Positions 1-50,638 of a stretch of DNA of 50,638 nucleotides are shown in pieces. The translations under genes were made by a program, and so were the position numbers. Numbering within the stretch: position 1 is the first letter of the stretch; each line of letters starts with the position of its first letter. The notes beneath the pieces were generated by a model, which ran no database searches, was not told where the DNA came from, and saw only the letters and a program-made list of their open reading frames with translations. Source of the DNA: Winslowiella iniecta (GTDB lineage Bacteria > Pseudomonadota > Gammaproteobacteria > Enterobacterales > Enterobacteriaceae); assembly GCF_001267535.1 (NCBI RefSeq), contig NZ_JRXE01000004.1, positions 90,184-140,821 of the forward strand, read 5' to 3'.

Positions 1-249
1 GCGGTGAATACGCATCTGAATATCCACCTGCATAACGCCGCGATTCAGGAGTTTAATCCCTGGCCGGCCAATACCCGCAGCGTGTTTGCCCATGCACCGC
101 AGGCTGAGCAGGGCTATATGTATCCGATTGAGCGGCCCGGTATCGGCGTTGGCTTTGATCAGCAGGCCGCCAGCCGTTTTCCGCTGGAATATCGTCCGCA
201 CGAATGGACGCAGAGCCGCTTACCCAACGGCGCGATGCATACCCCTTAA
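1..249 (+). CDS. Enolase-superfamily sugar-acid dehydratase (RspA/ManD-like), 3' end only
   Basis: Only the last 82 codons lie in the window; the reading frame is open at the left edge and stops at TAA 247-249. The C-terminal pattern, with [16 protein letters not shown] followed by a Pro-rich tail ending in [10 protein letters not shown], matches the end of mandelate racemase/enolase-superfamily dehydratases of the RspA/D-mannonate dehydratase type. Such enzymes dehydrate sugar acids with Mg2+. The catalytic barrel is outside the window, so the substrate cannot be assigned. It converges on, and overlaps by three bases with, the GntR-type regulator gene, which may control it; that link is inference. 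Confidence 0.6.
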
Positions 250-962
250 GGTGTGGTCTGGCGAAAGCTGAGATTGTCCTGGTTGAACGGGATCACGTAA
301 GTACAGGCGTAATTAATATCAATCACTTCGCTGATCTCATAGACCCGGCCACCTTCAAGAATCCCGCGACTGTTAATCTGCATCGCTGGCTGGCCTTTTT
401 TCGCCGCCAGCAGCTCAGCCTGCGGTTTAGTGATGGCAATCGCCTGATAGCTGGTCATCAGATGCGAGATACGCCAGCCGCGACTCAGCACATACTGCTG
501 AATTGAACTCTCGATAATCTGCTGATTAAGGTCGGGGAAATCATTCACCGGCATTTTTGAGGTTTCAATCTGCACCCGTTGATTATCGACGTAGCGCAGG
601 CGGCAGAATTGCCAGATATAGTCCTGTTCAGCCAGACCAAATACCTGTCGCTCCTCTTTATCCGGCAATTTTTTATGCAGGCTGATCAGGCGAAAGGCGA
701 TCTGGTCAAAGTGTTTTTCCGTAATCGAGTTGTAAATCAGCGGATTGCTGCGCGCCCGTTCGCTGATATAAATCCCGGAACCCTGCACAATGTTAATGAC
801 ACCAATGCTGACCAGTTTTTCCAGCGCCTGACGGATGGTAAAGCGTGAAACTCCATACTCCTCAGCCAGCTGACGCTCCGGTGGCAGTTTGCGCGGCGAA
901 TCAGCGCCTTGCTGATAGATTTTGCTGAGCAGATCCTGAGTTACAAACTCTTTTTTCTTCAT
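246..962 (-). CDS. GntR-family transcriptional regulator (HutC/UTRA type)
   Basis: A 238-residue protein starting [11 protein letters not shown]. Residues about 8-70 form a GntR winged helix-turn-helix ([20 protein letters not shown], then [20 protein letters not shown]). The rest fits a UTRA ligand-binding domain as in the HutC subfamily, whose members bind sugar or amino-acid metabolites and repress catabolic genes. An in-frame longer form could start at 1052, but its extra 30 residues do not look like the family and run into the upstream region of pepT, so the Met at 962 is chosen. It lies convergent to the dehydratase gene ending at 249 and divergent from pepT. The target is probably the dehydratase operon; this is not shown by the sequence. 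Confidence 0.85.
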
Positions 963-1092
963 GCGGCACTCTTGCACTGAAAGGGGACAAACTACAATTA
1001 ATCTGAGCTGACACGCTAAACCCATGACCTTACGCAATACTTTTGCCGGCAAGGCTTTCCATAATAGCGGCAGACATTCAGAGGGACGACAG

Positions 1093-2319
1093 ATGAACAG
1101 ATTACTCGATCGCTTTCTACATTACGTTTCTTTCGATACGCAATCAAAAAGTCATGCTCGTCAGGTTCCCAGTACTGAGGGGCAATGGCGGCTGGCGGAG
1201 GTTCTGCAAACTGAGTTAAAAGCGCTGGGCTTTGAAAACGTTACGCTAAGTGACTATGGCTGCGTGATGGGCACCTTACCGTCCACCGTTGACTGGCCAA
1301 CACCGGTTATCGGTTTTATTTCCCATATGGATACCTCACCCGACTTTACCGCGAAAAATGTCAATCCGCAGATTGTTGAAAACTATCGCGGCGGCGATAT
1401 TGCGCTGGGAATGGGCGATGAAGTCTTGTCGCCGGTAATGTTTCCGGTATTGCATCAGCTTATTGGACATACGCTGATTACTACCGACGGTAAAACCTTG
1501 CTCGGGGCGGATGATAAAGCTGGTATTGCCGAAATCATGACGGCGATGGCGCGGCTGGCGCAAGGCGATATTCCCCATGGTGAAATCCGCGTTGCCTTTA
1601 CCCCGGACGAAGAGATTGGTCGCGGCACGGCGCATTTCGATGTTGCCGCCTTTGCTGCCGACTGGGCGTATACCATTGATGGCAGTGGACTCGGGGAGTT
1701 TGAATTTGAAAATTTTAATGCTGCCTCGGCAACGGTAAAAATCACCGGCAATAATGTGCATCCCGGCTCCGCCAAAGGGGTGATGGTCAATGCGCTGGAT
1801 CTGGCGACGCGTTTTCATGCCGAACTGCCGCAGCAGGAAGTGCCGGAGCATACCTCAGGCTATGAAGGCTTTTATCATCTGCATCAGATTAAAGGCAGCG
1901 TTGAGCGTGCCGAGCTGCACTATATTGTGCGCGATTTTGACGCCGACGCTTTCGCCGCGCGTAAGAAAATGCTACAGGATATTGGCCGCCGTCTCGGCAA
2001 AGGGTTAGCGGGACAGGGGGGCATTGAGGTGATAATTGAAGACAGTTATTACAATATGCGGGAAAAAGTGGAGGCACACCCGCATATTATTGAGCTGGCA
2101 TTGCAGGCGATGCGTGACTGCGAGATAGAGCCGCAGGTGAAACCGATTCGTGGCGGCACCGATGGCGCATCGCTGTCTTTTATGGGATTACCGTGCCCGA
2201 ATATTTTTACCGGTGGCTATAACTATCATGGCAAACATGAGTTCGCGTCGCTGGATAATATGGAGAAAACCGTTGCGGTCATTATGCGAATTGCGGAATT
2301 AGCGGCGCAGCGTAAATAG
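1093..2319 (+). CDS. pepT: Peptidase T (aminotripeptidase)
   Basis: A 408-residue cytosolic zinc aminopeptidase that removes the N-terminal residue from tripeptides; the same length as E. coli PepT. M20-family marks are clear: [10 protein letters not shown] (metal His and Asp), [13 protein letters not shown] (bridging Asp), [10 protein letters not shown] (catalytic Glu-Glu) and the C-terminal [10 protein letters not shown] metal histidine. An earlier in-frame ATG at 1024 exists, but the start at 1093 has a purine-rich site just upstream (GAGGGACGAC) and gives the family N-terminus [11 protein letters not shown]. The next gene, roxA, is convergent, as in E. coli where pepT and ycfD are neighbours. 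Confidence 0.96.
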
Positions 2320-2401
2320 TGCTCATTATCAGTAAGTTAAACGTAGGGGCAGCGCTTTCGCCGCCCGTACCGAAGATTCGCACCCTGCATACCAACAGTA
2401 C

Positions 2402-2421
2402 GGGAGCCGAAAACGGCTCCC
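2402..2421. terminator. Bidirectional hairpin between pepT and roxA
   Basis: GGGAGCCGAAAACGGCTCCC forms a strong 8-bp GC-rich stem with an AAAA loop between two convergent genes. Nearly the same palindrome recurs at 27596-27615 and 45955-45974, each time just beyond gene ends, so it behaves like a reused terminator module. Confidence 0.6.
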
Positions 2422-2436
2422 CGACATTTTATCCGC

Positions 2437-3561
2437 TTATTCTTCGCCGAAATACCAGTAGCCGCTGTTGACCAGCGCTGCCAGTTGAGCGAGGAATGAC
2501 GGATCGTCCAGCGCATCGCCAAAGTCATCCTGCCCCAACGTCAGCTGATTAGCCAGCACCACTAACGCCTCACGATGTGCGCTTTCCAGCTGTTCACCGT
2601 TAATAAATACCGCATCGCCAATGCTCAGAACGCGCAGACCGCCAAGGCGCGTCAGCTTATCGCCCTGTTGCAGCGAATCATAAATTTCATCCGGCTGATA
2701 CGGCGGCTCTGGTGGTGCAACATCCAGCTCGTGGCGGGATTGCGAAATAAATTCACCAAACCACTGGTTAAACTGTTGCGGCTGGTTAATCACATCCAGC
2801 ATCATTTGACGGATACCGTCGAGCTCCTGAGGCAGAATCTCCGCCGGGCGATCGCGGGCCGGGACATCCGGATCGCTGAAGCGGTAGCTGCCCAGTTCAC
2901 GTTGCAGTACGTAGTCGGCGAAACCACTGATCAGTTCACGTCCGCTTGGCGCACGGAAACCGACAGAATAGTTGATGGCGTTTTCCAGCGAATAACCTTC
3001 GTGCGGGAATCCTGGCGGGATATAAAGAATATCGCCCGGCTCCATCTCTTCATCGATAATCGCGTCGAAAGGCTCAACCTGCAGCAGATCGGGATGCGGA
3101 CAGTGTTGTTTCATCGGCACTTTATCACCGACACGCCAGCGACGACGCCCGGTGCCCTGCACAATAAACACATCATACTGGTCGAAGTGGGGACCGACGC
3201 CGCCGCCGGGTACCGAGAAGGAGATCATCAGATCGTCAGTACGCCAGTCAGGCAAAAAGCGGAAAGGGCGCATCAGTGCGGCAGAAGGCTCGTGCCAGTG
3301 GTCAACCGCCTGTACCAGCAGCGACCAGTTGTTTTCACCCAGATGATCATAGCTCTCGAAAGGCCCGTGGCTGACCTGCCATTTCCCCTCATTATGACTG
3401 ACCAGGCGACTGTCGACTTCATTCTCCATCGCCAGGCCTGCCAGTTCGTCGGGGGTGATAGGGTCGACGAAATTTTTGAAGCCACGTTTAAGCACCACCG
3501 GGCGTTTCTGCCAGTAGCGCTGCACAAATTCGGGCCAGTTGATATCGAGCTGATAATCCAT
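2437..3561 (-). CDS. roxA: Ribosomal protein uL16 (L16) arginine 3-hydroxylase
   Basis: A 374-residue JmjC/cupin 2-oxoglutarate- and Fe(II)-dependent oxygenase, close in sequence and length to E. coli RoxA (YcfD), which hydroxylates an arginine of large-subunit protein L16. The iron motif is visible as GPHFDQYDVF (His125 and Asp127), with the distal His in PPGFPHEGYS. The N-terminus WPEFVQRYWQKRPVVLKRGF is the typical start of the cupin domain. It is co-oriented with phoQ, whose end lies 68 bases upstream, and sits between pepT and phoQ as in E. coli. No truncation or missing ligand was seen. Confidence 0.94.
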   Translation of the reverse strand: MDYQLDINWPEFVQRYWQKRPVVLKRGFKNFVDPITPDELAGLAMENEVDSRLVSHNEGKWQVSHGPFESYDHLGENNWSLLVQAVDHWHEPSAALMRPFRFLPDWRTDDLMISFSVPGGGVGPHFDQYDVFIVQGTGRRRWRVGDKVPMKQHCPHPDLLQVEPFDAIIDEEMEPGDILYIPPGFPHEGYSLENAINYSVGFRAPSGRELISGFADYVLQRELGSYRFSDPDVPARDRPAEILPQELDGIRQMMLDVINQPQQFNQWFGEFISQSRHELDVAPPEPPYQPDEIYDSLQQGDKLTRLGGLRVLSIGDAVFINGEQLESAHREALVVLANQLTLGQDDFGDALDDPSFLAQLAALVNSGYWYFGEE

Positions 3562-3629
3562 ATAACGTTCCAGTTCAGGCAGTAATTGCAGGAAGTATAT
3601 ACCCTTCGCCTGTGAAGTGCAGTGGGTTG

Positions 3630-5090
3630 CTACTCTCCGTTATGCGACACTTCCTGGCGCTGGAACACCACTTCCATGCGGGCTCCGCCTAATTCACTGG
3701 TTCCGGTGAGGATATCCCCTTCGTATTGCTCAAGAATATCGCGTGCGACCGCCAGGCCGATACCCTGACCGGGGCGCATGGTATCGGCGCGCTGACCGCG
3801 CACGAAAATCAGATCGCGCTTACTTTCCGGAATACCGGGACCGTCATCTTCGACAATCAGATACAGCACATTATCCGTCTGACGCGCCGAGATTTCGACA
3901 AATTCCAGGCAATATTTACAGGCGTTATCCAGCACATTCCCCATGACTTCCATAAAATCGTTAGGATCGCCGACAAAGGTGATCTCCGGCGACAGGTCGA
4001 GCGACAGGGAAACGCCTTTACGCTGATAGACTTTATTCAGTGCGGAACAGAGGCTGTCGAGCAGCGCGGAGACCGAATGCAGCTCGCGCTTTAGCGGATT
4101 ATGGTCGGCCTGCATACTGGCGCGATGCAGGTAATAGCCAATCTGCTGCGAGATACGGCTAATCTGTTCCAGCATAATTGGCTCAGCCTGCTCAATCGAG
4201 AAAGTTTTGCTGCCGCGCAGCGAGCGCAGGGTACTTTGCAGTACCGCCAGCGGGGTTTTCAGGCTATGGGTCAAATCTGACAGCGTGGTGCGATAACGGG
4301 TATAGCGCTGGCGTTCGTTATCCAGCAACAGGTTCAGGTTACGCACCAGACTGCGCAACTCTTGCGGCGGATAAGGATCGAGGGTTTCACGGGTGCCGCT
4401 TTCCAGCTCGCGTACCTGGCTTGCCAGCGAGCCGATCGGCCGTAAACTCCAGTGTGCCGCCAGCCACAACAGGGGAATGACCAGCAGCAGATTGACCAGC
4501 AGAACATAATTGAACCACACCCAGACCATATCCGACTGCTGTAATTCCTGCGGAATCGAGTCGACCACCACAATGGTCAGCGCGGGCAGATTGGTGGTGG
4601 CATCGTAGCGATTGACCGCCACCGAGTGGGTAAAGGAGCTGCTGCCATCATCGTCGTAAGCATGCAGTTTACTTTGCGCATCGGCGTTATTACCCAGCGC
4701 TTCCCGGCTGGTGCTGCTGTTGGTATCGATTTCGTAGAAATCCGGCTTTTTCAGCCAGTCAGGTTTGATTTTGCTGCGGATCTCCGGCACATCACGCTGC
4801 TGCCAAAGCAGATTGCCGCGCTCGTCATAGATAAACACCAGCGTCGGGAAGTTAAGCGTCATGCGTTCCGGCTGGGCGATAGTCAGCTTACCGTCCTGCC
4901 ACTGCGCCAGCGTAAAGAACAGATTGCTTTCACCGCGCATCACCCGATAGGTGTTTTTGTCAAAACTGACCACATAACCGACCACCGCTACCATGCCGTA
5001 GGAAAGCGACAGCACCAGCACCACCGCAGCGGTTGCCAGCAGGAAGCGCGCCCGCAGGGAATAAGGGATAAATCGACGCAACAGTGACAT
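3630..5090 (-). CDS. phoQ: Sensor histidine kinase PhoQ
   Basis: A 486-residue inner-membrane sensor of low Mg2+, acidic pH and cationic peptides; identical in length to E. coli PhoQ. TM1 lies at about residues 15-40, an acidic periplasmic sensor domain follows, TM2 at about 195-215, then HAMP, the H-box [16 protein letters not shown], the N-box [10 protein letters not shown] and the G-boxes EDDGPGIPE and [10 protein letters not shown]. The ATG at 5088-5090 is three bases beyond the phoP stop, so the genes are translationally linked; a TTG three bases earlier is an alternative start but less likely. It phosphorylates PhoP, encoded just upstream. Confidence 0.97.
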
Positions 5091-5093
5091 CAA

Positions 5094-5762
5094 TCAGAGA
5101 TCGAAGCGGTAGCCCTGACCGCGCACTGTGGTAATCACGTCTTTGCTGTACTCAGCGAGAATTTTCTTACGCAAGCGGCCCATTAATACGTCAATGGTGT
5201 GGCTTTCACGCAGTTCCGCGTCAGGATAAAGTTGCAGCATCAGCGAGTCTTTACTCACCACTTTGCCGCTATTGCGGATCAGGGTTTCGATAATGGTGTA
5301 CTCAAAGGCTGTCAGCTTAATTTGCTGTTCGTTGATAGTCAGTTCGCGGCGTGACAGATCGATCTGAAACGGTGGCAGCGAAATAATTTGCGAGGCGAGG
5401 CCGCTGTTGCGGCGCATCAGCGCCTGCATGCGTGCCACGATTTCTTCAATATGGAAGGGTTTAGTCACATAGTCATCGGCACCGGCTTCCAGCGCTTCAA
5501 CTTTTGCCTGCCAGCCATCACGTGCGGTTAACACCAGAATCGGCTGTTTCACTTCCTGGGTGCGCCAGCGGCGGATCAGCGACATGCCGTCTTCATCGGG
5601 CAGACCGAGGTCAACCAGAGTGATATCCGGGGTATGTTCATTGAGGAAGTAATCCGCTTCTTTCGCATCTTCAGCAGCATCAACCTGGTGTCCCATATCC
5701 CGCAGCTGTACTGTTAAGTGATGACGCAGCAAAGCATTATCTTCAACAACCAAAACGCGCAT
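5094..5762 (-). CDS. phoP: Response regulator PhoP
   Basis: A 222-residue OmpR-family regulator with a receiver domain (acidic pair Glu7-Asp8, phosphoacceptor Asp51 in [12 protein letters not shown], Lys in DDYVTKPFH) and a C-terminal winged helix ending in [12 protein letters not shown]. It activates Mg2+-transport, lipid A modification and stress genes on phosphorylation by PhoQ. It is first in the phoP-phoQ operon. A PhoP box and a TATAAT element upstream show likely autoregulation. Confidence 0.97.
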
Positions 5763-5823
5763 AGGCCATTCCTTTCTCGCAAACTGAGTGAACCAGTGTT
5801 ATCCACTCTCTTTATATGCTGAG

Positions 5824-5829
5824 ATTATA
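5824..5829 (-). promoter_or_regulatory. -10 element of the phoP promoter
   Basis: Perfect TATAAT on the minus strand, about 60 bases upstream of the phoP start and 12 bases downstream of the PhoP box. No good -35 hexamer is present, as expected where PhoP takes that position. Confidence 0.65.
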
Positions 5830-5841
5830 GGAGAAAGCAAC

Positions 5842-5858
5842 TAAACCAGAGGTTAACA
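5842..5858 (-). promoter_or_regulatory. PhoP box upstream of phoP
   Basis: On the minus strand TGTTAA-CCTCT-GGTTTA closely matches the direct repeat (T/G)GTTTA-N5-(T/G)GTTTA, with one mismatch. The box ends 12 bases upstream of the TATAAT at 5824-5829, the arrangement known for PhoP-activated class promoters. Confidence 0.75.
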
Positions 5859-5880
5859 CGGGCCGACATGAATCGGCCCG
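5859..5880 (-). terminator. Hairpin after purB
   Basis: CGGGCCGA, a six-base loop, then TCGGCCCG forms a strong stem just past the purB stop. It has no long T-run and overlaps the distal part of the phoP control region, so it may also insulate phoP from purB transcription. Confidence 0.5.
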
Positions 5881-5887
5881 GCGGGTA

Positions 5888-7273
<1,386 letters not shown>

Positions 7274-7307
7274 TCATTTTACAAGGTATTGGGCTGAACA
7301 CCCGGCG

Positions 7308-7949
7308 TTACGCCGCCGGGCTGAGATTGGCTAAAATTCGTTTCGCTTCGCTGGCAATGCGATTACGGGAAAACATTAATTGCAGGCGGCCACCGCCCAC
7401 CTGGTGCCACAGCACCGCAGAACGAATACCGGCCAGCAGGGTTGCGCGCACTTTGCTTTGCAACTGTGCATTCTGCAATACCGCCGGTGAACCGGTCACC
7501 TGAATACGCGGCCCAAGCGGGCTTATGACATCAACGTAAATCGCCGCCATAGCGCTCAGCAGCGTATCGGATTCGAGATCGTAATGCGCCAGCTGGCGGT
7601 CAAGCTGGGAGATACGACGTGCCAGCTCGTCCATCGCCTGCTTATTGCCGTGCAGTTTGCGCTCCAGCACCATCAGGCTCAGGGTATAACGCGTCAGTTC
7701 AGCACCGACGCCCTGACGACTGCTGGTATTCAGGATTGCCAGTAGCGTTTCCAGACCAAAGCGCAGATTGGCTTCATCACTGCCGTAAACCGCCAGCGTT
7801 GATGAGGGATTTAAGTCCAGTAAACTTCTCAGCGACACTTGCATGATTTCGCCGTCGCAATGGCCCTGGTGCGCCAGCTGCTGTACCAGATGCGCCGACT
7901 GGCAGATGCCAGCCATCGCCAGGGTGATATCATAATAGTTCTTAGCCAC
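7308..7949 (-). CDS. hflD: High frequency lysogenization protein HflD
   Basis: A 213-residue peripheral membrane protein; in E. coli HflD binds lambda CII and affects lysogeny, and its cellular role is unclear. Sequence matches the family from the first residues ([20 protein letters not shown]) to the end, including [20 protein letters not shown] and [17 protein letters not shown]. The start codon is GTG at 7947-7949, the same start used by the E. coli gene. It sits between mnmA and purB in the conserved order. Confidence 0.93.
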
Positions 7950-8021
7950 GGTTACTCCTGTCTACGCTTCCGTCATTACATCACAGGTCATTCATTGATA
8001 TGGCTGGCGCTAATGCCGTTA

Positions 8022-9128
8022 TCAAAGCAGCGGTAAGCGCTCTTCGATAATGCCACCACCGAGGCAAACTTCGCCGAGATAGAACACCGCTGACTGACCC
8101 GGGGTAACCGCGGCAACCGGCTGGTCAAAGCGCACTTCAATGCGCTGATCGTCAAGCGGGGTGATAACACAATCGATATCGCTCTGGCGATAACGGGTCT
8201 TCACCACGCAGCGTAATGGTTCGCGCAGCGTTTCGCGATCGACCCAGTGAAGTTGCTGAGCCACCAGACCGACCGACATCAGGCGGGGATGTTCCGCGCC
8301 CTGAGCGACCACCAGCAGGTTATTGGTGACATCTTTGTCCACCACATACCATGGGTCGTCGTTACTCTCTTTCAGACCGCCAATACCTAAACCTTTACGC
8401 TGGCCGAGGGTGTGATACATCAGACCCTGATGTTGACCCACGGTCTGACCGTCAACGGTGACAATATTCCCTGGCTGCGCGGGCAGGTAGCGGCCCAAAA
8501 AGTCGCGGAATTTGCGCTCGCCGATAAAACAGATACCGGTGGAGTCTTTTTTCTTCGCGGTAATCAGCTCGAGCTGTTCAGCGATGCGGCGCACTTCGGG
8601 CTTGGCCAGTTCGCCAACCGGGAACAGGCTCTGGGCAATTTGCTGATGGCTGAGGGTGTAGAGGAAGTAACTTTGGTCTTTATTGTCGTCGAGGCCGCGC
8701 AGCAGGCGGCTCTTACCGTCAACATCCTGGCGGCGCACGTAGTGGCCGGTGGCAATAAAGTCCGCGCCGAGATCTTCCGCGGCGAATTCGAGGAAGGCTT
8801 TAAATTTGATCTCTTTATTGCACAGGATATCCGGGTTCGGCGTGCGGCCAGCTTTGTACTCTTCAAGGAAATGTTCGAAAACGTTATCCCAGTACTCGGC
8901 AGCAAAGTTAACTTTGTGCAGGCGGATACCCAGTTTGTCGCAAACCGCTTGTGCATCAGCCAGATCTTCGGCAGCGGTGCAGTATTCCTCACCATCATCT
9001 TCTTCCCAGTTCTTCATAAACAGGCCTTCGACCTGATAGCCCTGCTGTTGCAGTAACCATGCGGAAACGGAAGAGTCGACGCCGCCGGACATTCCGACGA
9101 TCACTTTTTTCTGGCTGTTGTCAGACAT
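8022..9128 (-). CDS. mnmA: tRNA-specific 2-thiouridylase
   Basis: A 368-residue cytosolic enzyme that makes 2-thiouridine at the wobble position of tRNA-Lys, -Glu and -Gln with sulfur relayed from IscS and the Tus proteins. The PP-loop [15 protein letters not shown] is at about residues 12-26. The two catalytic cysteines are in [13 protein letters not shown] and [15 protein letters not shown]. Length is normal. It lies 72 bases upstream of hflD on the same strand and 42 bases downstream of nudJ. Confidence 0.96.
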
Positions 9129-9170
9129 GACACACTCACGATAAGGAATAAAAACAGGCGGCGTATTCTA

Positions 9171-9644
9171 TCACGCGTCGCCGAGCGGCGCACCCTCGCA
9201 AAACGGCCATTGAAATGCCTGCAATAACGCCAGCGGATAACGCTCGCCTGATTGCCAGATGCGCACGCTCTCCGCCACCAGCGGTGAACGAAGGTTATCG
9301 GCCTGCAAAATTTGCTGTGGCGTCAGCCACCAGCAGCGATCAATCTCCGCATCCTGTGGCGTGGTTGCCAGTCGGGAAGGCAGGTCGAGAGCAAAGAGAA
9401 AACGTAAAAACGGGGTGCTATCTGGCGCAATCCATTGATGAACACGCAGTAACGCCTGCGGCGTGGCCCGAATGCCGGTCTCTTCAAACAGTTCGCGTTC
9501 AGCGGCCTCAATCAGGGTTTCATTCGCCTCAAGATGTCCGGCCGGCTGATTCCACGTTGCGATGCCGTTAATCGTCTCTTCCACCACCAGCAGCTGGCCT
9601 TCGGCGTGCACCAGGCAGGCAACGGTAACATTAGGTTTAAACAT
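9171..9644 (-). CDS. nudJ: Nudix hydrolase, phosphatase NudJ
   Basis: A 157-residue Nudix protein starting [12 protein letters not shown]. The Nudix box is complete: [20 protein letters not shown] followed by TGI. E. coli NudJ hydrolyses HMP-PP, a thiamine precursor, and nucleoside di- and triphosphates. A longer frame begins at 9701 inside rluE, but the ATG at 9644 gives the family start, with GGAG-like sequence (GGAGAACAGC) just upstream. It is followed by mnmA and preceded by rluE as in E. coli. Confidence 0.92.
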
Positions 9645-9690
9645 GCTGTTCTCCGTAATTGTTAACCACAGGTTATGAGGTCGGCGACCG

Positions 9691-10323
9691 TTAGTGCTCA
9701 AACTCAGCGCTGATATCGCGCCATTCTCCCGGCGCCAGATTCTCCAGCTGAATTGAGCCGAGGGCGAAACGAATCAGCCGCAAAGTCGGGAAGCCAATAT
9801 GCGCTGTCATACGCCGTACCTGACGGTTGCGCCCCTCAAACAGCGTCACTTTTAACCAATTGACAGGAATGGCTTTTCGTTCGCGAATCGGTGGATTGCG
9901 CGGCCATAACCAGTCAGGCTGATCGACTAATTCGATGGCGGCAGGCAGCGTCGGGCCATCTTTCAGATTAACCCCATCGCGCAGCAGTTGCAGGTCGCTC
10001 TCCAGCGGCGCGCCTTCCACCTGCACATAATAAATTTTTCCGGTGCGCTTACCCGGCTGCGTCAGCTTTGCCTGCAGTGCCCCATCATTGGTCAGCACCA
10101 TCAGGCCTTCGCTGTCGCGGTCGAGACGCCCGGCGGCGTAGACCTTAGTGACCGGCACATAATCTTTCAGTGTGGCGCGGCCTGCTTCGTCGGTGAACTG
10201 GGGCAACACGTCAAAGGGTTTGTTGAACACAATGACGCGCCGCGGGCCTTTGGCGGCGTTTTTCGCCGCAGCAGGGCGGCTGAATCGTTTAACGCGGTGA
10301 TTCTTAACGGGAGTTTTCGGCAT
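9691..10323 (-). CDS. rluE: 23S rRNA pseudouridine(2457) synthase
   Basis: A 210-residue RsuA/RluE-family enzyme that makes pseudouridine 2457 in 23S rRNA. The catalytic motif is [18 protein letters not shown], whose first Asp is the nucleophile, with the later motif [20 protein letters not shown] basic N-terminal tail ([20 protein letters not shown]) precedes the domain. The Met at 10323 is preferred to one at 10353, whose extra residues reach into the icd promoter region. It diverges from icd. Confidence 0.93.
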
Positions 10324-10454
10324 GGTCTTTGCAGTTTGTGACAATGAGCGCATTATAACGCAAAGCTGCGGTGATTGGCGCGGAGTTAATATTCAAGTAG
10401 TATTGACGCGCATCTTACAAATCATTAACAAAAAAGCGCTCGAAGGAGAGGTTA

Positions 10455-11705
10455 ATGGAAAGCAAAGTAGTTGTTCCGGCGGAAGGTCAAAAAATCACCC
10501 AGGTTCAGGGAAAACTGGTCGTTCCAAACAACCCTGTCATTCCTTTTATCGAAGGTGATGGTATTGGGGTTGATGTTTCACCAGTGATGATCAAAGTGGT
10601 TGATGCCGCTGTGCAGAAAGCCTACAACGGCGAGCGAAAAATCTCCTGGATGGAAATCTATACCGGTGAGAAGTCTGTCGAGCTGTATGGTCCGGATGTC
10701 TGGTTACCAGAAGAAACTCTCGACCTGATTAAAGAGTACCGCGTTGCCATCAAAGGCCCGCTGACCACCCCGGTCGGTGGCGGTATTCGTTCTCTGAACG
10801 TTGCCTTACGTCAACAGCTGGATCTGTACATCTGTCTGCGTCCGGTACGTTACTATCAGGGCACACCAAGCCCGGTCAAGCGTCCAGAAGACACCGATAT
10901 GGTGATTTTCCGCGAGAACTCCGAAGATATCTATGCGGGTATCGAGTGGAAAGCAGGTTCTGCAGAAGCAGACAAAGTGATCAAGTTCCTCAAAGACGAA
11001 ATGGGCGTGCAGAAAATTCGCTTCCCTGAGCAGTGTGGTATCGGCATCAAGCCGTGCTCAGAAGAAGGGACGAAGCGTCTGGTGCGTGCGGCGATTGAGT
11101 ATGCGATCACTAACGATCGTGACTCTGTCACCCTGGTGCACAAAGGCAACATCATGAAATTCACCGAAGGTGCGTTCAAAGATTGGGGTTACCAGCTGGC
11201 TCGTGATGAGTTTGGCGGTGAACTGATCGACGGCGGCCCATGGGTGAAAATCAAGAACCCTAATAACGGCAAAGAGATCGTTATCAAAGACGTGATCGCC
11301 GATGCATTCCTGCAGCAGATCCTGCTGCGTCCGGCTGAGTATGACGTTATCGCCTGTATGAACCTCAACGGTGACTACATTTCTGATGCGCTGGCTGCTC
11401 AGGTTGGTGGTATCGGTATCGCACCGGGTGCCAACATTGGTGACGAGTGTGCGCTGTTTGAAGCGACCCACGGTACTGCACCTAAGTACGCTGGCCAGGA
11501 TAAAGTGAACCCAGGTTCAGTGATCCTGTCTGCGGAGATGATGTTGCGTCATATGGAATGGTTCGAAGCGGCTGACCTGATCGTTAAAGGTATGGAAGGC
11601 GCCATCGCGGCGAAAACCGTGACTTACGATTTCGAACGTCTGATGGACGGCGCTAAGCTGCTGAAATCCTCAGAGTTTGGCGATGCAATGATTAAGCATA
11701 TGTAA
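10455..11705 (+). CDS. icd: Isocitrate dehydrogenase (NADP+)
   Basis: A 416-residue TCA-cycle enzyme, as long as E. coli Icd, that converts isocitrate to 2-oxoglutarate. The phosphorylation and substrate-binding serine is visible in [16 protein letters not shown] (Ser113), and the family signature [20 protein letters not shown] is intact. A good Shine-Dalgarno site (AAGGAGAGG) precedes the ATG. In E. coli and relatives the 3' end of icd is used as an attachment site by e14 and other elements. Here the reading frame is complete and is followed by accessory genes, but I see no duplicated icd 3' end in the window. Confidence 0.97.
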
Positions 11706-11720
11706 TTTTGCTTGATTAGT

Positions 11721-11766
11721 ATCAGGCCGGTTGCAGCGTTAACCTGCGGCTGGCCTGATGTGTTTT
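11721..11766 (+). terminator. Terminator after icd
   Basis: ATCAGGCC ... GGCCTGAT forms a long stem with an inner TTGCAG/CTGC pairing, followed by TGTTTT. It lies 16 bases after the icd stop. Confidence 0.7.
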
Positions 11767-11827
11767 AAGGCCTTTCCCCAACACCGTCAAACGTGGCAAT
11801 TAAACAGATTACTTCACGTTCTGTTAT

Positions 11828-12898
11828 TCACTTTATCCACTTAAGTAACTCTGCATTAAACGAACTGATAAAGTTTTCATTGTAAAACTGCGACACTGAG
11901 TTTTTAATGTCAGCATGGGATGGCAGGGCGCGCCCGTCAATAATCAATTGCATTTTTTCAGCTAGTGCTTTTGTCTCCCTGGGGGGGTAAAGGAAACCAT
12001 TTACGCCATTATTAATTATTTCTCCTGGGCCGCTGACGCAATCGGAAGCGATACAGAAAATGCCTCGTGATAGCGCCTCAAGTAACACCAGCGGGAATCC
12101 TTCATAATCAGAGCTTAAAACCAGACAGCTGGCAACATTAATATGACTTTCAACATACTCCCATGGCGACTCCTGCCAGCCGTGCCAGTGAATATGATTA
12201 TTTATCCCTAAGCTCTGTGCATAACTCTCACACTGACTCCTGTCATCGCCTTCGCCAATCACATCCAGACGCCAGTTACCCTGCAGAAGAGAACAGGCCG
12301 TGAGTAAGTCTTTTATTCTCTTTTGTAACTCAAAGTTTATTCGACCAATATATAAAAAATTCGTCGTAGCAACAGGGCGTTCGACAAAGACTGATTGGGG
12401 CGTCACCGGGTTGAAAACCACCGAAACGCTAGCGGGGTTTGCACCTAAGTCGATAAGTTGTTGCTTTATTTCATTACTAATCGCCAGGTGACCATCCGCG
12501 TGCATGAGATATTGTGGGCGATATCTTGGCCTGGGCGGTAAGTGTATCCATGAAAGCAAGGGGGTGTTAACCCGTGCAAAGCGTATCGCAAGGCGTGATA
12601 TGAAACAGGGGACAGTACTTAATGTTACGACAATATCCGGTTTAAATTGGCGGATTTTTTTTGCCAGTTTCCAGGCATGATGGCATCTGCGGATCTTATG
12701 ATTTCGGAATGAAGATTGACTGATGGTATAATTTATTTCTGACAGCCAGTTATAATTCTCCTCACGACTTTCATAGAACATAAATATTTCAACAATAAAA
12801 TTGTTATGTTTCATCATCATTTTAGAGATACGTGCAACAGCTGATTCCAGACCGCCTCTTCCCGTGGGTGTATCAAGAGTTATTAATACTTTTTTCAT
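11828..12898 (-). CDS. Family 4 glycosyltransferase, WaaB-like (LPS core galactosyltransferase type)
   Basis: A 356-residue GT4 enzyme. It opens with KKVLITLDTPTGRGGLESAV, the nucleotide-sugar fold with its Gly-rich loop, and has the C-terminal EX7E motif in SSDYEGFPLVLLEALSRGI followed by SDCVSGPGEII. The pattern is like E. coli WaaB (RfaB), which adds a 1,6-galactose to the lipopolysaccharide core; in particular HWHGWQESPWEYVESHINV and the AISNEIKQQLIDLGA region. It is clearly more AT-rich than icd and stands alone, away from other surface-polysaccharide genes, which suggests acquisition by transfer. AAGGAT precedes the ATG. The acceptor sugar is not known. Confidence 0.8.
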   Translation of the reverse strand: MKKVLITLDTPTGRGGLESAVARISKMMMKHNNFIVEIFMFYESREENYNWLSEINYTISQSSFRNHKIRRCHHAWKLAKKIRQFKPDIVVTLSTVPCFISRLAIRFARVNTPLLSWIHLPPRPRYRPQYLMHADGHLAISNEIKQQLIDLGANPASVSVVFNPVTPQSVFVERPVATTNFLYIGRINFELQKRIKDLLTACSLLQGNWRLDVIGEGDDRSQCESYAQSLGINNHIHWHGWQESPWEYVESHINVASCLVLSSDYEGFPLVLLEALSRGIFCIASDCVSGPGEIINNGVNGFLYPPRETKALAEKMQLIIDGRALPSHADIKNSVSQFYNENFISSFNAELLKWIK

Positions 12899-13149
12899 TA
12901 TATATCCTTATGCGAATCGTTCCGATACAGGCTTTTGCTTGCAGCAGATTATTATGAGTGTTTTTTTTAGAGATTTCTATTTATTTAGAATTGATTTCAA
13001 TTTAAATTATATATAATTAATATATTTGTATTATTAATAATATTACTGTCCAGTTTGTCCGGCTTTTGCGTTCTCTTCATTCGTAGAGCAGGCTGTGCCC
13101 GGTGTGAACTTCCGCAAAGAGACGACAGTAACAATTTGATTAATCTCTT

Positions 13150-13156
13150 CTATACT
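13150..13156 (+). promoter_or_regulatory. CTATACT -10 element (sigma-S-like)
   Basis: CTATACTTTATTAA about 33 bases before the small charged protein gene matches the extended -10 preferred by RpoS holoenzyme. No near-consensus -35 lies at 17 bases. Confidence 0.5.
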
Positions 13157-13188
13157 TTATTAACCCCGATAAGTTGATGGAGATCGCG

Positions 13189-13314
13189 ATGAGCCAAAAG
13201 CATAAAGATAAAGATGATTTACCAGCAGGTGGTGCGCCGAACGAAGAGGGGGAGATCCCAAGAAAGCGCGATGACAGTGAAGACGATAAAAAAGATCCGT
13301 TTAAAGCTGATTAA
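13189..13314 (+). CDS. Small highly charged hydrophilic protein, unknown
   Basis: A 41-residue frame, ATG at 13189 to TAA at 13312-13314, with GGAG at a good distance upstream. The product is almost only Lys, Asp, Glu and Pro: MSQKHKDKDDLPAGGAPN, then EDDKKDPFKAD. Nothing in it suggests a fold; it is probably disordered. A sigma-S-like CTATACT lies 33 bases upstream, as for osmC, and a hairpin follows directly. I infer a small stress-related protein. Confidence 0.6.
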   Translation: MSQKHKDKDDLPAGGAPNEEGEIPRKRDDSEDDKKDPFKAD

Positions 13315-13321
13315 ATCCTCC

Positions 13322-13351
13322 ATACCAGGCGCATGGGGCCGTGCGTCTGGT
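13322..13351. terminator. Hairpin between convergent genes
   Basis: TACCAG-CGCA ... TGCG-CTGGTA forms a stem with one bulge between the small charged protein gene and the convergent gene ending at 13362. Confidence 0.5.
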
Positions 13352-13361
13352 AAGGCCTGGC

Positions 13362-13682
13362 CTAAGAAATATTCACGACCGCACCCGGTGTGTTCAGCAA
13401 TTCGAATAGCTGATGTTGATCGGCATGGGAAGCGTCGGCGGTCACCGCTGCACTACTGTAATGCAGCGCATGAATCCGCCCCAACTGCCGCCAGATAAGG
13501 ATTGCCGAAACCATCAGTGAGCAATTTTTATCGCCCGGTATACACAGTAAGGTGTGGTGCCACTGTTCATCAAGCTCATTGGTAAAAAACTGAATACTTT
13601 CAGCGGGTAGCAGCGCACGCAGGTCGGGAAGGAGGAACTCACTGACCTGCCATGAGAGTCGCATTGTTAATCTGTTCTGCAT
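13362..13682 (-). CDS. Hypothetical protein, 106 residues
   Basis: Not recognised. The product starts MQNRLTMRLSWQVSEFLLPD, has no signal peptide or clear membrane helix, and has two cysteines (Cys47, Cys54) around CIPGDKN. The Shine-Dalgarno site is weak. Support for a real gene comes from a terminator-like hairpin shared with the convergent small gene, and from non-coding, AT-rich sequence on its upstream side. It may start at the second Met (residue 7). Confidence 0.45.
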   Translation of the reverse strand: MQNRLTMRLSWQVSEFLLPDLRALLPAESIQFFTNELDEQWHHTLLCIPGDKNCSLMVSAILIWRQLGRIHALHYSSAAVTADASHADQHQLFELLNTPGAVVNIS

Positions 13683-13919
13683 ATAACGGGTGTCTCCGAC
13701 TGTGCTGTGCTGAATGTTAATACTGTAATAATAAATATTCTTTCATTTCTGAGCTGCTCCATGTCTCTATTTTTAATGGAAAATTATCAGAAAATCCATT
13801 TTTTCGTGCGGCCAGTCACGTACTGCTGAGGTAAATCCTAAATATAAGCTTTTTTTAAAAGTAAACCGTTCAGCGAGCTGCTAGTTTGACGGCATTTAAA
13901 CAGCAGAGCAGGTATATCT

Positions 13920-14534
13920 ATGCCAGTTGAATTAGTCGCTAATCATGCGCATTCAGATGCGTTACTTTCTGTACAGAGCTGGAATAATCGTCAGGGAGCA
14001 ACCAACAGAGCGCTTCCCTGGCCCGACAGGGTGCAAAACATCCCGGTGGCATTAGCCGTGTCGCTTAAAGAGTTATCACTCAGTCGTGATATTAAATCCA
14101 CGCCGACACTGTCAGTCATCAGCAATATTGAGCAGATGCCCAGCCGCAATCAGCGCTTTATGGCGATTGGTGCGGCAGTGACTGCGGTGGTTAATTTTTC
14201 TGAGTGGGAGAATATTGCTTTGAGATATCCCTCTATCCCGCTTGCTGCGTCAAAAATGGCGTCGATTTGCACAAAGAATCCGTTAGAGCATGATAAGTCG
14301 AGGGGGTATATCAGGCGCGGAGCCGATTTTGTTGAAGGGATGACGGATGCAAACAAGGCGGTAGATGCCACGTTGTACAGCACCGGGCTCGGCATGGGGT
14401 TTGATATCCTGCAAATCAAACCAGATATGAATAAAATCGATCATTTCTCGCAGCTCTCTGTGATTCGGCAACAGGCGAAGTCTCTGGAAGATAAAGATAA
14501 AGATAAAGATAAAGGAGATAAGCCGGGAGCCTGA
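13920..14534 (+). CDS. Hypothetical protein with Lys-Asp repeat tail, 204 residues
   Basis: Not recognised. The body is mixed alpha/beta-like without signal peptide or transmembrane segment; the middle contains RFMAIGAAVTAVVNFSEWEN and RGYIRRGADFVEGM. The C-terminus runs into a KDKDKDKGDK tail encoded by four perfect GATAAA units at 14490-14513. The start has AGCAGG upstream and an AT-rich promoter-like stretch (TATAAG near 13845). The gene ends 59 bases before the convergent NCS1 permease, with a hairpin between them. It could be a secreted or phage-type orphan protein, but nothing proves this. Confidence 0.6.
   Translation: MPVELVANHAHSDALLSVQSWNNRQGATNRALPWPDRVQNIPVALAVSLKELSLSRDIKSTPTLSVISNIEQMPSRNQRFMAIGAAVTAVVNFSEWENIALRYPSIPLAASKMASICTKNPLEHDKSRGYIRRGADFVEGMTDANKAVDATLYSTGLGMGFDILQIKPDMNKIDHFSQLSVIRQQAKSLEDKDKDKDKGDKPGA
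14490..14513 (+). repeat. In-frame GATAAA hexanucleotide repeat (4 units)
   Basis: Four perfect GATAAA units at the 3' end of the hypothetical gene encode alternating Asp-Lys. Because the unit is six bases, copy-number change would keep the frame. Confidence 0.85.
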
Positions 14535-14560
14535 TAACCTGGATTTATTTAAATCGACAT

Positions 14561-14586
14561 CGCTGTCCGCCACCAAGCGGACAGCG
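14561..14586. terminator. Bidirectional terminator
   Basis: CGCTGTCCGC, loop CACCAA, GCGGACAGCG: a perfect 10-bp stem between convergent genes ending at 14534 and 14593. Confidence 0.7.
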
Positions 14587-14592
14587 AGAGTC

Positions 14593-15855
14593 TTATTTCA
14601 GTTTGCTTAACAGATAATAGAGTGTCCCGGCGATCGCCAGCGAGTTAAAGGTCGGCACGCCTGCCGTAATCATCACGCCTGCGATACTGCCGACTGCGCA
14701 GGAAATAATCGCCAGCCAACCAATAACCGGCGTGCTTTCAGGCAATCCGCCAGATTCCCGGCTATGATTCAGCACTGCCCGATGGTTACGCAGAATATAG
14801 TAGTCAACCATCATTACGCTGATAATTGGCGGAATAACCACCCCCATCAGACTGAGAAAGTCGGCAAAGCGCTCCAGAATACCCAACACCGATAATAACG
14901 TGCCGACGGTTCCAATAAACAGTGTGGTGGTGGAATATTTCAATTTTTTACCGAATATCCCTTCAACTGCATTAGTGATACCCAATGATGAAGAGTAAAG
15001 GTTAATATCATTAACCCGCAGGGTTGAAAATACCACCACCAGCAGACCGATACCGCCAGCAGTTTGAGCCATCATGGTGACAACATCGGCCGTCCCCAGC
15101 GTTTTGCCAATAAGAATCGCCAGTCCATTAACAATATACTGGCTGACAATAATCGTAAGCAGCGTAATATTAAAAACCTGTTTTTTGTTCCGCGAATAGC
15201 GTGTCAGATCGGGTGTCACCAGACTGGCGAGAATCACCCCGCCGACGACCAGAGTAATACCATCGCTCAGAGCCAGTGGCTCTCCGGCCGGTTGTCGGGT
15301 AATAATTTCAGCGGTATTGATACCGGACAGAGTGGTGAATGAGATAAAAGCCACCAGCATAATAAACATCGGCACGGCAATGCGCGCGGTAAAGCGTAAT
15401 GCCCTAAAGCCAAAGGCCACCAGAATCGTCAGGCAAGCGCCGGTTATTGTGGCCGACAGAATAAACCCCAGCTTCCCCTGTAGCGCAAAATTAAGTGAAC
15501 GGGCGAATATCGCATTTTGTATACCAAACCAGCCGAGTAAACAGAGTGCGATGACCAGCCCAACGAATACTGAACCGATGCGGCCAAAGCCGCACCAGCG
15601 GGCTAACAGGCTACCGGAAACGCCTTCGTGCATACCGGCGAATCCCAGCCCGAGCGTGGCGACGGCGAAAATAAGACTGCCCGCCGTAATGGCAATAAAG
15701 GCGTCTTCCAGGCTCATTCTGTGGCCCAATACGGCACCCAGCATAAACTGATCTAATGCGGTCAACATGCCAAGATGAATTATTGCAACACTTAAAAATG
15801 AAACTCGTTTATCTTGTGGAACCCGGCTTAACGGATAATCTTCAATTTTAACCAT
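14593..15855 (-). CDS. NCS1-family nucleobase (cytosine-type) permease, copy 1
   Basis: A 420-residue inner-membrane protein with about 12 hydrophobic helices, matching the NCS1 cytosine/purine/hydantoin symporter family (CodB-like). Family marks are the N-terminal PLSRVPQDKR, GQGN-like loop replaced by LDQFMLGAVLGH, and the helix LGWFGIQNAIFARSL. It should import a nucleobase or related heterocycle with H+ or Na+. It has a very close paralogue at 20719-21990 on the other strand: 52 of the first 60 residues are the same. No catabolic enzyme gene is adjacent, so the substrate is open. Confidence 0.85.
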   Translation of the reverse strand: MVKIEDYPLSRVPQDKRVSFLSVAIIHLGMLTALDQFMLGAVLGHRMSLEDAFIAITAGSLIFAVATLGLGFAGMHEGVSGSLLARWCGFGRIGSVFVGLVIALCLLGWFGIQNAIFARSLNFALQGKLGFILSATITGACLTILVAFGFRALRFTARIAVPMFIMLVAFISFTTLSGINTAEIITRQPAGEPLALSDGITLVVGGVILASLVTPDLTRYSRNKKQVFNITLLTIIVSQYIVNGLAILIGKTLGTADVVTMMAQTAGGIGLLVVVFSTLRVNDINLYSSSLGITNAVEGIFGKKLKYSTTTLFIGTVGTLLSVLGILERFADFLSLMGVVIPPIISVMMVDYYILRNHRAVLNHSRESGGLPESTPVIGWLAIISCAVGSIAGVMITAGVPTFNSLAIAGTLYYLLSKLK

Positions 15856-15972
15856 AATACTCTTCCTTGAGTTAATTTTGCCTGAATGAGGGAGCGATAT
15901 TTTTACTAAGCTAATTATTTCTGGGGTGTTAATTAAACCTAATGCGGCAATCTGATTTAATGATTAAATCGG

Positions 15973-16260
15973 CTACCGCTTCAATATAACCCGGTAATGT
16001 TGAAAGGCAATACTCTTTTTACCCGCTAATAAGGTGAGAAATAATAAACAAAGGGGCAGCCCAGACGAGATTCGCTGCGCATCATGGCCCGGACTCTTGC
16101 CGCTAACGGTTAAAAATCGCTCCGCAAACACCGTGCGTAAACTGCCCATTTCTGCGACCAGTGGTGCTACCGTCGAGCTGCGGCCCGGCTCACGGTGTAG
16201 CGCGACCAGCGCTAAGGGAAAAGCCGCTAACCGCCTGAAGATAAGCCAGCCGGACCAGGC
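15973..16260 (-). pseudogene. Fragment of an AraC-family regulator (decayed)
   Basis: An open stretch without its own start codon, bounded by stops at 16261-16263 and 15973-15975. The translation contains AEMGSLRTVFAERFLTVSGK followed by SP, preceded by LALVALHREPGRSSTVAPLV. This fits the first helix-turn-helix of AraC proteins with a cupin-like N-terminus (pattern H-x-P ... W-T-V-x-x-L-A ... S-R-T-x-F-A-R-R-F ... G-x-S-P). After the SP the family sequence is lost and the second HTH is missing. It lies upstream of NCS1 permease copy 1 and may be the remains of its regulator. Confidence 0.5.
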
Positions 16261-16299
16261 TCATTCTGAACGTTAATCTTGCAGATGGCCCTTAATTAA

Positions 16300-16479
16300 T
16301 TAGCAGACGCCAAAGTCGCCTTCTTCGTGATAATGATTGACCGAGTTGGCCGCAACTTTGATCTGTTTCTTCTCCGCATCATCAATACGTGCGCACCACA
16401 GGCTGTCTCCCTCAACTTGCAGCACCACCATTTTTGGACCACCGGTTTTTGACTGAACGATATCTTCGGGTTTAAACAT
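16300..16479 (-). CDS. YodC-family (DUF2158) small protein
   Basis: A 59-residue protein from ATG at 16477-16479, starting MFKPEDIVQSKTGGPKMVVL and containing LWCAR before a Lys-rich end. This fits the DUF2158/YodC family: short cytosolic proteins with the pattern F-x-x-G/E-D-x-V-x-x-K-S-G-G-P-x-M-x-V and a conserved W-C. The function of the family is unknown. GGAG lies just before the start. A longer frame in another phase covers the same region but has no family resemblance. Confidence 0.85.
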   Translation of the reverse strand: MFKPEDIVQSKTGGPKMVVLQVEGDSLWCARIDDAEKKQIKVAANSVNHYHEEGDFGVC

Positions 16480-16580
16480 GACGTTTTCTCCATTGTGTTG
16501 TCCGTTTTATTAACGGTCAGCAATTGCCGTTTTGCAAGCGCAACTGGCTAAAGATTCGCCATCGCCTCGCTGAGAGTTTC

Positions 16581-16587
16581 CTATACT
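16581..16587 (+). promoter_or_regulatory. CTATACT -10 of osmC
   Basis: TCCTATACTGG, 33 bases before the osmC ATG, matches the sigma-S-type extended -10 known at the E. coli osmC promoter. Confidence 0.6.
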
Positions 16588-16619
16588 GGTAGTTCATGCA
16601 GAAAAACCGGAGGATAAAA

Positions 16620-17051
16620 ATGACCATTCATAAAAAAGGACAGGCTCACTGGGAAGGTAATATCAAGCAGGGTAAGGGTTACATTTCCACCGAGAGCGGG
16701 GCGCTTGAACAGCAACCCTACGGCTTTAATACCCGCTTTGAGGGCAAAGCGGGCACCAACCCTGAAGAGCTGATTGCAGCGGCTCACTCCGCGTGTTTCT
16801 CGATGGCGCTGTCGCTGATGCTGGGTGAAGAAGGTTTTGTGCCTGAGAGTATTGATACCACCGCTGATGTGTCGCTGGATAAAGTCGACGGTGGCTTTGC
16901 CATCAGCAAGGTGGCGTTAAAAAGCCAGGTTAAACTGCCCGGTATCGATAATGAGACCTTTGATAAAATTATCAATCAGGCAAAAGCAGGCTGCCCGGTC
17001 TCAAAATTACTCAAGGCTGAGATAACGCTTGAGTATCAGCTGGAAAATTAA
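16620..17051 (+). CDS. osmC: Organic hydroperoxide reductase OsmC
   Basis: A 143-residue cytosolic thiol peroxidase that reduces organic hydroperoxides; it matches E. coli OsmC over its full length (MTIHKKGQAHWEG..., ending EITLEYQLEN). The two redox cysteines are present: Cys59 in AAHSACFSMAL and Cys125 in KAGCPVSKLL. The start at 16620 has GGAGGA upstream; a longer frame from 16596 begins before that site and is rejected. It is a lone gene, probably induced by osmotic stress and stationary phase from the CTATACT promoter. Confidence 0.96.
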   Translation: MTIHKKGQAHWEGNIKQGKGYISTESGALEQQPYGFNTRFEGKAGTNPEELIAAAHSACFSMALSLMLGEEGFVPESIDTTADVSLDKVDGGFAISKVALKSQVKLPGIDNETFDKIINQAKAGCPVSKLLKAEITLEYQLEN

Positions 17052-17541
17052 TCGGATCGGCAGCTTTCCCGCCACTGATTAACTGCCCTGAACAGGCTTT
17101 ATGCTCCGGCGACAGTTTACGCTGCCGGAGCGCGCATTGAGCGGAAATTGATATCGTCCGCATGCAGCGACTGATAATATCGTTAAGAACTCTCCGCACT
17201 GGTTATCTGGGCGCTGCTGATGAAACATTATTGCGGAATTTATTAAACATCATCACGGTTAAATTTTTCTTTATGTCGTCACAAGGCATCTCTTGCAAAA
17301 CTCACCAATGAGAATATTCTGGCACTGACAGGAGAGTGGTTTCACGGTTATGCAATGCGCTTTTAGATCAATACAATAGCCCCGCCGCCACCGTATTCAG
17401 CGACAAGGTTGAAGAGCGACTCTCCCCGGTGGGGGAAAGAGTGCTGATTGGTAGCAGACTTTGTACCGGACAGGCGTCCACTGCATGATCATTAGCATCC
17501 TGATTAGCATGGTTCGTTATTAATAACAAATGGAGCTTGTT
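17052..17541. other. 490-base gap, possible decayed coding sequence
   Basis: No intact gene was found. Three short stretches in different plus-strand frames look coding-like: about 17163-17298 (RTGYLGAADETLLRNLLNII), about 17283-17363 (LAKLTNENILALTGEWFHGY) and about 17359-17488 (VFSDKVEERLSPVGERVLIG). They follow one another and could be a single gene broken by two frameshifts. I do not recognise the family, and chance cannot be excluded. Confidence 0.3.
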
Positions 17542-17718
17542 ATGTCGAAAATAGATAATAATACTTTCATTTCGCCGGCTTTGCGCTCATTCGATTCTGA
17601 CACGAAGAGCACTAAAGGCGAGGTTTTCAACGCCATTAGCCGTACAGCCAATCGTCCTTTCACCATTACGTTGAGTCCAGTGGAGTCGCCTCCGCCAACA
17701 AAAACTAAACCTGCCTGA
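17542..17718 (+). CDS. Hypothetical protein, 58 residues
   Basis: Starts MSKIDNNTFISPALRSFD, with GGAG 8 bases before the ATG at 17542; an in-frame ATG at 17530 lies over the ribosome site. The protein is hydrophilic, Ser/Thr-rich, and ends in a Pro-Lys tail (VESPPPTKTKPA). No signal peptide, membrane helix or cysteine. Not recognised. A hairpin at 17761-17786 follows 42 bases later. Confidence 0.45.
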   Translation: MSKIDNNTFISPALRSFDSDTKSTKGEVFNAISRTANRPFTITLSPVESPPPTKTKPA

Positions 17719-17760
17719 ACCCCTACTGAAATGCATGACAGTTAGCGCAGAGTGGTTAAA

Positions 17761-17786
17761 GCCAGGCGGATTTTGTCCAGCCTGGC
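17761..17786 (+). terminator. Hairpin after the 58-residue gene
   Basis: GCCAGGC, a 12-base loop, GCCTGGC: a 7-bp stem without a clear T-run; weak terminator candidate. Confidence 0.3.
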
Positions 17787-17944
17787 ATCCCGTCTGGTCA
17801 GAATAAATTATCGTCTGGCGTAGCTGTGACCGTTTCAGGTAAGCATTTGGTGCGATCTTAATCGGTGGAGCGGGGTGTCAATCAGGGGCGTCTGCGGGTT
17901 GCCGTCAGTCAGCCTGCGATCCGACGGCATCGATGCTAATTCAG

Positions 17945-18280
17945 TTACTTACAGGTATAAGTGATCATCTGGTTATTCGGTGAGTCGATCAGGCAAAAGC
18001 GGTTGTCTGACAACCGTTGTGCCAGATAGCCTTCGCGTGTCACCGCAGCAGGCAGATAGAGCGTGCGATCGGTGGTTCTCAGCGTGCCACTGTCAATTTT
18101 GGCCTGTGAGGTGGTGACGGTAAAGGAGCTGAACCGGTCAATGACCAGCGCCTGCGTCTGACCCAGTGGCTGTCCGGATAAGCTTTCCACTTTACCGACG
18201 CACTCTTTGCCCTGATAGTCCGACGAGCAGCCTGCCAGTGCTATTGCGCCCGCCAAAACAGTTAACCGAACCAGCTTCAT
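17945..18280 (-). CDS. Small predicted lipoprotein, 111 residues
   Basis: The N-terminus MKLVRLTVLAGAIALAGCSS is a classic lipoprotein signal with lipobox LAGC (Cys18); Ser-Ser follow, so outer-membrane sorting is expected. The mature part has further cysteines (Cys27, Cys96, Cys110) that could form a disulfide. It contains GQPLGQTQALVIDRFSSFTV. No family was recognised. AAGGGATG precedes the start. It is one of three small lipoprotein genes within 1.3 kb. Confidence 0.75.
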   Translation of the reverse strand: MKLVRLTVLAGAIALAGCSSDYQGKECVGKVESLSGQPLGQTQALVIDRFSSFTVTTSQAKIDSGTLRTTDRTLYLPAAVTREGYLAQRLSDNRFCLIDSPNNQMITYTCK

Positions 18281-18384
18281 GATTGCATCCCTTATTCAAA
18301 CAGTGCCTCACAGGGTAAAGCGTAGCGGATAAATGCTGTGTTACCTAAACCGTTTCAGGGTAATCATGCTGCAAATGACGCTGT

Positions 18385-18708
18385 TTAACTCGACTGCGGA
18401 CATTTCACCGTTTTTAACGCCCTAAGTTGAGTGAGTCGCTCCTCGGCTTTGCTGCTGGCGTGATATTTGGCGATGCCATTGCCGATACCGAAATCCAGCA
18501 TAAATCCCACTACCGTCAGTGTACTGAATTTCCCGGTGTCGGCGATTTCCTGCTGAACGCGCTGCGATTTGGCCATTTCATTATCGATGGCAGGGCAGTC
18601 CAGTGTGGCCGACTCTTGCGCACCGAGCGGCGTGGATTTGGGATACTGCTTCAGTGCGCAGCCGGACAGTAACAGGGCGACAACCGCCACTTTCAGTGCT
18701 TGATTCAT
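18385..18708 (-). CDS. Small predicted lipoprotein, 107 residues
   Basis: Starts MNQALKVAVVALLLSGCALK with lipobox LSGC (Cys17). The mature part has Cys38 and a C-terminal cysteine (KTVKCPQSS), and a glycine-rich hydrophobic stretch FMLDFGIGNGIAKYH. The Met at 18708 is chosen over 18783 because only it places the lipobox near the N-terminus. The ribosome site is weak. No family recognised. It is transcribed in the same direction as the lipoprotein gene at 17945-18280, which lies 104 bases downstream. Confidence 0.7.
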   Translation of the reverse strand: MNQALKVAVVALLLSGCALKQYPKSTPLGAQESATLDCPAIDNEMAKSQRVQQEIADTGKFSTLTVVGFMLDFGIGNGIAKYHASSKAEERLTQLRALKTVKCPQSS

Positions 18709-18966
18709 GGTTAATATCGTCTCGGTACCTATGCCAGTCAGAGTTCTGTTATCGGCAATCTTTGGAGCAACTTTAAACTGCACAATAGCGCGAGACGCTG
18801 AATCAAAAACGCGGTTTCTGCCGTCAGCGCGGAGAAATATTACTGCTGAACCGGACTCAGAATTATCTGTAAAACAAAGCGTTGCGCATCAATACCTAAA
18901 ACAGCGCGTCATGACAGGTTACCCTTAACGGGAACCTGACTACGGACTCACGACATGGAGTTAAAG

Positions 18967-19191
18967 ATGAAAAAGACTATTTTGACCGCTTCTGCCATTG
19001 CTATCGGCTTATTTCTGAGCGGCTGTGCCAATGACCATATCATGCACACTAATGATGGCCGCACAATTGTTGCCGACGGTAAACCGCAGGTGGATAGCGA
19101 TACCGGCATGATTACCTATAAAGATGCGCAGGGCAAAGAGCAGCAGATTAACCGCTCAGAAGTGAAAGAGATGTCTGAGTTTGACGATTAA
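18967..19191 (+). CDS. YgdI/YgdR-family lipoprotein (DUF903)
   Basis: A 74-residue lipoprotein with signal MKKTILTASAIAIGLFLSGC (lipobox LSGC, Cys20) and an SH3-like YgdI/YgdR domain: HTNDGRTIVADGKPQVDSD, then TGMITYKDAQGKEQQI and a final acidic tail. The function of the family is unknown. GGAG at 18957-18960 supports the ATG at 18967. It is divergent from the lipoprotein gene ending at 18385. Confidence 0.88.
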   Translation: MKKTILTASAIAIGLFLSGCANDHIMHTNDGRTIVADGKPQVDSDTGMITYKDAQGKEQQINRSEVKEMSEFDD

Positions 19192-19568
19192 TCCCGCCCT
19201 AAAAAAAGGACTACCTGGCGTTGCCGGTAGTCCTCTCCCGCTTCCTGCCTGAACATTTGCCTTCTGAGAGGCATTATCTGGTGTTCAGAGCTGGCCGATT
19301 TGTATCTATCCCTCTGAAAGAGATAAAAAAGATTCCCTGGTGTGCCTCTGGTGTGGCGCAATTTTATTATAATAAATAGGGTAAGTTTTTCTTATTAAAG
19401 GGTTGTGCTTTTGCCCAATCCCTGTATATCTTTAAGCATAACCACCGCTAACCAATACTGGAAGGGGTGCTATTCCCTCTTGAAATTTAGCGGGAAAAAT
19501 GCCATGGGAATTAATGGTTTATAAAGCTGCCTGATTCCTCAGATTCATTTAACCAGTTTGATACAGAA
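19192..19568. other. 377-base intergenic region
   Basis: Holds the terminator hairpin at 19208-19233, then AT-rich sequence leading to the acetyltransferase gene. No open frame with a credible start and no clear repeat was seen; an unannotated small RNA cannot be excluded. Confidence 0.4.
19208..19233. terminator. Terminator after the YgdR-like gene
   Basis: GGACTACC, a 10-base loop, GGTAGTCC: an 8-bp stem, 17 bases after the stop, flanked on the left by seven A residues (a T-run for the opposite strand). Confidence 0.6.
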
Positions 19569-19979
19569 ATGAAGATTAACATTACCGATACACCTAATCC
19601 GCAAGACGAAGAGTTTGTCATCTCCAGCCTGTGGGCGCATAACGATACCGTTGATAAGGTTGATATTCGCCCCCTGTTCCTGACCTTTACCAACGATAAC
19701 CAACAAATTATTGCTGGTCTGGTGGCGCGTACCTGGTGGGGCGGGCTGGAAGTGCAGTATTTATGGGTGGATAAAGCGCACCGTCAAAGTGGGCTGGGCC
19801 ATCAGCTGATGAAACAGGCGGAAGAAGAAGCGATTAAACGCGGTTGCCATATGGCGTATGTCGATACGTTCAGTTTTCAGGCAAAAGGCTTTTATGAAAA
19901 ACTGGGATATCAGGCCTACGGAAATTTAGCCGAATATGCGCATAAACATACTCGTTATTATTTAGCCAAAGACCTGTAA
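19569..19979 (+). CDS. GNAT-family N-acetyltransferase, copy A
   Basis: A 136-residue acetyltransferase. The acetyl-CoA loop is HRQSGLGHQLMKQAEEEA, followed by the late motif FSFQAKGFYEKLGYQAYG typical of small stand-alone GNATs. It resembles the GNAT protein at 27131-27550 in layout and start (TDTPNPQD versus TATPSQQD). No strong ribosome site precedes the ATG. It ends 29 bases before a PAS/LuxR regulator gene and is probably co-transcribed with it and the NCS1 permease. The substrate is unknown. Confidence 0.85.
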   Translation: MKINITDTPNPQDEEFVISSLWAHNDTVDKVDIRPLFLTFTNDNQQIIAGLVARTWWGGLEVQYLWVDKAHRQSGLGHQLMKQAEEEAIKRGCHMAYVDTFSFQAKGFYEKLGYQAYGNLAEYAHKHTRYYLAKDL

Positions 19980-20008
19980 CAGGTATCTGGACAACCTGCG
20001 AGGTCGGA

Positions 20009-20695
20009 ATGGACTCTTCTCAAAAGAATACACTCTATTTTTCTACCCTGATTGCCATGACTGAGCATCTGGATGAGCCATGGGGAATAAAGGATTTAGA
20101 ATCGCGCCACCTTTATATGAATAAGGCCGCCTTTCGCTACACCCATACCCCGGCCAGTTTTGAAATAGAGGGCAAGCTTGATGAAGAGTTTCCCGCCGAC
20201 TGGGCCGATTGTGCGGAAGCGCTAATAGAGCACGATAAAAAGACCGAGCTGGCGCAAAACCGGGTGGCGGTGATTGAAACGCATTACTGGTACGGTAAAG
20301 ATTCGCTGACGCCGTTTATCAGTGAGAAGATTCCAGTTTTTAATGAAGAAAAACAGGTAATTGGCGTGTTATGGAATGCCAGGCCGCTGAATACCTTGTC
20401 GCCGTTGATATATATCAATCAGCAAAAGCCCAGCGTGCTGACTACCGAAGCATCCACCACTGTTTTTACCCGCGCCGAGCTGGATATCATCTTTTTAATG
20501 CTGCAACGGCTGTCGACCAAAGAGATGGCAAATATCTACAACGTCAGCCCAAAAACGATTGAGAATCGCGTTTACAGTATTTATCAGAAAGCGGGAGTTC
20601 ATACTCTGCGTCAGTTTGAAGAGTATTGCAAAGAGGCTAATTTAGATAATTACATACCCGACCGCCTGATTGAAAAAGGCATTCTGTTTATTTAA
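20009..20695 (+). CDS. PAS-domain LuxR-type transcriptional regulator
   Basis: A 228-residue protein. Residues about 15-135 look like a PAS sensor domain (GIKDLESRHLYMNKAAFRYT near the start, VFNEEKQVIGVLWNARPLN at the end). Residues about 150-210 form a LuxR-type helix-turn-helix: LSTKEMANIYNVSPKTIENR then VYSIYQKAG. GAGG lies five bases before the ATG. The stop is 23 bases before the NCS1 permease start, so it likely regulates that transporter, perhaps sensing its substrate. This regulatory link is inference. Confidence 0.85.
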   Translation: MDSSQKNTLYFSTLIAMTEHLDEPWGIKDLESRHLYMNKAAFRYTHTPASFEIEGKLDEEFPADWADCAEALIEHDKKTELAQNRVAVIETHYWYGKDSLTPFISEKIPVFNEEKQVIGVLWNARPLNTLSPLIYINQQKPSVLTTEASTTVFTRAELDIIFLMLQRLSTKEMANIYNVSPKTIENRVYSIYQKAGVHTLRQFEEYCKEANLDNYIPDRLIEKGILFI

Positions 20696-20718
20696 ATCAA
20701 TATCAAGGAAAGAGAACT

Positions 20719-21990
20719 GTGTTAAAGATTGAAGATTATCCATTGAGTCGGGTACCTCAGGATAAAAGAGTTTCATTTCTAAGCGTGGCCGTAGTGCATA
20801 TGGGTATGCTGACCGCGTTAGACCAGTTTATGCTCGGGGCGGTGTTGGGTCACTCAATGAGCCTGACCGATGCTTTTCTCGCTATTCTGGCAGGCAGTGT
20901 GATTTTTGGTATCGTCACCTTTGGCCTTGGGCTGGCCGGTATGCGTGAAGGCGTATCGGGCAGCCTGTTAGCCCGCTGGTGTGGCTTTGGCCGCATCGGT
21001 TCGGTGCTGATTGGCGTGGTGGTGGCCGTCAGTTTGTTAGGTTGGTTTGGCATTCAGAATGCCATTTTTGCTCGTTCGCTCACTTTTGCGCTGCAAGACA
21101 AAATCAGCTTTGCCTGGGCAGCCACCCTGACCGGTGTTTTCCTGACGATTATTGTGGCCTTCGGTTTTAAAGCATTACGTTTTACCGCCAGGATTGCCGT
21201 GCCGCTGTTTATTTGTCTGGTGGCGTTTATTTCGGTCACCACGCTATCCGGTGTGGATCTGCGCCAGATTATTGGCCTTCTGCCCGCAGGGGAACCGGTG
21301 ACGCTGAGTGCCGGGATCACCATGGTGGTCGGTGGGGCGATTGTCGCCAGCCTGATTACGCCGGATCTGACCCGCTACTCAAAAAGCGGCAAACAGGTGA
21401 TGGGTATCACGCTGCTGACCATTATCGTTGGCGAATTTATTGTTAATGGCCTCGCCATTCTGATCGCCAAAACGCTGGGCAGCGCCGATGTTGTCACCAT
21501 CATGTCGCAAACTGCGGGCGGTATCGGCTTGCTGGTGGTGGTTTTCTCAACCCTGCGCGTGAATGATATCAATCTCTACTCCTCTTCACTGGGCATTGTT
21601 AATGCGGTTGAAGGTATTACCGGCAAAAAGCTGCGCTATACCACCACCACCGTGGTGATTGGCCTGCTGGGTACACTGCTGTCAGTACTGGGAATATTAG
21701 ATCGCTTTGTCGATTTCCTGACGCTGCTTGGCGTGGTGTTCCCGCCAATCATCAGCATTATGCTGGTGGATTATTATCTGTTGCGCAGCCACCGGAAAGC
21801 GTTAGACGACAGCAAAAAAATCGGTGCACTGCCGGTGGAGACGCCGGTGATTGGCTGGAGTGCGATTATCGCCAGTATCATCGGCAGTATTATCGGTCTG
21901 AGCGCCAGTTGGGGCGTTCCCACCATCAATTCGTTAGTGGCCGCCGGGGTCATCTACTGGCTGGTGAAAAAGTGCCTCAGAACACGTTAA
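20719..21990 (+). CDS. NCS1-family nucleobase (cytosine-type) permease, copy 2
   Basis: A 423-residue permease with about 12 hydrophobic helices, closely related to copy 1 at 14593-15855 throughout (LDQFMLGAVLGH, RFTARIAVP, LRVNDINLYSSSLGI are shared). It starts with GTG at 20719-20721, preceded by AAGGAAAGAGAA; alignment with copy 1 (MVKIEDYPLS) supports this start. It is the last gene of an apparent GNAT - PAS/LuxR - permease operon and is followed by a strong terminator. The substrate is likely a nucleobase-like compound but is not defined. Confidence 0.87.
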   Translation: MLKIEDYPLSRVPQDKRVSFLSVAVVHMGMLTALDQFMLGAVLGHSMSLTDAFLAILAGSVIFGIVTFGLGLAGMREGVSGSLLARWCGFGRIGSVLIGVVVAVSLLGWFGIQNAIFARSLTFALQDKISFAWAATLTGVFLTIIVAFGFKALRFTARIAVPLFICLVAFISVTTLSGVDLRQIIGLLPAGEPVTLSAGITMVVGGAIVASLITPDLTRYSKSGKQVMGITLLTIIVGEFIVNGLAILIAKTLGSADVVTIMSQTAGGIGLLVVVFSTLRVNDINLYSSSLGIVNAVEGITGKKLRYTTTTVVIGLLGTLLSVLGILDRFVDFLTLLGVVFPPIISIMLVDYYLLRSHRKALDDSKKIGALPVETPVIGWSAIIASIIGSIIGLSASWGVPTINSLVAAGVIYWLVKKCLRTR

Positions 21991-21994
21991 AGCA

Positions 21995-22020
21995 AAACCC
22001 TCTTCGGAGGGTTTTTTTTT
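21995..22020 (+). terminator. Rho-independent terminator after permease copy 2
   Basis: AAACCCTC, tetraloop TTCG, GAGGGTTT followed by a run of Ts: a textbook intrinsic terminator 4 bases after the stop. Confidence 0.95.
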
Positions 22021-22128
22021 GCCCGGTAAGGACGACTGGCAGAGGCTGAAGGTACATCGATAAATAAATTCGATTGAAGCGATTAGATAAAAGTTTATAG
22101 TAGCTGCCGTTAACCGGAGAGATTAAAA

Positions 22129-22374
22129 ATGTTACGTGATTATTTAAAACTGGATGCTGATGACCAGCTGCAACAACAAGTGACGCATGTGAAAAACCGC
22201 GGACAGGAACAGATCTCTGAATGGCTGATCGTCGGAAAAGATGGCGAACGCAAGGGGCTGGTTTCACTGTTTGATAAGATGAGTACCCGGCGTTCTTATC
22301 CGGTGAATTACCGCATCACTCAGACCGATATGGGTGGAAAGGTGATTGTCGATAAACTGACTGAAACCATCTGA
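22129..22374 (+). CDS. Hypothetical protein, 81 residues
   Basis: Starts MLRDYLKLDADDQLQQQVTH with CCGGAGAG eight bases upstream and a TATAGT -10-like element near 22097. The product is soluble, charged, without cysteine; it looks like a compact alpha-beta domain (EWLIVGKDGERKGLVSLF, then YPVNYRITQTDMGGKVIVD). I do not recognise the family. A terminator separates it from the convergent dld gene. Confidence 0.7.
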   Translation: MLRDYLKLDADDQLQQQVTHVKNRGQEQISEWLIVGKDGERKGLVSLFDKMSTRRSYPVNYRITQTDMGGKVIVDKLTETI

Positions 22375-22380
22375 ATGGTT

Positions 22381-22410
22381 CTCCCCTGCGCACCGCGTGC
22401 ATCAGGGGAG
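22381..22410. terminator. Hairpin between convergent genes
   Basis: CTCCCCTG, a 14-base loop, CAGGGGAG: an 8-bp stem between the 81-residue gene and dld. Confidence 0.6.
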
Positions 22411-22423
22411 GGGCTGATATCGA

Positions 22424-24118
22424 TTACTGCCAGAATTTCTTCTTACTGGTTTTCCCAATGCCGGGATTGCAGCTGTTGGTCGGATCGAGATGACGCAGGT
22501 GCTGCTCATATTCTCCCGATGCATGATACAGATGACCGACATTGTGCTCGGCTGGATAGCGCGCACCGCGCTGATCAAGATATTCCAGCACCTGATGCTT
22601 AAACTGTTGCGCATCCACACCGGCTTTCAGAATGTAATCCTGGTGATTCACAAAGCAGAAGAAATGGCCGCAGCATGAGTCTTCCAGTACCTGCGCCTGT
22701 AACTCTGGCGGTAATTCGATGCGCCACTGGCTGTCATTACGACGCAGCGCGACGTCGAAGGCGATCAGCCGCCGATCGGCACTGATGCCGTGATAGTCGC
22801 AATACGAAATGGTGCACCCCCCCACGCCAAAACGTACCAGAAACGCATCCTTTTCTTCGCGCGCATCGCAGCGGAAAAACTGCCCGGATTTAGCGGCGAA
22901 AAACTGGCTTAGCAGGTTTTGCAGTTCAGCAGCGTGGCGCGCGTCGGCTTTAATCATCAGATGATGCTCGAAACTGTCTCGATAATCGAGGATCCGCTTC
23001 GCCACCATTTTCGGGGTCAGAGTATTCACCAGTTGCAGCACCCGGTCGACAAAGTTGGTCGGCAACACGCGCAGCTTTTTCACCCGTACATCCCACTTCG
23101 CTTTGTTGGCCATCAGCGAGGGTAGCGCTTCCGGGCCGAGCCGGTTGATCGCCCAGTACATATGCCTGGCGTAGCGCACCGTCAGATCAAAAGCATTGCG
23201 GTGAATGTACTCCGCCTGTAACGGCAGTTCACTCAGGTTTTCCAGCAGATAGCGGCGAAGTTCAACCAGTTCGCCTTCATCATTAGTGCCGATATAAAAA
23301 CTCTCGGTTTTATCGCTGGCCTCAAAGGTGGACAAGCGCACCGCAAACACCGCGACTTTGCCCGCGCTGCCGGAGCTGTCATGCAGATACTGCGGATTAC
23401 CGTTATAGCGCGTCGGCGTCGATGCGGCGGTATCGCGCAAAATCGCCGCGTAATCATCGGCCCAGATTTTGCCTTCCCAGTCGACGGCAGTGCCGGTGGT
23501 GTATTGCTGCTGCTCCAGTCGGGTAATCATCTCTTCGGCGGTGTTCCCAAGATCGACCCCCAGATGATTGACCAGCGAGAGACTGCCGTCGGGATTGATT
23601 TGCGCAAACAGCGATTTTTCGGTAAAAGCCGGGCCACGGCGAATCAGGGAACCACCGGAGTTGTTACACACACCGCCAATCACCGAGGCTCCAATGCAGG
23701 AGGAGCCAATCACGGAATGCGGCTCTTTATGGTGCGGCTTCAGGGCATTCTCCAGCTCGGTCAGGGTACTGCCAGGAAAGGCAATAATCTGCTGTGCATC
23801 ATCAATGACCTGCACCCCTTTAATCCGACGGGTACTGACAATAATAATCTCACGATCGTAATCGCTGCCGTCAGGCGTCGAGCCGCCGGTCACACCGGTA
23901 TTCGAAGCCTGCATCAGAATAATTTTGTCGCAGGCCACGCAGGCCTGTAGCACTTGCCACAGCTGCATCAGCGACTGCGGAATCGCCACCGCCAGCGCCT
24001 GTCCTTTGCCGACACGAAAACCTTTGGTGTAATACGCTTTATCATCGTCGCGGGTCAGCAGCTGGTCATTTGCCAGGATACTTTGCAACTGAGTGAGTAT
24101 TTCTGAATCCTTCGCCAT
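22424..24118 (-). CDS. dld: D-lactate dehydrogenase (quinone-dependent)
   Basis: A 564-residue peripheral inner-membrane flavoprotein that oxidises D-lactate to pyruvate and passes electrons to the quinone pool. The FAD-binding domain is clear: QASNTGVTGGSTPDGSDYDR and IGASVIGGVCNNSGGSLIRR. The C-terminal membrane-binding region ends in GIGKTSKKKFWQ. The Met at 24118 (MAKDSEILTQ) is the expected start; the frame extends upstream to 24205 but the added sequence is unlike the family. It is divergent from the exported hydrolase gene. Confidence 0.94.
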   Translation of the reverse strand: MAKDSEILTQLQSILANDQLLTRDDDKAYYTKGFRVGKGQALAVAIPQSLMQLWQVLQACVACDKIILMQASNTGVTGGSTPDGSDYDREIIIVSTRRIKGVQVIDDAQQIIAFPGSTLTELENALKPHHKEPHSVIGSSCIGASVIGGVCNNSGGSLIRRGPAFTEKSLFAQINPDGSLSLVNHLGVDLGNTAEEMITRLEQQQYTTGTAVDWEGKIWADDYAAILRDTAASTPTRYNGNPQYLHDSSGSAGKVAVFAVRLSTFEASDKTESFYIGTNDEGELVELRRYLLENLSELPLQAEYIHRNAFDLTVRYARHMYWAINRLGPEALPSLMANKAKWDVRVKKLRVLPTNFVDRVLQLVNTLTPKMVAKRILDYRDSFEHHLMIKADARHAAELQNLLSQFFAAKSGQFFRCDAREEKDAFLVRFGVGGCTISYCDYHGISADRRLIAFDVALRRNDSQWRIELPPELQAQVLEDSCCGHFFCFVNHQDYILKAGVDAQQFKHQVLEYLDQRGARYPAEHNVGHLYHASGEYEQHLRHLDPTNSCNPGIGKTSKKKFWQ

Positions 24119-24288
24119 CAAAAACTGCTCCTGAATCAATCCACTGTCACTGTTTTTTTCGCTGTCAGATGCCTTTATAGCCGGGCAGCTCGGTTGATGC
24201 ATCAACTATTGTAACAACTGCGTAACAAGAAAAATGTCGTTTAGATGCTAAAATTGGCGGTAACGGCTATTCAAACAAGGGTTTATGC

Positions 24289-25311
24289 ATGCTGAAAATG
24301 CGCCATCTGTTGCTAACGGCAACGCTGACAACAGCGGCGGTCGCCGCGCAGCCCACACCGCAATACGGTGAGGAGTTACAAGGTTTCAGCTGGCCTTATC
24401 CGTTACAGCACTTCAGTTTTAGCTCGCAAGCACAACAGCTACAGATGGGCTATATGGATGTTGCGCCATCAGGTAAGGCGAACGGTCACACGGTGGTGTT
24501 GATGCATGGCAAAAACTTTTGTGGTGCGACCTGGCAGCAGACGATTGCCGCACTGACCAAAGTCGGCTACCGGGTAATTGCGCCAGACCAGATCGGTTTC
24601 TGTAGTTCGACCAAACCGACCAGCTATCAGTACAGTTTTCAGCAGCTGGCGCAAAATACCCACGCGCTGCTGGCTCAGCTTAATGTCCCGAAAGCGATAA
24701 TTATCGGCCACTCCACCGGCGGTATGCTGGCGACGCGTTACAGTCTGATGTATCCAAAAAGCGTCGAACAGCTGGTGCTGGTGAACCCGATTGGGCTGGA
24801 AGACTGGAAAGCGAAAGGGGTGCCATGGCGCAGTGTCGATCAGTGGTATCAGCGTGAACTAAAACTCAGCGCCGAAAGCATCAAGCAGTACGAGCTGAAA
24901 ACCTATTATGTCGGCAAGTGGAAACCGGAGTATGACCAATGGGTCGAGATGTTGGCGGGGCTGAATAATGGCCCCGGTAAACAGCGGGTGGCATGGAACT
25001 CGGCGCTGATTTACGACATGATTTTTACCCAGCCGGTCTGGTATGAATTTAAAGATCTGCTGATGCCGACCACTCTGATGATTGGCACCGCAGACACTAC
25101 CGCCATTGGCAGTGATATCGCGCCAGCCGAGGTTAAAGCGCGCATTGGTCACTACAATCTGTTGGGCAAAGAGGTGGCGGGAATGATTCCCCATGCGAAG
25201 CTGATCAGCTTCCCGGGGATGGGACATGCGCCTCAGATGGAAGATCCTGGGGCATTTCATCAGAAACTGATTGAGGCGTTAGCACACCCACCGCATAAAG
25301 AGTGGTTTTAG
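24289..25311 (+). CDS. Exported alpha/beta-hydrolase
   Basis: A 340-residue protein with a signal peptide (about residues 1-20, ending AVAAQ). The hydrolase core shows the oxyanion region VVLMHGKNFCGATWQ, the nucleophile elbow GHSTGGM, and the late catalytic His in FPGMGHAPQMEDPG; an Asp in MIGTADTTA could complete the triad. It probably acts in the periplasm on an ester or amide. AAGGG lies seven bases before the ATG; the Met three codons on is an alternative start. The gene stands alone, divergent from dld. Substrate unknown. Confidence 0.85.
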   Translation: MLKMRHLLLTATLTTAAVAAQPTPQYGEELQGFSWPYPLQHFSFSSQAQQLQMGYMDVAPSGKANGHTVVLMHGKNFCGATWQQTIAALTKVGYRVIAPDQIGFCSSTKPTSYQYSFQQLAQNTHALLAQLNVPKAIIIGHSTGGMLATRYSLMYPKSVEQLVLVNPIGLEDWKAKGVPWRSVDQWYQRELKLSAESIKQYELKTYYVGKWKPEYDQWVEMLAGLNNGPGKQRVAWNSALIYDMIFTQPVWYEFKDLLMPTTLMIGTADTTAIGSDIAPAEVKARIGHYNLLGKEVAGMIPHAKLISFPGMGHAPQMEDPGAFHQKLIEALAHPPHKEWF

Positions 25312-25338
25312 GCGCGCCCTGAATTTACTGGCGCGCCG
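25311..25338. terminator. Hairpin between convergent hydrolase genes
   Basis: GGCGCGCC, an 11-base loop, GGCGCGCC. The arms are self-complementary 8-mers, so they pair as a stem directly after the stop of the exported hydrolase gene. Confidence 0.55.
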
Positions 25339-25344
25339 GTACTA

Positions 25345-26067
25345 TCAGGACATCACTTCATCCAGCAGAGTGTACATCGCCTGGAAGGCGCGCTGGCTGA
25401 CTTTCGGATGATACATGCTGACGCCTGCGACATTGGCATGCGGATCGGTGAACGAGTGGACTGCGCCACCGAAGCTCAGCAGTTGCCAGTCGACGCCAGC
25501 TGCGGTCATCTCTGCCGCAAAGGCAGGTAATTGCTCACGCGGTACCAGCGGATCTTCTGCGCCATCCAGCACCAGCACGGAAGCGCTAATGTTTTTCGCG
25601 CCATCAGGGTCGGTGGTGTCCAGCGAGCCGTGGAATGACAGTGCCGCTTTCAATGCCGCGCCGCTGCGTGCCAGCTCCAGTACACAGTGTCCGCCAAAGC
25701 AGAAACCAAATGCGGCGACATTTTGCGGGTCGACCGGCGCATCAGTCTGCGCGATCAGCGTATCCAGCGCTGCCTGCATGCGTGCACGTTCCTGCGGCTG
25801 ATCTTTTACCGCCATCATCGCCGCACCCGCCTGTTCGCCATTGGTCGGCCGTACATCTGTGCCGTACAGGTCGGCGATCAGTACCACGTAACCCTGTTCC
25901 ACCACCTGTTTTACCAGCTCGACCGCGTTATCGCTGACGCCCATCCAGTTGGGTGCCATCACCAGACCCGGTTGTTTAGCCTGCTGGCCGCGCTGATAGA
26001 CCAGACGCCCCTGTAGCGCGTCCCCCTGCGCCTGGTAGTCGATGCTTTTAACTTCAATATTACTCAT
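25345..26067 (-). CDS. Dienelactone hydrolase family protein
   Basis: A 240-residue cytosolic alpha/beta-hydrolase of the DLH type, with Cys in the nucleophile elbow (GFCFGGHCVLE), the acid in LVLDGAEDPLVP and the His in FGGAVHSFTDPHAN. The cysteine nucleophile is diagnostic of the family, which hydrolyses lactones and esters. GAGG precedes the start at 26067. No aromatic-degradation genes are near, so it is probably a general cellular esterase, as often seen in enterobacteria. Confidence 0.88.
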   Translation of the reverse strand: MSNIEVKSIDYQAQGDALQGRLVYQRGQQAKQPGLVMAPNWMGVSDNAVELVKQVVEQGYVVLIADLYGTDVRPTNGEQAGAAMMAVKDQPQERARMQAALDTLIAQTDAPVDPQNVAAFGFCFGGHCVLELARSGAALKAALSFHGSLDTTDPDGAKNISASVLVLDGAEDPLVPREQLPAFAAEMTAAGVDWQLLSFGGAVHSFTDPHANVAGVSMYHPKVSQRAFQAMYTLLDEVMS

Positions 26068-26254
26068 AACGGCCTCTTATTGCGGGCGATGGTTGTGGAA
26101 TTCTGACTGCCGGTGATTTTAAACCGCAGGGCAGAGAACAACACCTTGATATTGTTATTAAGATCGTTAATTTGTTATCAGGCGTGTCGTCAGGTATGAC
26201 GATGCAAGGCAGCAGAGCGGGGAGGCCTGGCGGCGCTTCCCGCTCCCGGTGAGA

Positions 26255-26467
26255 TCAGCCAATCCGATTAGCGGGATAATGATGTCTGATATTTTCAGCG
26301 AAAAATTGCCCCTTTGACTCGGCAGCCATCAGCAGATGGAATACCGTCAACGGAACCTGCTGGTAACGATAAATATCACGCTGTTGAAATTCAATTTCCA
26401 GCAGCTTATTTTCCATATCATAGGCAACAGTATGAATTTTAGATGAATTAACACTACGTCGTTTCAT
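26255..26467 (-). CDS. KTSC-domain protein
   Basis: A 70-residue protein made of one KTSC domain: VNSSKIHTVAYDMENKLLEI, then YRYQQVPLTVFHLLMAAESK and GQFFAENIR. The family pattern (V-x-S-S-x-I, Y-D, V-P, S-K-G-x-F-x-x-x-I-R) is complete. Its function is not established; some relatives are linked to lysyl-tRNA synthetase or to phage genes. GGAGGGGC precedes the start. Confidence 0.85.
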   Translation of the reverse strand: MKRRSVNSSKIHTVAYDMENKLLEIEFQQRDIYRYQQVPLTVFHLLMAAESKGQFFAENIRHHYPANRIG

Positions 26468-26675
26468 TGATAGCCCCTCCTGGCAACCCGACCTGGTTAT
26501 CCTGTGACGTCAGGGTGCTGAATGTCATAAAGTTGGTCAAATTTTGCTCATTAATATTAGCTTATTTTTTCGCCATCAGATTTTTCCGGAAGCACTTTTT
26601 TGGCTGTGCTAAGCTGGAATGGCAAAATAATGCGTAAATTCAGAGAGAAAACATCGGCAGCGGAGAATAAAAATC

Positions 26676-27059
26676 ATGTCCATCAAATCACTGGCAGCCT
26701 GTCTGCTGGTTTTCAGCGCATTTCCTGCTCACAGCGACAGCGAATTTCAGATAACCTGCCCGGGGCGCGCCACCATGACCATCTCGCGCGCGCAGTATGG
26801 TCTGACGACGGCAATGTGGCCGAATCATCACTTTCAGGTGGCTGCCGGTAAACAGCGTTCGCAAATCAACGGTGGCGATAACGTCACCATCACCCGTTTT
26901 CGCAATGGCGACCAGCTGATCGTTGATAAAAGTTCCGGTGAAACCTTTTTTGCTTTTAATGGCAGTAGTGAATTAGTGTCATGTTCACGTACCCGCGATC
27001 GCCAGACTGATGCGATTTCGCTGGAGCGTTATGATGGATCGGTGCAGAACCACTCCTGA
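26676..27059 (+). CDS. Small exported protein of unknown function
   Basis: A 127-residue product with a clear signal peptide ([20 protein letters not shown], cleavage after about residue 20). The mature protein has two cysteines, in ITCPGRATM and LVSCSRTRD, likely forming a disulfide in the periplasm, and beta-rich sequence between. GGAG lies nine bases before the ATG. A CTAAGCT element near 26609 is a possible -10. No family recognised. Confidence 0.7.
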
Positions 27060-27130
27060 CGGCATTCTGGTCAGGCGCGGTATCACAGGGCACACATTTG
27101 AGCTATTTCAGCCTCTTAAGGAGAAGCAAT

Positions 27131-27550
27131 ATGCAACTAACGATTACCGCCACACCCAGTCAGCAAGATTTGGATGAAGTGAAAGCCGGGCTGATTAGCT
27201 TTAATGCGCAATATATCAATATCGATGAAATTAAGCCGATTGCGCTGTTTTTTACCGATGATAACGGCAAGAAACTCGCAGGCTTAACTGGCTCGACGGC
27301 GGGAAACTGGTTGCGAATTGATATGTTGTGGGTCAGCGACACGTTGCGCGGGCAGGGAGTGGGTGGTCAGCTGATTGCGGCCGCAGAGCAGGAAGCGCGT
27401 GCGCGTGGATGTTGCTATGCCCAGGTCGATACCGCCAGTTTTCAGGCGCGTCCGTTCTATGAAAAGCAGGGCTACCAGCTGTGCTTTTCCCTCGACAACT
27501 ATCCGCGTGTGCATCAGCGCCACTATCTGACCAAGTCGCTTAAGGTCTGA
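27131..27550 (+). CDS. GNAT-family N-acetyltransferase, copy B
   Basis: A 139-residue acetyltransferase with the acetyl-CoA loop [18 protein letters not shown] and the late motif [18 protein letters not shown]. The start at 27131 has AAGGAGA upstream; a longer frame from 27098 precedes that site. Layout and end ([10 protein letters not shown] versus HTRYYLAKDL) mark it as a paralogue of the GNAT at 19569-19979. It stands alone. The substrate is unknown. Confidence 0.87.
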
Positions 27551-27595
27551 GGCGAGCAGATATTGTCCTCCAGGCACTGTTTATGCCATCAGGAC

Positions 27596-27615
27596 GGGAG
27601 CCGAAAATGGCTCCT
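27596..27615. terminator. GGGAGCCG-type hairpin
   Basis: A near copy (ending GGCTCCT) of the palindrome at 2402-2421, again between convergent genes. Confidence 0.55.
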
Positions 27616-27640
27616 CTGTGGAATTCCAGCAACCTGCCAA

Positions 27641-28303
27641 TTACCCACTTGGGCCGTCGCGCACATCCAGTGGCGACCGCTCCGCCTCGTTAATCGCCTG
27701 TTGCCACTGCTCCGCGTTGACTTCCTGCCATGACAGATGTCCACGGGTGCTGCTCATCAGTACCACATCCGGCTGTAATGTCCGGTAGCGCGCCAGCGTG
27801 TTGTGCAGATCATTCAGATTGCTTTCCGCCACAATTAACGTCCTCCAGCCGCTCTGATCCTGAGTCAGAGTATCGCCGACAAACAAATAACGTTTGCCCC
27901 ACGGCGAGTGGTAGAAATAGCTACAGCTGCCGGGCGTATGGCCAGGTGAGGGCAGGATATGAAAATCACCGAAGTGACTTTCCTGCGCCATAAAAGTGGC
28001 ATCCGGTTCTACCACCCGACTGACCGGCCCGAGGGAGCGCGCATGGCAATAAAGCGGATTGTTAAAGCGCTGCTGAATGGCCAGCGCGCCGGGTGCCGCT
28101 TCATGCCAGTGGGTCAGATAGTGCCGCATCACGCCGCCGAGATCGGCTAACGCGTTATGGTCTTGCGGATGCTCAACGCGTGAAATCAGCAAGTTGCCGC
28201 GCGGATGGCGCAGCATAAAGCCGTGCATCATCAGTTCGGGCTGTTGTTCTGCCGCCGGAAATTCCGGGGTCGAAATCCACAGATCTTCGTAAAGCGGCTT
28301 CAT
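27641..28303 (-). CDS. Metallo-beta-lactamase-fold protein
   Basis: A 220-residue protein with MBL-fold landmarks: YLTHWHEAAPG at the first metal site, LPSPGHTPGSCSYFY, LFVGDTLTQ and a final STRGHLSW. The usual HxHxDH motif is altered to HWHEAA: the Asp-His pair of the second metal site is missing. This suggests a mononuclear or atypical enzyme. It ends near a hairpin facing the GNAT gene and lies 28 bases downstream of ldcA on the same strand, so it may be co-transcribed. Substrate unknown. Confidence 0.75.
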   Translation of the reverse strand: MKPLYEDLWISTPEFPAAEQQPELMMHGFMLRHPRGNLLISRVEHPQDHNALADLGGVMRHYLTHWHEAAPGALAIQQRFNNPLYCHARSLGPVSRVVEPDATFMAQESHFGDFHILPSPGHTPGSCSYFYHSPWGKRYLFVGDTLTQDQSGWRTLIVAESNLNDLHNTLARYRTLQPDVVLMSSTRGHLSWQEVNAEQWQQAINEAERSPLDVRDGPSG

Positions 28304-28331
28304 CGTGTTTTTTCCTGATGGTGTGAACGGC

Positions 28332-29255
28332 TTATCGCAGCGTCGGATGTCCGCTGAGAGTCAACTGGCTGGTTCCGCCACTGACCTGTACTGTTGCCCG
28401 CGCACCCAGCGGTAGCGTCACGGTATTATAGTCGTGACCAAAATCCAGCCCGGTGATCACCGGCAGACCGGTCAGCTGACAAATGCCGTTCCAGACGCTG
28501 GAAAAATCAAAGCCCTGGTCATATTCGCTGAGTGTTGCTCCGGTAAAACTGCCGGTAATAATCGCGCGCTGACGGGCGAGAATACCGCTCTGATGCAGTT
28601 GCAACAGCATACGCTCGGTGCGGAACGGATGTTCATTAACGTCCTCGATCACCAGAATGCCGTCGTCAAACTGGGGCAGCCACGGTGTGCCCACCAGCGA
28701 AGCAATCATTGCCAGGTTACCGCCCCAGAGTGTACCGCTGGCGTGGCAATCCGGCGTGTCGGTGGTCCAGTCAATCGTGAACTGTGGCGTAGTGATCGCC
28801 TGCCAGAAATGGCGTTCGGTGAATGGGGATAATGTCTCTGCACCGAAATTACCAGCCAGCATCGGGCCGCTAAAGCTGATCAATCCGCAGCGGCTTAACA
28901 GCGCCAGTTGCAGCGCGGTAAAATCGCTGTGGCCACAGATAGCCAGCGGTTGTCCGCTCAGGCGCTGTTTTAACGCCGGGTAATTGACCTTATCCAGCAA
29001 ACGACTGACGCCATAACCGCCGCGTACTGCCAGCACAATATCGGGAAGCTCGTGCAGGCTGGCGAGGTCATTAATATCATTCAGCCGTTGCTGATCATCA
29101 CCCGCAAAGCGCTGAAAGCGGCGCTCAATCACCGCGCTGTTTTCAATCTGATGCCCCTGGGCGCGGAGGCGTTCGATACCCAGTCGGGCAGCCGCCTGAT
29201 TCTGACAATAGCCGCTGGGCGCAACCAGACGAAGGGTGCGAGACGTTGCAGACAT
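28332..29255 (-). CDS. ldcA: Muramoyltetrapeptide (LD-) carboxypeptidase
   Basis: A 307-residue cytosolic S66-family peptidase of murein recycling that removes the terminal D-Ala from tetrapeptides. Marks include RLVAPSGYCQNQ at the start, RGGYGVSRLLDKVN, the nucleophile Ser in ICGHSDFTALQ, and the catalytic Glu and His of the C-terminal half (VIEDVNEHPFRTERML, GLDFGHDYNT). Length is that of E. coli LdcA plus a few residues. It is divergent from emtA, as in E. coli. Confidence 0.94.
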   Translation of the reverse strand: MSATSRTLRLVAPSGYCQNQAAARLGIERLRAQGHQIENSAVIERRFQRFAGDDQQRLNDINDLASLHELPDIVLAVRGGYGVSRLLDKVNYPALKQRLSGQPLAICGHSDFTALQLALLSRCGLISFSGPMLAGNFGAETLSPFTERHFWQAITTPQFTIDWTTDTPDCHASGTLWGGNLAMIASLVGTPWLPQFDDGILVIEDVNEHPFRTERMLLQLHQSGILARQRAIITGSFTGATLSEYDQGFDFSSVWNGICQLTGLPVITGLDFGHDYNTVTLPLGARATVQVSGGTSQLTLSGHPTLR

Positions 29256-29491
29256 CATGTTCGGTTATCTCCCTTTACGCGATCATTTATCACCAGTGGT
29301 GCAAAAATTAACGGCATGCTTTGAATTATTTGCCACACTTTGCTGTCAAATTCAGCTGATGATGACGAAAAGCGGGCGTGAAGTCACCACTGACCACTGT
29401 TTTCAAAGCAATTCAGATAAACGGCAATATTTAATACCAGGTCAGTCAGTATGATTGAGCGCGATTAAGTGGCTCCGAGGAAGAGAATAGC

Positions 29492-30118
29492 GTGAAAACC
29501 CGATCGCTGATTTTATGTGCACTGTTACTGGCGGGATGCGCCGGTGAAAAACCGCAGCATGCGCCTGCGGAGCGACAAACACCGTTAACCAAAGCCCCGC
29601 CGCAAAAAGTTTCTCAGGCCTGGTCAATGTTTACGGAAAACGCCGCCAGCCACTATGGCGTTGATGAGCGGCTGATTACTGCCATTATCAGCGTCGAATC
29701 TGGCGGCAATCCAACGGTGGTCAGCCGTTCGAATGCCGTGGGTTTAATGCAGATTAAAGCCTCTACTGCCGGGCGCGAAGTGTACCGTGCTCAGGGGCGA
29801 CACGGTCAACCCAGCGGTTCAGAGCTGCGCGATCCGGCGAAAAATATCGACATTGGCACTGCCTATTTGCGGATTTTACAGTCGAAACAGCTGGCAGGGA
29901 TCCGCGACCCCGAGACCCTGCGCTATGCCACGATCGTCTCTTACGCCAATGGTGCCGGTGCGCTGTTGCGGACCTTCTCTTCCGATCGTCAGCGCGCGAT
30001 TGCGATGATCAACGATCTGACGCCGCAGGAGTTTTATCAGCACGTGCATGACAAGCACCCGGCAGCCCAGGCGCCGCGCTACCTGTGGAAAGTCACCACT
30101 GCATACCGCACCATTTAA
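29492..30118 (+). CDS. emtA: Endo-type membrane-bound lytic murein transglycosylase
   Basis: A 208-residue outer-membrane lipoprotein that cleaves glycan strands of murein. The lipobox is LLLAGC (Cys16); a Pro-rich linker leads to an SLT domain with catalytic Glu69 in IISVESGGNP and the SNAVGLMQIKAST motif. It starts with GTG at 29492, preceded by CGAGGAAGAG; no better ATG exists. Its neighbour ldcA also serves murein turnover; E. coli has the same pair. Confidence 0.93.
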   Translation: MKTRSLILCALLLAGCAGEKPQHAPAERQTPLTKAPPQKVSQAWSMFTENAASHYGVDERLITAIISVESGGNPTVVSRSNAVGLMQIKASTAGREVYRAQGRHGQPSGSELRDPAKNIDIGTAYLRILQSKQLAGIRDPETLRYATIVSYANGAGALLRTFSSDRQRAIAMINDLTPQEFYQHVHDKHPAAQAPRYLWKVTTAYRTI

Positions 30119-30124
30119 ACTGGC

Positions 30125-30160
30125 GGGTCGTCACGGCATTGCCAGCGACGACCCACTTTT
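30125..30160 (+). terminator. Terminator after emtA
   Basis: GGGTCGTC ... GACGACCC with an inner GGCATTGCC segment, followed by CACTTTT, seven bases past the emtA stop. Confidence 0.75.
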
Positions 30161-30258
30161 CCACGCGGCAGGGCTGCCGGATGCCCCCTGAAACTCATTT
30201 GATGCGTAAAAAATAAACCGATCGCAGAAGTGTGATCGACGCAAAAGTTCGATATTTT

Positions 30259-30270
30259 GTAATCGATTAC
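30259..30270. promoter_or_regulatory. LacI-type operator, upstream copy
   Basis: GTAATCGATTAC, a perfect 12-bp palindrome with a central CG step, as LacI/GalR-family proteins need. It lies within a 17-base segment (30258-30274) that recurs exactly at 30288-30304. Confidence 0.75.
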
Positions 30271-30288
30271 TTTAGTTTTCACTCTAAT

Positions 30289-30300
30289 GTAATCGATTAC
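30289..30300. promoter_or_regulatory. LacI-type operator, downstream copy
   Basis: Second GTAATCGATTAC, exactly 30 bp (about three helical turns) from the first and 18 bases before the transporter ATG. Binding here would block initiation. The likely repressor is the LacI-family protein at 32693-33673. Confidence 0.75.
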
Positions 30301-30318
30301 TTTAATGGCGAGGATTCT

Positions 30319-31548
30319 ATGGTATCGACCACGCAACGCTCAGATAAACCGGCTGTACCGCAGCGGATGCTGATTCCGCGCCTGTCATTGATGATGTTTA
30401 TGCAGTTTTTTATTTGGGGCAGTTGGTCTGTCACTCTCGGGCTGGTGATGACGCAGCACAATATGGCGCTACTGATAGGCGATGCGTTCTCGGCCGGGCC
30501 CATCGCGTCGATATTATCTCCGTTTGTACTCGGCATGCTGGTGGATCGTTTTTTCCCGTCGCAGAGGGTGCTGGCGCTGATGCACCTGGCAGGAGCGGTG
30601 ATTTTGTGGTTCGTGCCGCAGGCGCTGATCGCTGAAAACGGCACACTGCTTATTGCCTTACTGTTTGGTTATACGCTTTGCTATATGCCGACGCTGGCAT
30701 TGACCAATAATATTGCGTTCCACAGCCTGGCCAGCAGCGACAAAAGTTTTCCTGTGGTGCGTGTATTTGGCACCATTGGCTGGATCGTGGCGGGCATTTT
30801 TATCGGCGTCGCCGGTATTTCCGCCAGCGTGTCGATCTTTACGGTGGCCGCCATCTGCTCGGTGGCGCTGGCGGTCTACAGCCTGACACTGCCACAGACG
30901 CCTGCACCGGCTAAAGGGCTGCCATTTACATTGCGCGACCTGTTGTGTGCCGATGCCTTCGCGCTGCTGAAAACCCGCCATTTCTTTATCTTTGCCCTGT
31001 GTGCCACGCTTATTTCCATTCCGCTCGGCACTTATTATGCCTTTACCGCCTCGTGGCTGGCGGATGCAGGTATTGAAAATGTCAGCACCGTGATGTCGCT
31101 CGGTCAGATGTCAGAAATCTTCTTTATGCTGGTGATCCCGCTGTTGTTCCGCCGTCTTGGTGTCAAATACATGCTGTTTATTGGCATGTGCGCCTGGTTC
31201 GTGCGTTACGCGCTGTTTGCCCTGGGAATGAACGATGAAACCCGCACGCTGATCTATCTTGGCATCCTGCTGCATGGCGTCTGTTATGACTTCTTCTTTG
31301 TGGTGGGATTTATCTACACCGACCGTATTGCCGGTGAAAAAGTAAAAGGGCAGGCGCAGAGCATGGTGGTGATGTTTACTTATGGCATCGGCATGTTGCT
31401 CGGCTCGCAGATTTCCGGCGCGCTGTATAACAATCTGGTCGCCGGTCAGGTCTCAGCGGCAAACTGGGCGCTGTTCTGGTGGATCCCGGCGGTTGCGGCT
31501 GCGGCGATCGCCATTATTTTCCTCTTCTCGTTCAAATATCGGGACTAA
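30319..31548 (+). CDS. MFS transporter, nucleoside:H+ symporter (NHS/NupG-like) family
   Basis: A 409-residue permease with about 12 membrane helices. It matches the NupG/XapB/YegT branch of the MFS: MQFFIWGSWSVTLGLVM in helix 1, LCYMPTLALTNNIAFH, RVFGTIGWIVAG and the C-terminal FKYRD. NHS members carry nucleosides, but many relatives next to dehydrogenase genes carry glycosides or polyols. The Met at 30319 is chosen: an upstream in-frame Met at 30232 would make both operator copies coding. The isomerase gene follows after 25 bases. Confidence 0.87.
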   Translation: MVSTTQRSDKPAVPQRMLIPRLSLMMFMQFFIWGSWSVTLGLVMTQHNMALLIGDAFSAGPIASILSPFVLGMLVDRFFPSQRVLALMHLAGAVILWFVPQALIAENGTLLIALLFGYTLCYMPTLALTNNIAFHSLASSDKSFPVVRVFGTIGWIVAGIFIGVAGISASVSIFTVAAICSVALAVYSLTLPQTPAPAKGLPFTLRDLLCADAFALLKTRHFFIFALCATLISIPLGTYYAFTASWLADAGIENVSTVMSLGQMSEIFFMLVIPLLFRRLGVKYMLFIGMCAWFVRYALFALGMNDETRTLIYLGILLHGVCYDFFFVVGFIYTDRIAGEKVKGQAQSMVVMFTYGIGMLLGSQISGALYNNLVAGQVSAANWALFWWIPAVAAAAIAIIFLFSFKYRD

Positions 31549-31573
31549 GAGGGTTTCTTTGTTGGAGGTGGAT

Positions 31574-32638
31574 ATGAAAACATTAAAAGGTCCGGGCATT
31601 TTTTTATCGCAGTTTATTCGTCATCAGGCACCGTATAACTCGCTGGAAGGGCTGGCGAAGTGGGCATCAGGTCTGGGTTATCAGGCGTTACAGATCCCCT
31701 GTAATCACCCGGCAATATTCGATCTGGAAAAAGCGGCAGCCAGTCAGACTTATTGTGATGAAGTGAGCGGACTGCTGGCAAACTATGGCCTGATGGTGAG
31801 CGAGCTGTCGACGCATCTGGAAGGGCAACTGATTGCGGTGCATCCGGCGCATGATGTGGCATTCGACAGCTTTGCACCCGCTGCGGTACGCGGCAACAAC
31901 GCCCGTCGTACCGAATGGGCCATCGATACGGTGAAGCGTGCGGCGGTGGCATCGGCGAAACTTGGCCTCCGCGCACATGCGACCTTTTCCGGCTCCCTCG
32001 CCTGGCCTTACCTCTATCCATGGCCGCCACACAATGCGCAATTGCTGAATGAAGCGTTTGCCGAACTGGCACGTCGCTGGCTGCCGGTGCTGGATGAGTT
32101 TGACCGCCAGGGGGTGGATGTCTGTTACGAAATACATCCGGGTGAAGATCTGCATGATGGTGTGACATTTGAACGCTTTCTGGCGTCAGTGAATCAGCAT
32201 CCGCGCTGCAATATTTTGTTCGATCCCAGTCATCTCCATCTGCAACATATTGATTATTTGCAGTTTATTGATATCTATCATTCGCGTATTAAAGCCTTTC
32301 ACGTTAAGGATGCGGAATATCTGCCTAACGGACGCAGCGGCGTGTATGGCGGCTATCAGCGTTGGATTGATCGGGCCGGGCGCTTCCGCTCGCCGGGTGA
32401 CGGGCAGATCGATTTCAGGGGGATTTTCAGCAAGCTGGCCCAATACGACTATGACGGCTGGGCGGTACTGGAGTGGGAATGCTGCCTGAAAGACGCCGAC
32501 AGCGGCGCGCGTGAAGGAGCCGAATTTATTCAGCGCCATATTATTCCGGTCGCCGATCGGGCCTTTGATGACTTTGCGGCCAGGGACGTTGGCTCAGCCA
32601 GCGTGCGGGCGCTACTGGGGCTAAACCAGATCGACTGA
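31574..32638 (+). CDS. TIM-barrel sugar isomerase/epimerase (AP endonuclease 2 fold)
   Basis: A 354-residue protein of the xylose-isomerase-like TIM-barrel superfamily. Metal ligands fit EIHPGEDLHD (Glu and His), LFDPSHLHLQ (Asp and His), KAFHVKDAEY (His) and VLEWECCLKD (Glu). Related enzymes in glycoside clusters, such as YcjR, epimerise or process 3-keto sugars. GGAGGTG precedes the ATG. It sits between the NHS permease and a LacI-type gene, all in one direction. The exact reaction is not known. Confidence 0.85.
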   Translation: MKTLKGPGIFLSQFIRHQAPYNSLEGLAKWASGLGYQALQIPCNHPAIFDLEKAAASQTYCDEVSGLLANYGLMVSELSTHLEGQLIAVHPAHDVAFDSFAPAAVRGNNARRTEWAIDTVKRAAVASAKLGLRAHATFSGSLAWPYLYPWPPHNAQLLNEAFAELARRWLPVLDEFDRQGVDVCYEIHPGEDLHDGVTFERFLASVNQHPRCNILFDPSHLHLQHIDYLQFIDIYHSRIKAFHVKDAEYLPNGRSGVYGGYQRWIDRAGRFRSPGDGQIDFRGIFSKLAQYDYDGWAVLEWECCLKDADSGAREGAEFIQRHIIPVADRAFDDFAARDVGSASVRALLGLNQID

Positions 32639-32692
32639 TATATTTATGGTAGCCTGTCTGCCATCAGTTTGCTTGCAGGAAGTGTGTTCCTC

Positions 32693-33673
32693 ATGTCCAT
32701 TCAAAAAATCGCCCGTCTGGCGGGCGTGTCTGTTGCTACGGTTTCACGGGTGCTGAATAACAGTGATTCAGTGAAAGAAAAAAATCGCACCAAAGTCCTG
32801 CAGGCCATCAGCGAAAGTAACTACCAGCCGAATCTGTTAGCACGTCAGTTACGCACCGCTCGCAGTTCGATGATCCTCGTGATGGTTTCTGATATTTCTA
32901 ACCCGTTTTGCGCCGAAGTGGTCAAGGGCATTGAGGAGCAGGCCGAGCAAAACGGCTACCGTATATTGTTGTGCAATTCAGGTTCTGACATCGAACGCTC
33001 GCGCTCCAGCCTGCAATTGCTGGCTGGTAAAATGGTCGATGGCATCATTACTATGGATGCCTTCAGCAAGTTGCCCGAACTGACGCAGCTGATTGGCGTC
33101 ACTCCCTGGGTTCAGTGTGCGGAATATGCTGATGCCGGTGATATCTCTTGTGTCGGAATCAGCGATATCGAGGCTTCACAACAGGTGGTGCGTTACCTGG
33201 CGGGCAAGGGGCACCGACGGATTGCGTTAATTAACCACGATCTTAGCTACAAATACGCCCGGTTGCGCCAGCAAGGTTATCTGCAGCAGTTGCAGAGCAG
33301 TCAGCTGGAGTGGCAGGCGGTCACTTACGCCAGTGAGTTAAGTTTCAGCGCCGGAAAACGCGCGATGGCAACATTACTGGCTGGCGAACAGCGGCCTGAC
33401 GCGGTGTTTGCGGTGTCGGATACGCTGGCTGCTGGCGCCATGTCGGCAATTTTTCAGCGCGGATTACGGGTGCCGCAGGATATCGCGGTGGCCGGTTTTG
33501 ATGGCAGCGAGTTAGCGGAAATGGTGTCGCCACCGTTAACCACTATCGCCCAGCCTTCGCGAGATATTGGCCGTAAAGCCTTTACGCTGCTGCTGCAAAA
33601 GATCGACAAACCGCAATCGCCCGCCGAACGTATCATGATGGACTGGCAGTTGGTTGTGCGTGCCAGTGCCTGA
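32693..33673 (+). CDS. LacI-family transcriptional regulator 1
   Basis: A 326-residue repressor. The HTH is IQKIARLAGVSVATVSRVLN and the hinge helix NLLARQLRTARS has the leucine that inserts at a central CG base step. The effector domain is a standard periplasmic-binding fold (VSDISNPFCAEVVKGIEEQ ... VAGFDGSELAEMVSPPLTTI). The Met at 32693, with AGGAAG upstream, is preferred to 32669. It lies 54 bases after the isomerase gene, probably in the same operon, and most likely binds the twin GTAATCGATTAC sites, giving autoregulation. Confidence 0.9.
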   Translation: MSIQKIARLAGVSVATVSRVLNNSDSVKEKNRTKVLQAISESNYQPNLLARQLRTARSSMILVMVSDISNPFCAEVVKGIEEQAEQNGYRILLCNSGSDIERSRSSLQLLAGKMVDGIITMDAFSKLPELTQLIGVTPWVQCAEYADAGDISCVGISDIEASQQVVRYLAGKGHRRIALINHDLSYKYARLRQQGYLQQLQSSQLEWQAVTYASELSFSAGKRAMATLLAGEQRPDAVFAVSDTLAAGAMSAIFQRGLRVPQDIAVAGFDGSELAEMVSPPLTTIAQPSRDIGRKAFTLLLQKIDKPQSPAERIMMDWQLVVRASA

Positions 33674-33681
33674 TTGCTGAA

Positions 33682-33978
33682 TTATGGCTCGCTGCGCGGC
33701 TTATCAATATGCCCCAGTTCCCGTTCAGGGAAACACTGTGAGCGAACTCGTCGCTTAATCTCAGCCGCATCCGGAAAACCGCCCATGGTTTTCCGATCCC
33801 AAATCAGCTGATCATCAACGGTTATCTGATAAATCCCGCCGGTAGCCGGGATTAATGTCACCTGCGCCAGATCGGTACTGAAAGTACTTAACAGTTCCTG
33901 CGACATCCACGCGGCACGTAACAGCCAGTTGCATTGTGAACAATAGGTAATCGTCACCACGGGCAGAGTTTTCATCAT
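33682..33978 (-). CDS. SelT/SelW/SelH-family (Rdx) protein
   Basis: A 98-residue protein of the selenoprotein W-like thioredoxin-fold family, with a Cys form of the redox motif (TYCSQCNWLLRAAW, CxxC) and the family end with LIWDRKTMGGFPDAAEIKRR. These proteins are thought to work in thiol redox reactions; the bacterial role is undefined. AGGA is five bases before the chosen ATG (33978); another Met lies one codon on. It is convergent with the LacI gene (8 bases apart) and sits inside the sugar cluster without an obvious functional tie. Confidence 0.87.
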   Translation of the reverse strand: MMKTLPVVTITYCSQCNWLLRAAWMSQELLSTFSTDLAQVTLIPATGGIYQITVDDQLIWDRKTMGGFPDAAEIKRRVRSQCFPERELGHIDKPRSEP

Positions 33979-34107
33979 TAACATCCTGATTTTGACATTT
34001 ATCTGAATTACGAAACGGTCAGTTTGCCCGATCGTCGCGGGCTTATCAGCTTTTTCATTTCTGCCATCAACAGTTGAGGGTTTTCCATCATTAAAGCGAT
34101 ACCGAAG

Positions 34108-34138
34108 TGACCTGACGGTTGCCTATAGTGAGGTCAGG
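34108..34138. promoter_or_regulatory. Promoter with inverted repeat upstream of the iolE-like gene
   Basis: TGACCTGAC ... GTGAGGTCAGG flanks a TATAGT -10-like element at 34124-34129. Two overlapping pairs (TGACCT/AGGTCA and CCTGAC/GTCAGG) make an imperfect dyad, a candidate operator for a cluster regulator. Confidence 0.4.
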
Positions 34139-34157
34139 ATCACTCAGGAGAACTCAG

Positions 34158-35087
34158 ATGAAGGCAGTCGCTGTACAACTCGGGGTCAGCCCGTTGTGCT
34201 GGACCAATGATGTGCTGGAAGATTTAGGGGGCGATATTCCGCTGGAAACCTGCCTGCAACAGGCGGCGCAGGCGGGCTATCGCGGCATTGAGCTGGGACG
34301 TAAATTTCCCCGTCGGGCAGCTGAGCTTGCGCCGCTGTTATCCACCGCCGGATTACAACTGGCATCGGGCTGGCACAGCGGTTTTCTCGCCGATCGCAGT
34401 GTCGATGAGGAAGTTGAGGCGGTGCGCGAGCACGCCGATTTGCTGCATCAGCTTGGTGCAAAAGTGATGGTATATGGCGAATGCGGTCAGCTGCCAGGGG
34501 CGACGCCGCTCGATGAGCCGCTGTCGTTGTCACCACGGCTAAGCGCTGTCGATCTGGCAAGTTATGCCGCCAAAGTGAATGCCTTTGCCGATATTTTACT
34601 GCGTGATTATGATCTGAAGCTGGCCTATCACCACCATCTGATGATGCTGGTGGAACATGACGATGAGCTGGACAGTTTCTTGCAGCATACCAGCCATAAC
34701 GTCGGTCTGGTGCTGGATTCCGGCCACGGCTATGCCGCAGGCGTGAATATTGCCGCCGTGTTGAAAAAATATGCTCAGCGCATTGTGCATATCCATCTGA
34801 AAGATGTTCGCCCGGCGATCCTCGAACGCATTCAAACCGAAGATTTGAGCTTTAACGACGCGGTACGCGCCGGATTATTTACCGTGCCCGGTGAGGGCTG
34901 CATTGATTACCGTCCGCTGATTGAGTTTGTCCGCCACTCAGGCTATCAGGGCTGGCTGATTGTTGAGGCCGAACAGGATCCGGATACTGCGCCGCCGCTA
35001 GCCACCGCCACCCGCGCCGCACGCTGGGTCAGTCAGCAATTCGGCGTCAGCCTTGCCGTGGAGACCGCATCATGCGTAACACACTGA
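34158..35087 (+). CDS. IolE-like TIM-barrel protein (myo-inosose-2 dehydratase type)
   Basis: A 309-residue protein with the IolE layout: GVSPLCWTNDVLEDLGGDIP near the start (family form N-P-x-x-W-x-N-D-D), then YGECGQLPG, YHHHLMMLVE, LDSGHGYAAGV, HIHLKDVRP and IVEAEQDP, which supply the metal ligands of the barrel. IolE dehydrates 2-keto-myo-inositol to a diketone. The ATG at 34158 follows CAGGAG. It overlaps the next dehydrogenase gene by 16 bases, so the products probably work together. IolE identity is good but the true substrate could be another keto-polyol or keto-sugar. Confidence 0.82.
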   Translation: MKAVAVQLGVSPLCWTNDVLEDLGGDIPLETCLQQAAQAGYRGIELGRKFPRRAAELAPLLSTAGLQLASGWHSGFLADRSVDEEVEAVREHADLLHQLGAKVMVYGECGQLPGATPLDEPLSLSPRLSAVDLASYAAKVNAFADILLRDYDLKLAYHHHLMMLVEHDDELDSFLQHTSHNVGLVLDSGHGYAAGVNIAAVLKKYAQRIVHIHLKDVRPAILERIQTEDLSFNDAVRAGLFTVPGEGCIDYRPLIEFVRHSGYQGWLIVEAEQDPDTAPPLATATRAARWVSQQFGVSLAVETASCVTH

Positions 35088-36244
35088 ATATCGGCCTGAT
35101 TGGTTCGGGTTTTATGGGACAGGCACATGCCGATGCCTATCGTCGCGCCGCGATGATCTGGCCCGATCTGCCGAAACGGCCGGTGCTGTATGCGGTCGCG
35201 GACCAGGATCAACCAATGGCCGACGCGTCGGCCACGCGCTTTGGCGCGCAAAAAGCCTATGGCGACTGGCGCGATCTGGTAAACGACAGCGACGTCGATG
35301 TGGTGGATATCACGTCGCCCAACCATCTGCATTTTGAGATGGCAATTGCGGCGATAAAGGCCGGCAAGCACGTTTACTGCGAAAAACCGCTGGCGGTCAA
35401 TTCGCAGCAGGCGCGTGAGATGACCGAAGCGGCACGTCGCGCCGGAGTCAAAACCATGGTGGCGTTTAACAATATCAAAACGCCAGCGGCGCTGCTGGCG
35501 CGGCAGATAATTGAACGCGGTGATATCGGCACCCCGGTGCGCTTTCGCGGGACCTTTGACCAGGGGTTCTACAATGACCCTACGCTGCCCTGGTCATGGC
35601 GCTGTTCGAAAACCCTGGGGGGCAGCGGTGCGCTCGGCGATTTAGGCGCGCATACCCTGTCGGTCGCGCAGTTTCTGATGGGTGGCATCAGTGAAGTGAC
35701 CGCCAGCGCCCAGACCTTTCTGCGTCAGCGGCCGGTCCCGCAGGTGGATGCCGGTTACGCCAGCCGCATTGATACCCATGCGGAGATGCGTGAAGTGGAA
35801 AACGACGATCAGGTGCAGTGCCTGGTGAACTTCCACAGCGGCGCGTCGGGGGTGATTGAGGCGTCGCGCATTGCTGCCGGGCGCATCTTTGGCGTGTTCT
35901 GGGAAGTCTCCGGGACGGAGGGCACCCTGTATATGGACGGCGAACGCTTTAATGAACTGCAACTCTATCGCTTTAGCGATGACAAACACGATCGCGGCTT
36001 TAAAACGCTGTATGCCGGTAGTCAGATCCCGGCTTATTCCGGCTTCTTTGGCTTTGATTTTGGCGGCGGTGGCCTCGGATACTTCGATATCAAAGTGATC
36101 GAAGTCCACGACCTGGTTCAGGGTATCTGTAGCGATCATGACTGTTATCCGAATTTTGCTTTTGGCCTGGAGAATCAGCAGATCCTGACGGCGATTGAAC
36201 AGTCGATGGTGTCCCGCAGCTGGACGCCGGTGGCCGCTGACTAA
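35072..36244 (+). CDS. Gfo/Idh/MocA oxidoreductase 1
   Basis: A 390-residue NAD(P)-dependent dehydrogenase. The Rossmann loop is IGLIGSGFMGQAHADAY, the catalytic Lys is in VYCEKPLAVN, and the DxGxH motif is in GSGALGDLGAHTL. The substrate domain, with FRGTFDQGFYNDPTLPWSWR and a long C-terminal extension, resembles levoglucosan dehydrogenase and related sugar 3-dehydrogenases more than IolG. The start overlaps the iolE-like gene. The next dehydrogenase gene follows 32 bases after the stop. Confidence 0.87.
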   Translation: MRNTLNIGLIGSGFMGQAHADAYRRAAMIWPDLPKRPVLYAVADQDQPMADASATRFGAQKAYGDWRDLVNDSDVDVVDITSPNHLHFEMAIAAIKAGKHVYCEKPLAVNSQQAREMTEAARRAGVKTMVAFNNIKTPAALLARQIIERGDIGTPVRFRGTFDQGFYNDPTLPWSWRCSKTLGGSGALGDLGAHTLSVAQFLMGGISEVTASAQTFLRQRPVPQVDAGYASRIDTHAEMREVENDDQVQCLVNFHSGASGVIEASRIAAGRIFGVFWEVSGTEGTLYMDGERFNELQLYRFSDDKHDRGFKTLYAGSQIPAYSGFFGFDFGGGGLGYFDIKVIEVHDLVQGICSDHDCYPNFAFGLENQQILTAIEQSMVSRSWTPVAAD

Positions 36245-36276
36245 ATCCTCCATTATTTTCAGTAACAGGAGAAAGT

Positions 36277-37308
36277 ATGTTTCCTTCTTCACTTCCGACT
36301 CCGCGTCTTCCGGCATCCGGCAGCATTCCAGCATTGCGCTGGGGGATTATCGGTCCCGGCTGGATTGCCGACCACTTTGCCCGGGCATTACGCCAGCAGA
36401 CTTCTCAGCAGCTGGTGGCGGTCTCGTCCCGCAGTCAGCAAAAAGGCCAGGCGTTTGCCGAAAAATGGGATATTCTCCGGGTGTTTACTGATGTTGATCA
36501 GATGCTGGCGCTGCCCGATCTCGACGCGGTGTATATCGCCACGCCGCATAACCATCATTATCCGGATGGCCTGAAGGTACTGAAGGCCGGTAAACATACG
36601 CTGATTGAAAAACCGCTGGCGCTCAATGCCCGCGAGGCCACCGAGCTTCAGCAGCTGGCGCAACAGCAGGGCGTACTCTGTATGGAGGCGATGTGGTGCG
36701 ATTTTACGCCTAAATATGCTGTGTTACGTCAACTGCTGGCAGACGGCGTTTTAGGGGATCTGCATACCCTGATTGCCGATCACGGCGAGTTTTTTACCCC
36801 CGATCATCGTATTTTTAATCAGGCGCTGGCAGGCGGCCCAATGCTCGATCTCGGCAGCTACCTGATTGGGCTGAGTGTTAATGTGGGCGGCGCGCCGGAG
36901 AACATTGTGGCGCACGGTCAGCCCGCGCCCGGTGGCGTGAATGGTCAGGCATCTATGCTGCTGACCCACGGCAACGGGATGCATTCGGTGCTCAACACCA
37001 CCTTATTCAGCAATACGCCAGGCGGGGCGGTGATTGCCGGACGTGACGCGACTATCGTGATGGACGGACAGTTTTACGCGCCGGGCGCGTTTACCCTGAC
37101 CTCAAGCCAGGGCGGCAAAGTACTACGCTGGGAAGAGCCGCTTAACCGCTATGCGCAGCTGAGTTATGAAGCTGAGCATTTTGCCTGGTGTGTCGGGCAA
37201 GGGCTGACGGACTCACCGGTGCGGCCGCTTGCCACCTCATTGCTGACGCTGTCGGTAATGGATGAGGTGCGCCGACAGATCGGTGTCGTATTTAACGAAG
37301 AACGCTGA
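36277..37308 (+). CDS. Gfo/Idh/MocA oxidoreductase 2 (dihydrodiol/xylose dehydrogenase type)
   Basis: A 343-residue protein with WGIIGPGWIADHFARAL (cofactor loop, GxGxxA), LIEKPLALNA with the catalytic Lys, MEAMWCDFTPKY, and MLDLGSYLIG, where Tyr stands where others have His. This set is typical of dimeric dihydrodiol dehydrogenase/D-xylose dehydrogenase relatives. AGGAGA precedes the ATG. It is third in the iolE-like operon and ends at a bidirectional terminator. A second oxidation or a re-reduction step in the same pathway is plausible. Confidence 0.86.
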   Translation: MFPSSLPTPRLPASGSIPALRWGIIGPGWIADHFARALRQQTSQQLVAVSSRSQQKGQAFAEKWDILRVFTDVDQMLALPDLDAVYIATPHNHHYPDGLKVLKAGKHTLIEKPLALNAREATELQQLAQQQGVLCMEAMWCDFTPKYAVLRQLLADGVLGDLHTLIADHGEFFTPDHRIFNQALAGGPMLDLGSYLIGLSVNVGGAPENIVAHGQPAPGGVNGQASMLLTHGNGMHSVLNTTLFSNTPGGAVIAGRDATIVMDGQFYAPGAFTLTSSQGGKVLRWEEPLNRYAQLSYEAEHFAWCVGQGLTDSPVRPLATSLLTLSVMDEVRRQIGVVFNEER

Positions 37309-37314
37309 TGGCGA

Positions 37315-37336
37315 CAGGGCGACAAATGTCGCCCTG
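37315..37336. terminator. Bidirectional terminator
   Basis: CAGGGCGACA, AA, TGTCGCCCTG: a perfect 10-bp inverted repeat between convergent dehydrogenase genes. Confidence 0.75.
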
Positions 37337-37343
37337 ACTGTTT

Positions 37344-38357
37344 TCAGCCAGTAATCTGCTCAACGGTACAGAATCGTTTTTCGGCCAGCGACTGCACCGC
37401 CGCTTCAGCAATCGCCTGCGCCTGTAACCCATCCAGCAAACCCGGCAGATCCGCTGTCAGCTCGCCGTTTAACTGGCGCACAAAGGCATCCAGATGCAGG
37501 TAATAACTCTCTTTCACCCGGCTGAACCAGTCCGGCCACAGGCCTGGCCGACGCTGCTGATTACCCTGCCATAGCGTGACGCCTTGCGGGCTTTGACTGC
37601 CGGATTCAGCCAATCCACGCGCACCCAGTACGCTGATGCGCTCATCATAGCCATAACCGGTTCGCCGGGTATTATCCAGCTGTGCCAGAGCGCCGCTGGC
37701 CATCTGCATAATCAATACTGAGGTATCCACATCGCCAAAGGCGCTAATTTCAGGCTGCGCCAGCGCGCTGCCCATCGCGCCGACGACAGTGACTTCATCT
37801 GCCGTCAGCCAGCGCAGCAGATCGAAAAAGTGGATGGCCTGATCGCGCATTTGTCCGCCAGAAGCCTGCAAATAACTGAGGGGCGGCATCTCTGATGAGC
37901 GGCAAACCATCTGAATCAGTTCTGCGCCCCCGATGTCGCCTCGTTGCAGATGCTGTTTTAGCTGCTGGTGGCTGGCATCAAAACGGCGATTAAAGCCGAC
38001 GGTAACCGGCACAGAGAGCGGCAGCACTTGCGCCACTACCTGTCTGGCGCGCGTAAGAGAAAGATCGATTGGCTTCTCACAATAGATGGCTTTACCGGCG
38101 CGGGCGGCGGTCAGCAGCAGTTCAGCATGGGAAGGGGTGGAACTGGCAATCAGTACCGCATCAATGGTATCGCTGTTAATGGCGGCCGAAACCTCTGCGC
38201 ATTTTGCGCCGTAGCGCTGCGCAACGGCTGCCGCCCGTGAGGGATCGCTGTCCGCCACCATCACCAGTTCAGTGTCAGGATGCATGGCCAGATTCTGTGC
38301 ATGAACCTGACCGATAAAACCGCTGCCGAGCAGGGCAAATCTCTGTTTTGCTGCCAT
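37344..38357 (-). CDS. Gfo/Idh/MocA oxidoreductase 3, inositol 2-dehydrogenase-like
   Basis: A 337-residue protein close to IolG in layout: FALLGSGFIGQVHAQNL, YCEKPIDLSL, VGFNRRFDASH and GGQMRDQAIHFFDLLRWL (IolG enzymes usually have R-D-M-T-I-H-D-F-D here). IolG oxidises myo-inositol to 2-keto-myo-inositol, the IolE substrate, so with the IolE-like gene it would give the first two steps of inositol breakdown. The Met at 38357 (MAAKQRFALL) is chosen; longer frames run into the divergent LacI promoter. It is divergent from LacI regulator 2. Confidence 0.85.
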   Translation of the reverse strand: MAAKQRFALLGSGFIGQVHAQNLAMHPDTELVMVADSDPSRAAAVAQRYGAKCAEVSAAINSDTIDAVLIASSTPSHAELLLTAARAGKAIYCEKPIDLSLTRARQVVAQVLPLSVPVTVGFNRRFDASHQQLKQHLQRGDIGGAELIQMVCRSSEMPPLSYLQASGGQMRDQAIHFFDLLRWLTADEVTVVGAMGSALAQPEISAFGDVDTSVLIMQMASGALAQLDNTRRTGYGYDERISVLGARGLAESGSQSPQGVTLWQGNQQRRPGLWPDWFSRVKESYYLHLDAFVRQLNGELTADLPGLLDGLQAQAIAEAAVQSLAEKRFCTVEQITG

Positions 38358-38398
38358 TTTTACTCCGGGGTTAAGCGTGAAATATCGCCGAATGTGCA

Positions 38399-38426
38399 TT
38401 GCCAAAATACCTTTCCCCGATACACT
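38399..38426 (+). promoter_or_regulatory. Promoter of LacI regulator 2
   Basis: TTGCCA (38399-38404) and TACACT (38421-38426) with a 16-base spacer, 44 bases before the regulator ATG. Confidence 0.45.
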
Positions 38427-38469
38427 TGATGAACGGTGTTTTGATGGAAATCCCTCAACGGAGCGCGAC

Positions 38470-39489
38470 ATGAAAAAAGTCACCCTGGAACAACTGGCGA
38501 AAACGGCGGGAGTGGGGGTGGCGACGGTTGATAGGGTGCTGAATGAGCGTGGCGGCGTTTCACCGCAAACCAGCCGTAAAGTACTGGAGGCGGCGCGCGA
38601 TGCCGGGCTGAAGCGGATTCTGCCGGAGGAGCATCGTCATCCGTGGCAGCTTGAAGTGATACTGAGCGGCAATGACTCTTTCTTTTTTAAACAGCTGGCG
38701 CAGGACTTCAGTGAGGTGGCATCCGGCCACGGCTATCGCCGCCTGACGCTGCACCGTACCTTTATTCCCGAATCCCGTCCTGACAAGCTGGCGGCGCATA
38801 TTGTCGCCTGTAGCGCCAGGCGCGACGGGCTGATCGTTTTTGCGCATGAATATCCGGCAATTTATGACGCGCTGGCGCTCTGCAAACAGCGTGGCGTGCC
38901 GGTAATCACCATCGTAACCGATTTGCCAGGCGTGGAAAGATTATGTCACGTGGGAATTAACCAGTTGCAGGCTGGCCGCACCGCGGGATGGTTGATGGGA
39001 AAAATGCTGCACACTGATGGCGAAGTGATTATGGTCAGCGGTCGCTTTGATTACAGCGCCCATCGCCAGCGCATTCAGGGATTTCGTGATGTGCTGCAAC
39101 AAAGCTTCCCGCATATCCGGCTGCGCGAAGTGCTGGCCGGACAGGAGCGCCGCGACACCATCAGTAAATTGCTGGAGCAGCAACTGGCGCAGTCGGGTGA
39201 GGTGGCGGGCATTTATAATACCGGCCTCGGTAACAGTGAAATCAGCGAAGCGCTGGATCGCCATCGCCTTCTCGGTAAAAGCGTATTTATTACCCACGAA
39301 CTGTATACCACCACCGAGGCGCTGCTGGCGAAAAATGCTGTCTCGCTGACCCTCGACCAGAACACCCGCCAGCACGCTCAACTGGCGATCACATTGATGC
39401 TCCGGCACCTCGACAGCGGCGCGCAGCCAGAAACCTACGCCGAGGGCAAAGTTGAATTTATGCTGTTCACCTGGGAGAACTACCGTTAA
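38470..39489 (+). CDS. LacI-family transcriptional regulator 2
   Basis: A 339-residue protein with the HTH VTLEQLAKTAGVGVATVDRV. After it the usual hinge helix (N-x-x-A-R-x-L) is not recognisable; the linker reads DAGLKRILPEEHRHPWQ. The effector domain resembles sugar- or polyol-binding proteins (type 4 periplasmic binding: YNTGLGNSEISEALDRH). This subtype often controls inositol or sugar dehydrogenase clusters. The Met at 38470, with CGGAG upstream, is preferred to 38377. It is divergent from the IolG-like gene, its probable target. Confidence 0.87.
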   Translation: MKKVTLEQLAKTAGVGVATVDRVLNERGGVSPQTSRKVLEAARDAGLKRILPEEHRHPWQLEVILSGNDSFFFKQLAQDFSEVASGHGYRRLTLHRTFIPESRPDKLAAHIVACSARRDGLIVFAHEYPAIYDALALCKQRGVPVITIVTDLPGVERLCHVGINQLQAGRTAGWLMGKMLHTDGEVIMVSGRFDYSAHRQRIQGFRDVLQQSFPHIRLREVLAGQERRDTISKLLEQQLAQSGEVAGIYNTGLGNSEISEALDRHRLLGKSVFITHELYTTTEALLAKNAVSLTLDQNTRQHAQLAITLMLRHLDSGAQPETYAEGKVEFMLFTWENYR

Positions 39490-39506
39490 CACCGCTTCTG
39501 GTAATG

Positions 39507-39536
39507 AATATTGTTATGTTATAACATAACAATATT
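39507..39536. promoter_or_regulatory. Zur box (30-bp perfect palindrome)
   Basis: Both arms pair over 15 bases around the centre at 39521/39522; the core is GTTATGTTATAACATAAC, the known zinc-uptake-regulator motif. It lies 22 bases before the COG0523 GTPase start, where a bound Zur would block transcription. Confidence 0.85.
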
Positions 39537-39557
39537 ATCCAGTAAGGAGTGTTTCCC

Positions 39558-40772
39558 ATGTCAGAAGTTATCGCCGCCGACTCTCGGTTGCCCGTAACCG
39601 TACTCTCAGGTTTTCTGGGTGCCGGTAAAACCACGCTGTTAAATCATATTCTCAATAATCGTGAAGGTCGTCGGGTCGCGGTGATCGTGAATGATATGTC
39701 GGAGGTCAATATTGATGCGGCGCTGGTCAGGGAAGGGGGCGCAGAATTGTCCCGCACCGACGAAAAACTGATTGAGATGAGTAATGGCTGCATTTGCTGC
39801 ACGTTACGCGAAGATTTGCTGCTGGAGGTCACCCGGCTGGCGCAGGAAGGCCGCTTTGATCAGCTGGTGATTGAATCCACCGGCATTTCGGAACCGCTGC
39901 CGGTGGCAGAAACCTTCACCTTTGAGGATGAACAGGGGATTAGCCTCTCCAGCGTGGCGCGGCTCGATACCATGGTGACGGTAGTCGATGGCTGCAATTT
40001 CCTGAAAGATTATCAGTCGAATGAAAGCATCCGCGCGCGCGGCGAGTCACTGGGTGAAGCGGATCAGCGCACGGTGGTCGATCTGCTGATCGATCAGATT
40101 GAGTTTTGTGATGTGCTGGTACTGAATAAAATCGATTTAATCGATGTTGAGCAGCGCGAGCAGCTGATGGCGATCCTGCATAGTCTGAACCCGCGGGCGA
40201 AAATTGAATTCGCGCAATTCGGTAAAGTGGCGTTGAATAAATTGCTGAATACCGGGCTATTTGACTTTGATGCTGCCGCTCAGGCGCCGGGCTGGCTGAA
40301 AGAGTTACGGGGTGAACATACGCCGGAAACCGAAGAGTACGGCATCAGTCACTTTGTGTTTCGCGCCCGTCGGCCGTTTCATCCGCAGCGTTTCTGGCAG
40401 CTGGTCGCCGGCGATTTGCCCGGTGTGGTGCGCTCGAAAGGCTATTTCTGGCTGGCAACTCGCCCCGCTTTTGCCGGGTCATGGTCACAAGCCGGTGGCG
40501 TATCGCGGCAGGGAATGGCGGGGGTATGGTGGGCTTCTGTGCCGCGCGAGCGCTGGCCGCAGGATGCCGACACGCGCCAGTTTATTGCGGAAAACTGGGT
40601 CGATGGCGTCGGCGATGCGCGTCAGGAGCTGGTGTTTATTGGCATCGATATGGATGAAGACGGGCTGCGGCATAAGCTCGGCGCGGCTCTGCTGAGTGAT
40701 AAGGAGATGGCACTGGGGCCGCATGGCTGGACGCTCTTTGACGATCCGGTTCCGGAGTGGACTGAACACTAA
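39558..40772 (+). CDS. zigA: COG0523/CobW-family zinc chaperone GTPase (ZigA-like)
   Basis: A 404-residue cytosolic GTPase. Walker A is [15 protein letters not shown], the metal motif is [14 protein letters not shown] (CxCC), Walker B ESTGISEP, and the guanine motif VLNKIDL; the C-terminal CobW domain begins near [20 protein letters not shown]. Under zinc starvation such proteins deliver zinc to essential enzymes. The Zur box upstream supports ZigA rather than the cobalt or nitrile-hydratase branches. AAGGAG precedes the ATG at 39558; an ATG at 39549 lies within that spacing and is less likely. Confidence 0.9.
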
Positions 40773-40789
40773 AAGGGTGAGTTTAGTCA

Positions 40790-40818
40790 GGCGGCTAGCG
40801 TAAATGAAGGTAGCCGCC
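40790..40818. terminator. Hairpin between zigA and ycgR
   Basis: GGCGGCTA, a 13-base loop, TAGCCGCC between convergent genes. Confidence 0.55.
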
Positions 40819-40833
40819 GGTTTAGCCCCTGGC

Positions 40834-41571
40834 TTATTCAGCAAAGCGTCTGGCCTTATCACGCGCCAGCCTTTCCAGAGAGAAGATCACCTGCTGCAAC
40901 TGTCGTTCCTGAGCGGCATTCAGTGCCACAAAACGAAAACTCAGCCGTGGCGTCACCACCGTTTCATTTTTACTGCTGACGGTGGTGCGTTCGCCGATAT
41001 GCAGCAGCTGAGCATCGACGGTAAACTGACCGTATTCTCCCAGCTCCACCTGCAAATTTTGCAGAATATCACCGCTGTTCAGTGTTGGCGGTAACGGGCC
41101 ATCCGGCAGTACGCCAATGCCCCCGAGCGACACATCCTGTAGGCGAAAACGGGCGCGGGAGCCATCTGGCCACTGACTCTGGCAGAAGAACGCCGGTTCC
41201 AGCGGCGCATTCACCCGGAAAAATTCGCGGCGCTGAATCAGCCACAGTAGCTGCGGCAGCGGGGCAGAAAATGCCGGTAAGCCCTCATATTCCACGGCAT
41301 CCAGCGCGTCAAGGGCAAACTCCACTTTGGCACCCTGGGTTTCGGCACAAATATGCAGATCCTGTGACTGCAATGCCAGCTGATTATCATAGGCATTACT
41401 GCCGTAATCGAGCATCAGCTGTTGCTGATTAACCAACAGGATGCGGCTGATAAACTGACCGCGTGCACTGACGATTCGCACCGGGGTCTGATGTTTTTCC
41501 AGATCACGCAGTACCCCCAGCACCGCCAGTGTGCCGTGTTTACGGTACTGCTCTTTATCTTCCTCTTTCAC
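40834..41571 (-). CDS. ycgR: Flagellar brake protein YcgR (c-di-GMP-binding)
   Basis: A 245-residue protein with an N-terminal YcgR domain (LAVLGVLRDLEKHQTPVRIV) and a C-terminal PilZ domain. The c-di-GMP motifs are intact: QRREFFRVNAP (RxxxR) and DVSLGGIG (DxSxxG). On binding c-di-GMP it acts on the flagellar motor and slows swimming. It starts with GTG at 41569-41571, preceded by GGAGCAG; no in-frame ATG lies between this and the promoter. A flagellar sigma-28 promoter is found just upstream. Confidence 0.93.
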   Translation of the reverse strand: MKEEDKEQYRKHGTLAVLGVLRDLEKHQTPVRIVSARGQFISRILLVNQQQLMLDYGSNAYDNQLALQSQDLHICAETQGAKVEFALDALDAVEYEGLPAFSAPLPQLLWLIQRREFFRVNAPLEPAFFCQSQWPDGSRARFRLQDVSLGGIGVLPDGPLPPTLNSGDILQNLQVELGEYGQFTVDAQLLHIGERTTVSSKNETVVTPRLSFRFVALNAAQERQLQQVIFSLERLARDKARRFAE

Positions 41572-41623
41572 ATCCTGCTCCGGTGCGGTTGCAATCTCGT
41601 TGCTGATAACGGTACAGGGGTCA

Positions 41624-41650
41624 GTATCGGCGTCAGAGCGGCGGACTTTA
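41624..41650 (-). promoter_or_regulatory. Sigma-28 (FliA) promoter of ycgR
   Basis: On the minus strand TAAAGTCC, 11 bases, GCCGATAC: matches the FliA consensus TAAAGTTT-N11-GCCGATAA in spacing and nearly in sequence. It lies 53 bases before the GTG start. Confidence 0.85.
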
Positions 41651-41721
41651 CATTTATTCGCTGAGTATCTGTCTTTTTTTCATCAAAGTTTGGATTCAAA
41701 TCACAGAGTTAGAAATCTCGC

Positions 41722-41728
41722 CTATACT
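41722..41728 (+). promoter_or_regulatory. CTATACT -10 element (sigma-S-like)
   Basis: GCCTATACTTGTTAA, 50 bases before the DUF883 gene, again resembles the RpoS-preferred -10. Confidence 0.5.
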
Positions 41729-41778
41729 TGTTAACAGAAAAGGCCTTCGGCCATCTGCGAGCGTATTAACAGGAGAGT

Positions 41779-41979
41779 ATGATGTTTTCAAAACGTGAAG
41801 CCGGTAAAAAACTTGAGCAGGTTCAGGAACGCTCACGCGAAGCAGGTAGCGAACTGTGTGATGAGCTGAAAAGCGCAGCCAGCGACTCCTGTGATTATTT
41901 GAAAAAGAATCCCTGGGCTGGCGTAGGCATTGGTGCTGCGCTGGGTCTGGTTGTTGGTGTATTAATTAGCAAAAAATAA
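41779..41979 (+). CDS. ElaB/YqjD-family (DUF883) membrane-anchored protein
   Basis: A 66-residue protein: a charged, helical N-terminal half (EAGKKLEQVQERSREAGSEL) and a C-terminal membrane anchor NPWAGVGIGAALGLVVGVLI followed by Lys-Lys. This is the DUF883 pattern of ElaB, YgaM and YqjD, tail-anchored proteins that bind ribosomes in stationary phase; it is shorter than those. The ATG at 41779 follows AGGAGAG; a second Met follows at once. The ymgE-like gene starts 10 bases later, so the two form an operon. Confidence 0.85.
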   Translation: MMFSKREAGKKLEQVQERSREAGSELCDELKSAASDSCDYLKKNPWAGVGIGAALGLVVGVLISKK

Positions 41980-41989
41980 GGAGCAGGAA

Positions 41990-42238
41990 ATGGGAATTCT
42001 TTCATGGATCATTTTTGGTCTGATCGCCGGTATCATTGCGAAATGGATTATGCCAGGTAAAGACGGTGGCGGTTTTATTATCACTATCGTGTTGGGTATT
42101 ATCGGTGCCGTAGTCGGCGGTTGGATCAGTACCTTCTTCGGCTTTGGTAAAGTCGATGGCTTTAACTTCGGCAGCTTTGTGGTGGCGGTGATCGGTGCCA
42201 TTGTGGTGCTGTTTATCTACCGTAAAGTCAGAAGTTAA
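41990..42238 (+). CDS. GlsB/YeaQ/YmgE-family (transglycosylase-associated) membrane protein
   Basis: An 82-residue inner-membrane protein with three hydrophobic helices: ILSWIIFGLIAGIIAKWIMP, then GGFIITIVLGIIGAVVGGWI, and SFVVAVIGAIVVLFIYRKVR at the end. It belongs to the family of YmgE, YeaQ and GlsB; these are stress-induced and of unclear function. AAGGAGCAGGA precedes the ATG. E. coli ymgE lies beside ycgR, as here. A strong terminator follows. Confidence 0.9.
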   Translation: MGILSWIIFGLIAGIIAKWIMPGKDGGGFIITIVLGIIGAVVGGWISTFFGFGKVDGFNFGSFVVAVIGAIVVLFIYRKVRS

Positions 42239-42252
42239 GCACCAGACACATT

Positions 42253-42282
42253 AAAAAGGGAGACTTTACGTCTCCCTTTTTT
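42253..42282. terminator. Bidirectional rho-independent terminator
   Basis: AAAAAGGGAGAC, TTTA-type loop, GTCTCCCTTTTTT between the YmgE-like gene and the convergent receptor gene; A- and T-runs serve both strands. Confidence 0.92.
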
Positions 42283-42300
42283 GTGACCGTAATCCAGGTA

Positions 42301-44421
42301 TCAGAAGTCGTAACCGACAGTGGCAACGATGGTACGCTCAGCGCCTTTGTAGCAGAAGCCTGTACCATAACAGGCGGCAATGTACTCGCGGTCGGTCAGG
42401 TTATTGGCATTAACCTGCACAAACGCCCCTTTCAGCTGACTGTTCCAGGCACCCAAATCGGCACGCACGGAAGCATCAAACAGCGTGACGGATGGCAGAC
42501 GAGTGGTGTTTTCATTGTCTGCCCACTGTTTGCCCAGATGACGCACTCCGGCACCGACGCTCAGACCATAATCAAACTGATAATGTGCCCAGGCGGTAGC
42601 GATTTGGTTTGGCGTCAGGTATGGCGTATGACCATCGTTATTATCCGGCGTCTCTTTATAGCGCACATGGTTCAGCGTGTAGCCGGCAATGGTGCTCAGA
42701 CGCGGCGTGATTTGGTTACGCGCTTCCAGTTCCAGACCTTGTGAGTGCACTTTACCGGCCGGCACGTTAATCGCATTGACCACGTCGCGGCTGGAGACAT
42801 CTTTCTGCGTCAGATCATAAACAGCAATCGAGTACATATCGGATGTACCCACTGGCTGATATTTCACCCCAGCCTCATACTGCTCGGCGGTGCTGGGTTT
42901 CAGCAGATTATTATCCGGGCCGGTCAGTGAGCTTGGGGTGATCGCCTGGCTGTAGCTGACATAAGGTGAAATACCGTTGTCGAAGGCATAGAGTACCGAA
43001 GCACGGCCACTGACGTGGTCGTCGGAGCGACGGCGCGAGTCACCGGACGTATCGTTATCCTGTTTCGCCACAATGCGATCGTAACGACCAGACAAATCAA
43101 CATGCCACTTATCCAGTTTCATCTGATCCTGCAAGTAGATGCCGGTCTGGTAGTAGCGACGGGTCAGGTCATCATCGGTGTAGAAGTTCAGGGCAGTGCC
43201 ACCTGAAACACCGGTAAAGGCATTCAGGTTAGTGGCCGTCGCGCCGCCATCCCACAGGTCGTTTTTATACTGATGATACTCAGCACCGAGCATCACTTTA
43301 TGTTCCACCGCGCCGGTAGCAAAATCGGCTTCCAGCTGGTTATCAATCGCCACCGCATCCAGCGAAGAACGGGTGCCGGAATAGTAGCGGGTTAACTCAT
43401 CACTGGTCGGGCTGACCCAGCCAGCCTGATAAACCTGGTCAAGCTTGACGTTAGAGTGGGTATAACTGGCATTCGAGCGGAATGCCCAGGTTTCATTAAA
43501 GCGATGGGCAAACTCATAGCTGTAGATCTGCTCGGTACGTTTGTATTGATCGAGTGAGCTTTCACCTTCGTAGAAGCTGCGGCTAAGTTTTTTACCGTTA
43601 TGTTCGCTGGTGGTGCCATCAAGCGGCACCGAGCCGTGATAACCGCCGGAAGGGTCTTTTTGCAGATAAGCGCGCAACAACAGAGAGGTATCTTCATCCG
43701 GCTGCCATAACAGTGATGGCGAGATCGCATAGCGCTCTTCACGGGTATGATCGTACTGAGTATCACTGGTGCGGGTCATACCGGTCAGACGAAATGCCCA
43801 TTGATCGTTAATCGCATTGGTGTAGTCAAACGCACCGCCTTTGGTATTTTGCGTACCGGCAGACAGGCGGAAATGGCCCTGTTCAGCGAACTGCGGACGT
43901 TTTGACGTCATATTCACCAGGCCACCCGGTACGGTCTGACCATAAAGGGCAGAAGAAGGGCCTTTGATAATATCGATGCGCTCAAGGAACCAGGGATCAA
44001 CTTGCAGCACGTTGTGGCTGCCGCCGTCACTCATAACACGCAGTCCGTCCAGGAAGGTGTTGTCAGTATCACCGCCGTGGAAGCCACGCAGAGAAACGGT
44101 ATCGAAGCGTGAAGCGGCACCGGCAAAGTTGGTAAACACCCCCGGCGTATAGTTCAGCGCCTGATTCAGGTTGGTGGCACCCTGATCTTCGATCTGCTGG
44201 CGGGTCACCACGGAAATGGATTGTCCGGTGGTAATCAGCGGCTCATCAGTTTTTGTGGCACCGGTACTGTTTTTAACGGTGTAACCTGAAGTCGGTGACT
44301 GGGCGGTTTCGGCTGGCTGTGTAGTGACGACCATGGTCTCTTCAGCGAAAGAGAGTGCTGGCGCGGCAAGTGCAAGTGAACAAAGCAGAGCAGAACGCTT
44401 TAAGGTAAAAGCCATTCTCAT
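42301..44421 (-). CDS. TonB-dependent ferric siderophore receptor (FoxA/FhuA type)
   Basis: A 706-residue outer-membrane receptor. After a signal peptide (about residues 1-26, ending SFAEE) comes the TonB box ETMVVTT, the plug domain (TPGVFTNFAGAASRFDTVSL, then IDIIKGPSSALYGQTVPGGL) and a 22-strand barrel ending in Phe (TIVATVGYDF). The C-terminal paired cysteines (ACYGTGFCYKGAERT) are typical of hydroxamate receptors such as FhuA, and of FoxA for ferrioxamine. The choice between these is not certain. Translation may begin at the third codon (MAF). A Fur box lies upstream, so iron limitation should induce it. Confidence 0.88.
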   Translation of the reverse strand: MRMAFTLKRSALLCSLALAAPALSFAEETMVVTTQPAETAQSPTSGYTVKNSTGATKTDEPLITTGQSISVVTRQQIEDQGATNLNQALNYTPGVFTNFAGAASRFDTVSLRGFHGGDTDNTFLDGLRVMSDGGSHNVLQVDPWFLERIDIIKGPSSALYGQTVPGGLVNMTSKRPQFAEQGHFRLSAGTQNTKGGAFDYTNAINDQWAFRLTGMTRTSDTQYDHTREERYAISPSLLWQPDEDTSLLLRAYLQKDPSGGYHGSVPLDGTTSEHNGKKLSRSFYEGESSLDQYKRTEQIYSYEFAHRFNETWAFRSNASYTHSNVKLDQVYQAGWVSPTSDELTRYYSGTRSSLDAVAIDNQLEADFATGAVEHKVMLGAEYHQYKNDLWDGGATATNLNAFTGVSGGTALNFYTDDDLTRRYYQTGIYLQDQMKLDKWHVDLSGRYDRIVAKQDNDTSGDSRRRSDDHVSGRASVLYAFDNGISPYVSYSQAITPSSLTGPDNNLLKPSTAEQYEAGVKYQPVGTSDMYSIAVYDLTQKDVSSRDVVNAINVPAGKVHSQGLELEARNQITPRLSTIAGYTLNHVRYKETPDNNDGHTPYLTPNQIATAWAHYQFDYGLSVGAGVRHLGKQWADNENTTRLPSVTLFDASVRADLGAWNSQLKGAFVQVNANNLTDREYIAACYGTGFCYKGAERTIVATVGYDF

Positions 44422-44520
44422 TCTAAATATCCCATAGTTTCATTGTAATTAAGCCGGCGTTTCCGAGAGGAATTCCAGCTTGAGCGCACCGACAATGCAA
44501 TTGACATACATTGTCATAAT

Positions 44521-44539
44521 TCTAATGATAATTATTATC
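44521..44539 (-). promoter_or_regulatory. Fur box upstream of the siderophore receptor gene
   Basis: The plus-strand 19-mer TCTAATGATAATTATTATC matches the consensus GATAATGATAATCATTATC at 16 of 19 positions, about 100 bases before the receptor start. Confidence 0.8.
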
Positions 44540-44622
44540 TTTCTCGATTGCGGTTTCAAGCATTGATTATGCTGATATATTCACACAAAGCGATCGGGGT
44601 ATTAACATTTCTGAGCAGGAAA

Positions 44623-44644
44623 CAGACGGCGCAAGGGCCGTCTG
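44623..44644 (-). terminator. Hairpin after the MHS transporter gene
   Basis: CAGACGGC, loop GCAAGG, GCCGTCTG: an 8-bp stem just past the transporter stop, separating it from the receptor promoter. Confidence 0.65.
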
Positions 44645-44652
44645 ACAAGCGG

Positions 44653-45933
44653 TTAACTCTCAAGGTCGCGCAGATGGTCGTCGGGGCGCAAAGTGAGAAT
44701 CGCCAGTAAGCTGATTAATGAAATGATCACCACATACCAGGCCGGGATATTAATATTGCCGGTTTGCTTTATCAGGGCGGTAATAATCAGTCCGGCGCAA
44801 CCGGAAAACACTGCATTGGAGAGCGAGTAGGCCAGCCCTAATCCGGTATAGCGTACCCGGGTCGGAAACATCTCTGCCAGCATCGCCGGTCCCGGCCCGG
44901 CCAGCAAGCCCACCACCGCACCGGCCAGCATCACGGCCGCAGCCTTCCACCACAGTGACGCCTCTGGCTGTTGCAGTATTGCCAGCAGCGGGAAAGTAAA
45001 AATAATTACCGCGCCAATCGCCAGCAGCATAATGCGGCGGCGGCCATAACGGTCACTGAGACGACCCGCCGGTAAAATGGTCAGCGCGAAGCCAATATTT
45101 CCCAATACTGTTGCCACCAGTGCCTGCTGAAAGCTGGCATGCAGTGCGGTTTGCAGCCATGACGGCATCACCACCAGGAAGGTATAACCGGCGGCGGACC
45201 AGCCCATCATGCGGCCAATACCCAGCGCAATGGCTTTCACCACCCCGGAAAGCGGCGCGGGTTGCCGATGTTGCTGCGTCTGCTTAAAACTTGGGGTTTC
45301 ATCCAGCTGCAAACGCAGCCACAGCGCCACCAGACCCATCGGCAAAGCCAGCAGAAACGGCACGCGCCAGCCCCAGCTGTGCAGTTGTTCGCTGGTCAGT
45401 AACATACCGAGTAACGCCACCACCCCGGCACCGGCCAGTAAACCGAGCGCCACGGTAAAAGATTGCCAGGCGCCATAGCTACCGCGTTTGCCACGCGGCG
45501 CAAATTCGGTCATCAGCGCCACCGCGCCGCCAAATTCACCGCCAGCAAACAGCCCCTGCAACATACGCAAAAGTGTTAGCAGCAATGGAGCGGCCACACC
45601 CAGCGTGGCATAAGTCGGCATCAGCCCGATGGCTGCGGTGGCCAGCGTCATCATAATCAGCACCGCGATCAGCGTCGGTTTACGCCCGATGCGGTCGCCA
45701 ATGCGGCCAAACAGAATTGCCCCCAGCGGACGACAGAAAAAGGCGAGGGCAAAGGCAGCATAAGTCAGGATCAGGCTGGTGATCTCGCTTTCACCCTCAA
45801 GGCGAAAGAAATTCGCGGCAATCACCGTGGCCAGAAAGCCGTAAACGCCAAATTCATACCATTCAATAAAGTTACCGACCGAACCGGCCACTAATGCACG
45901 GCGACTGGCTGAGCGAGTGATTTGTGATTGCAT
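44653..45933 (-). CDS. MFS transporter, metabolite:H+ symporter (MHS) family
   Basis: A 426-residue permease with 12 predicted helices. The family opening GSVGNFIEWYEFGVYGFLA, the loop GRIGDRIGRKPTL and the mid segment GLFAGGEFGGAVALMTEFAP place it with KgtP, ProP and ShiA. MHS members carry dicarboxylates, betaines or aromatic acids with H+; the substrate here is not defined. It lies between treA and the siderophore receptor gene, all on the minus strand, but hairpins on both sides suggest its own transcript. Confidence 0.88.
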   Translation of the reverse strand: MQSQITRSASRRALVAGSVGNFIEWYEFGVYGFLATVIAANFFRLEGESEITSLILTYAAFALAFFCRPLGAILFGRIGDRIGRKPTLIAVLIMMTLATAAIGLMPTYATLGVAAPLLLTLLRMLQGLFAGGEFGGAVALMTEFAPRGKRGSYGAWQSFTVALGLLAGAGVVALLGMLLTSEQLHSWGWRVPFLLALPMGLVALWLRLQLDETPSFKQTQQHRQPAPLSGVVKAIALGIGRMMGWSAAGYTFLVVMPSWLQTALHASFQQALVATVLGNIGFALTILPAGRLSDRYGRRRIMLLAIGAVIIFTFPLLAILQQPEASLWWKAAAVMLAGAVVGLLAGPGPAMLAEMFPTRVRYTGLGLAYSLSNAVFSGCAGLIITALIKQTGNINIPAWYVVIISLISLLAILTLRPDDHLRDLES

Positions 45934-45950
45934 GATGGCTCCGGGCCAGT

Positions 45951-45978
45951 CAACGGGAGCCGTTTTCGGCTCCCGTTG
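45951..45978 (-). terminator. GGGAGCCG-type hairpin after treA
   Basis: CAACGGGAGCCG, TTTT, CGGCTCCCGTTG: a perfect 12-bp stem between treA and the MHS gene, third copy of the palindrome at 2402-2421. The ends of the treA coding region lie 33 bases away. Confidence 0.7.
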
Positions 45979-46010
45979 TGAGGATATGCAGTGTTTAAAG
46001 TGAAAAATCC

Positions 46011-47684
46011 TTATTGGGTTTTACTGATATCGCCAACATTATTACAGGTGACATCTTTCGGACAGTACATATCCATCAGTTTCAGCGTGACGCCGTTGGT
46101 CCAGCCAAAGCCATCCTGCAACGGATATTCACCGCCGCCACCGCCGCCCAGACCGGCGCCTTCCACGACATACTTCTCAACCAGCTTATGCTCTCTATCA
46201 TAGGTCGCCTGCACATTTTTCAGAAAGCGCATGCCGATATCTTTCGCCAGCGTCTGCTTACCGTAATGATTCAGACCCTCAACGGCGACCCACTGCAACG
46301 GTGCCCAGCCATTAGGTGCATCCCACTGCTGGCCGTTATTGACGTTAGTGGTGACCAGTCCGCCCTCTTTAACCAGCTGCTTCTGTACCGCCTCGGCGGT
46401 GCGGCTGGCTTTATCCTTGCTGGCGACTTGCAGATACAGCGGGAACAGCGTGGCGGCGGTCAGTTGCTTACGCACGCTGTTTTTCTGCCAGTCGTAGTCG
46501 GCATACCAGCCGTCCTGCTCATCCCACAGGTAACGGTTAATTGCCTCCTGACGCTTTTTCGCCAGATCGCCAAAGCGCTGACTGGCGTCATCCTGCTTCG
46601 CCACTTTGCTGGCGTGGGCGAGGGTGGTTTCCAGATGGAACAGCAGCGCATTGAGATCGACCGGCACGATGCGGGTAGTATGGATGGTCGAGAGATCGTC
46701 GGGCTTATCAAACCAGCGCGAGCTGAAATCCCAACCGGAAGCGGCACCGGCACGCAGATCGCGATACAGCTCAGCTTTATTACGTTCCGGCGATTTTTGC
46801 GCGGTGGCGATATCATCCATATACGATTCGGTGCGCGGTACATCACGGGCATCCCAGTAACGGTTCAGGATCGTGCCATCTTTCAGCTTGACCACGCGCT
46901 TGCTGGCGTCACCGGGTTTTACCGTTTCAGCATCCGCCATCCAGTAATTCCACTCCTTCTGCAACTGCGGCAGGTACTTGCTGTACACCTCCTCGCCGCC
47001 GTGCTTCGCCAGCAGATCCACCATCAGACTAAAGAACGGCGGCTGTGAACGGCTAAGGTAATAACTGCGGTTACCGTTAGGAATATGACCATATTTATCC
47101 AGTTCCGCGGCGAAGTTATCCACCATATCCTGCACCCGATCCCAGTGACCGCTCTCGGCAAGCCCCAGCATGGTGAAGTAACTGTCCCAGTAATAAACTT
47201 CGCGGAAACGTCCACCCGGCACCACATACGGCTTCGGCAGTGGCAGCAGCGAATCATATTGATTCACTTTATCGGTGGTGCGCGTCAGCACCGGCCACAG
47301 CCCGTTGATATGCTCACGCAGACTCTGGCCTTCCGGTGGCACGTACTTTTCACCTTCGGTCGGCAGGATAAAATTACTGTTTACAAAGTGGCGCAGATCG
47401 AAATTGCGCTGGCCTTTTTGCATCTGCCAGTCAGCGAGAATTGAAGTAGGATCAGATTTCGGTACCGCATCAGCAAAGGTTTTCTGATCGGGGAAGAATT
47501 TTGCCGACTGTATGGCATGATACAGCGGACCAAGGCGCACATCGGGCGGCTGCGGTGCGCTGGTTAACATCCGCTGATCCTCTTCAGCGTGCGCAGGCAG
47601 AGTGATTCCCGCCAGCGCGCCGGTAAACATTAGCGGCAGCAGCAGTGCCCCTTTCCATTGAGGGTTATCAATTCGTCTCATCAT
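46011..47684 (-). CDS. treA: Periplasmic trehalase
   Basis: A 557-residue GH37 enzyme that splits trehalose into two glucose molecules in the periplasm, used at high osmolarity. The signal peptide spans about residues 1-33 ([14 protein letters not shown]). Both family signatures are present: [15 protein letters not shown] and [13 protein letters not shown], as is the glycine-rich [18 protein letters not shown] segment. The second Met may be the real start. E. coli has treA close to ymgE and ycgR, as here. It is divergent from phoA across 250 bases. Confidence 0.95.
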
Positions 47685-47830
47685 CGGCAGTTCTCCTTGT
47701 CCAGACCCGACATGGTCTGTAAGTAATTGACCATTCGAAAAACTTTAGACGAAATTTCGCTAAGTGTTGGAATGCAGGCCGCGAATTGTGAGGTGGCTAA
47801 TGGTTTTAACGTCATGAGGCGGCGCGGTGA

Positions 47831-47870
47831 CTGACATCAGATTGACATGCTGGTGTCACAAAACTGACAG
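47831..47870 (+). promoter_or_regulatory. Two tandem Pho boxes upstream of phoA
   Basis: Four 7-mers CTGACAT, TTGACAT, GTGTCAC and CTGACAG start at 47831, 47842, 47853 and 47864, an exact 11-base period. This is the PhoB direct-repeat layout (consensus CTGTCAT-N4-CTGTCAT) present twice in phase. Confidence 0.85.
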
Positions 47871-47934
47871 GGTTTTGTCGCAAACTCGCTCTCTGAAAAC
47901 CTTAGTTAACTTTTTCTCATGGAGAGATGGCAAG

Positions 47935-49341
47935 ATGTCACACAAAAAACTATTCACCCTGTCTGTTATCGCAACGCTGTTTTCCGCCAGTTGCTATGCC
48001 GATATCGCCGCTTACAGCCGCGCAGCGCAGGGCGATCTGACTCAGCCCGGCGGCGCGCGCCGTCTGACCAGCGATCAGACCGACGCGTTAAAAGCCTCAT
48101 TAACCCATACCACCGCGAAAAACGTGATTCTGCTGATTGGCGATGGTATGGGTGACTCCGAAATCACCGCCGCGCGTAACTATGCCGAAGGTGCCGGCGG
48201 CTTCTTTAAAGGCATCGATGCGCTGCCGCTGACCGGACAATACACCCACTACGCGCTGGATAAGAAAACCCATAAACCTGACTATGTTACCGATTCTGCC
48301 GCTTCGGCCACCGCCTGGAGTACCGGAGTGAAATCCTATAATGGGGCAATTGGCGTTGACGTTAACGGCAAAGATCATCCGACGATTATGGAGCTTGCCA
48401 AAGCGGCGGGCAAAGCCACCGGCAACGTCTCCACCGCAGAATTGCAGGACGCCACCCCGGCGGCGCAGATTGCTCATGTCACTTCACGCAAATGTTACGG
48501 CCCGGAAAAAACCACTGAATTGTGCGCCAGCAATGCGCTGGAACGAGGCGGTAAAGGGTCGATTGCCGAGCAGCTGTTAAATACCCGCGTTGACGTCACG
48601 CTGGGCGGCGGCGGAAAAACCTTTAGCGAAACGGCGAAGGCCGGTGAGTGGCAGGGGAAAACCCTGGAAGAACAGGCAAAACTGCGTGGCTATCAGTGGG
48701 TCAGAGATCTTGACGGCATGAATGCGATCGGCGAAGCGAATCAGGATAAACCGGTACTGGGCCTGTTTGCACCAGGCAATATGCCGGTGCGCTGGAAAGG
48801 GCCAAAGGCCAGCTATCACGGCAACCTGAAAGGCAATGCTGTCACTTGTGAGGTCAACGCAGAGCGCCCGGCCTCGACCCCAACACTGGCGCAGATGACC
48901 GATAAGGCCATCGAATTGCTGAGCAAAAATCAAAATGGCTTCTTCCTGCAGGTGGAAGGGGCATCCATCGATAAACAGGATCATGCGGCTAATCCCTGCG
49001 GACAGATTGGTGAAACGGTTGATCTGGATGAAGCGGTACAGAAGGCACTGGCGTTTGCGCGTAAGGACGGCAATACGCTGGTGATCGTGACCGCCGATCA
49101 TGCGCATTCCAGTCAGATTATTGCCAATAACAGTAAGGCACCCGGTCTGACGCAGACGCTGAATACCAAAGAGGGGGGCCTGATGACCATCAGTTACGGT
49201 AATTCGGAAGAGGACTCTCAGGGGCATACCGGCACCCAGTTGCGTATCGCCGCGTATGGTCCGCATGCTGCCAATGTGGTTGGCCTGACTGACCAGACCG
49301 ATCTGTTCTATACCATGCGGGCGGCGATGGGGATTAAATAG
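47935..49341 (+). CDS. phoA: Alkaline phosphatase
   Basis: A 468-residue periplasmic homodimer enzyme that releases phosphate from monoesters. The signal peptide is [20 protein letters not shown] then YA. The catalytic Ser and neighbours are in [15 protein letters not shown], the first metal Asp in [11 protein letters not shown], further metal ligands in [22 protein letters not shown] and GHTGTQ. Two cysteine pairs typical of PhoA are present ([13 protein letters not shown] among them). The ATG at 47935 follows GGAGAGATGG; the frame is open further upstream through the Pho boxes, which rules that start out. Strongly phosphate-controlled. Confidence 0.96.
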
Positions 49342-49373
49342 CCGTAATGATCGATAGCGGTGCCGCACTCTGC

Positions 49374-49403
49374 CAAATGCCCGAACTGACGTTCGGGCAT
49401 TTG
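49374..49403 (+). terminator. Terminator after phoA
   Basis: CAAATGCCCGAAC, TGAC, GTTCGGGCATTTG: a perfect 13-bp stem 33 bases past the phoA stop. Its core GCCCGAAC/GTTCGGGC is shared with the tRNA terminator at 49923-49954. Confidence 0.75.
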
Positions 49404-49464
49404 CGGTTTAATGTGGAGATTACGTTGTGCAGTGAGCCGAATACGGCAATCCGCTGGAGAAATT

Positions 49465-49596
49465 ATGGCGACAAACTGGATCTGGCAACAGAAAGACTGG
49501 CCTCGCTTTCACTGGCAGAAAGAACAGATCTTACCTCGTTTACGCCTGGTTCAGCGTAATCTCGGCCTATTGCCGGGCATCAGAGGATCTGAATAA
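49465..49596 (+). pseudogene. Truncated Fic-family protein, DUF4172 N-terminus only
   Basis: A 43-codon frame starting MATNWIWQQKDWPRFHWQKE. This is the N-terminal signature of Fic-domain proteins that carry DUF4172 (pattern W-I-W-Q-x-x-D-W-P-x-F-x-W). Full proteins run to about 370 residues with the HPFxxGNGR core; here the frame stops at codon 44 and no Fic core follows in the next 360 bases. GGAGAA precedes the ATG. It lies between phoA and a tRNA gene, a place where integrating elements often leave remnants. Confidence 0.6.
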
Positions 49597-49922
49597 ATCC
49601 CTGTTCATCTATACCTTCAAATGTGATAGGCGTCAGGGGAAACGCCCTAAGACCTTTAAACTTTATCTCACCTTCTGCGCATAATCTGCGCAGCAAAAAC
49701 TATGGAATATCAAAACTGATGAGGTTCTTTTCAATACCTGCGCAGGCATCATCAGTTCCAGACCCCGTACCAATTCGTCACCCGCTTCCCAGATACGGCC
49801 CATCATTATGCAAATGACGGAAACAGTCAGCTAATCTTTACGATGACGGTAGCTGAATTTCACCGCTAACGTTCAGGCGCTGGCAGGCCGCTTATCCGCT
49901 CTCTCTGCGCGGAGAGAAAAAC
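49597..49922. other. Intergenic region without a recognised gene
   Basis: About 325 bases between the Fic fragment and the tRNA terminator. Short open frames are present but none has a credible start plus a recognisable product. It may be scar sequence left by deletion of the rest of the Fic gene. No direct copy of the tRNA 3' end was found here. Confidence 0.4.
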
Positions 49923-49954
49923 AAAAAAGCCCGAACCTAAGTTCGGGCTTTTTC
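49923..49954. terminator. Terminator of the tRNA-Ser gene
   Basis: AAAAAAGCCCGAAC, CTAA-type loop, GTTCGGGCTTTTT: a strong stem with A- and T-runs; on the minus strand it follows the tRNA 3' end by nine bases. Confidence 0.9.
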
Positions 49955-49962
49955 TCAGAATA

Positions 49963-50050
49963 TGGCGGTGAGGGAGGGATTCGAACCCTCGATACGTTGC
50001 CGTATACACACTTTCCAGGCGTGCTCCTTCAGCCACTCGGACACCTCACC
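49963..50050 (-). tRNA. tRNA-Ser (anticodon GGA)
   Basis: An 88-base class II tRNA with encoded CCA. The acceptor arms GGTGAGG and CCTCACC pair, the T-arm has GGTTCGAATCC, the anticodon GGA lies at 50014-50016 (complement), and the long variable arm (ATACGGCAACGTAT) is typical of tRNA-Ser. It agrees with E. coli tRNA-Ser(GGA), which decodes UCC and UCU. Confidence 0.97.
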
Positions 50051-50086
50051 ATATTGTTGTCGGCAAGTGACTTGTCGACGGCGGCT

Positions 50087-50115
50087 AATGTAGGGATTTC
50101 CTGCCGCGCCGTCAA
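50087..50115 (-). promoter_or_regulatory. Promoter of the tRNA-Ser gene
   Basis: Minus-strand TTGACG, 17-base spacer, TACATT, followed by a GC-rich discriminator (AGCCGCCG), as expected for a stringently controlled tRNA promoter. Confidence 0.7.
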
Positions 50116-50283
50116 CGAACTTTGTTCATCGGCTGGTGCGTTTAGACAGTTTTTCAGCATTTTGCTGGCAAATTGGCCGAAAGGTGGAAAAAACACAACT
50201 AATCACATTTTCCATCCTGCATCATGAGGCAGTAATGCGCATAATAATGCGCTTATTCTGGCAAGAAAATCACAGAGGTTAGT

Positions 50284-50638
50284 TTGAATCACGTAACAAA
50301 GGCGCAGCCACACGGCGTTCCCGCCGGTTCTGGTGCACTCTTCTTTATTCAGATCTTCGCCACACTCGGCTTCGCTGTGCTCTATTCGACGCTGGTGCTG
50401 TATGCCACTAAACGTCTTGGCTTTAGCGATGCTCAGGCCAATACCATGATGGGCGTGTTTGGCGCATTTAACTATGGCCTGCATTTGTTCGGCGGCTACC
50501 TTGGTGGCCGCTTCCTCAGTAACCGCAATCTGTTTGTCCTTGGGATGGTGTTGCAGGTGGCGGGATGTTGGGTGCTCTCCGGACAGAGTGCCGAAGGGTT
50601 GTACTGGGGGCTGGCGATGTTCCTCACCGGTAGCGGCC
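50284..50638 (+). CDS. POT/PTR-family (proton-coupled peptide) transporter, 5' part
   Basis: The first 118 codons of a membrane protein cut by the window edge. It starts with TTG at 50284-50286, with AGAGG upstream. Helices are visible at about residues 19-40 (GALFFIQIFATLGFAVLYST), 55-75 and 82-110. The order and GGYLGGRFLSNRNLFVLG loop fit the POT family (usual form G-G-x-x-x-D-x-x-x-G-x-x-x). The usual E-x-x-E-R-F-x-Y-Y motif in helix 1 is replaced by IFATLGFAVLYS, so it is a divergent member and may not be a standard H+/peptide symporter. Confidence 0.7.
   Translation, partial: MNHVTKAQPHGVPAGSGALFFIQIFATLGFAVLYSTLVLYATKRLGFSDAQANTMMGVFGAFNYGLHLFGGYLGGRFLSNRNLFVLGMVLQVAGCWVLSGQSAEGLYWGLAMFLTGSG

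What the first reader, a model, noticed from the sequence alone, without database searches (positions are those of the whole stretch)
30319..39489. Accessory carbohydrate cluster with three Gfo/Idh/MocA dehydrogenases and two TIM-barrel partners
One NHS-type permease, two xylose-isomerase-fold proteins (one IolE-like) and three dehydrogenases of different subtypes (levoglucosan-dehydrogenase-like, dihydrodiol/xylose-dehydrogenase-like, IolG-like) lie together with two LacI-type regulators, and no kinase, aldolase, ABC transporter or glycoside hydrolase. Known systems that pair this dehydrogenase family with TIM-barrel proteins (YcjR/YcjS, levoglucosan and C-glycoside cleavage, inositol pathways) work by oxidising a ring carbon first. 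I infer an oxidative pathway for a plant glycoside, anhydrosugar or inositol isomer. The gene combination may be undescribed.
Basis: partly seen in the sequence, partly recalled or inferred. Interest (0 to 1): 0.75.

Follow-up and report, generated by a model that had tools for sequence, protein, structure and literature searches.

The report
Two neighbouring sugar and inositol modules
What looked like one new sugar-breakdown cluster is two separately controlled gene modules lying side by side in an Erwinia-like bacterium: a stripped-down module for sugars cleaved without hydrolysis, and a widely shared inositol-type module built around an unusual relative of a known inositol enzyme.

Summary
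The genes are there as described, but they are two modules split by a resident Rdx gene. Module A (permease, TIM1, LacI1) is a reduced glycoside-utilisation locus. TIM1 is 61% identical to 2-hydroxy-3-keto-glucal hydratase. Two copies of GTAATCGATTAC precede the permease, as in 18 of 19 fetched relatives with both genes; 13 of the 19 keep an adjacent reductase-like gene that is missing here. Module B (TIM2, DH1, DH2, DH3, LacI2) has another operator, TGAKGGNNNNCCMTCA, ahead of TIM2 and between DH3 and LacI2. None of 80 TIM2 loci carries the permease or TIM1. At the same chromosomal site one relative has only A, another only B.

TIM2 passes the curated IolE cut-off and folds like IolE, but has HHHLMM where most operon IolEs have HHHMGT. 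Outside enterobacteria module B often lies beside inositol operons, and this genome has a separate inositol operon. A third operator copy lies between a LacI2 paralogue and a membrane FAD-dehydrogenase operon.

Best reading: A salvages 3-keto-glucosides; B oxidises and dehydrates a cyclitol other than plain myo-inositol. Substrates are inferred. New variant of known kinds; the single-pathway idea is not supported.

The parts
30259..30300 (.). Module A operator pair: two exact copies of GTAATCGATTAC (30259-30270 and 30289-30300) upstream of the permease
   Evidence: 2 found, 0.00 expected; the only two in the own genome; two copies within about 60 bases of the permease start in 18 of 19 fetched loci with permease and TIM1 (the exception is L141); none in 1.58 Mb of TIM2 loci
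30319..31548 (+). Module A permease, Nuc_H_symport family (MFS)
   Evidence: Pfam PF03825 324 bits; below the nucleoside-permease cut-off
31574..32638 (+). Module A TIM1: 2-hydroxy-3-keto-glucal hydratase homologue
   Evidence: 522.5 bits to PDB 8ro4, full length; 61% identity over 348 residues
32693..33673 (+). Module A LacI1, LacI-family regulator
   Evidence: Pfam LacI and Peripla_BP_3; present in 18 of 19 fetched loci with permease and TIM1
33685..33978 (-). Rdx-family gene, resident boundary between the modules (part of neither)
   Evidence: Pfam Rdx 109.5 bits; in G119 it follows LacI1, in Winslowiella it precedes TIM2
34075..34090 (.). Module B operator TGAGGGTTTTCCATCA upstream of TIM2
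   Evidence: 0.07 matches expected in the window for TGAKGGNNNNYCMTCA; a like site upstream of TIM2 in nine further loci
34158..35087 (+). Module B TIM2: IolE-family TIM barrel of the HHHLMM type
35072..36244 (+). Module B DH1: Gfo/Idh/MocA dehydrogenase of the levoglucosan / scyllo-inositol dehydrogenase clade, overlapping the end of TIM2
   Evidence: 770 bits to 4gqa, 302 to 6a3f, 277 to 5ya8; tree; catalytic Lys, Asp, His kept
36277..37308 (+). Module B DH2: Gfo/Idh/MocA dehydrogenase, clade of its own
   Evidence: best solved relative is dimeric dihydrodiol dehydrogenase 2o48, 168.7 bits; 70% identical copy beside a membrane FAD-dehydrogenase operon in G222; tree
37344..38357 (-). Module B DH3: IolG-like Gfo/Idh/MocA dehydrogenase, divergent from LacI2
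   Evidence: TIGR04380 308.2 bits, cut-off 355; 234.5 bits to 4hkt; tree
38442..38457 (.). Module B operator TGATGGAAATCCCTCA between DH3 and LacI2
   Evidence: a like site at the same place in six other loci
38470..39489 (+). Module B LacI2, LacI-family regulator with Peripla_BP_4 domain
   Evidence: 64% identical paralogue beside a third operator copy at G000:C16

Best explanation
Two independently acquired and independently regulated catabolic modules flank a resident Rdx gene. Module A (permease, TIM1, LacI1) is a reduced glycoside-utilisation locus: the permease imports a 3-keto-glucoside or its eliminated glycal, and TIM1 hydrates 2-hydroxy-3-keto-glucal to 3-keto-glucose. A reductase encoded elsewhere must finish the job, because the LgdC-like reductase that 13 of 19 fetched relatives keep next to TIM1 is missing here. 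Module B (TIM2, DH1, DH2 in one operon; DH3 and LacI2 divergent) is an inositol-type module: DH1 and DH3 oxidise cyclitol isomers to keto-inositols, DH2 works with the product of a membrane FAD dehydrogenase of the same regulon, and TIM2, an IolE relative, eliminates water. The dione formed enters the separate iol pathway of the same genome. Shown: gene content, homology, operator conservation, independent assortment, predicted IolE fold and the neighbourhood link to inositol operons. Inferred: substrates, direction of each dehydrogenase, transport, and which regulator binds which operator.
Against: I found no biochemistry for any window protein. 0 of 15 enterobacterial TIM2+DH1 loci lie beside iol genes, so the inositol link rests on relatives 51-58% identical at TIM2. 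DH1's best characterised relative by score is levoglucosan dehydrogenase (302 bits) rather than scyllo-inositol dehydrogenase (277). PMC10066097 (passages) places proteins annotated as inosose dehydratase (LgdB3) near LgdA, so an IolE-like neighbour does not by itself exclude a levoglucosan-type role. TIM2 lacks the HHHMGT loop of most operon IolEs. The Klebsiella binding protein is only 29% identical to that of an E. coli plasmid iol operon. The third regulon member resembles gluconate 2-dehydrogenase and fructose dehydrogenase, not a known inositol oxidase. The operator is absent from nine other enterobacterial TIM2+DH1 loci that I scanned (L017-L021, L068, L075, L076, L171). Three of the four family genomes with a TIM2 of 68% identity or more, own genome included, also hold TIM1, so some functional tie between A and B is not excluded.
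Confidence: 0.7

Rival explanations
1. One combined pathway for a glucoside or anhydrosugar: DH1 oxidises C3 (LgdA role), TIM2 eliminates (LgdB1 or LgdB3 role), TIM1 hydrates (LgdB2 role), DH2 or DH3 reduces 3-keto-glucose (LgdC role), the permease imports.
For: Role for role the window resembles the four-enzyme levoglucosan pathway (PMC7676230, parts 1-2 of 4 read); DH1 is 41% identical to an LgdA-type protein and TIM1 29% to the second TIM barrel of that cluster; inosose-dehydratase-annotated proteins (LgdB3) occur near LgdA (PMC10066097, passages); DH4 is missing here, so another dehydrogenase could replace it; three of four family genomes with a close TIM2 also carry TIM1.
Against: Different operators; no co-conservation in 80 loci; TIM2 only 26% identical to the LgdB1-like protein but 46% to an IolE in an E. 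coli plasmid iol operon; fold far closer to IolE than to 3-keto lyases; DH1 far below the levoglucosan cut-off.
Confidence: 0.12
2. Module B is simply a second standard myo-inositol entry set (spare IolE and IolG copies), with no substrate of its own.
For: TIM2 passes the IolE cut-off; module B lies beside iol genes in 22 of 33 non-enterobacterial loci; 5 of 22 IolE rows inside iol operons also read HHHLMM.
Against: This genome and the annotated operons already have their own IolE; HHHLMM in all 53 DH1-linked rows against HHHMGT in 17 of 22 operon rows; eight genomes with the HHHLMM type each hold a further IolE over the cut-off; a dedicated operator and regulator exist.
Confidence: 0.12
3. 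Module B handles keto-sugar acids (2-keto- or 2,5-diketo-gluconate) made by the membrane FAD dehydrogenase of its regulon, and the iol neighbourhood elsewhere reflects a different use there.
For: Third operator copy between a LacI2 paralogue and a Gluconate_2-dh3 / GMC / cytochrome c operon, also in Winslowiella; in G222 DH2 sits directly beside that operon with two operator copies.
Against: The flavoprotein matches no curated gluconate model and its best solved match is fructose dehydrogenase at 120 bits; TIM2 and DH3 are IolE- and IolG-like.
Confidence: 0.12

Closest known systems
Non-hydrolytic glycoside utilisation (A. tumefaciens 2-hydroxy-3-keto-glucal hydratase AtHYD, PDB 8ro4; four-step route described in PMC13273386)
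   Same: TIM1 is a full-length homologue at 61% identity; relatives of module A also encode an LgdC-like reductase (13 of 19) and an apparently exported TIM barrel matching 3-keto-glucopyranoside lyases (3 of 19, one searched)
   Different: In the window only permease, hydratase homologue and regulator remain; no dehydrogenase, lyase or reductase under the same operator
Levoglucosan pathway lgdA-lgdB1-lgdB2-lgdC (PMC7676230, PMC10066097)
   Same: DH1 belongs to the clade of LgdA; TIM1 is a distant relative of the second TIM barrel of a levoglucosan-type cluster
   Different: DH1 misses the curated cut-off; TIM2 is IolE-like rather than LgdB1-like; two operators. LgdB3 sequences were not compared
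myo-Inositol pathway iolABCDEG
   Same: TIM2 passes the IolE model and fold; DH3 is IolG-like; module B neighbours iol operons in many Alphaproteobacteria
   Different: No iolB, iolC, iolD or iolA in module B; HHHLMM in place of HHHMGT; the standard set is on another contig
C. glutamicum oxiC-cg3390-oxiD-oxiE (iol2 cluster, PMC9603128, passages)
   Same: Three Gfo/Idh/MocA proteins with one putative sugar phosphate isomerase; OxiD and OxiE act on myo-, D-chiro- and scyllo-inositol, OxiC alone did not restore growth
   Different: Sequences were not compared here; module B adds its own LacI operator and an IolE-type TIM barrel
P. laeviglucosivorans scyllo-inositol / L-glucose dehydrogenase (5ya8, PMC5969746, passages)
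   Same: Same clade as DH1 in my tree and as 4GQA in the paper; Lys106, Arg178, Asp191 and His195 kept
   Different: His318 of the swapped loop is Gly in DH1
E. coli ycjQ-ycjR-ycjS
   Same: Gfo/Idh/MocA dehydrogenases beside a TIM barrel
   Different: DH2 only 31% over 204 residues to YcjS; TIM2 22% to YcjR

Membership tests
IolE, myo-inosose-2 dehydratase | TIGR04379 equivalog cut-off of 290 bits | tested here: met
   TIM2 340.5 bits
IolE, myo-inosose-2 dehydratase | IolE fold | tested here: met
IolE, myo-inosose-2 dehydratase | HHHMGT loop seen in operon-borne IolE (a pattern found here, not a published definition) | tested here: not met
   TIM2 reads HHHLMM, as do all 53 DH1-linked rows; 17 of 22 operon rows read HHHMGT, 5 read HHHLMM
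IolE, myo-inosose-2 dehydratase | dehydration of scyllo-inosose | not testable with these tools
   needs purified enzyme
IolG, inositol 2-dehydrogenase | TIGR04380 cut-off of 355 bits | tested here: not met
   DH3 308.2 bits
Levoglucosan dehydrogenase | NF052479 cut-off of 650 bits | tested here: not met
   DH1 372.6 bits
Levoglucosan pathway | LgdB1-type eliminase beside the dehydrogenase | tested here: not met
   TIM2 26% identical to the LgdB1-position protein, 46% to an operon IolE; LgdB3 not compared
2-Hydroxy-3-keto-glucal hydratase | full-length close homology to 8ro4 | tested here: met
   TIM1 522.5 bits, residues 1-349; 61% identity
2-Hydroxy-3-keto-glucal hydratase | hydratase activity | not testable with these tools
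   needs purified enzyme
Glycoside utilisation locus (four steps) | 3-dehydrogenase, lyase, hydratase and reductase together | tested here: not met
   module A has only the hydratase homologue; the own genome has no close relative of DH4 (best 33%) or of the exported lyase-like protein (best 27%)
Nucleoside permease | TIGR00889 cut-off of 446.1 bits | tested here: not met
   316.9 bits
Rhizopine catabolism (moc genes) | MocA and MocC homology | not tested
   no moc sequences compared

The most novel reading that the evidence does not exclude
The HHHLMM proteins are an unrecognised IolE subfamily for a cyclitol ketone that canonical IolE does not take, and module B with its LacI2 regulon is an undescribed cyclitol route in Enterobacterales in which a membrane FAD dehydrogenase (PQQ dehydrogenases lie near it in some relatives) oxidises the substrate in the periplasm before uptake.
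Probability: 0.35. Interest if true: 0.7.

Novelty: new variant of a known kind. Interest (0 to 1): 0.5.

Why it matters
It corrects a tempting single-pathway reading and gives two testable units with exact operator sequences. Public records label many HHHLMM proteins iolE; if they act on another keto-inositol, many genomes of plant-associated bacteria carry a wrong pathway assignment, and DH1, of which 4gqa is a close solved homologue described as biochemically uncharacterised in PMC5969746, would gain a substrate class. Module A relatives, found in 92 of 392 family genomes by TIM1, show that a hydratase of the non-hydrolytic glycoside route is common in this family with a recognisable operator, including stripped forms.

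Tried and rejected
Single levoglucosan-like pathway: rejected as best reading on operators, co-conservation, family cut-offs and fold. YcjS/YcjR-like pathway: similarity too low. Plain second myo-inositol set: disfavoured by the motif and the separate iol operon. TIM2 as sole IolE in some rhizobia: I thought L041, L050, L051 and L056 showed this, but all eight genomes searched hold a further IolE over the cut-off, and the loops read there are HHHMGT or HHHMAA (L194 and L196 gave no motif), so that argument fell. A VYGE motif beside the loop looked like a second mark of the HHHLMM type, but my pattern failed on several rows, and I do not claim it. The relaxed operator pattern has eight sites in the own genome; three are symmetric (two in the window, one on C16) and were used; of the other five I read only one, on C2, which lies by unrelated genes. 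In ten relatives the pattern gives further symmetric sites; I fetched five regions: L234-L236 carry module B regulon genes, L237 and L238 do not; the rest were not read.

Literature: the paper recalled as Kastner et al. 2024 (glycoside utilisation locus, source of 8ro4) is not held, and its content is recalled only. My searches of open-licence papers turned up nothing in their listings that describes module B or the HHHLMM type; several of these list only the top 15 to 20 of many papers, so absence from print is not shown.
Full report
WHAT IS THERE. In order: permease 30319-31548, TIM1 31574-32638, LacI1 32693-33673, TIM2 34158-35087, DH1 35072-36244, DH2 36277-37308, DH3 37344-38357 (minus), LacI2 38470-39489. 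A ninth gene was missed: a 98-residue Rdx-family protein on the minus strand at 33685-33978, between LacI1 and TIM2. The window lies on contig C4 of a 4.78 Mb genome. Two genomes with the same genus code match Erwinia rhapontici and Erwinia endophytica by contig coordinates, so the host is probably an Erwinia (inference).

FAMILIES. Only TIM2 passes a curated equivalog cut-off (IolE, 340.5 against 290). DH1 scores 372.6 on levoglucosan dehydrogenase (cut-off 650), DH3 308.2 on IolG (355), the permease 316.9 on nucleoside permease (446.1). Among solved structures TIM1 is a full-length homologue of 8ro4, 2-hydroxy-3-keto-glucal hydratase (522.5 bits; 61% identity). DH1 is closest to 4gqa (770 bits), then levoglucosan dehydrogenase 6a3f (302; the chain is named putative dehydrogenase, and PMC10066097 names its entries 6A3I and 6A3G as LGDH) and scyllo-inositol dehydrogenase 5ya8 (277). 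DH2 is closest to dimeric dihydrodiol dehydrogenase and DH3 to inositol 2-dehydrogenase 4hkt.

TWO MODULES. A search for TIM2 relatives in 84,980 species genomes gave 178 matches, of which the best 80 were kept. None of the 80 fetched stretches (some cut short by contig ends) holds the permease or TIM1. TIM2 and DH1 lie together in 48 of 80, and the complete set with DH2, DH3 and LacI2 recurs in Winslowiella, Serratia inhibens, the enterobacterium CwR94 and Pantoea. In the window's family TIM2 relatives reach E <= 1e-80 in 39 of 392 genomes; of the 12 loci returned, own one included, 6 have DH1 beside TIM2. TIM1 relatives occur at E <= 1e-60 in 92 of 392. I fetched 20 of those 92 regions. Nineteen have permease and TIM1; of the 19, 18 have LacI1 in the stretch, 13 a further dehydrogenase (DH4) next to TIM1, and 3 an apparently exported TIM barrel (signal-like start, judged by eye); one region (L142) has TIM1 alone. 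At the window's own chromosomal site the same-genus genome G119 has permease, TIM1, LacI1 and then the Rdx gene, without TIM2; Winslowiella has a TonB-receptor-like gene, the Rdx gene and then TIM2, DH1, DH2, DH3, LacI2, without permease or TIM1. The window has both, one on each side of Rdx.

TWO REGULONS. Two exact copies of GTAATCGATTAC end 18 and 48 bases before the permease start (0.00 expected) and occur nowhere else in the genome. Two copies lie 15 to 55 bases before the permease in 18 of 19 permease-TIM1 loci; the exception, L141, is the most divergent permease (63%) and has none. Extra copies precede the exported TIM barrel in 3 of 3 loci that have it. Module B has a different palindrome, TGAKGGNNNNCCMTCA, at 34075 and 38442 (0.07 expected for the slightly wider TGAKGGNNNNYCMTCA). 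It recurs upstream of TIM2 in nine further loci (L007-L013, L172, L176) and between DH3 and LacI2 in six of them (L007, L008, L009, L012, L172, L176); L011, L012 and L172 need A in place of C at one position. The other enterobacterial loci scanned (L014-L021, L062, L068, L075, L076, L171) have no site. The strict pattern was found 0 times in 1.28 Mb of L022-L086 and 0 times in 257 kb of module A loci, and the module A operator 0 times in 1.58 Mb of L007-L086. Which LacI binds which site is inferred from position.

MODULE A. DH4 is 36% identical to the protein at the LgdC position of an Arthrobacter cluster whose LgdA is 87% identical to 6a3f; the second TIM barrel of that cluster is 29% identical to TIM1. 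The tree puts DH4 with that LgdC-like protein only weakly (82/71) and on long branches. The exported TIM barrel of L127 matches 8bvk (243 bits) and the 3-keto-beta-glucopyranoside-1,2-lyases 8tcd and 8tct (71-76 bits). Full module A therefore looks like lyase, hydratase, reductase and permease under one operator, the later steps of the four-step route described in PMC13273386 (parts 1 and 3 of 3 read). The window genome has no close relative of DH4 (best 33%) or of the exported lyase (best 27%). Permease, TIM1 and LacI1 without DH4 occur in 5 other loci of the 19 (L123, L129, L130, L133, L140) and on a Pantoea agglomerans plasmid, so the reduced form is unlikely to be decay in one strain. PMC7676230 (parts 1-2 of 4) reports that LgdB2 also performs the elimination, and PMC10066097 (passages) relays the suggestion that LgdA may reduce 3-keto-glucose, so a reduced set could be functional.

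INOSITOL LINK. In A. larrymoorei and A. pusense module B (in the order LacI, DH3, TIM2, DH1, DH2) lies directly beside a regulator and an iolB-iolE-iolD-iolC run with its own IolE, and in Thioclava beside iolC-iolD-iolE. Of 33 non-enterobacterial TIM2+DH1 loci 22 have iolB, iolC, iolD or iolG in the stretch; of 15 enterobacterial ones none has (the iol genes were named by BLAST against the own genome's set). A DH1-clade protein is also part of an iol operon on an E. coli plasmid (tree). In K. pneumoniae the DH3-LacI2 half lies about 93 kb from the TIM2 half, with transposase-like genes (my reading of the translations) at the break, and LacI2 is followed by an ABC transporter whose permease and binding protein are 55% and 44% identical to those of an Agrobacterium iol cluster; the binding protein is 29% identical to that of the E. 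coli plasmid iol operon and 26% to the levoglucosan-type one. The window genome has its own iolB (336.8 bits, cut-off 205), iolD (970.2, 715), iolE (400.2, 290) and an IolG of the myo/D-chiro type (569.9, 540) on contig C7; the iolA-like gene is cut by the end of the stretch (341.1 against 448.5), and iolC, which holds a masked stretch, was named by eye. A tree of 40 dehydrogenases puts DH1, DH2 and DH3 in three separate supported clades, each holding its alphaproteobacterial counterparts; the DH3 clade also holds the IolG of the E. coli plasmid operon (some long branches meet).

REGULON. A third perfect module B operator lies at C16 of the own genome between a LacI2 paralogue (64% identical) and a divergent operon for a Gluconate_2-dh3 subunit, a GMC flavoprotein and a cytochrome c. 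Winslowiella has the same arrangement. In G222, a same-genus genome without TIM2 at E <= 1e-80, that operon faces two operator copies followed by a DH2 gene (70% identical to the window's) and the LacI2 paralogue. PQQ-dependent membrane dehydrogenases lie in the stretch of L008, L009, L062 and others, and a GMC/cytochrome c set in Asaia and Thioclava. This ties module B, and DH2 above all, to periplasmic oxidation. The substrate of that oxidase is unknown; its best solved match is fructose dehydrogenase.

VERDICT. The most likely account is a reduced 3-keto-glucoside module beside a cyclitol module. Both are variants of known chemistry. The HHHLMM branch of IolE and its link to membrane dehydrogenases are the new elements, and the substrates remain open.

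Noticed in passing
L207 (G000:C16:24000-41000), 2979-8492: LacI2 paralogue divergent from a three-subunit membrane FAD dehydrogenase with a perfect module B operator; a second small-subunit/GMC pair begins at 15493.
   Followed up: partly
L005 (G000:C7:12000-31000), 7548-11769: Another accessory set in the own genome: a small TIM barrel (L5hyi), a Gfo/Idh/MocA-like protein, an IolE-like TIM barrel (179 bits on the IolE model) and a LacI regulator.
   Followed up: no
L010 and L236 (K. pneumoniae ATCC 13883): Module B is split into two halves about 93 kb apart with transposase-like genes at the break; in strain 176 (L176) the halves are together.
   Followed up: partly
L235, 4023-10294: Same-genus genome without TIM2 keeps DH2, a LacI2 paralogue and the membrane FAD dehydrogenase around two tandem module B operators.
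   Followed up: partly
L062, L074, L079, L080, L083, L085: HHHLMM IolE relatives in Pantoea and Erwinia beside a PQQ membrane dehydrogenase; in L062 and L074 also a further TIM barrel and an MFS-like transporter: a possible third cyclitol arrangement.
   Followed up: no
L014-L016 and many rhizobial loci (e.g. L036): HHHLMM IolE in the same stretch as a hydroxypyruvate-isomerase-like TIM barrel (L5hyi) and an IolG-like dehydrogenase, no DH1.
   Followed up: no
plasmid record CP060162.1: Labelled Acinetobacter venetianus but its TIM1 match equals that of a Pantoea eucrina plasmid in identity and score; perhaps a mislabelled record.
   Followed up: no
record CP125156.1: Listed as a plasmid of K. 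pneumoniae but 5.37 Mb long; probably the chromosome.
   Followed up: no
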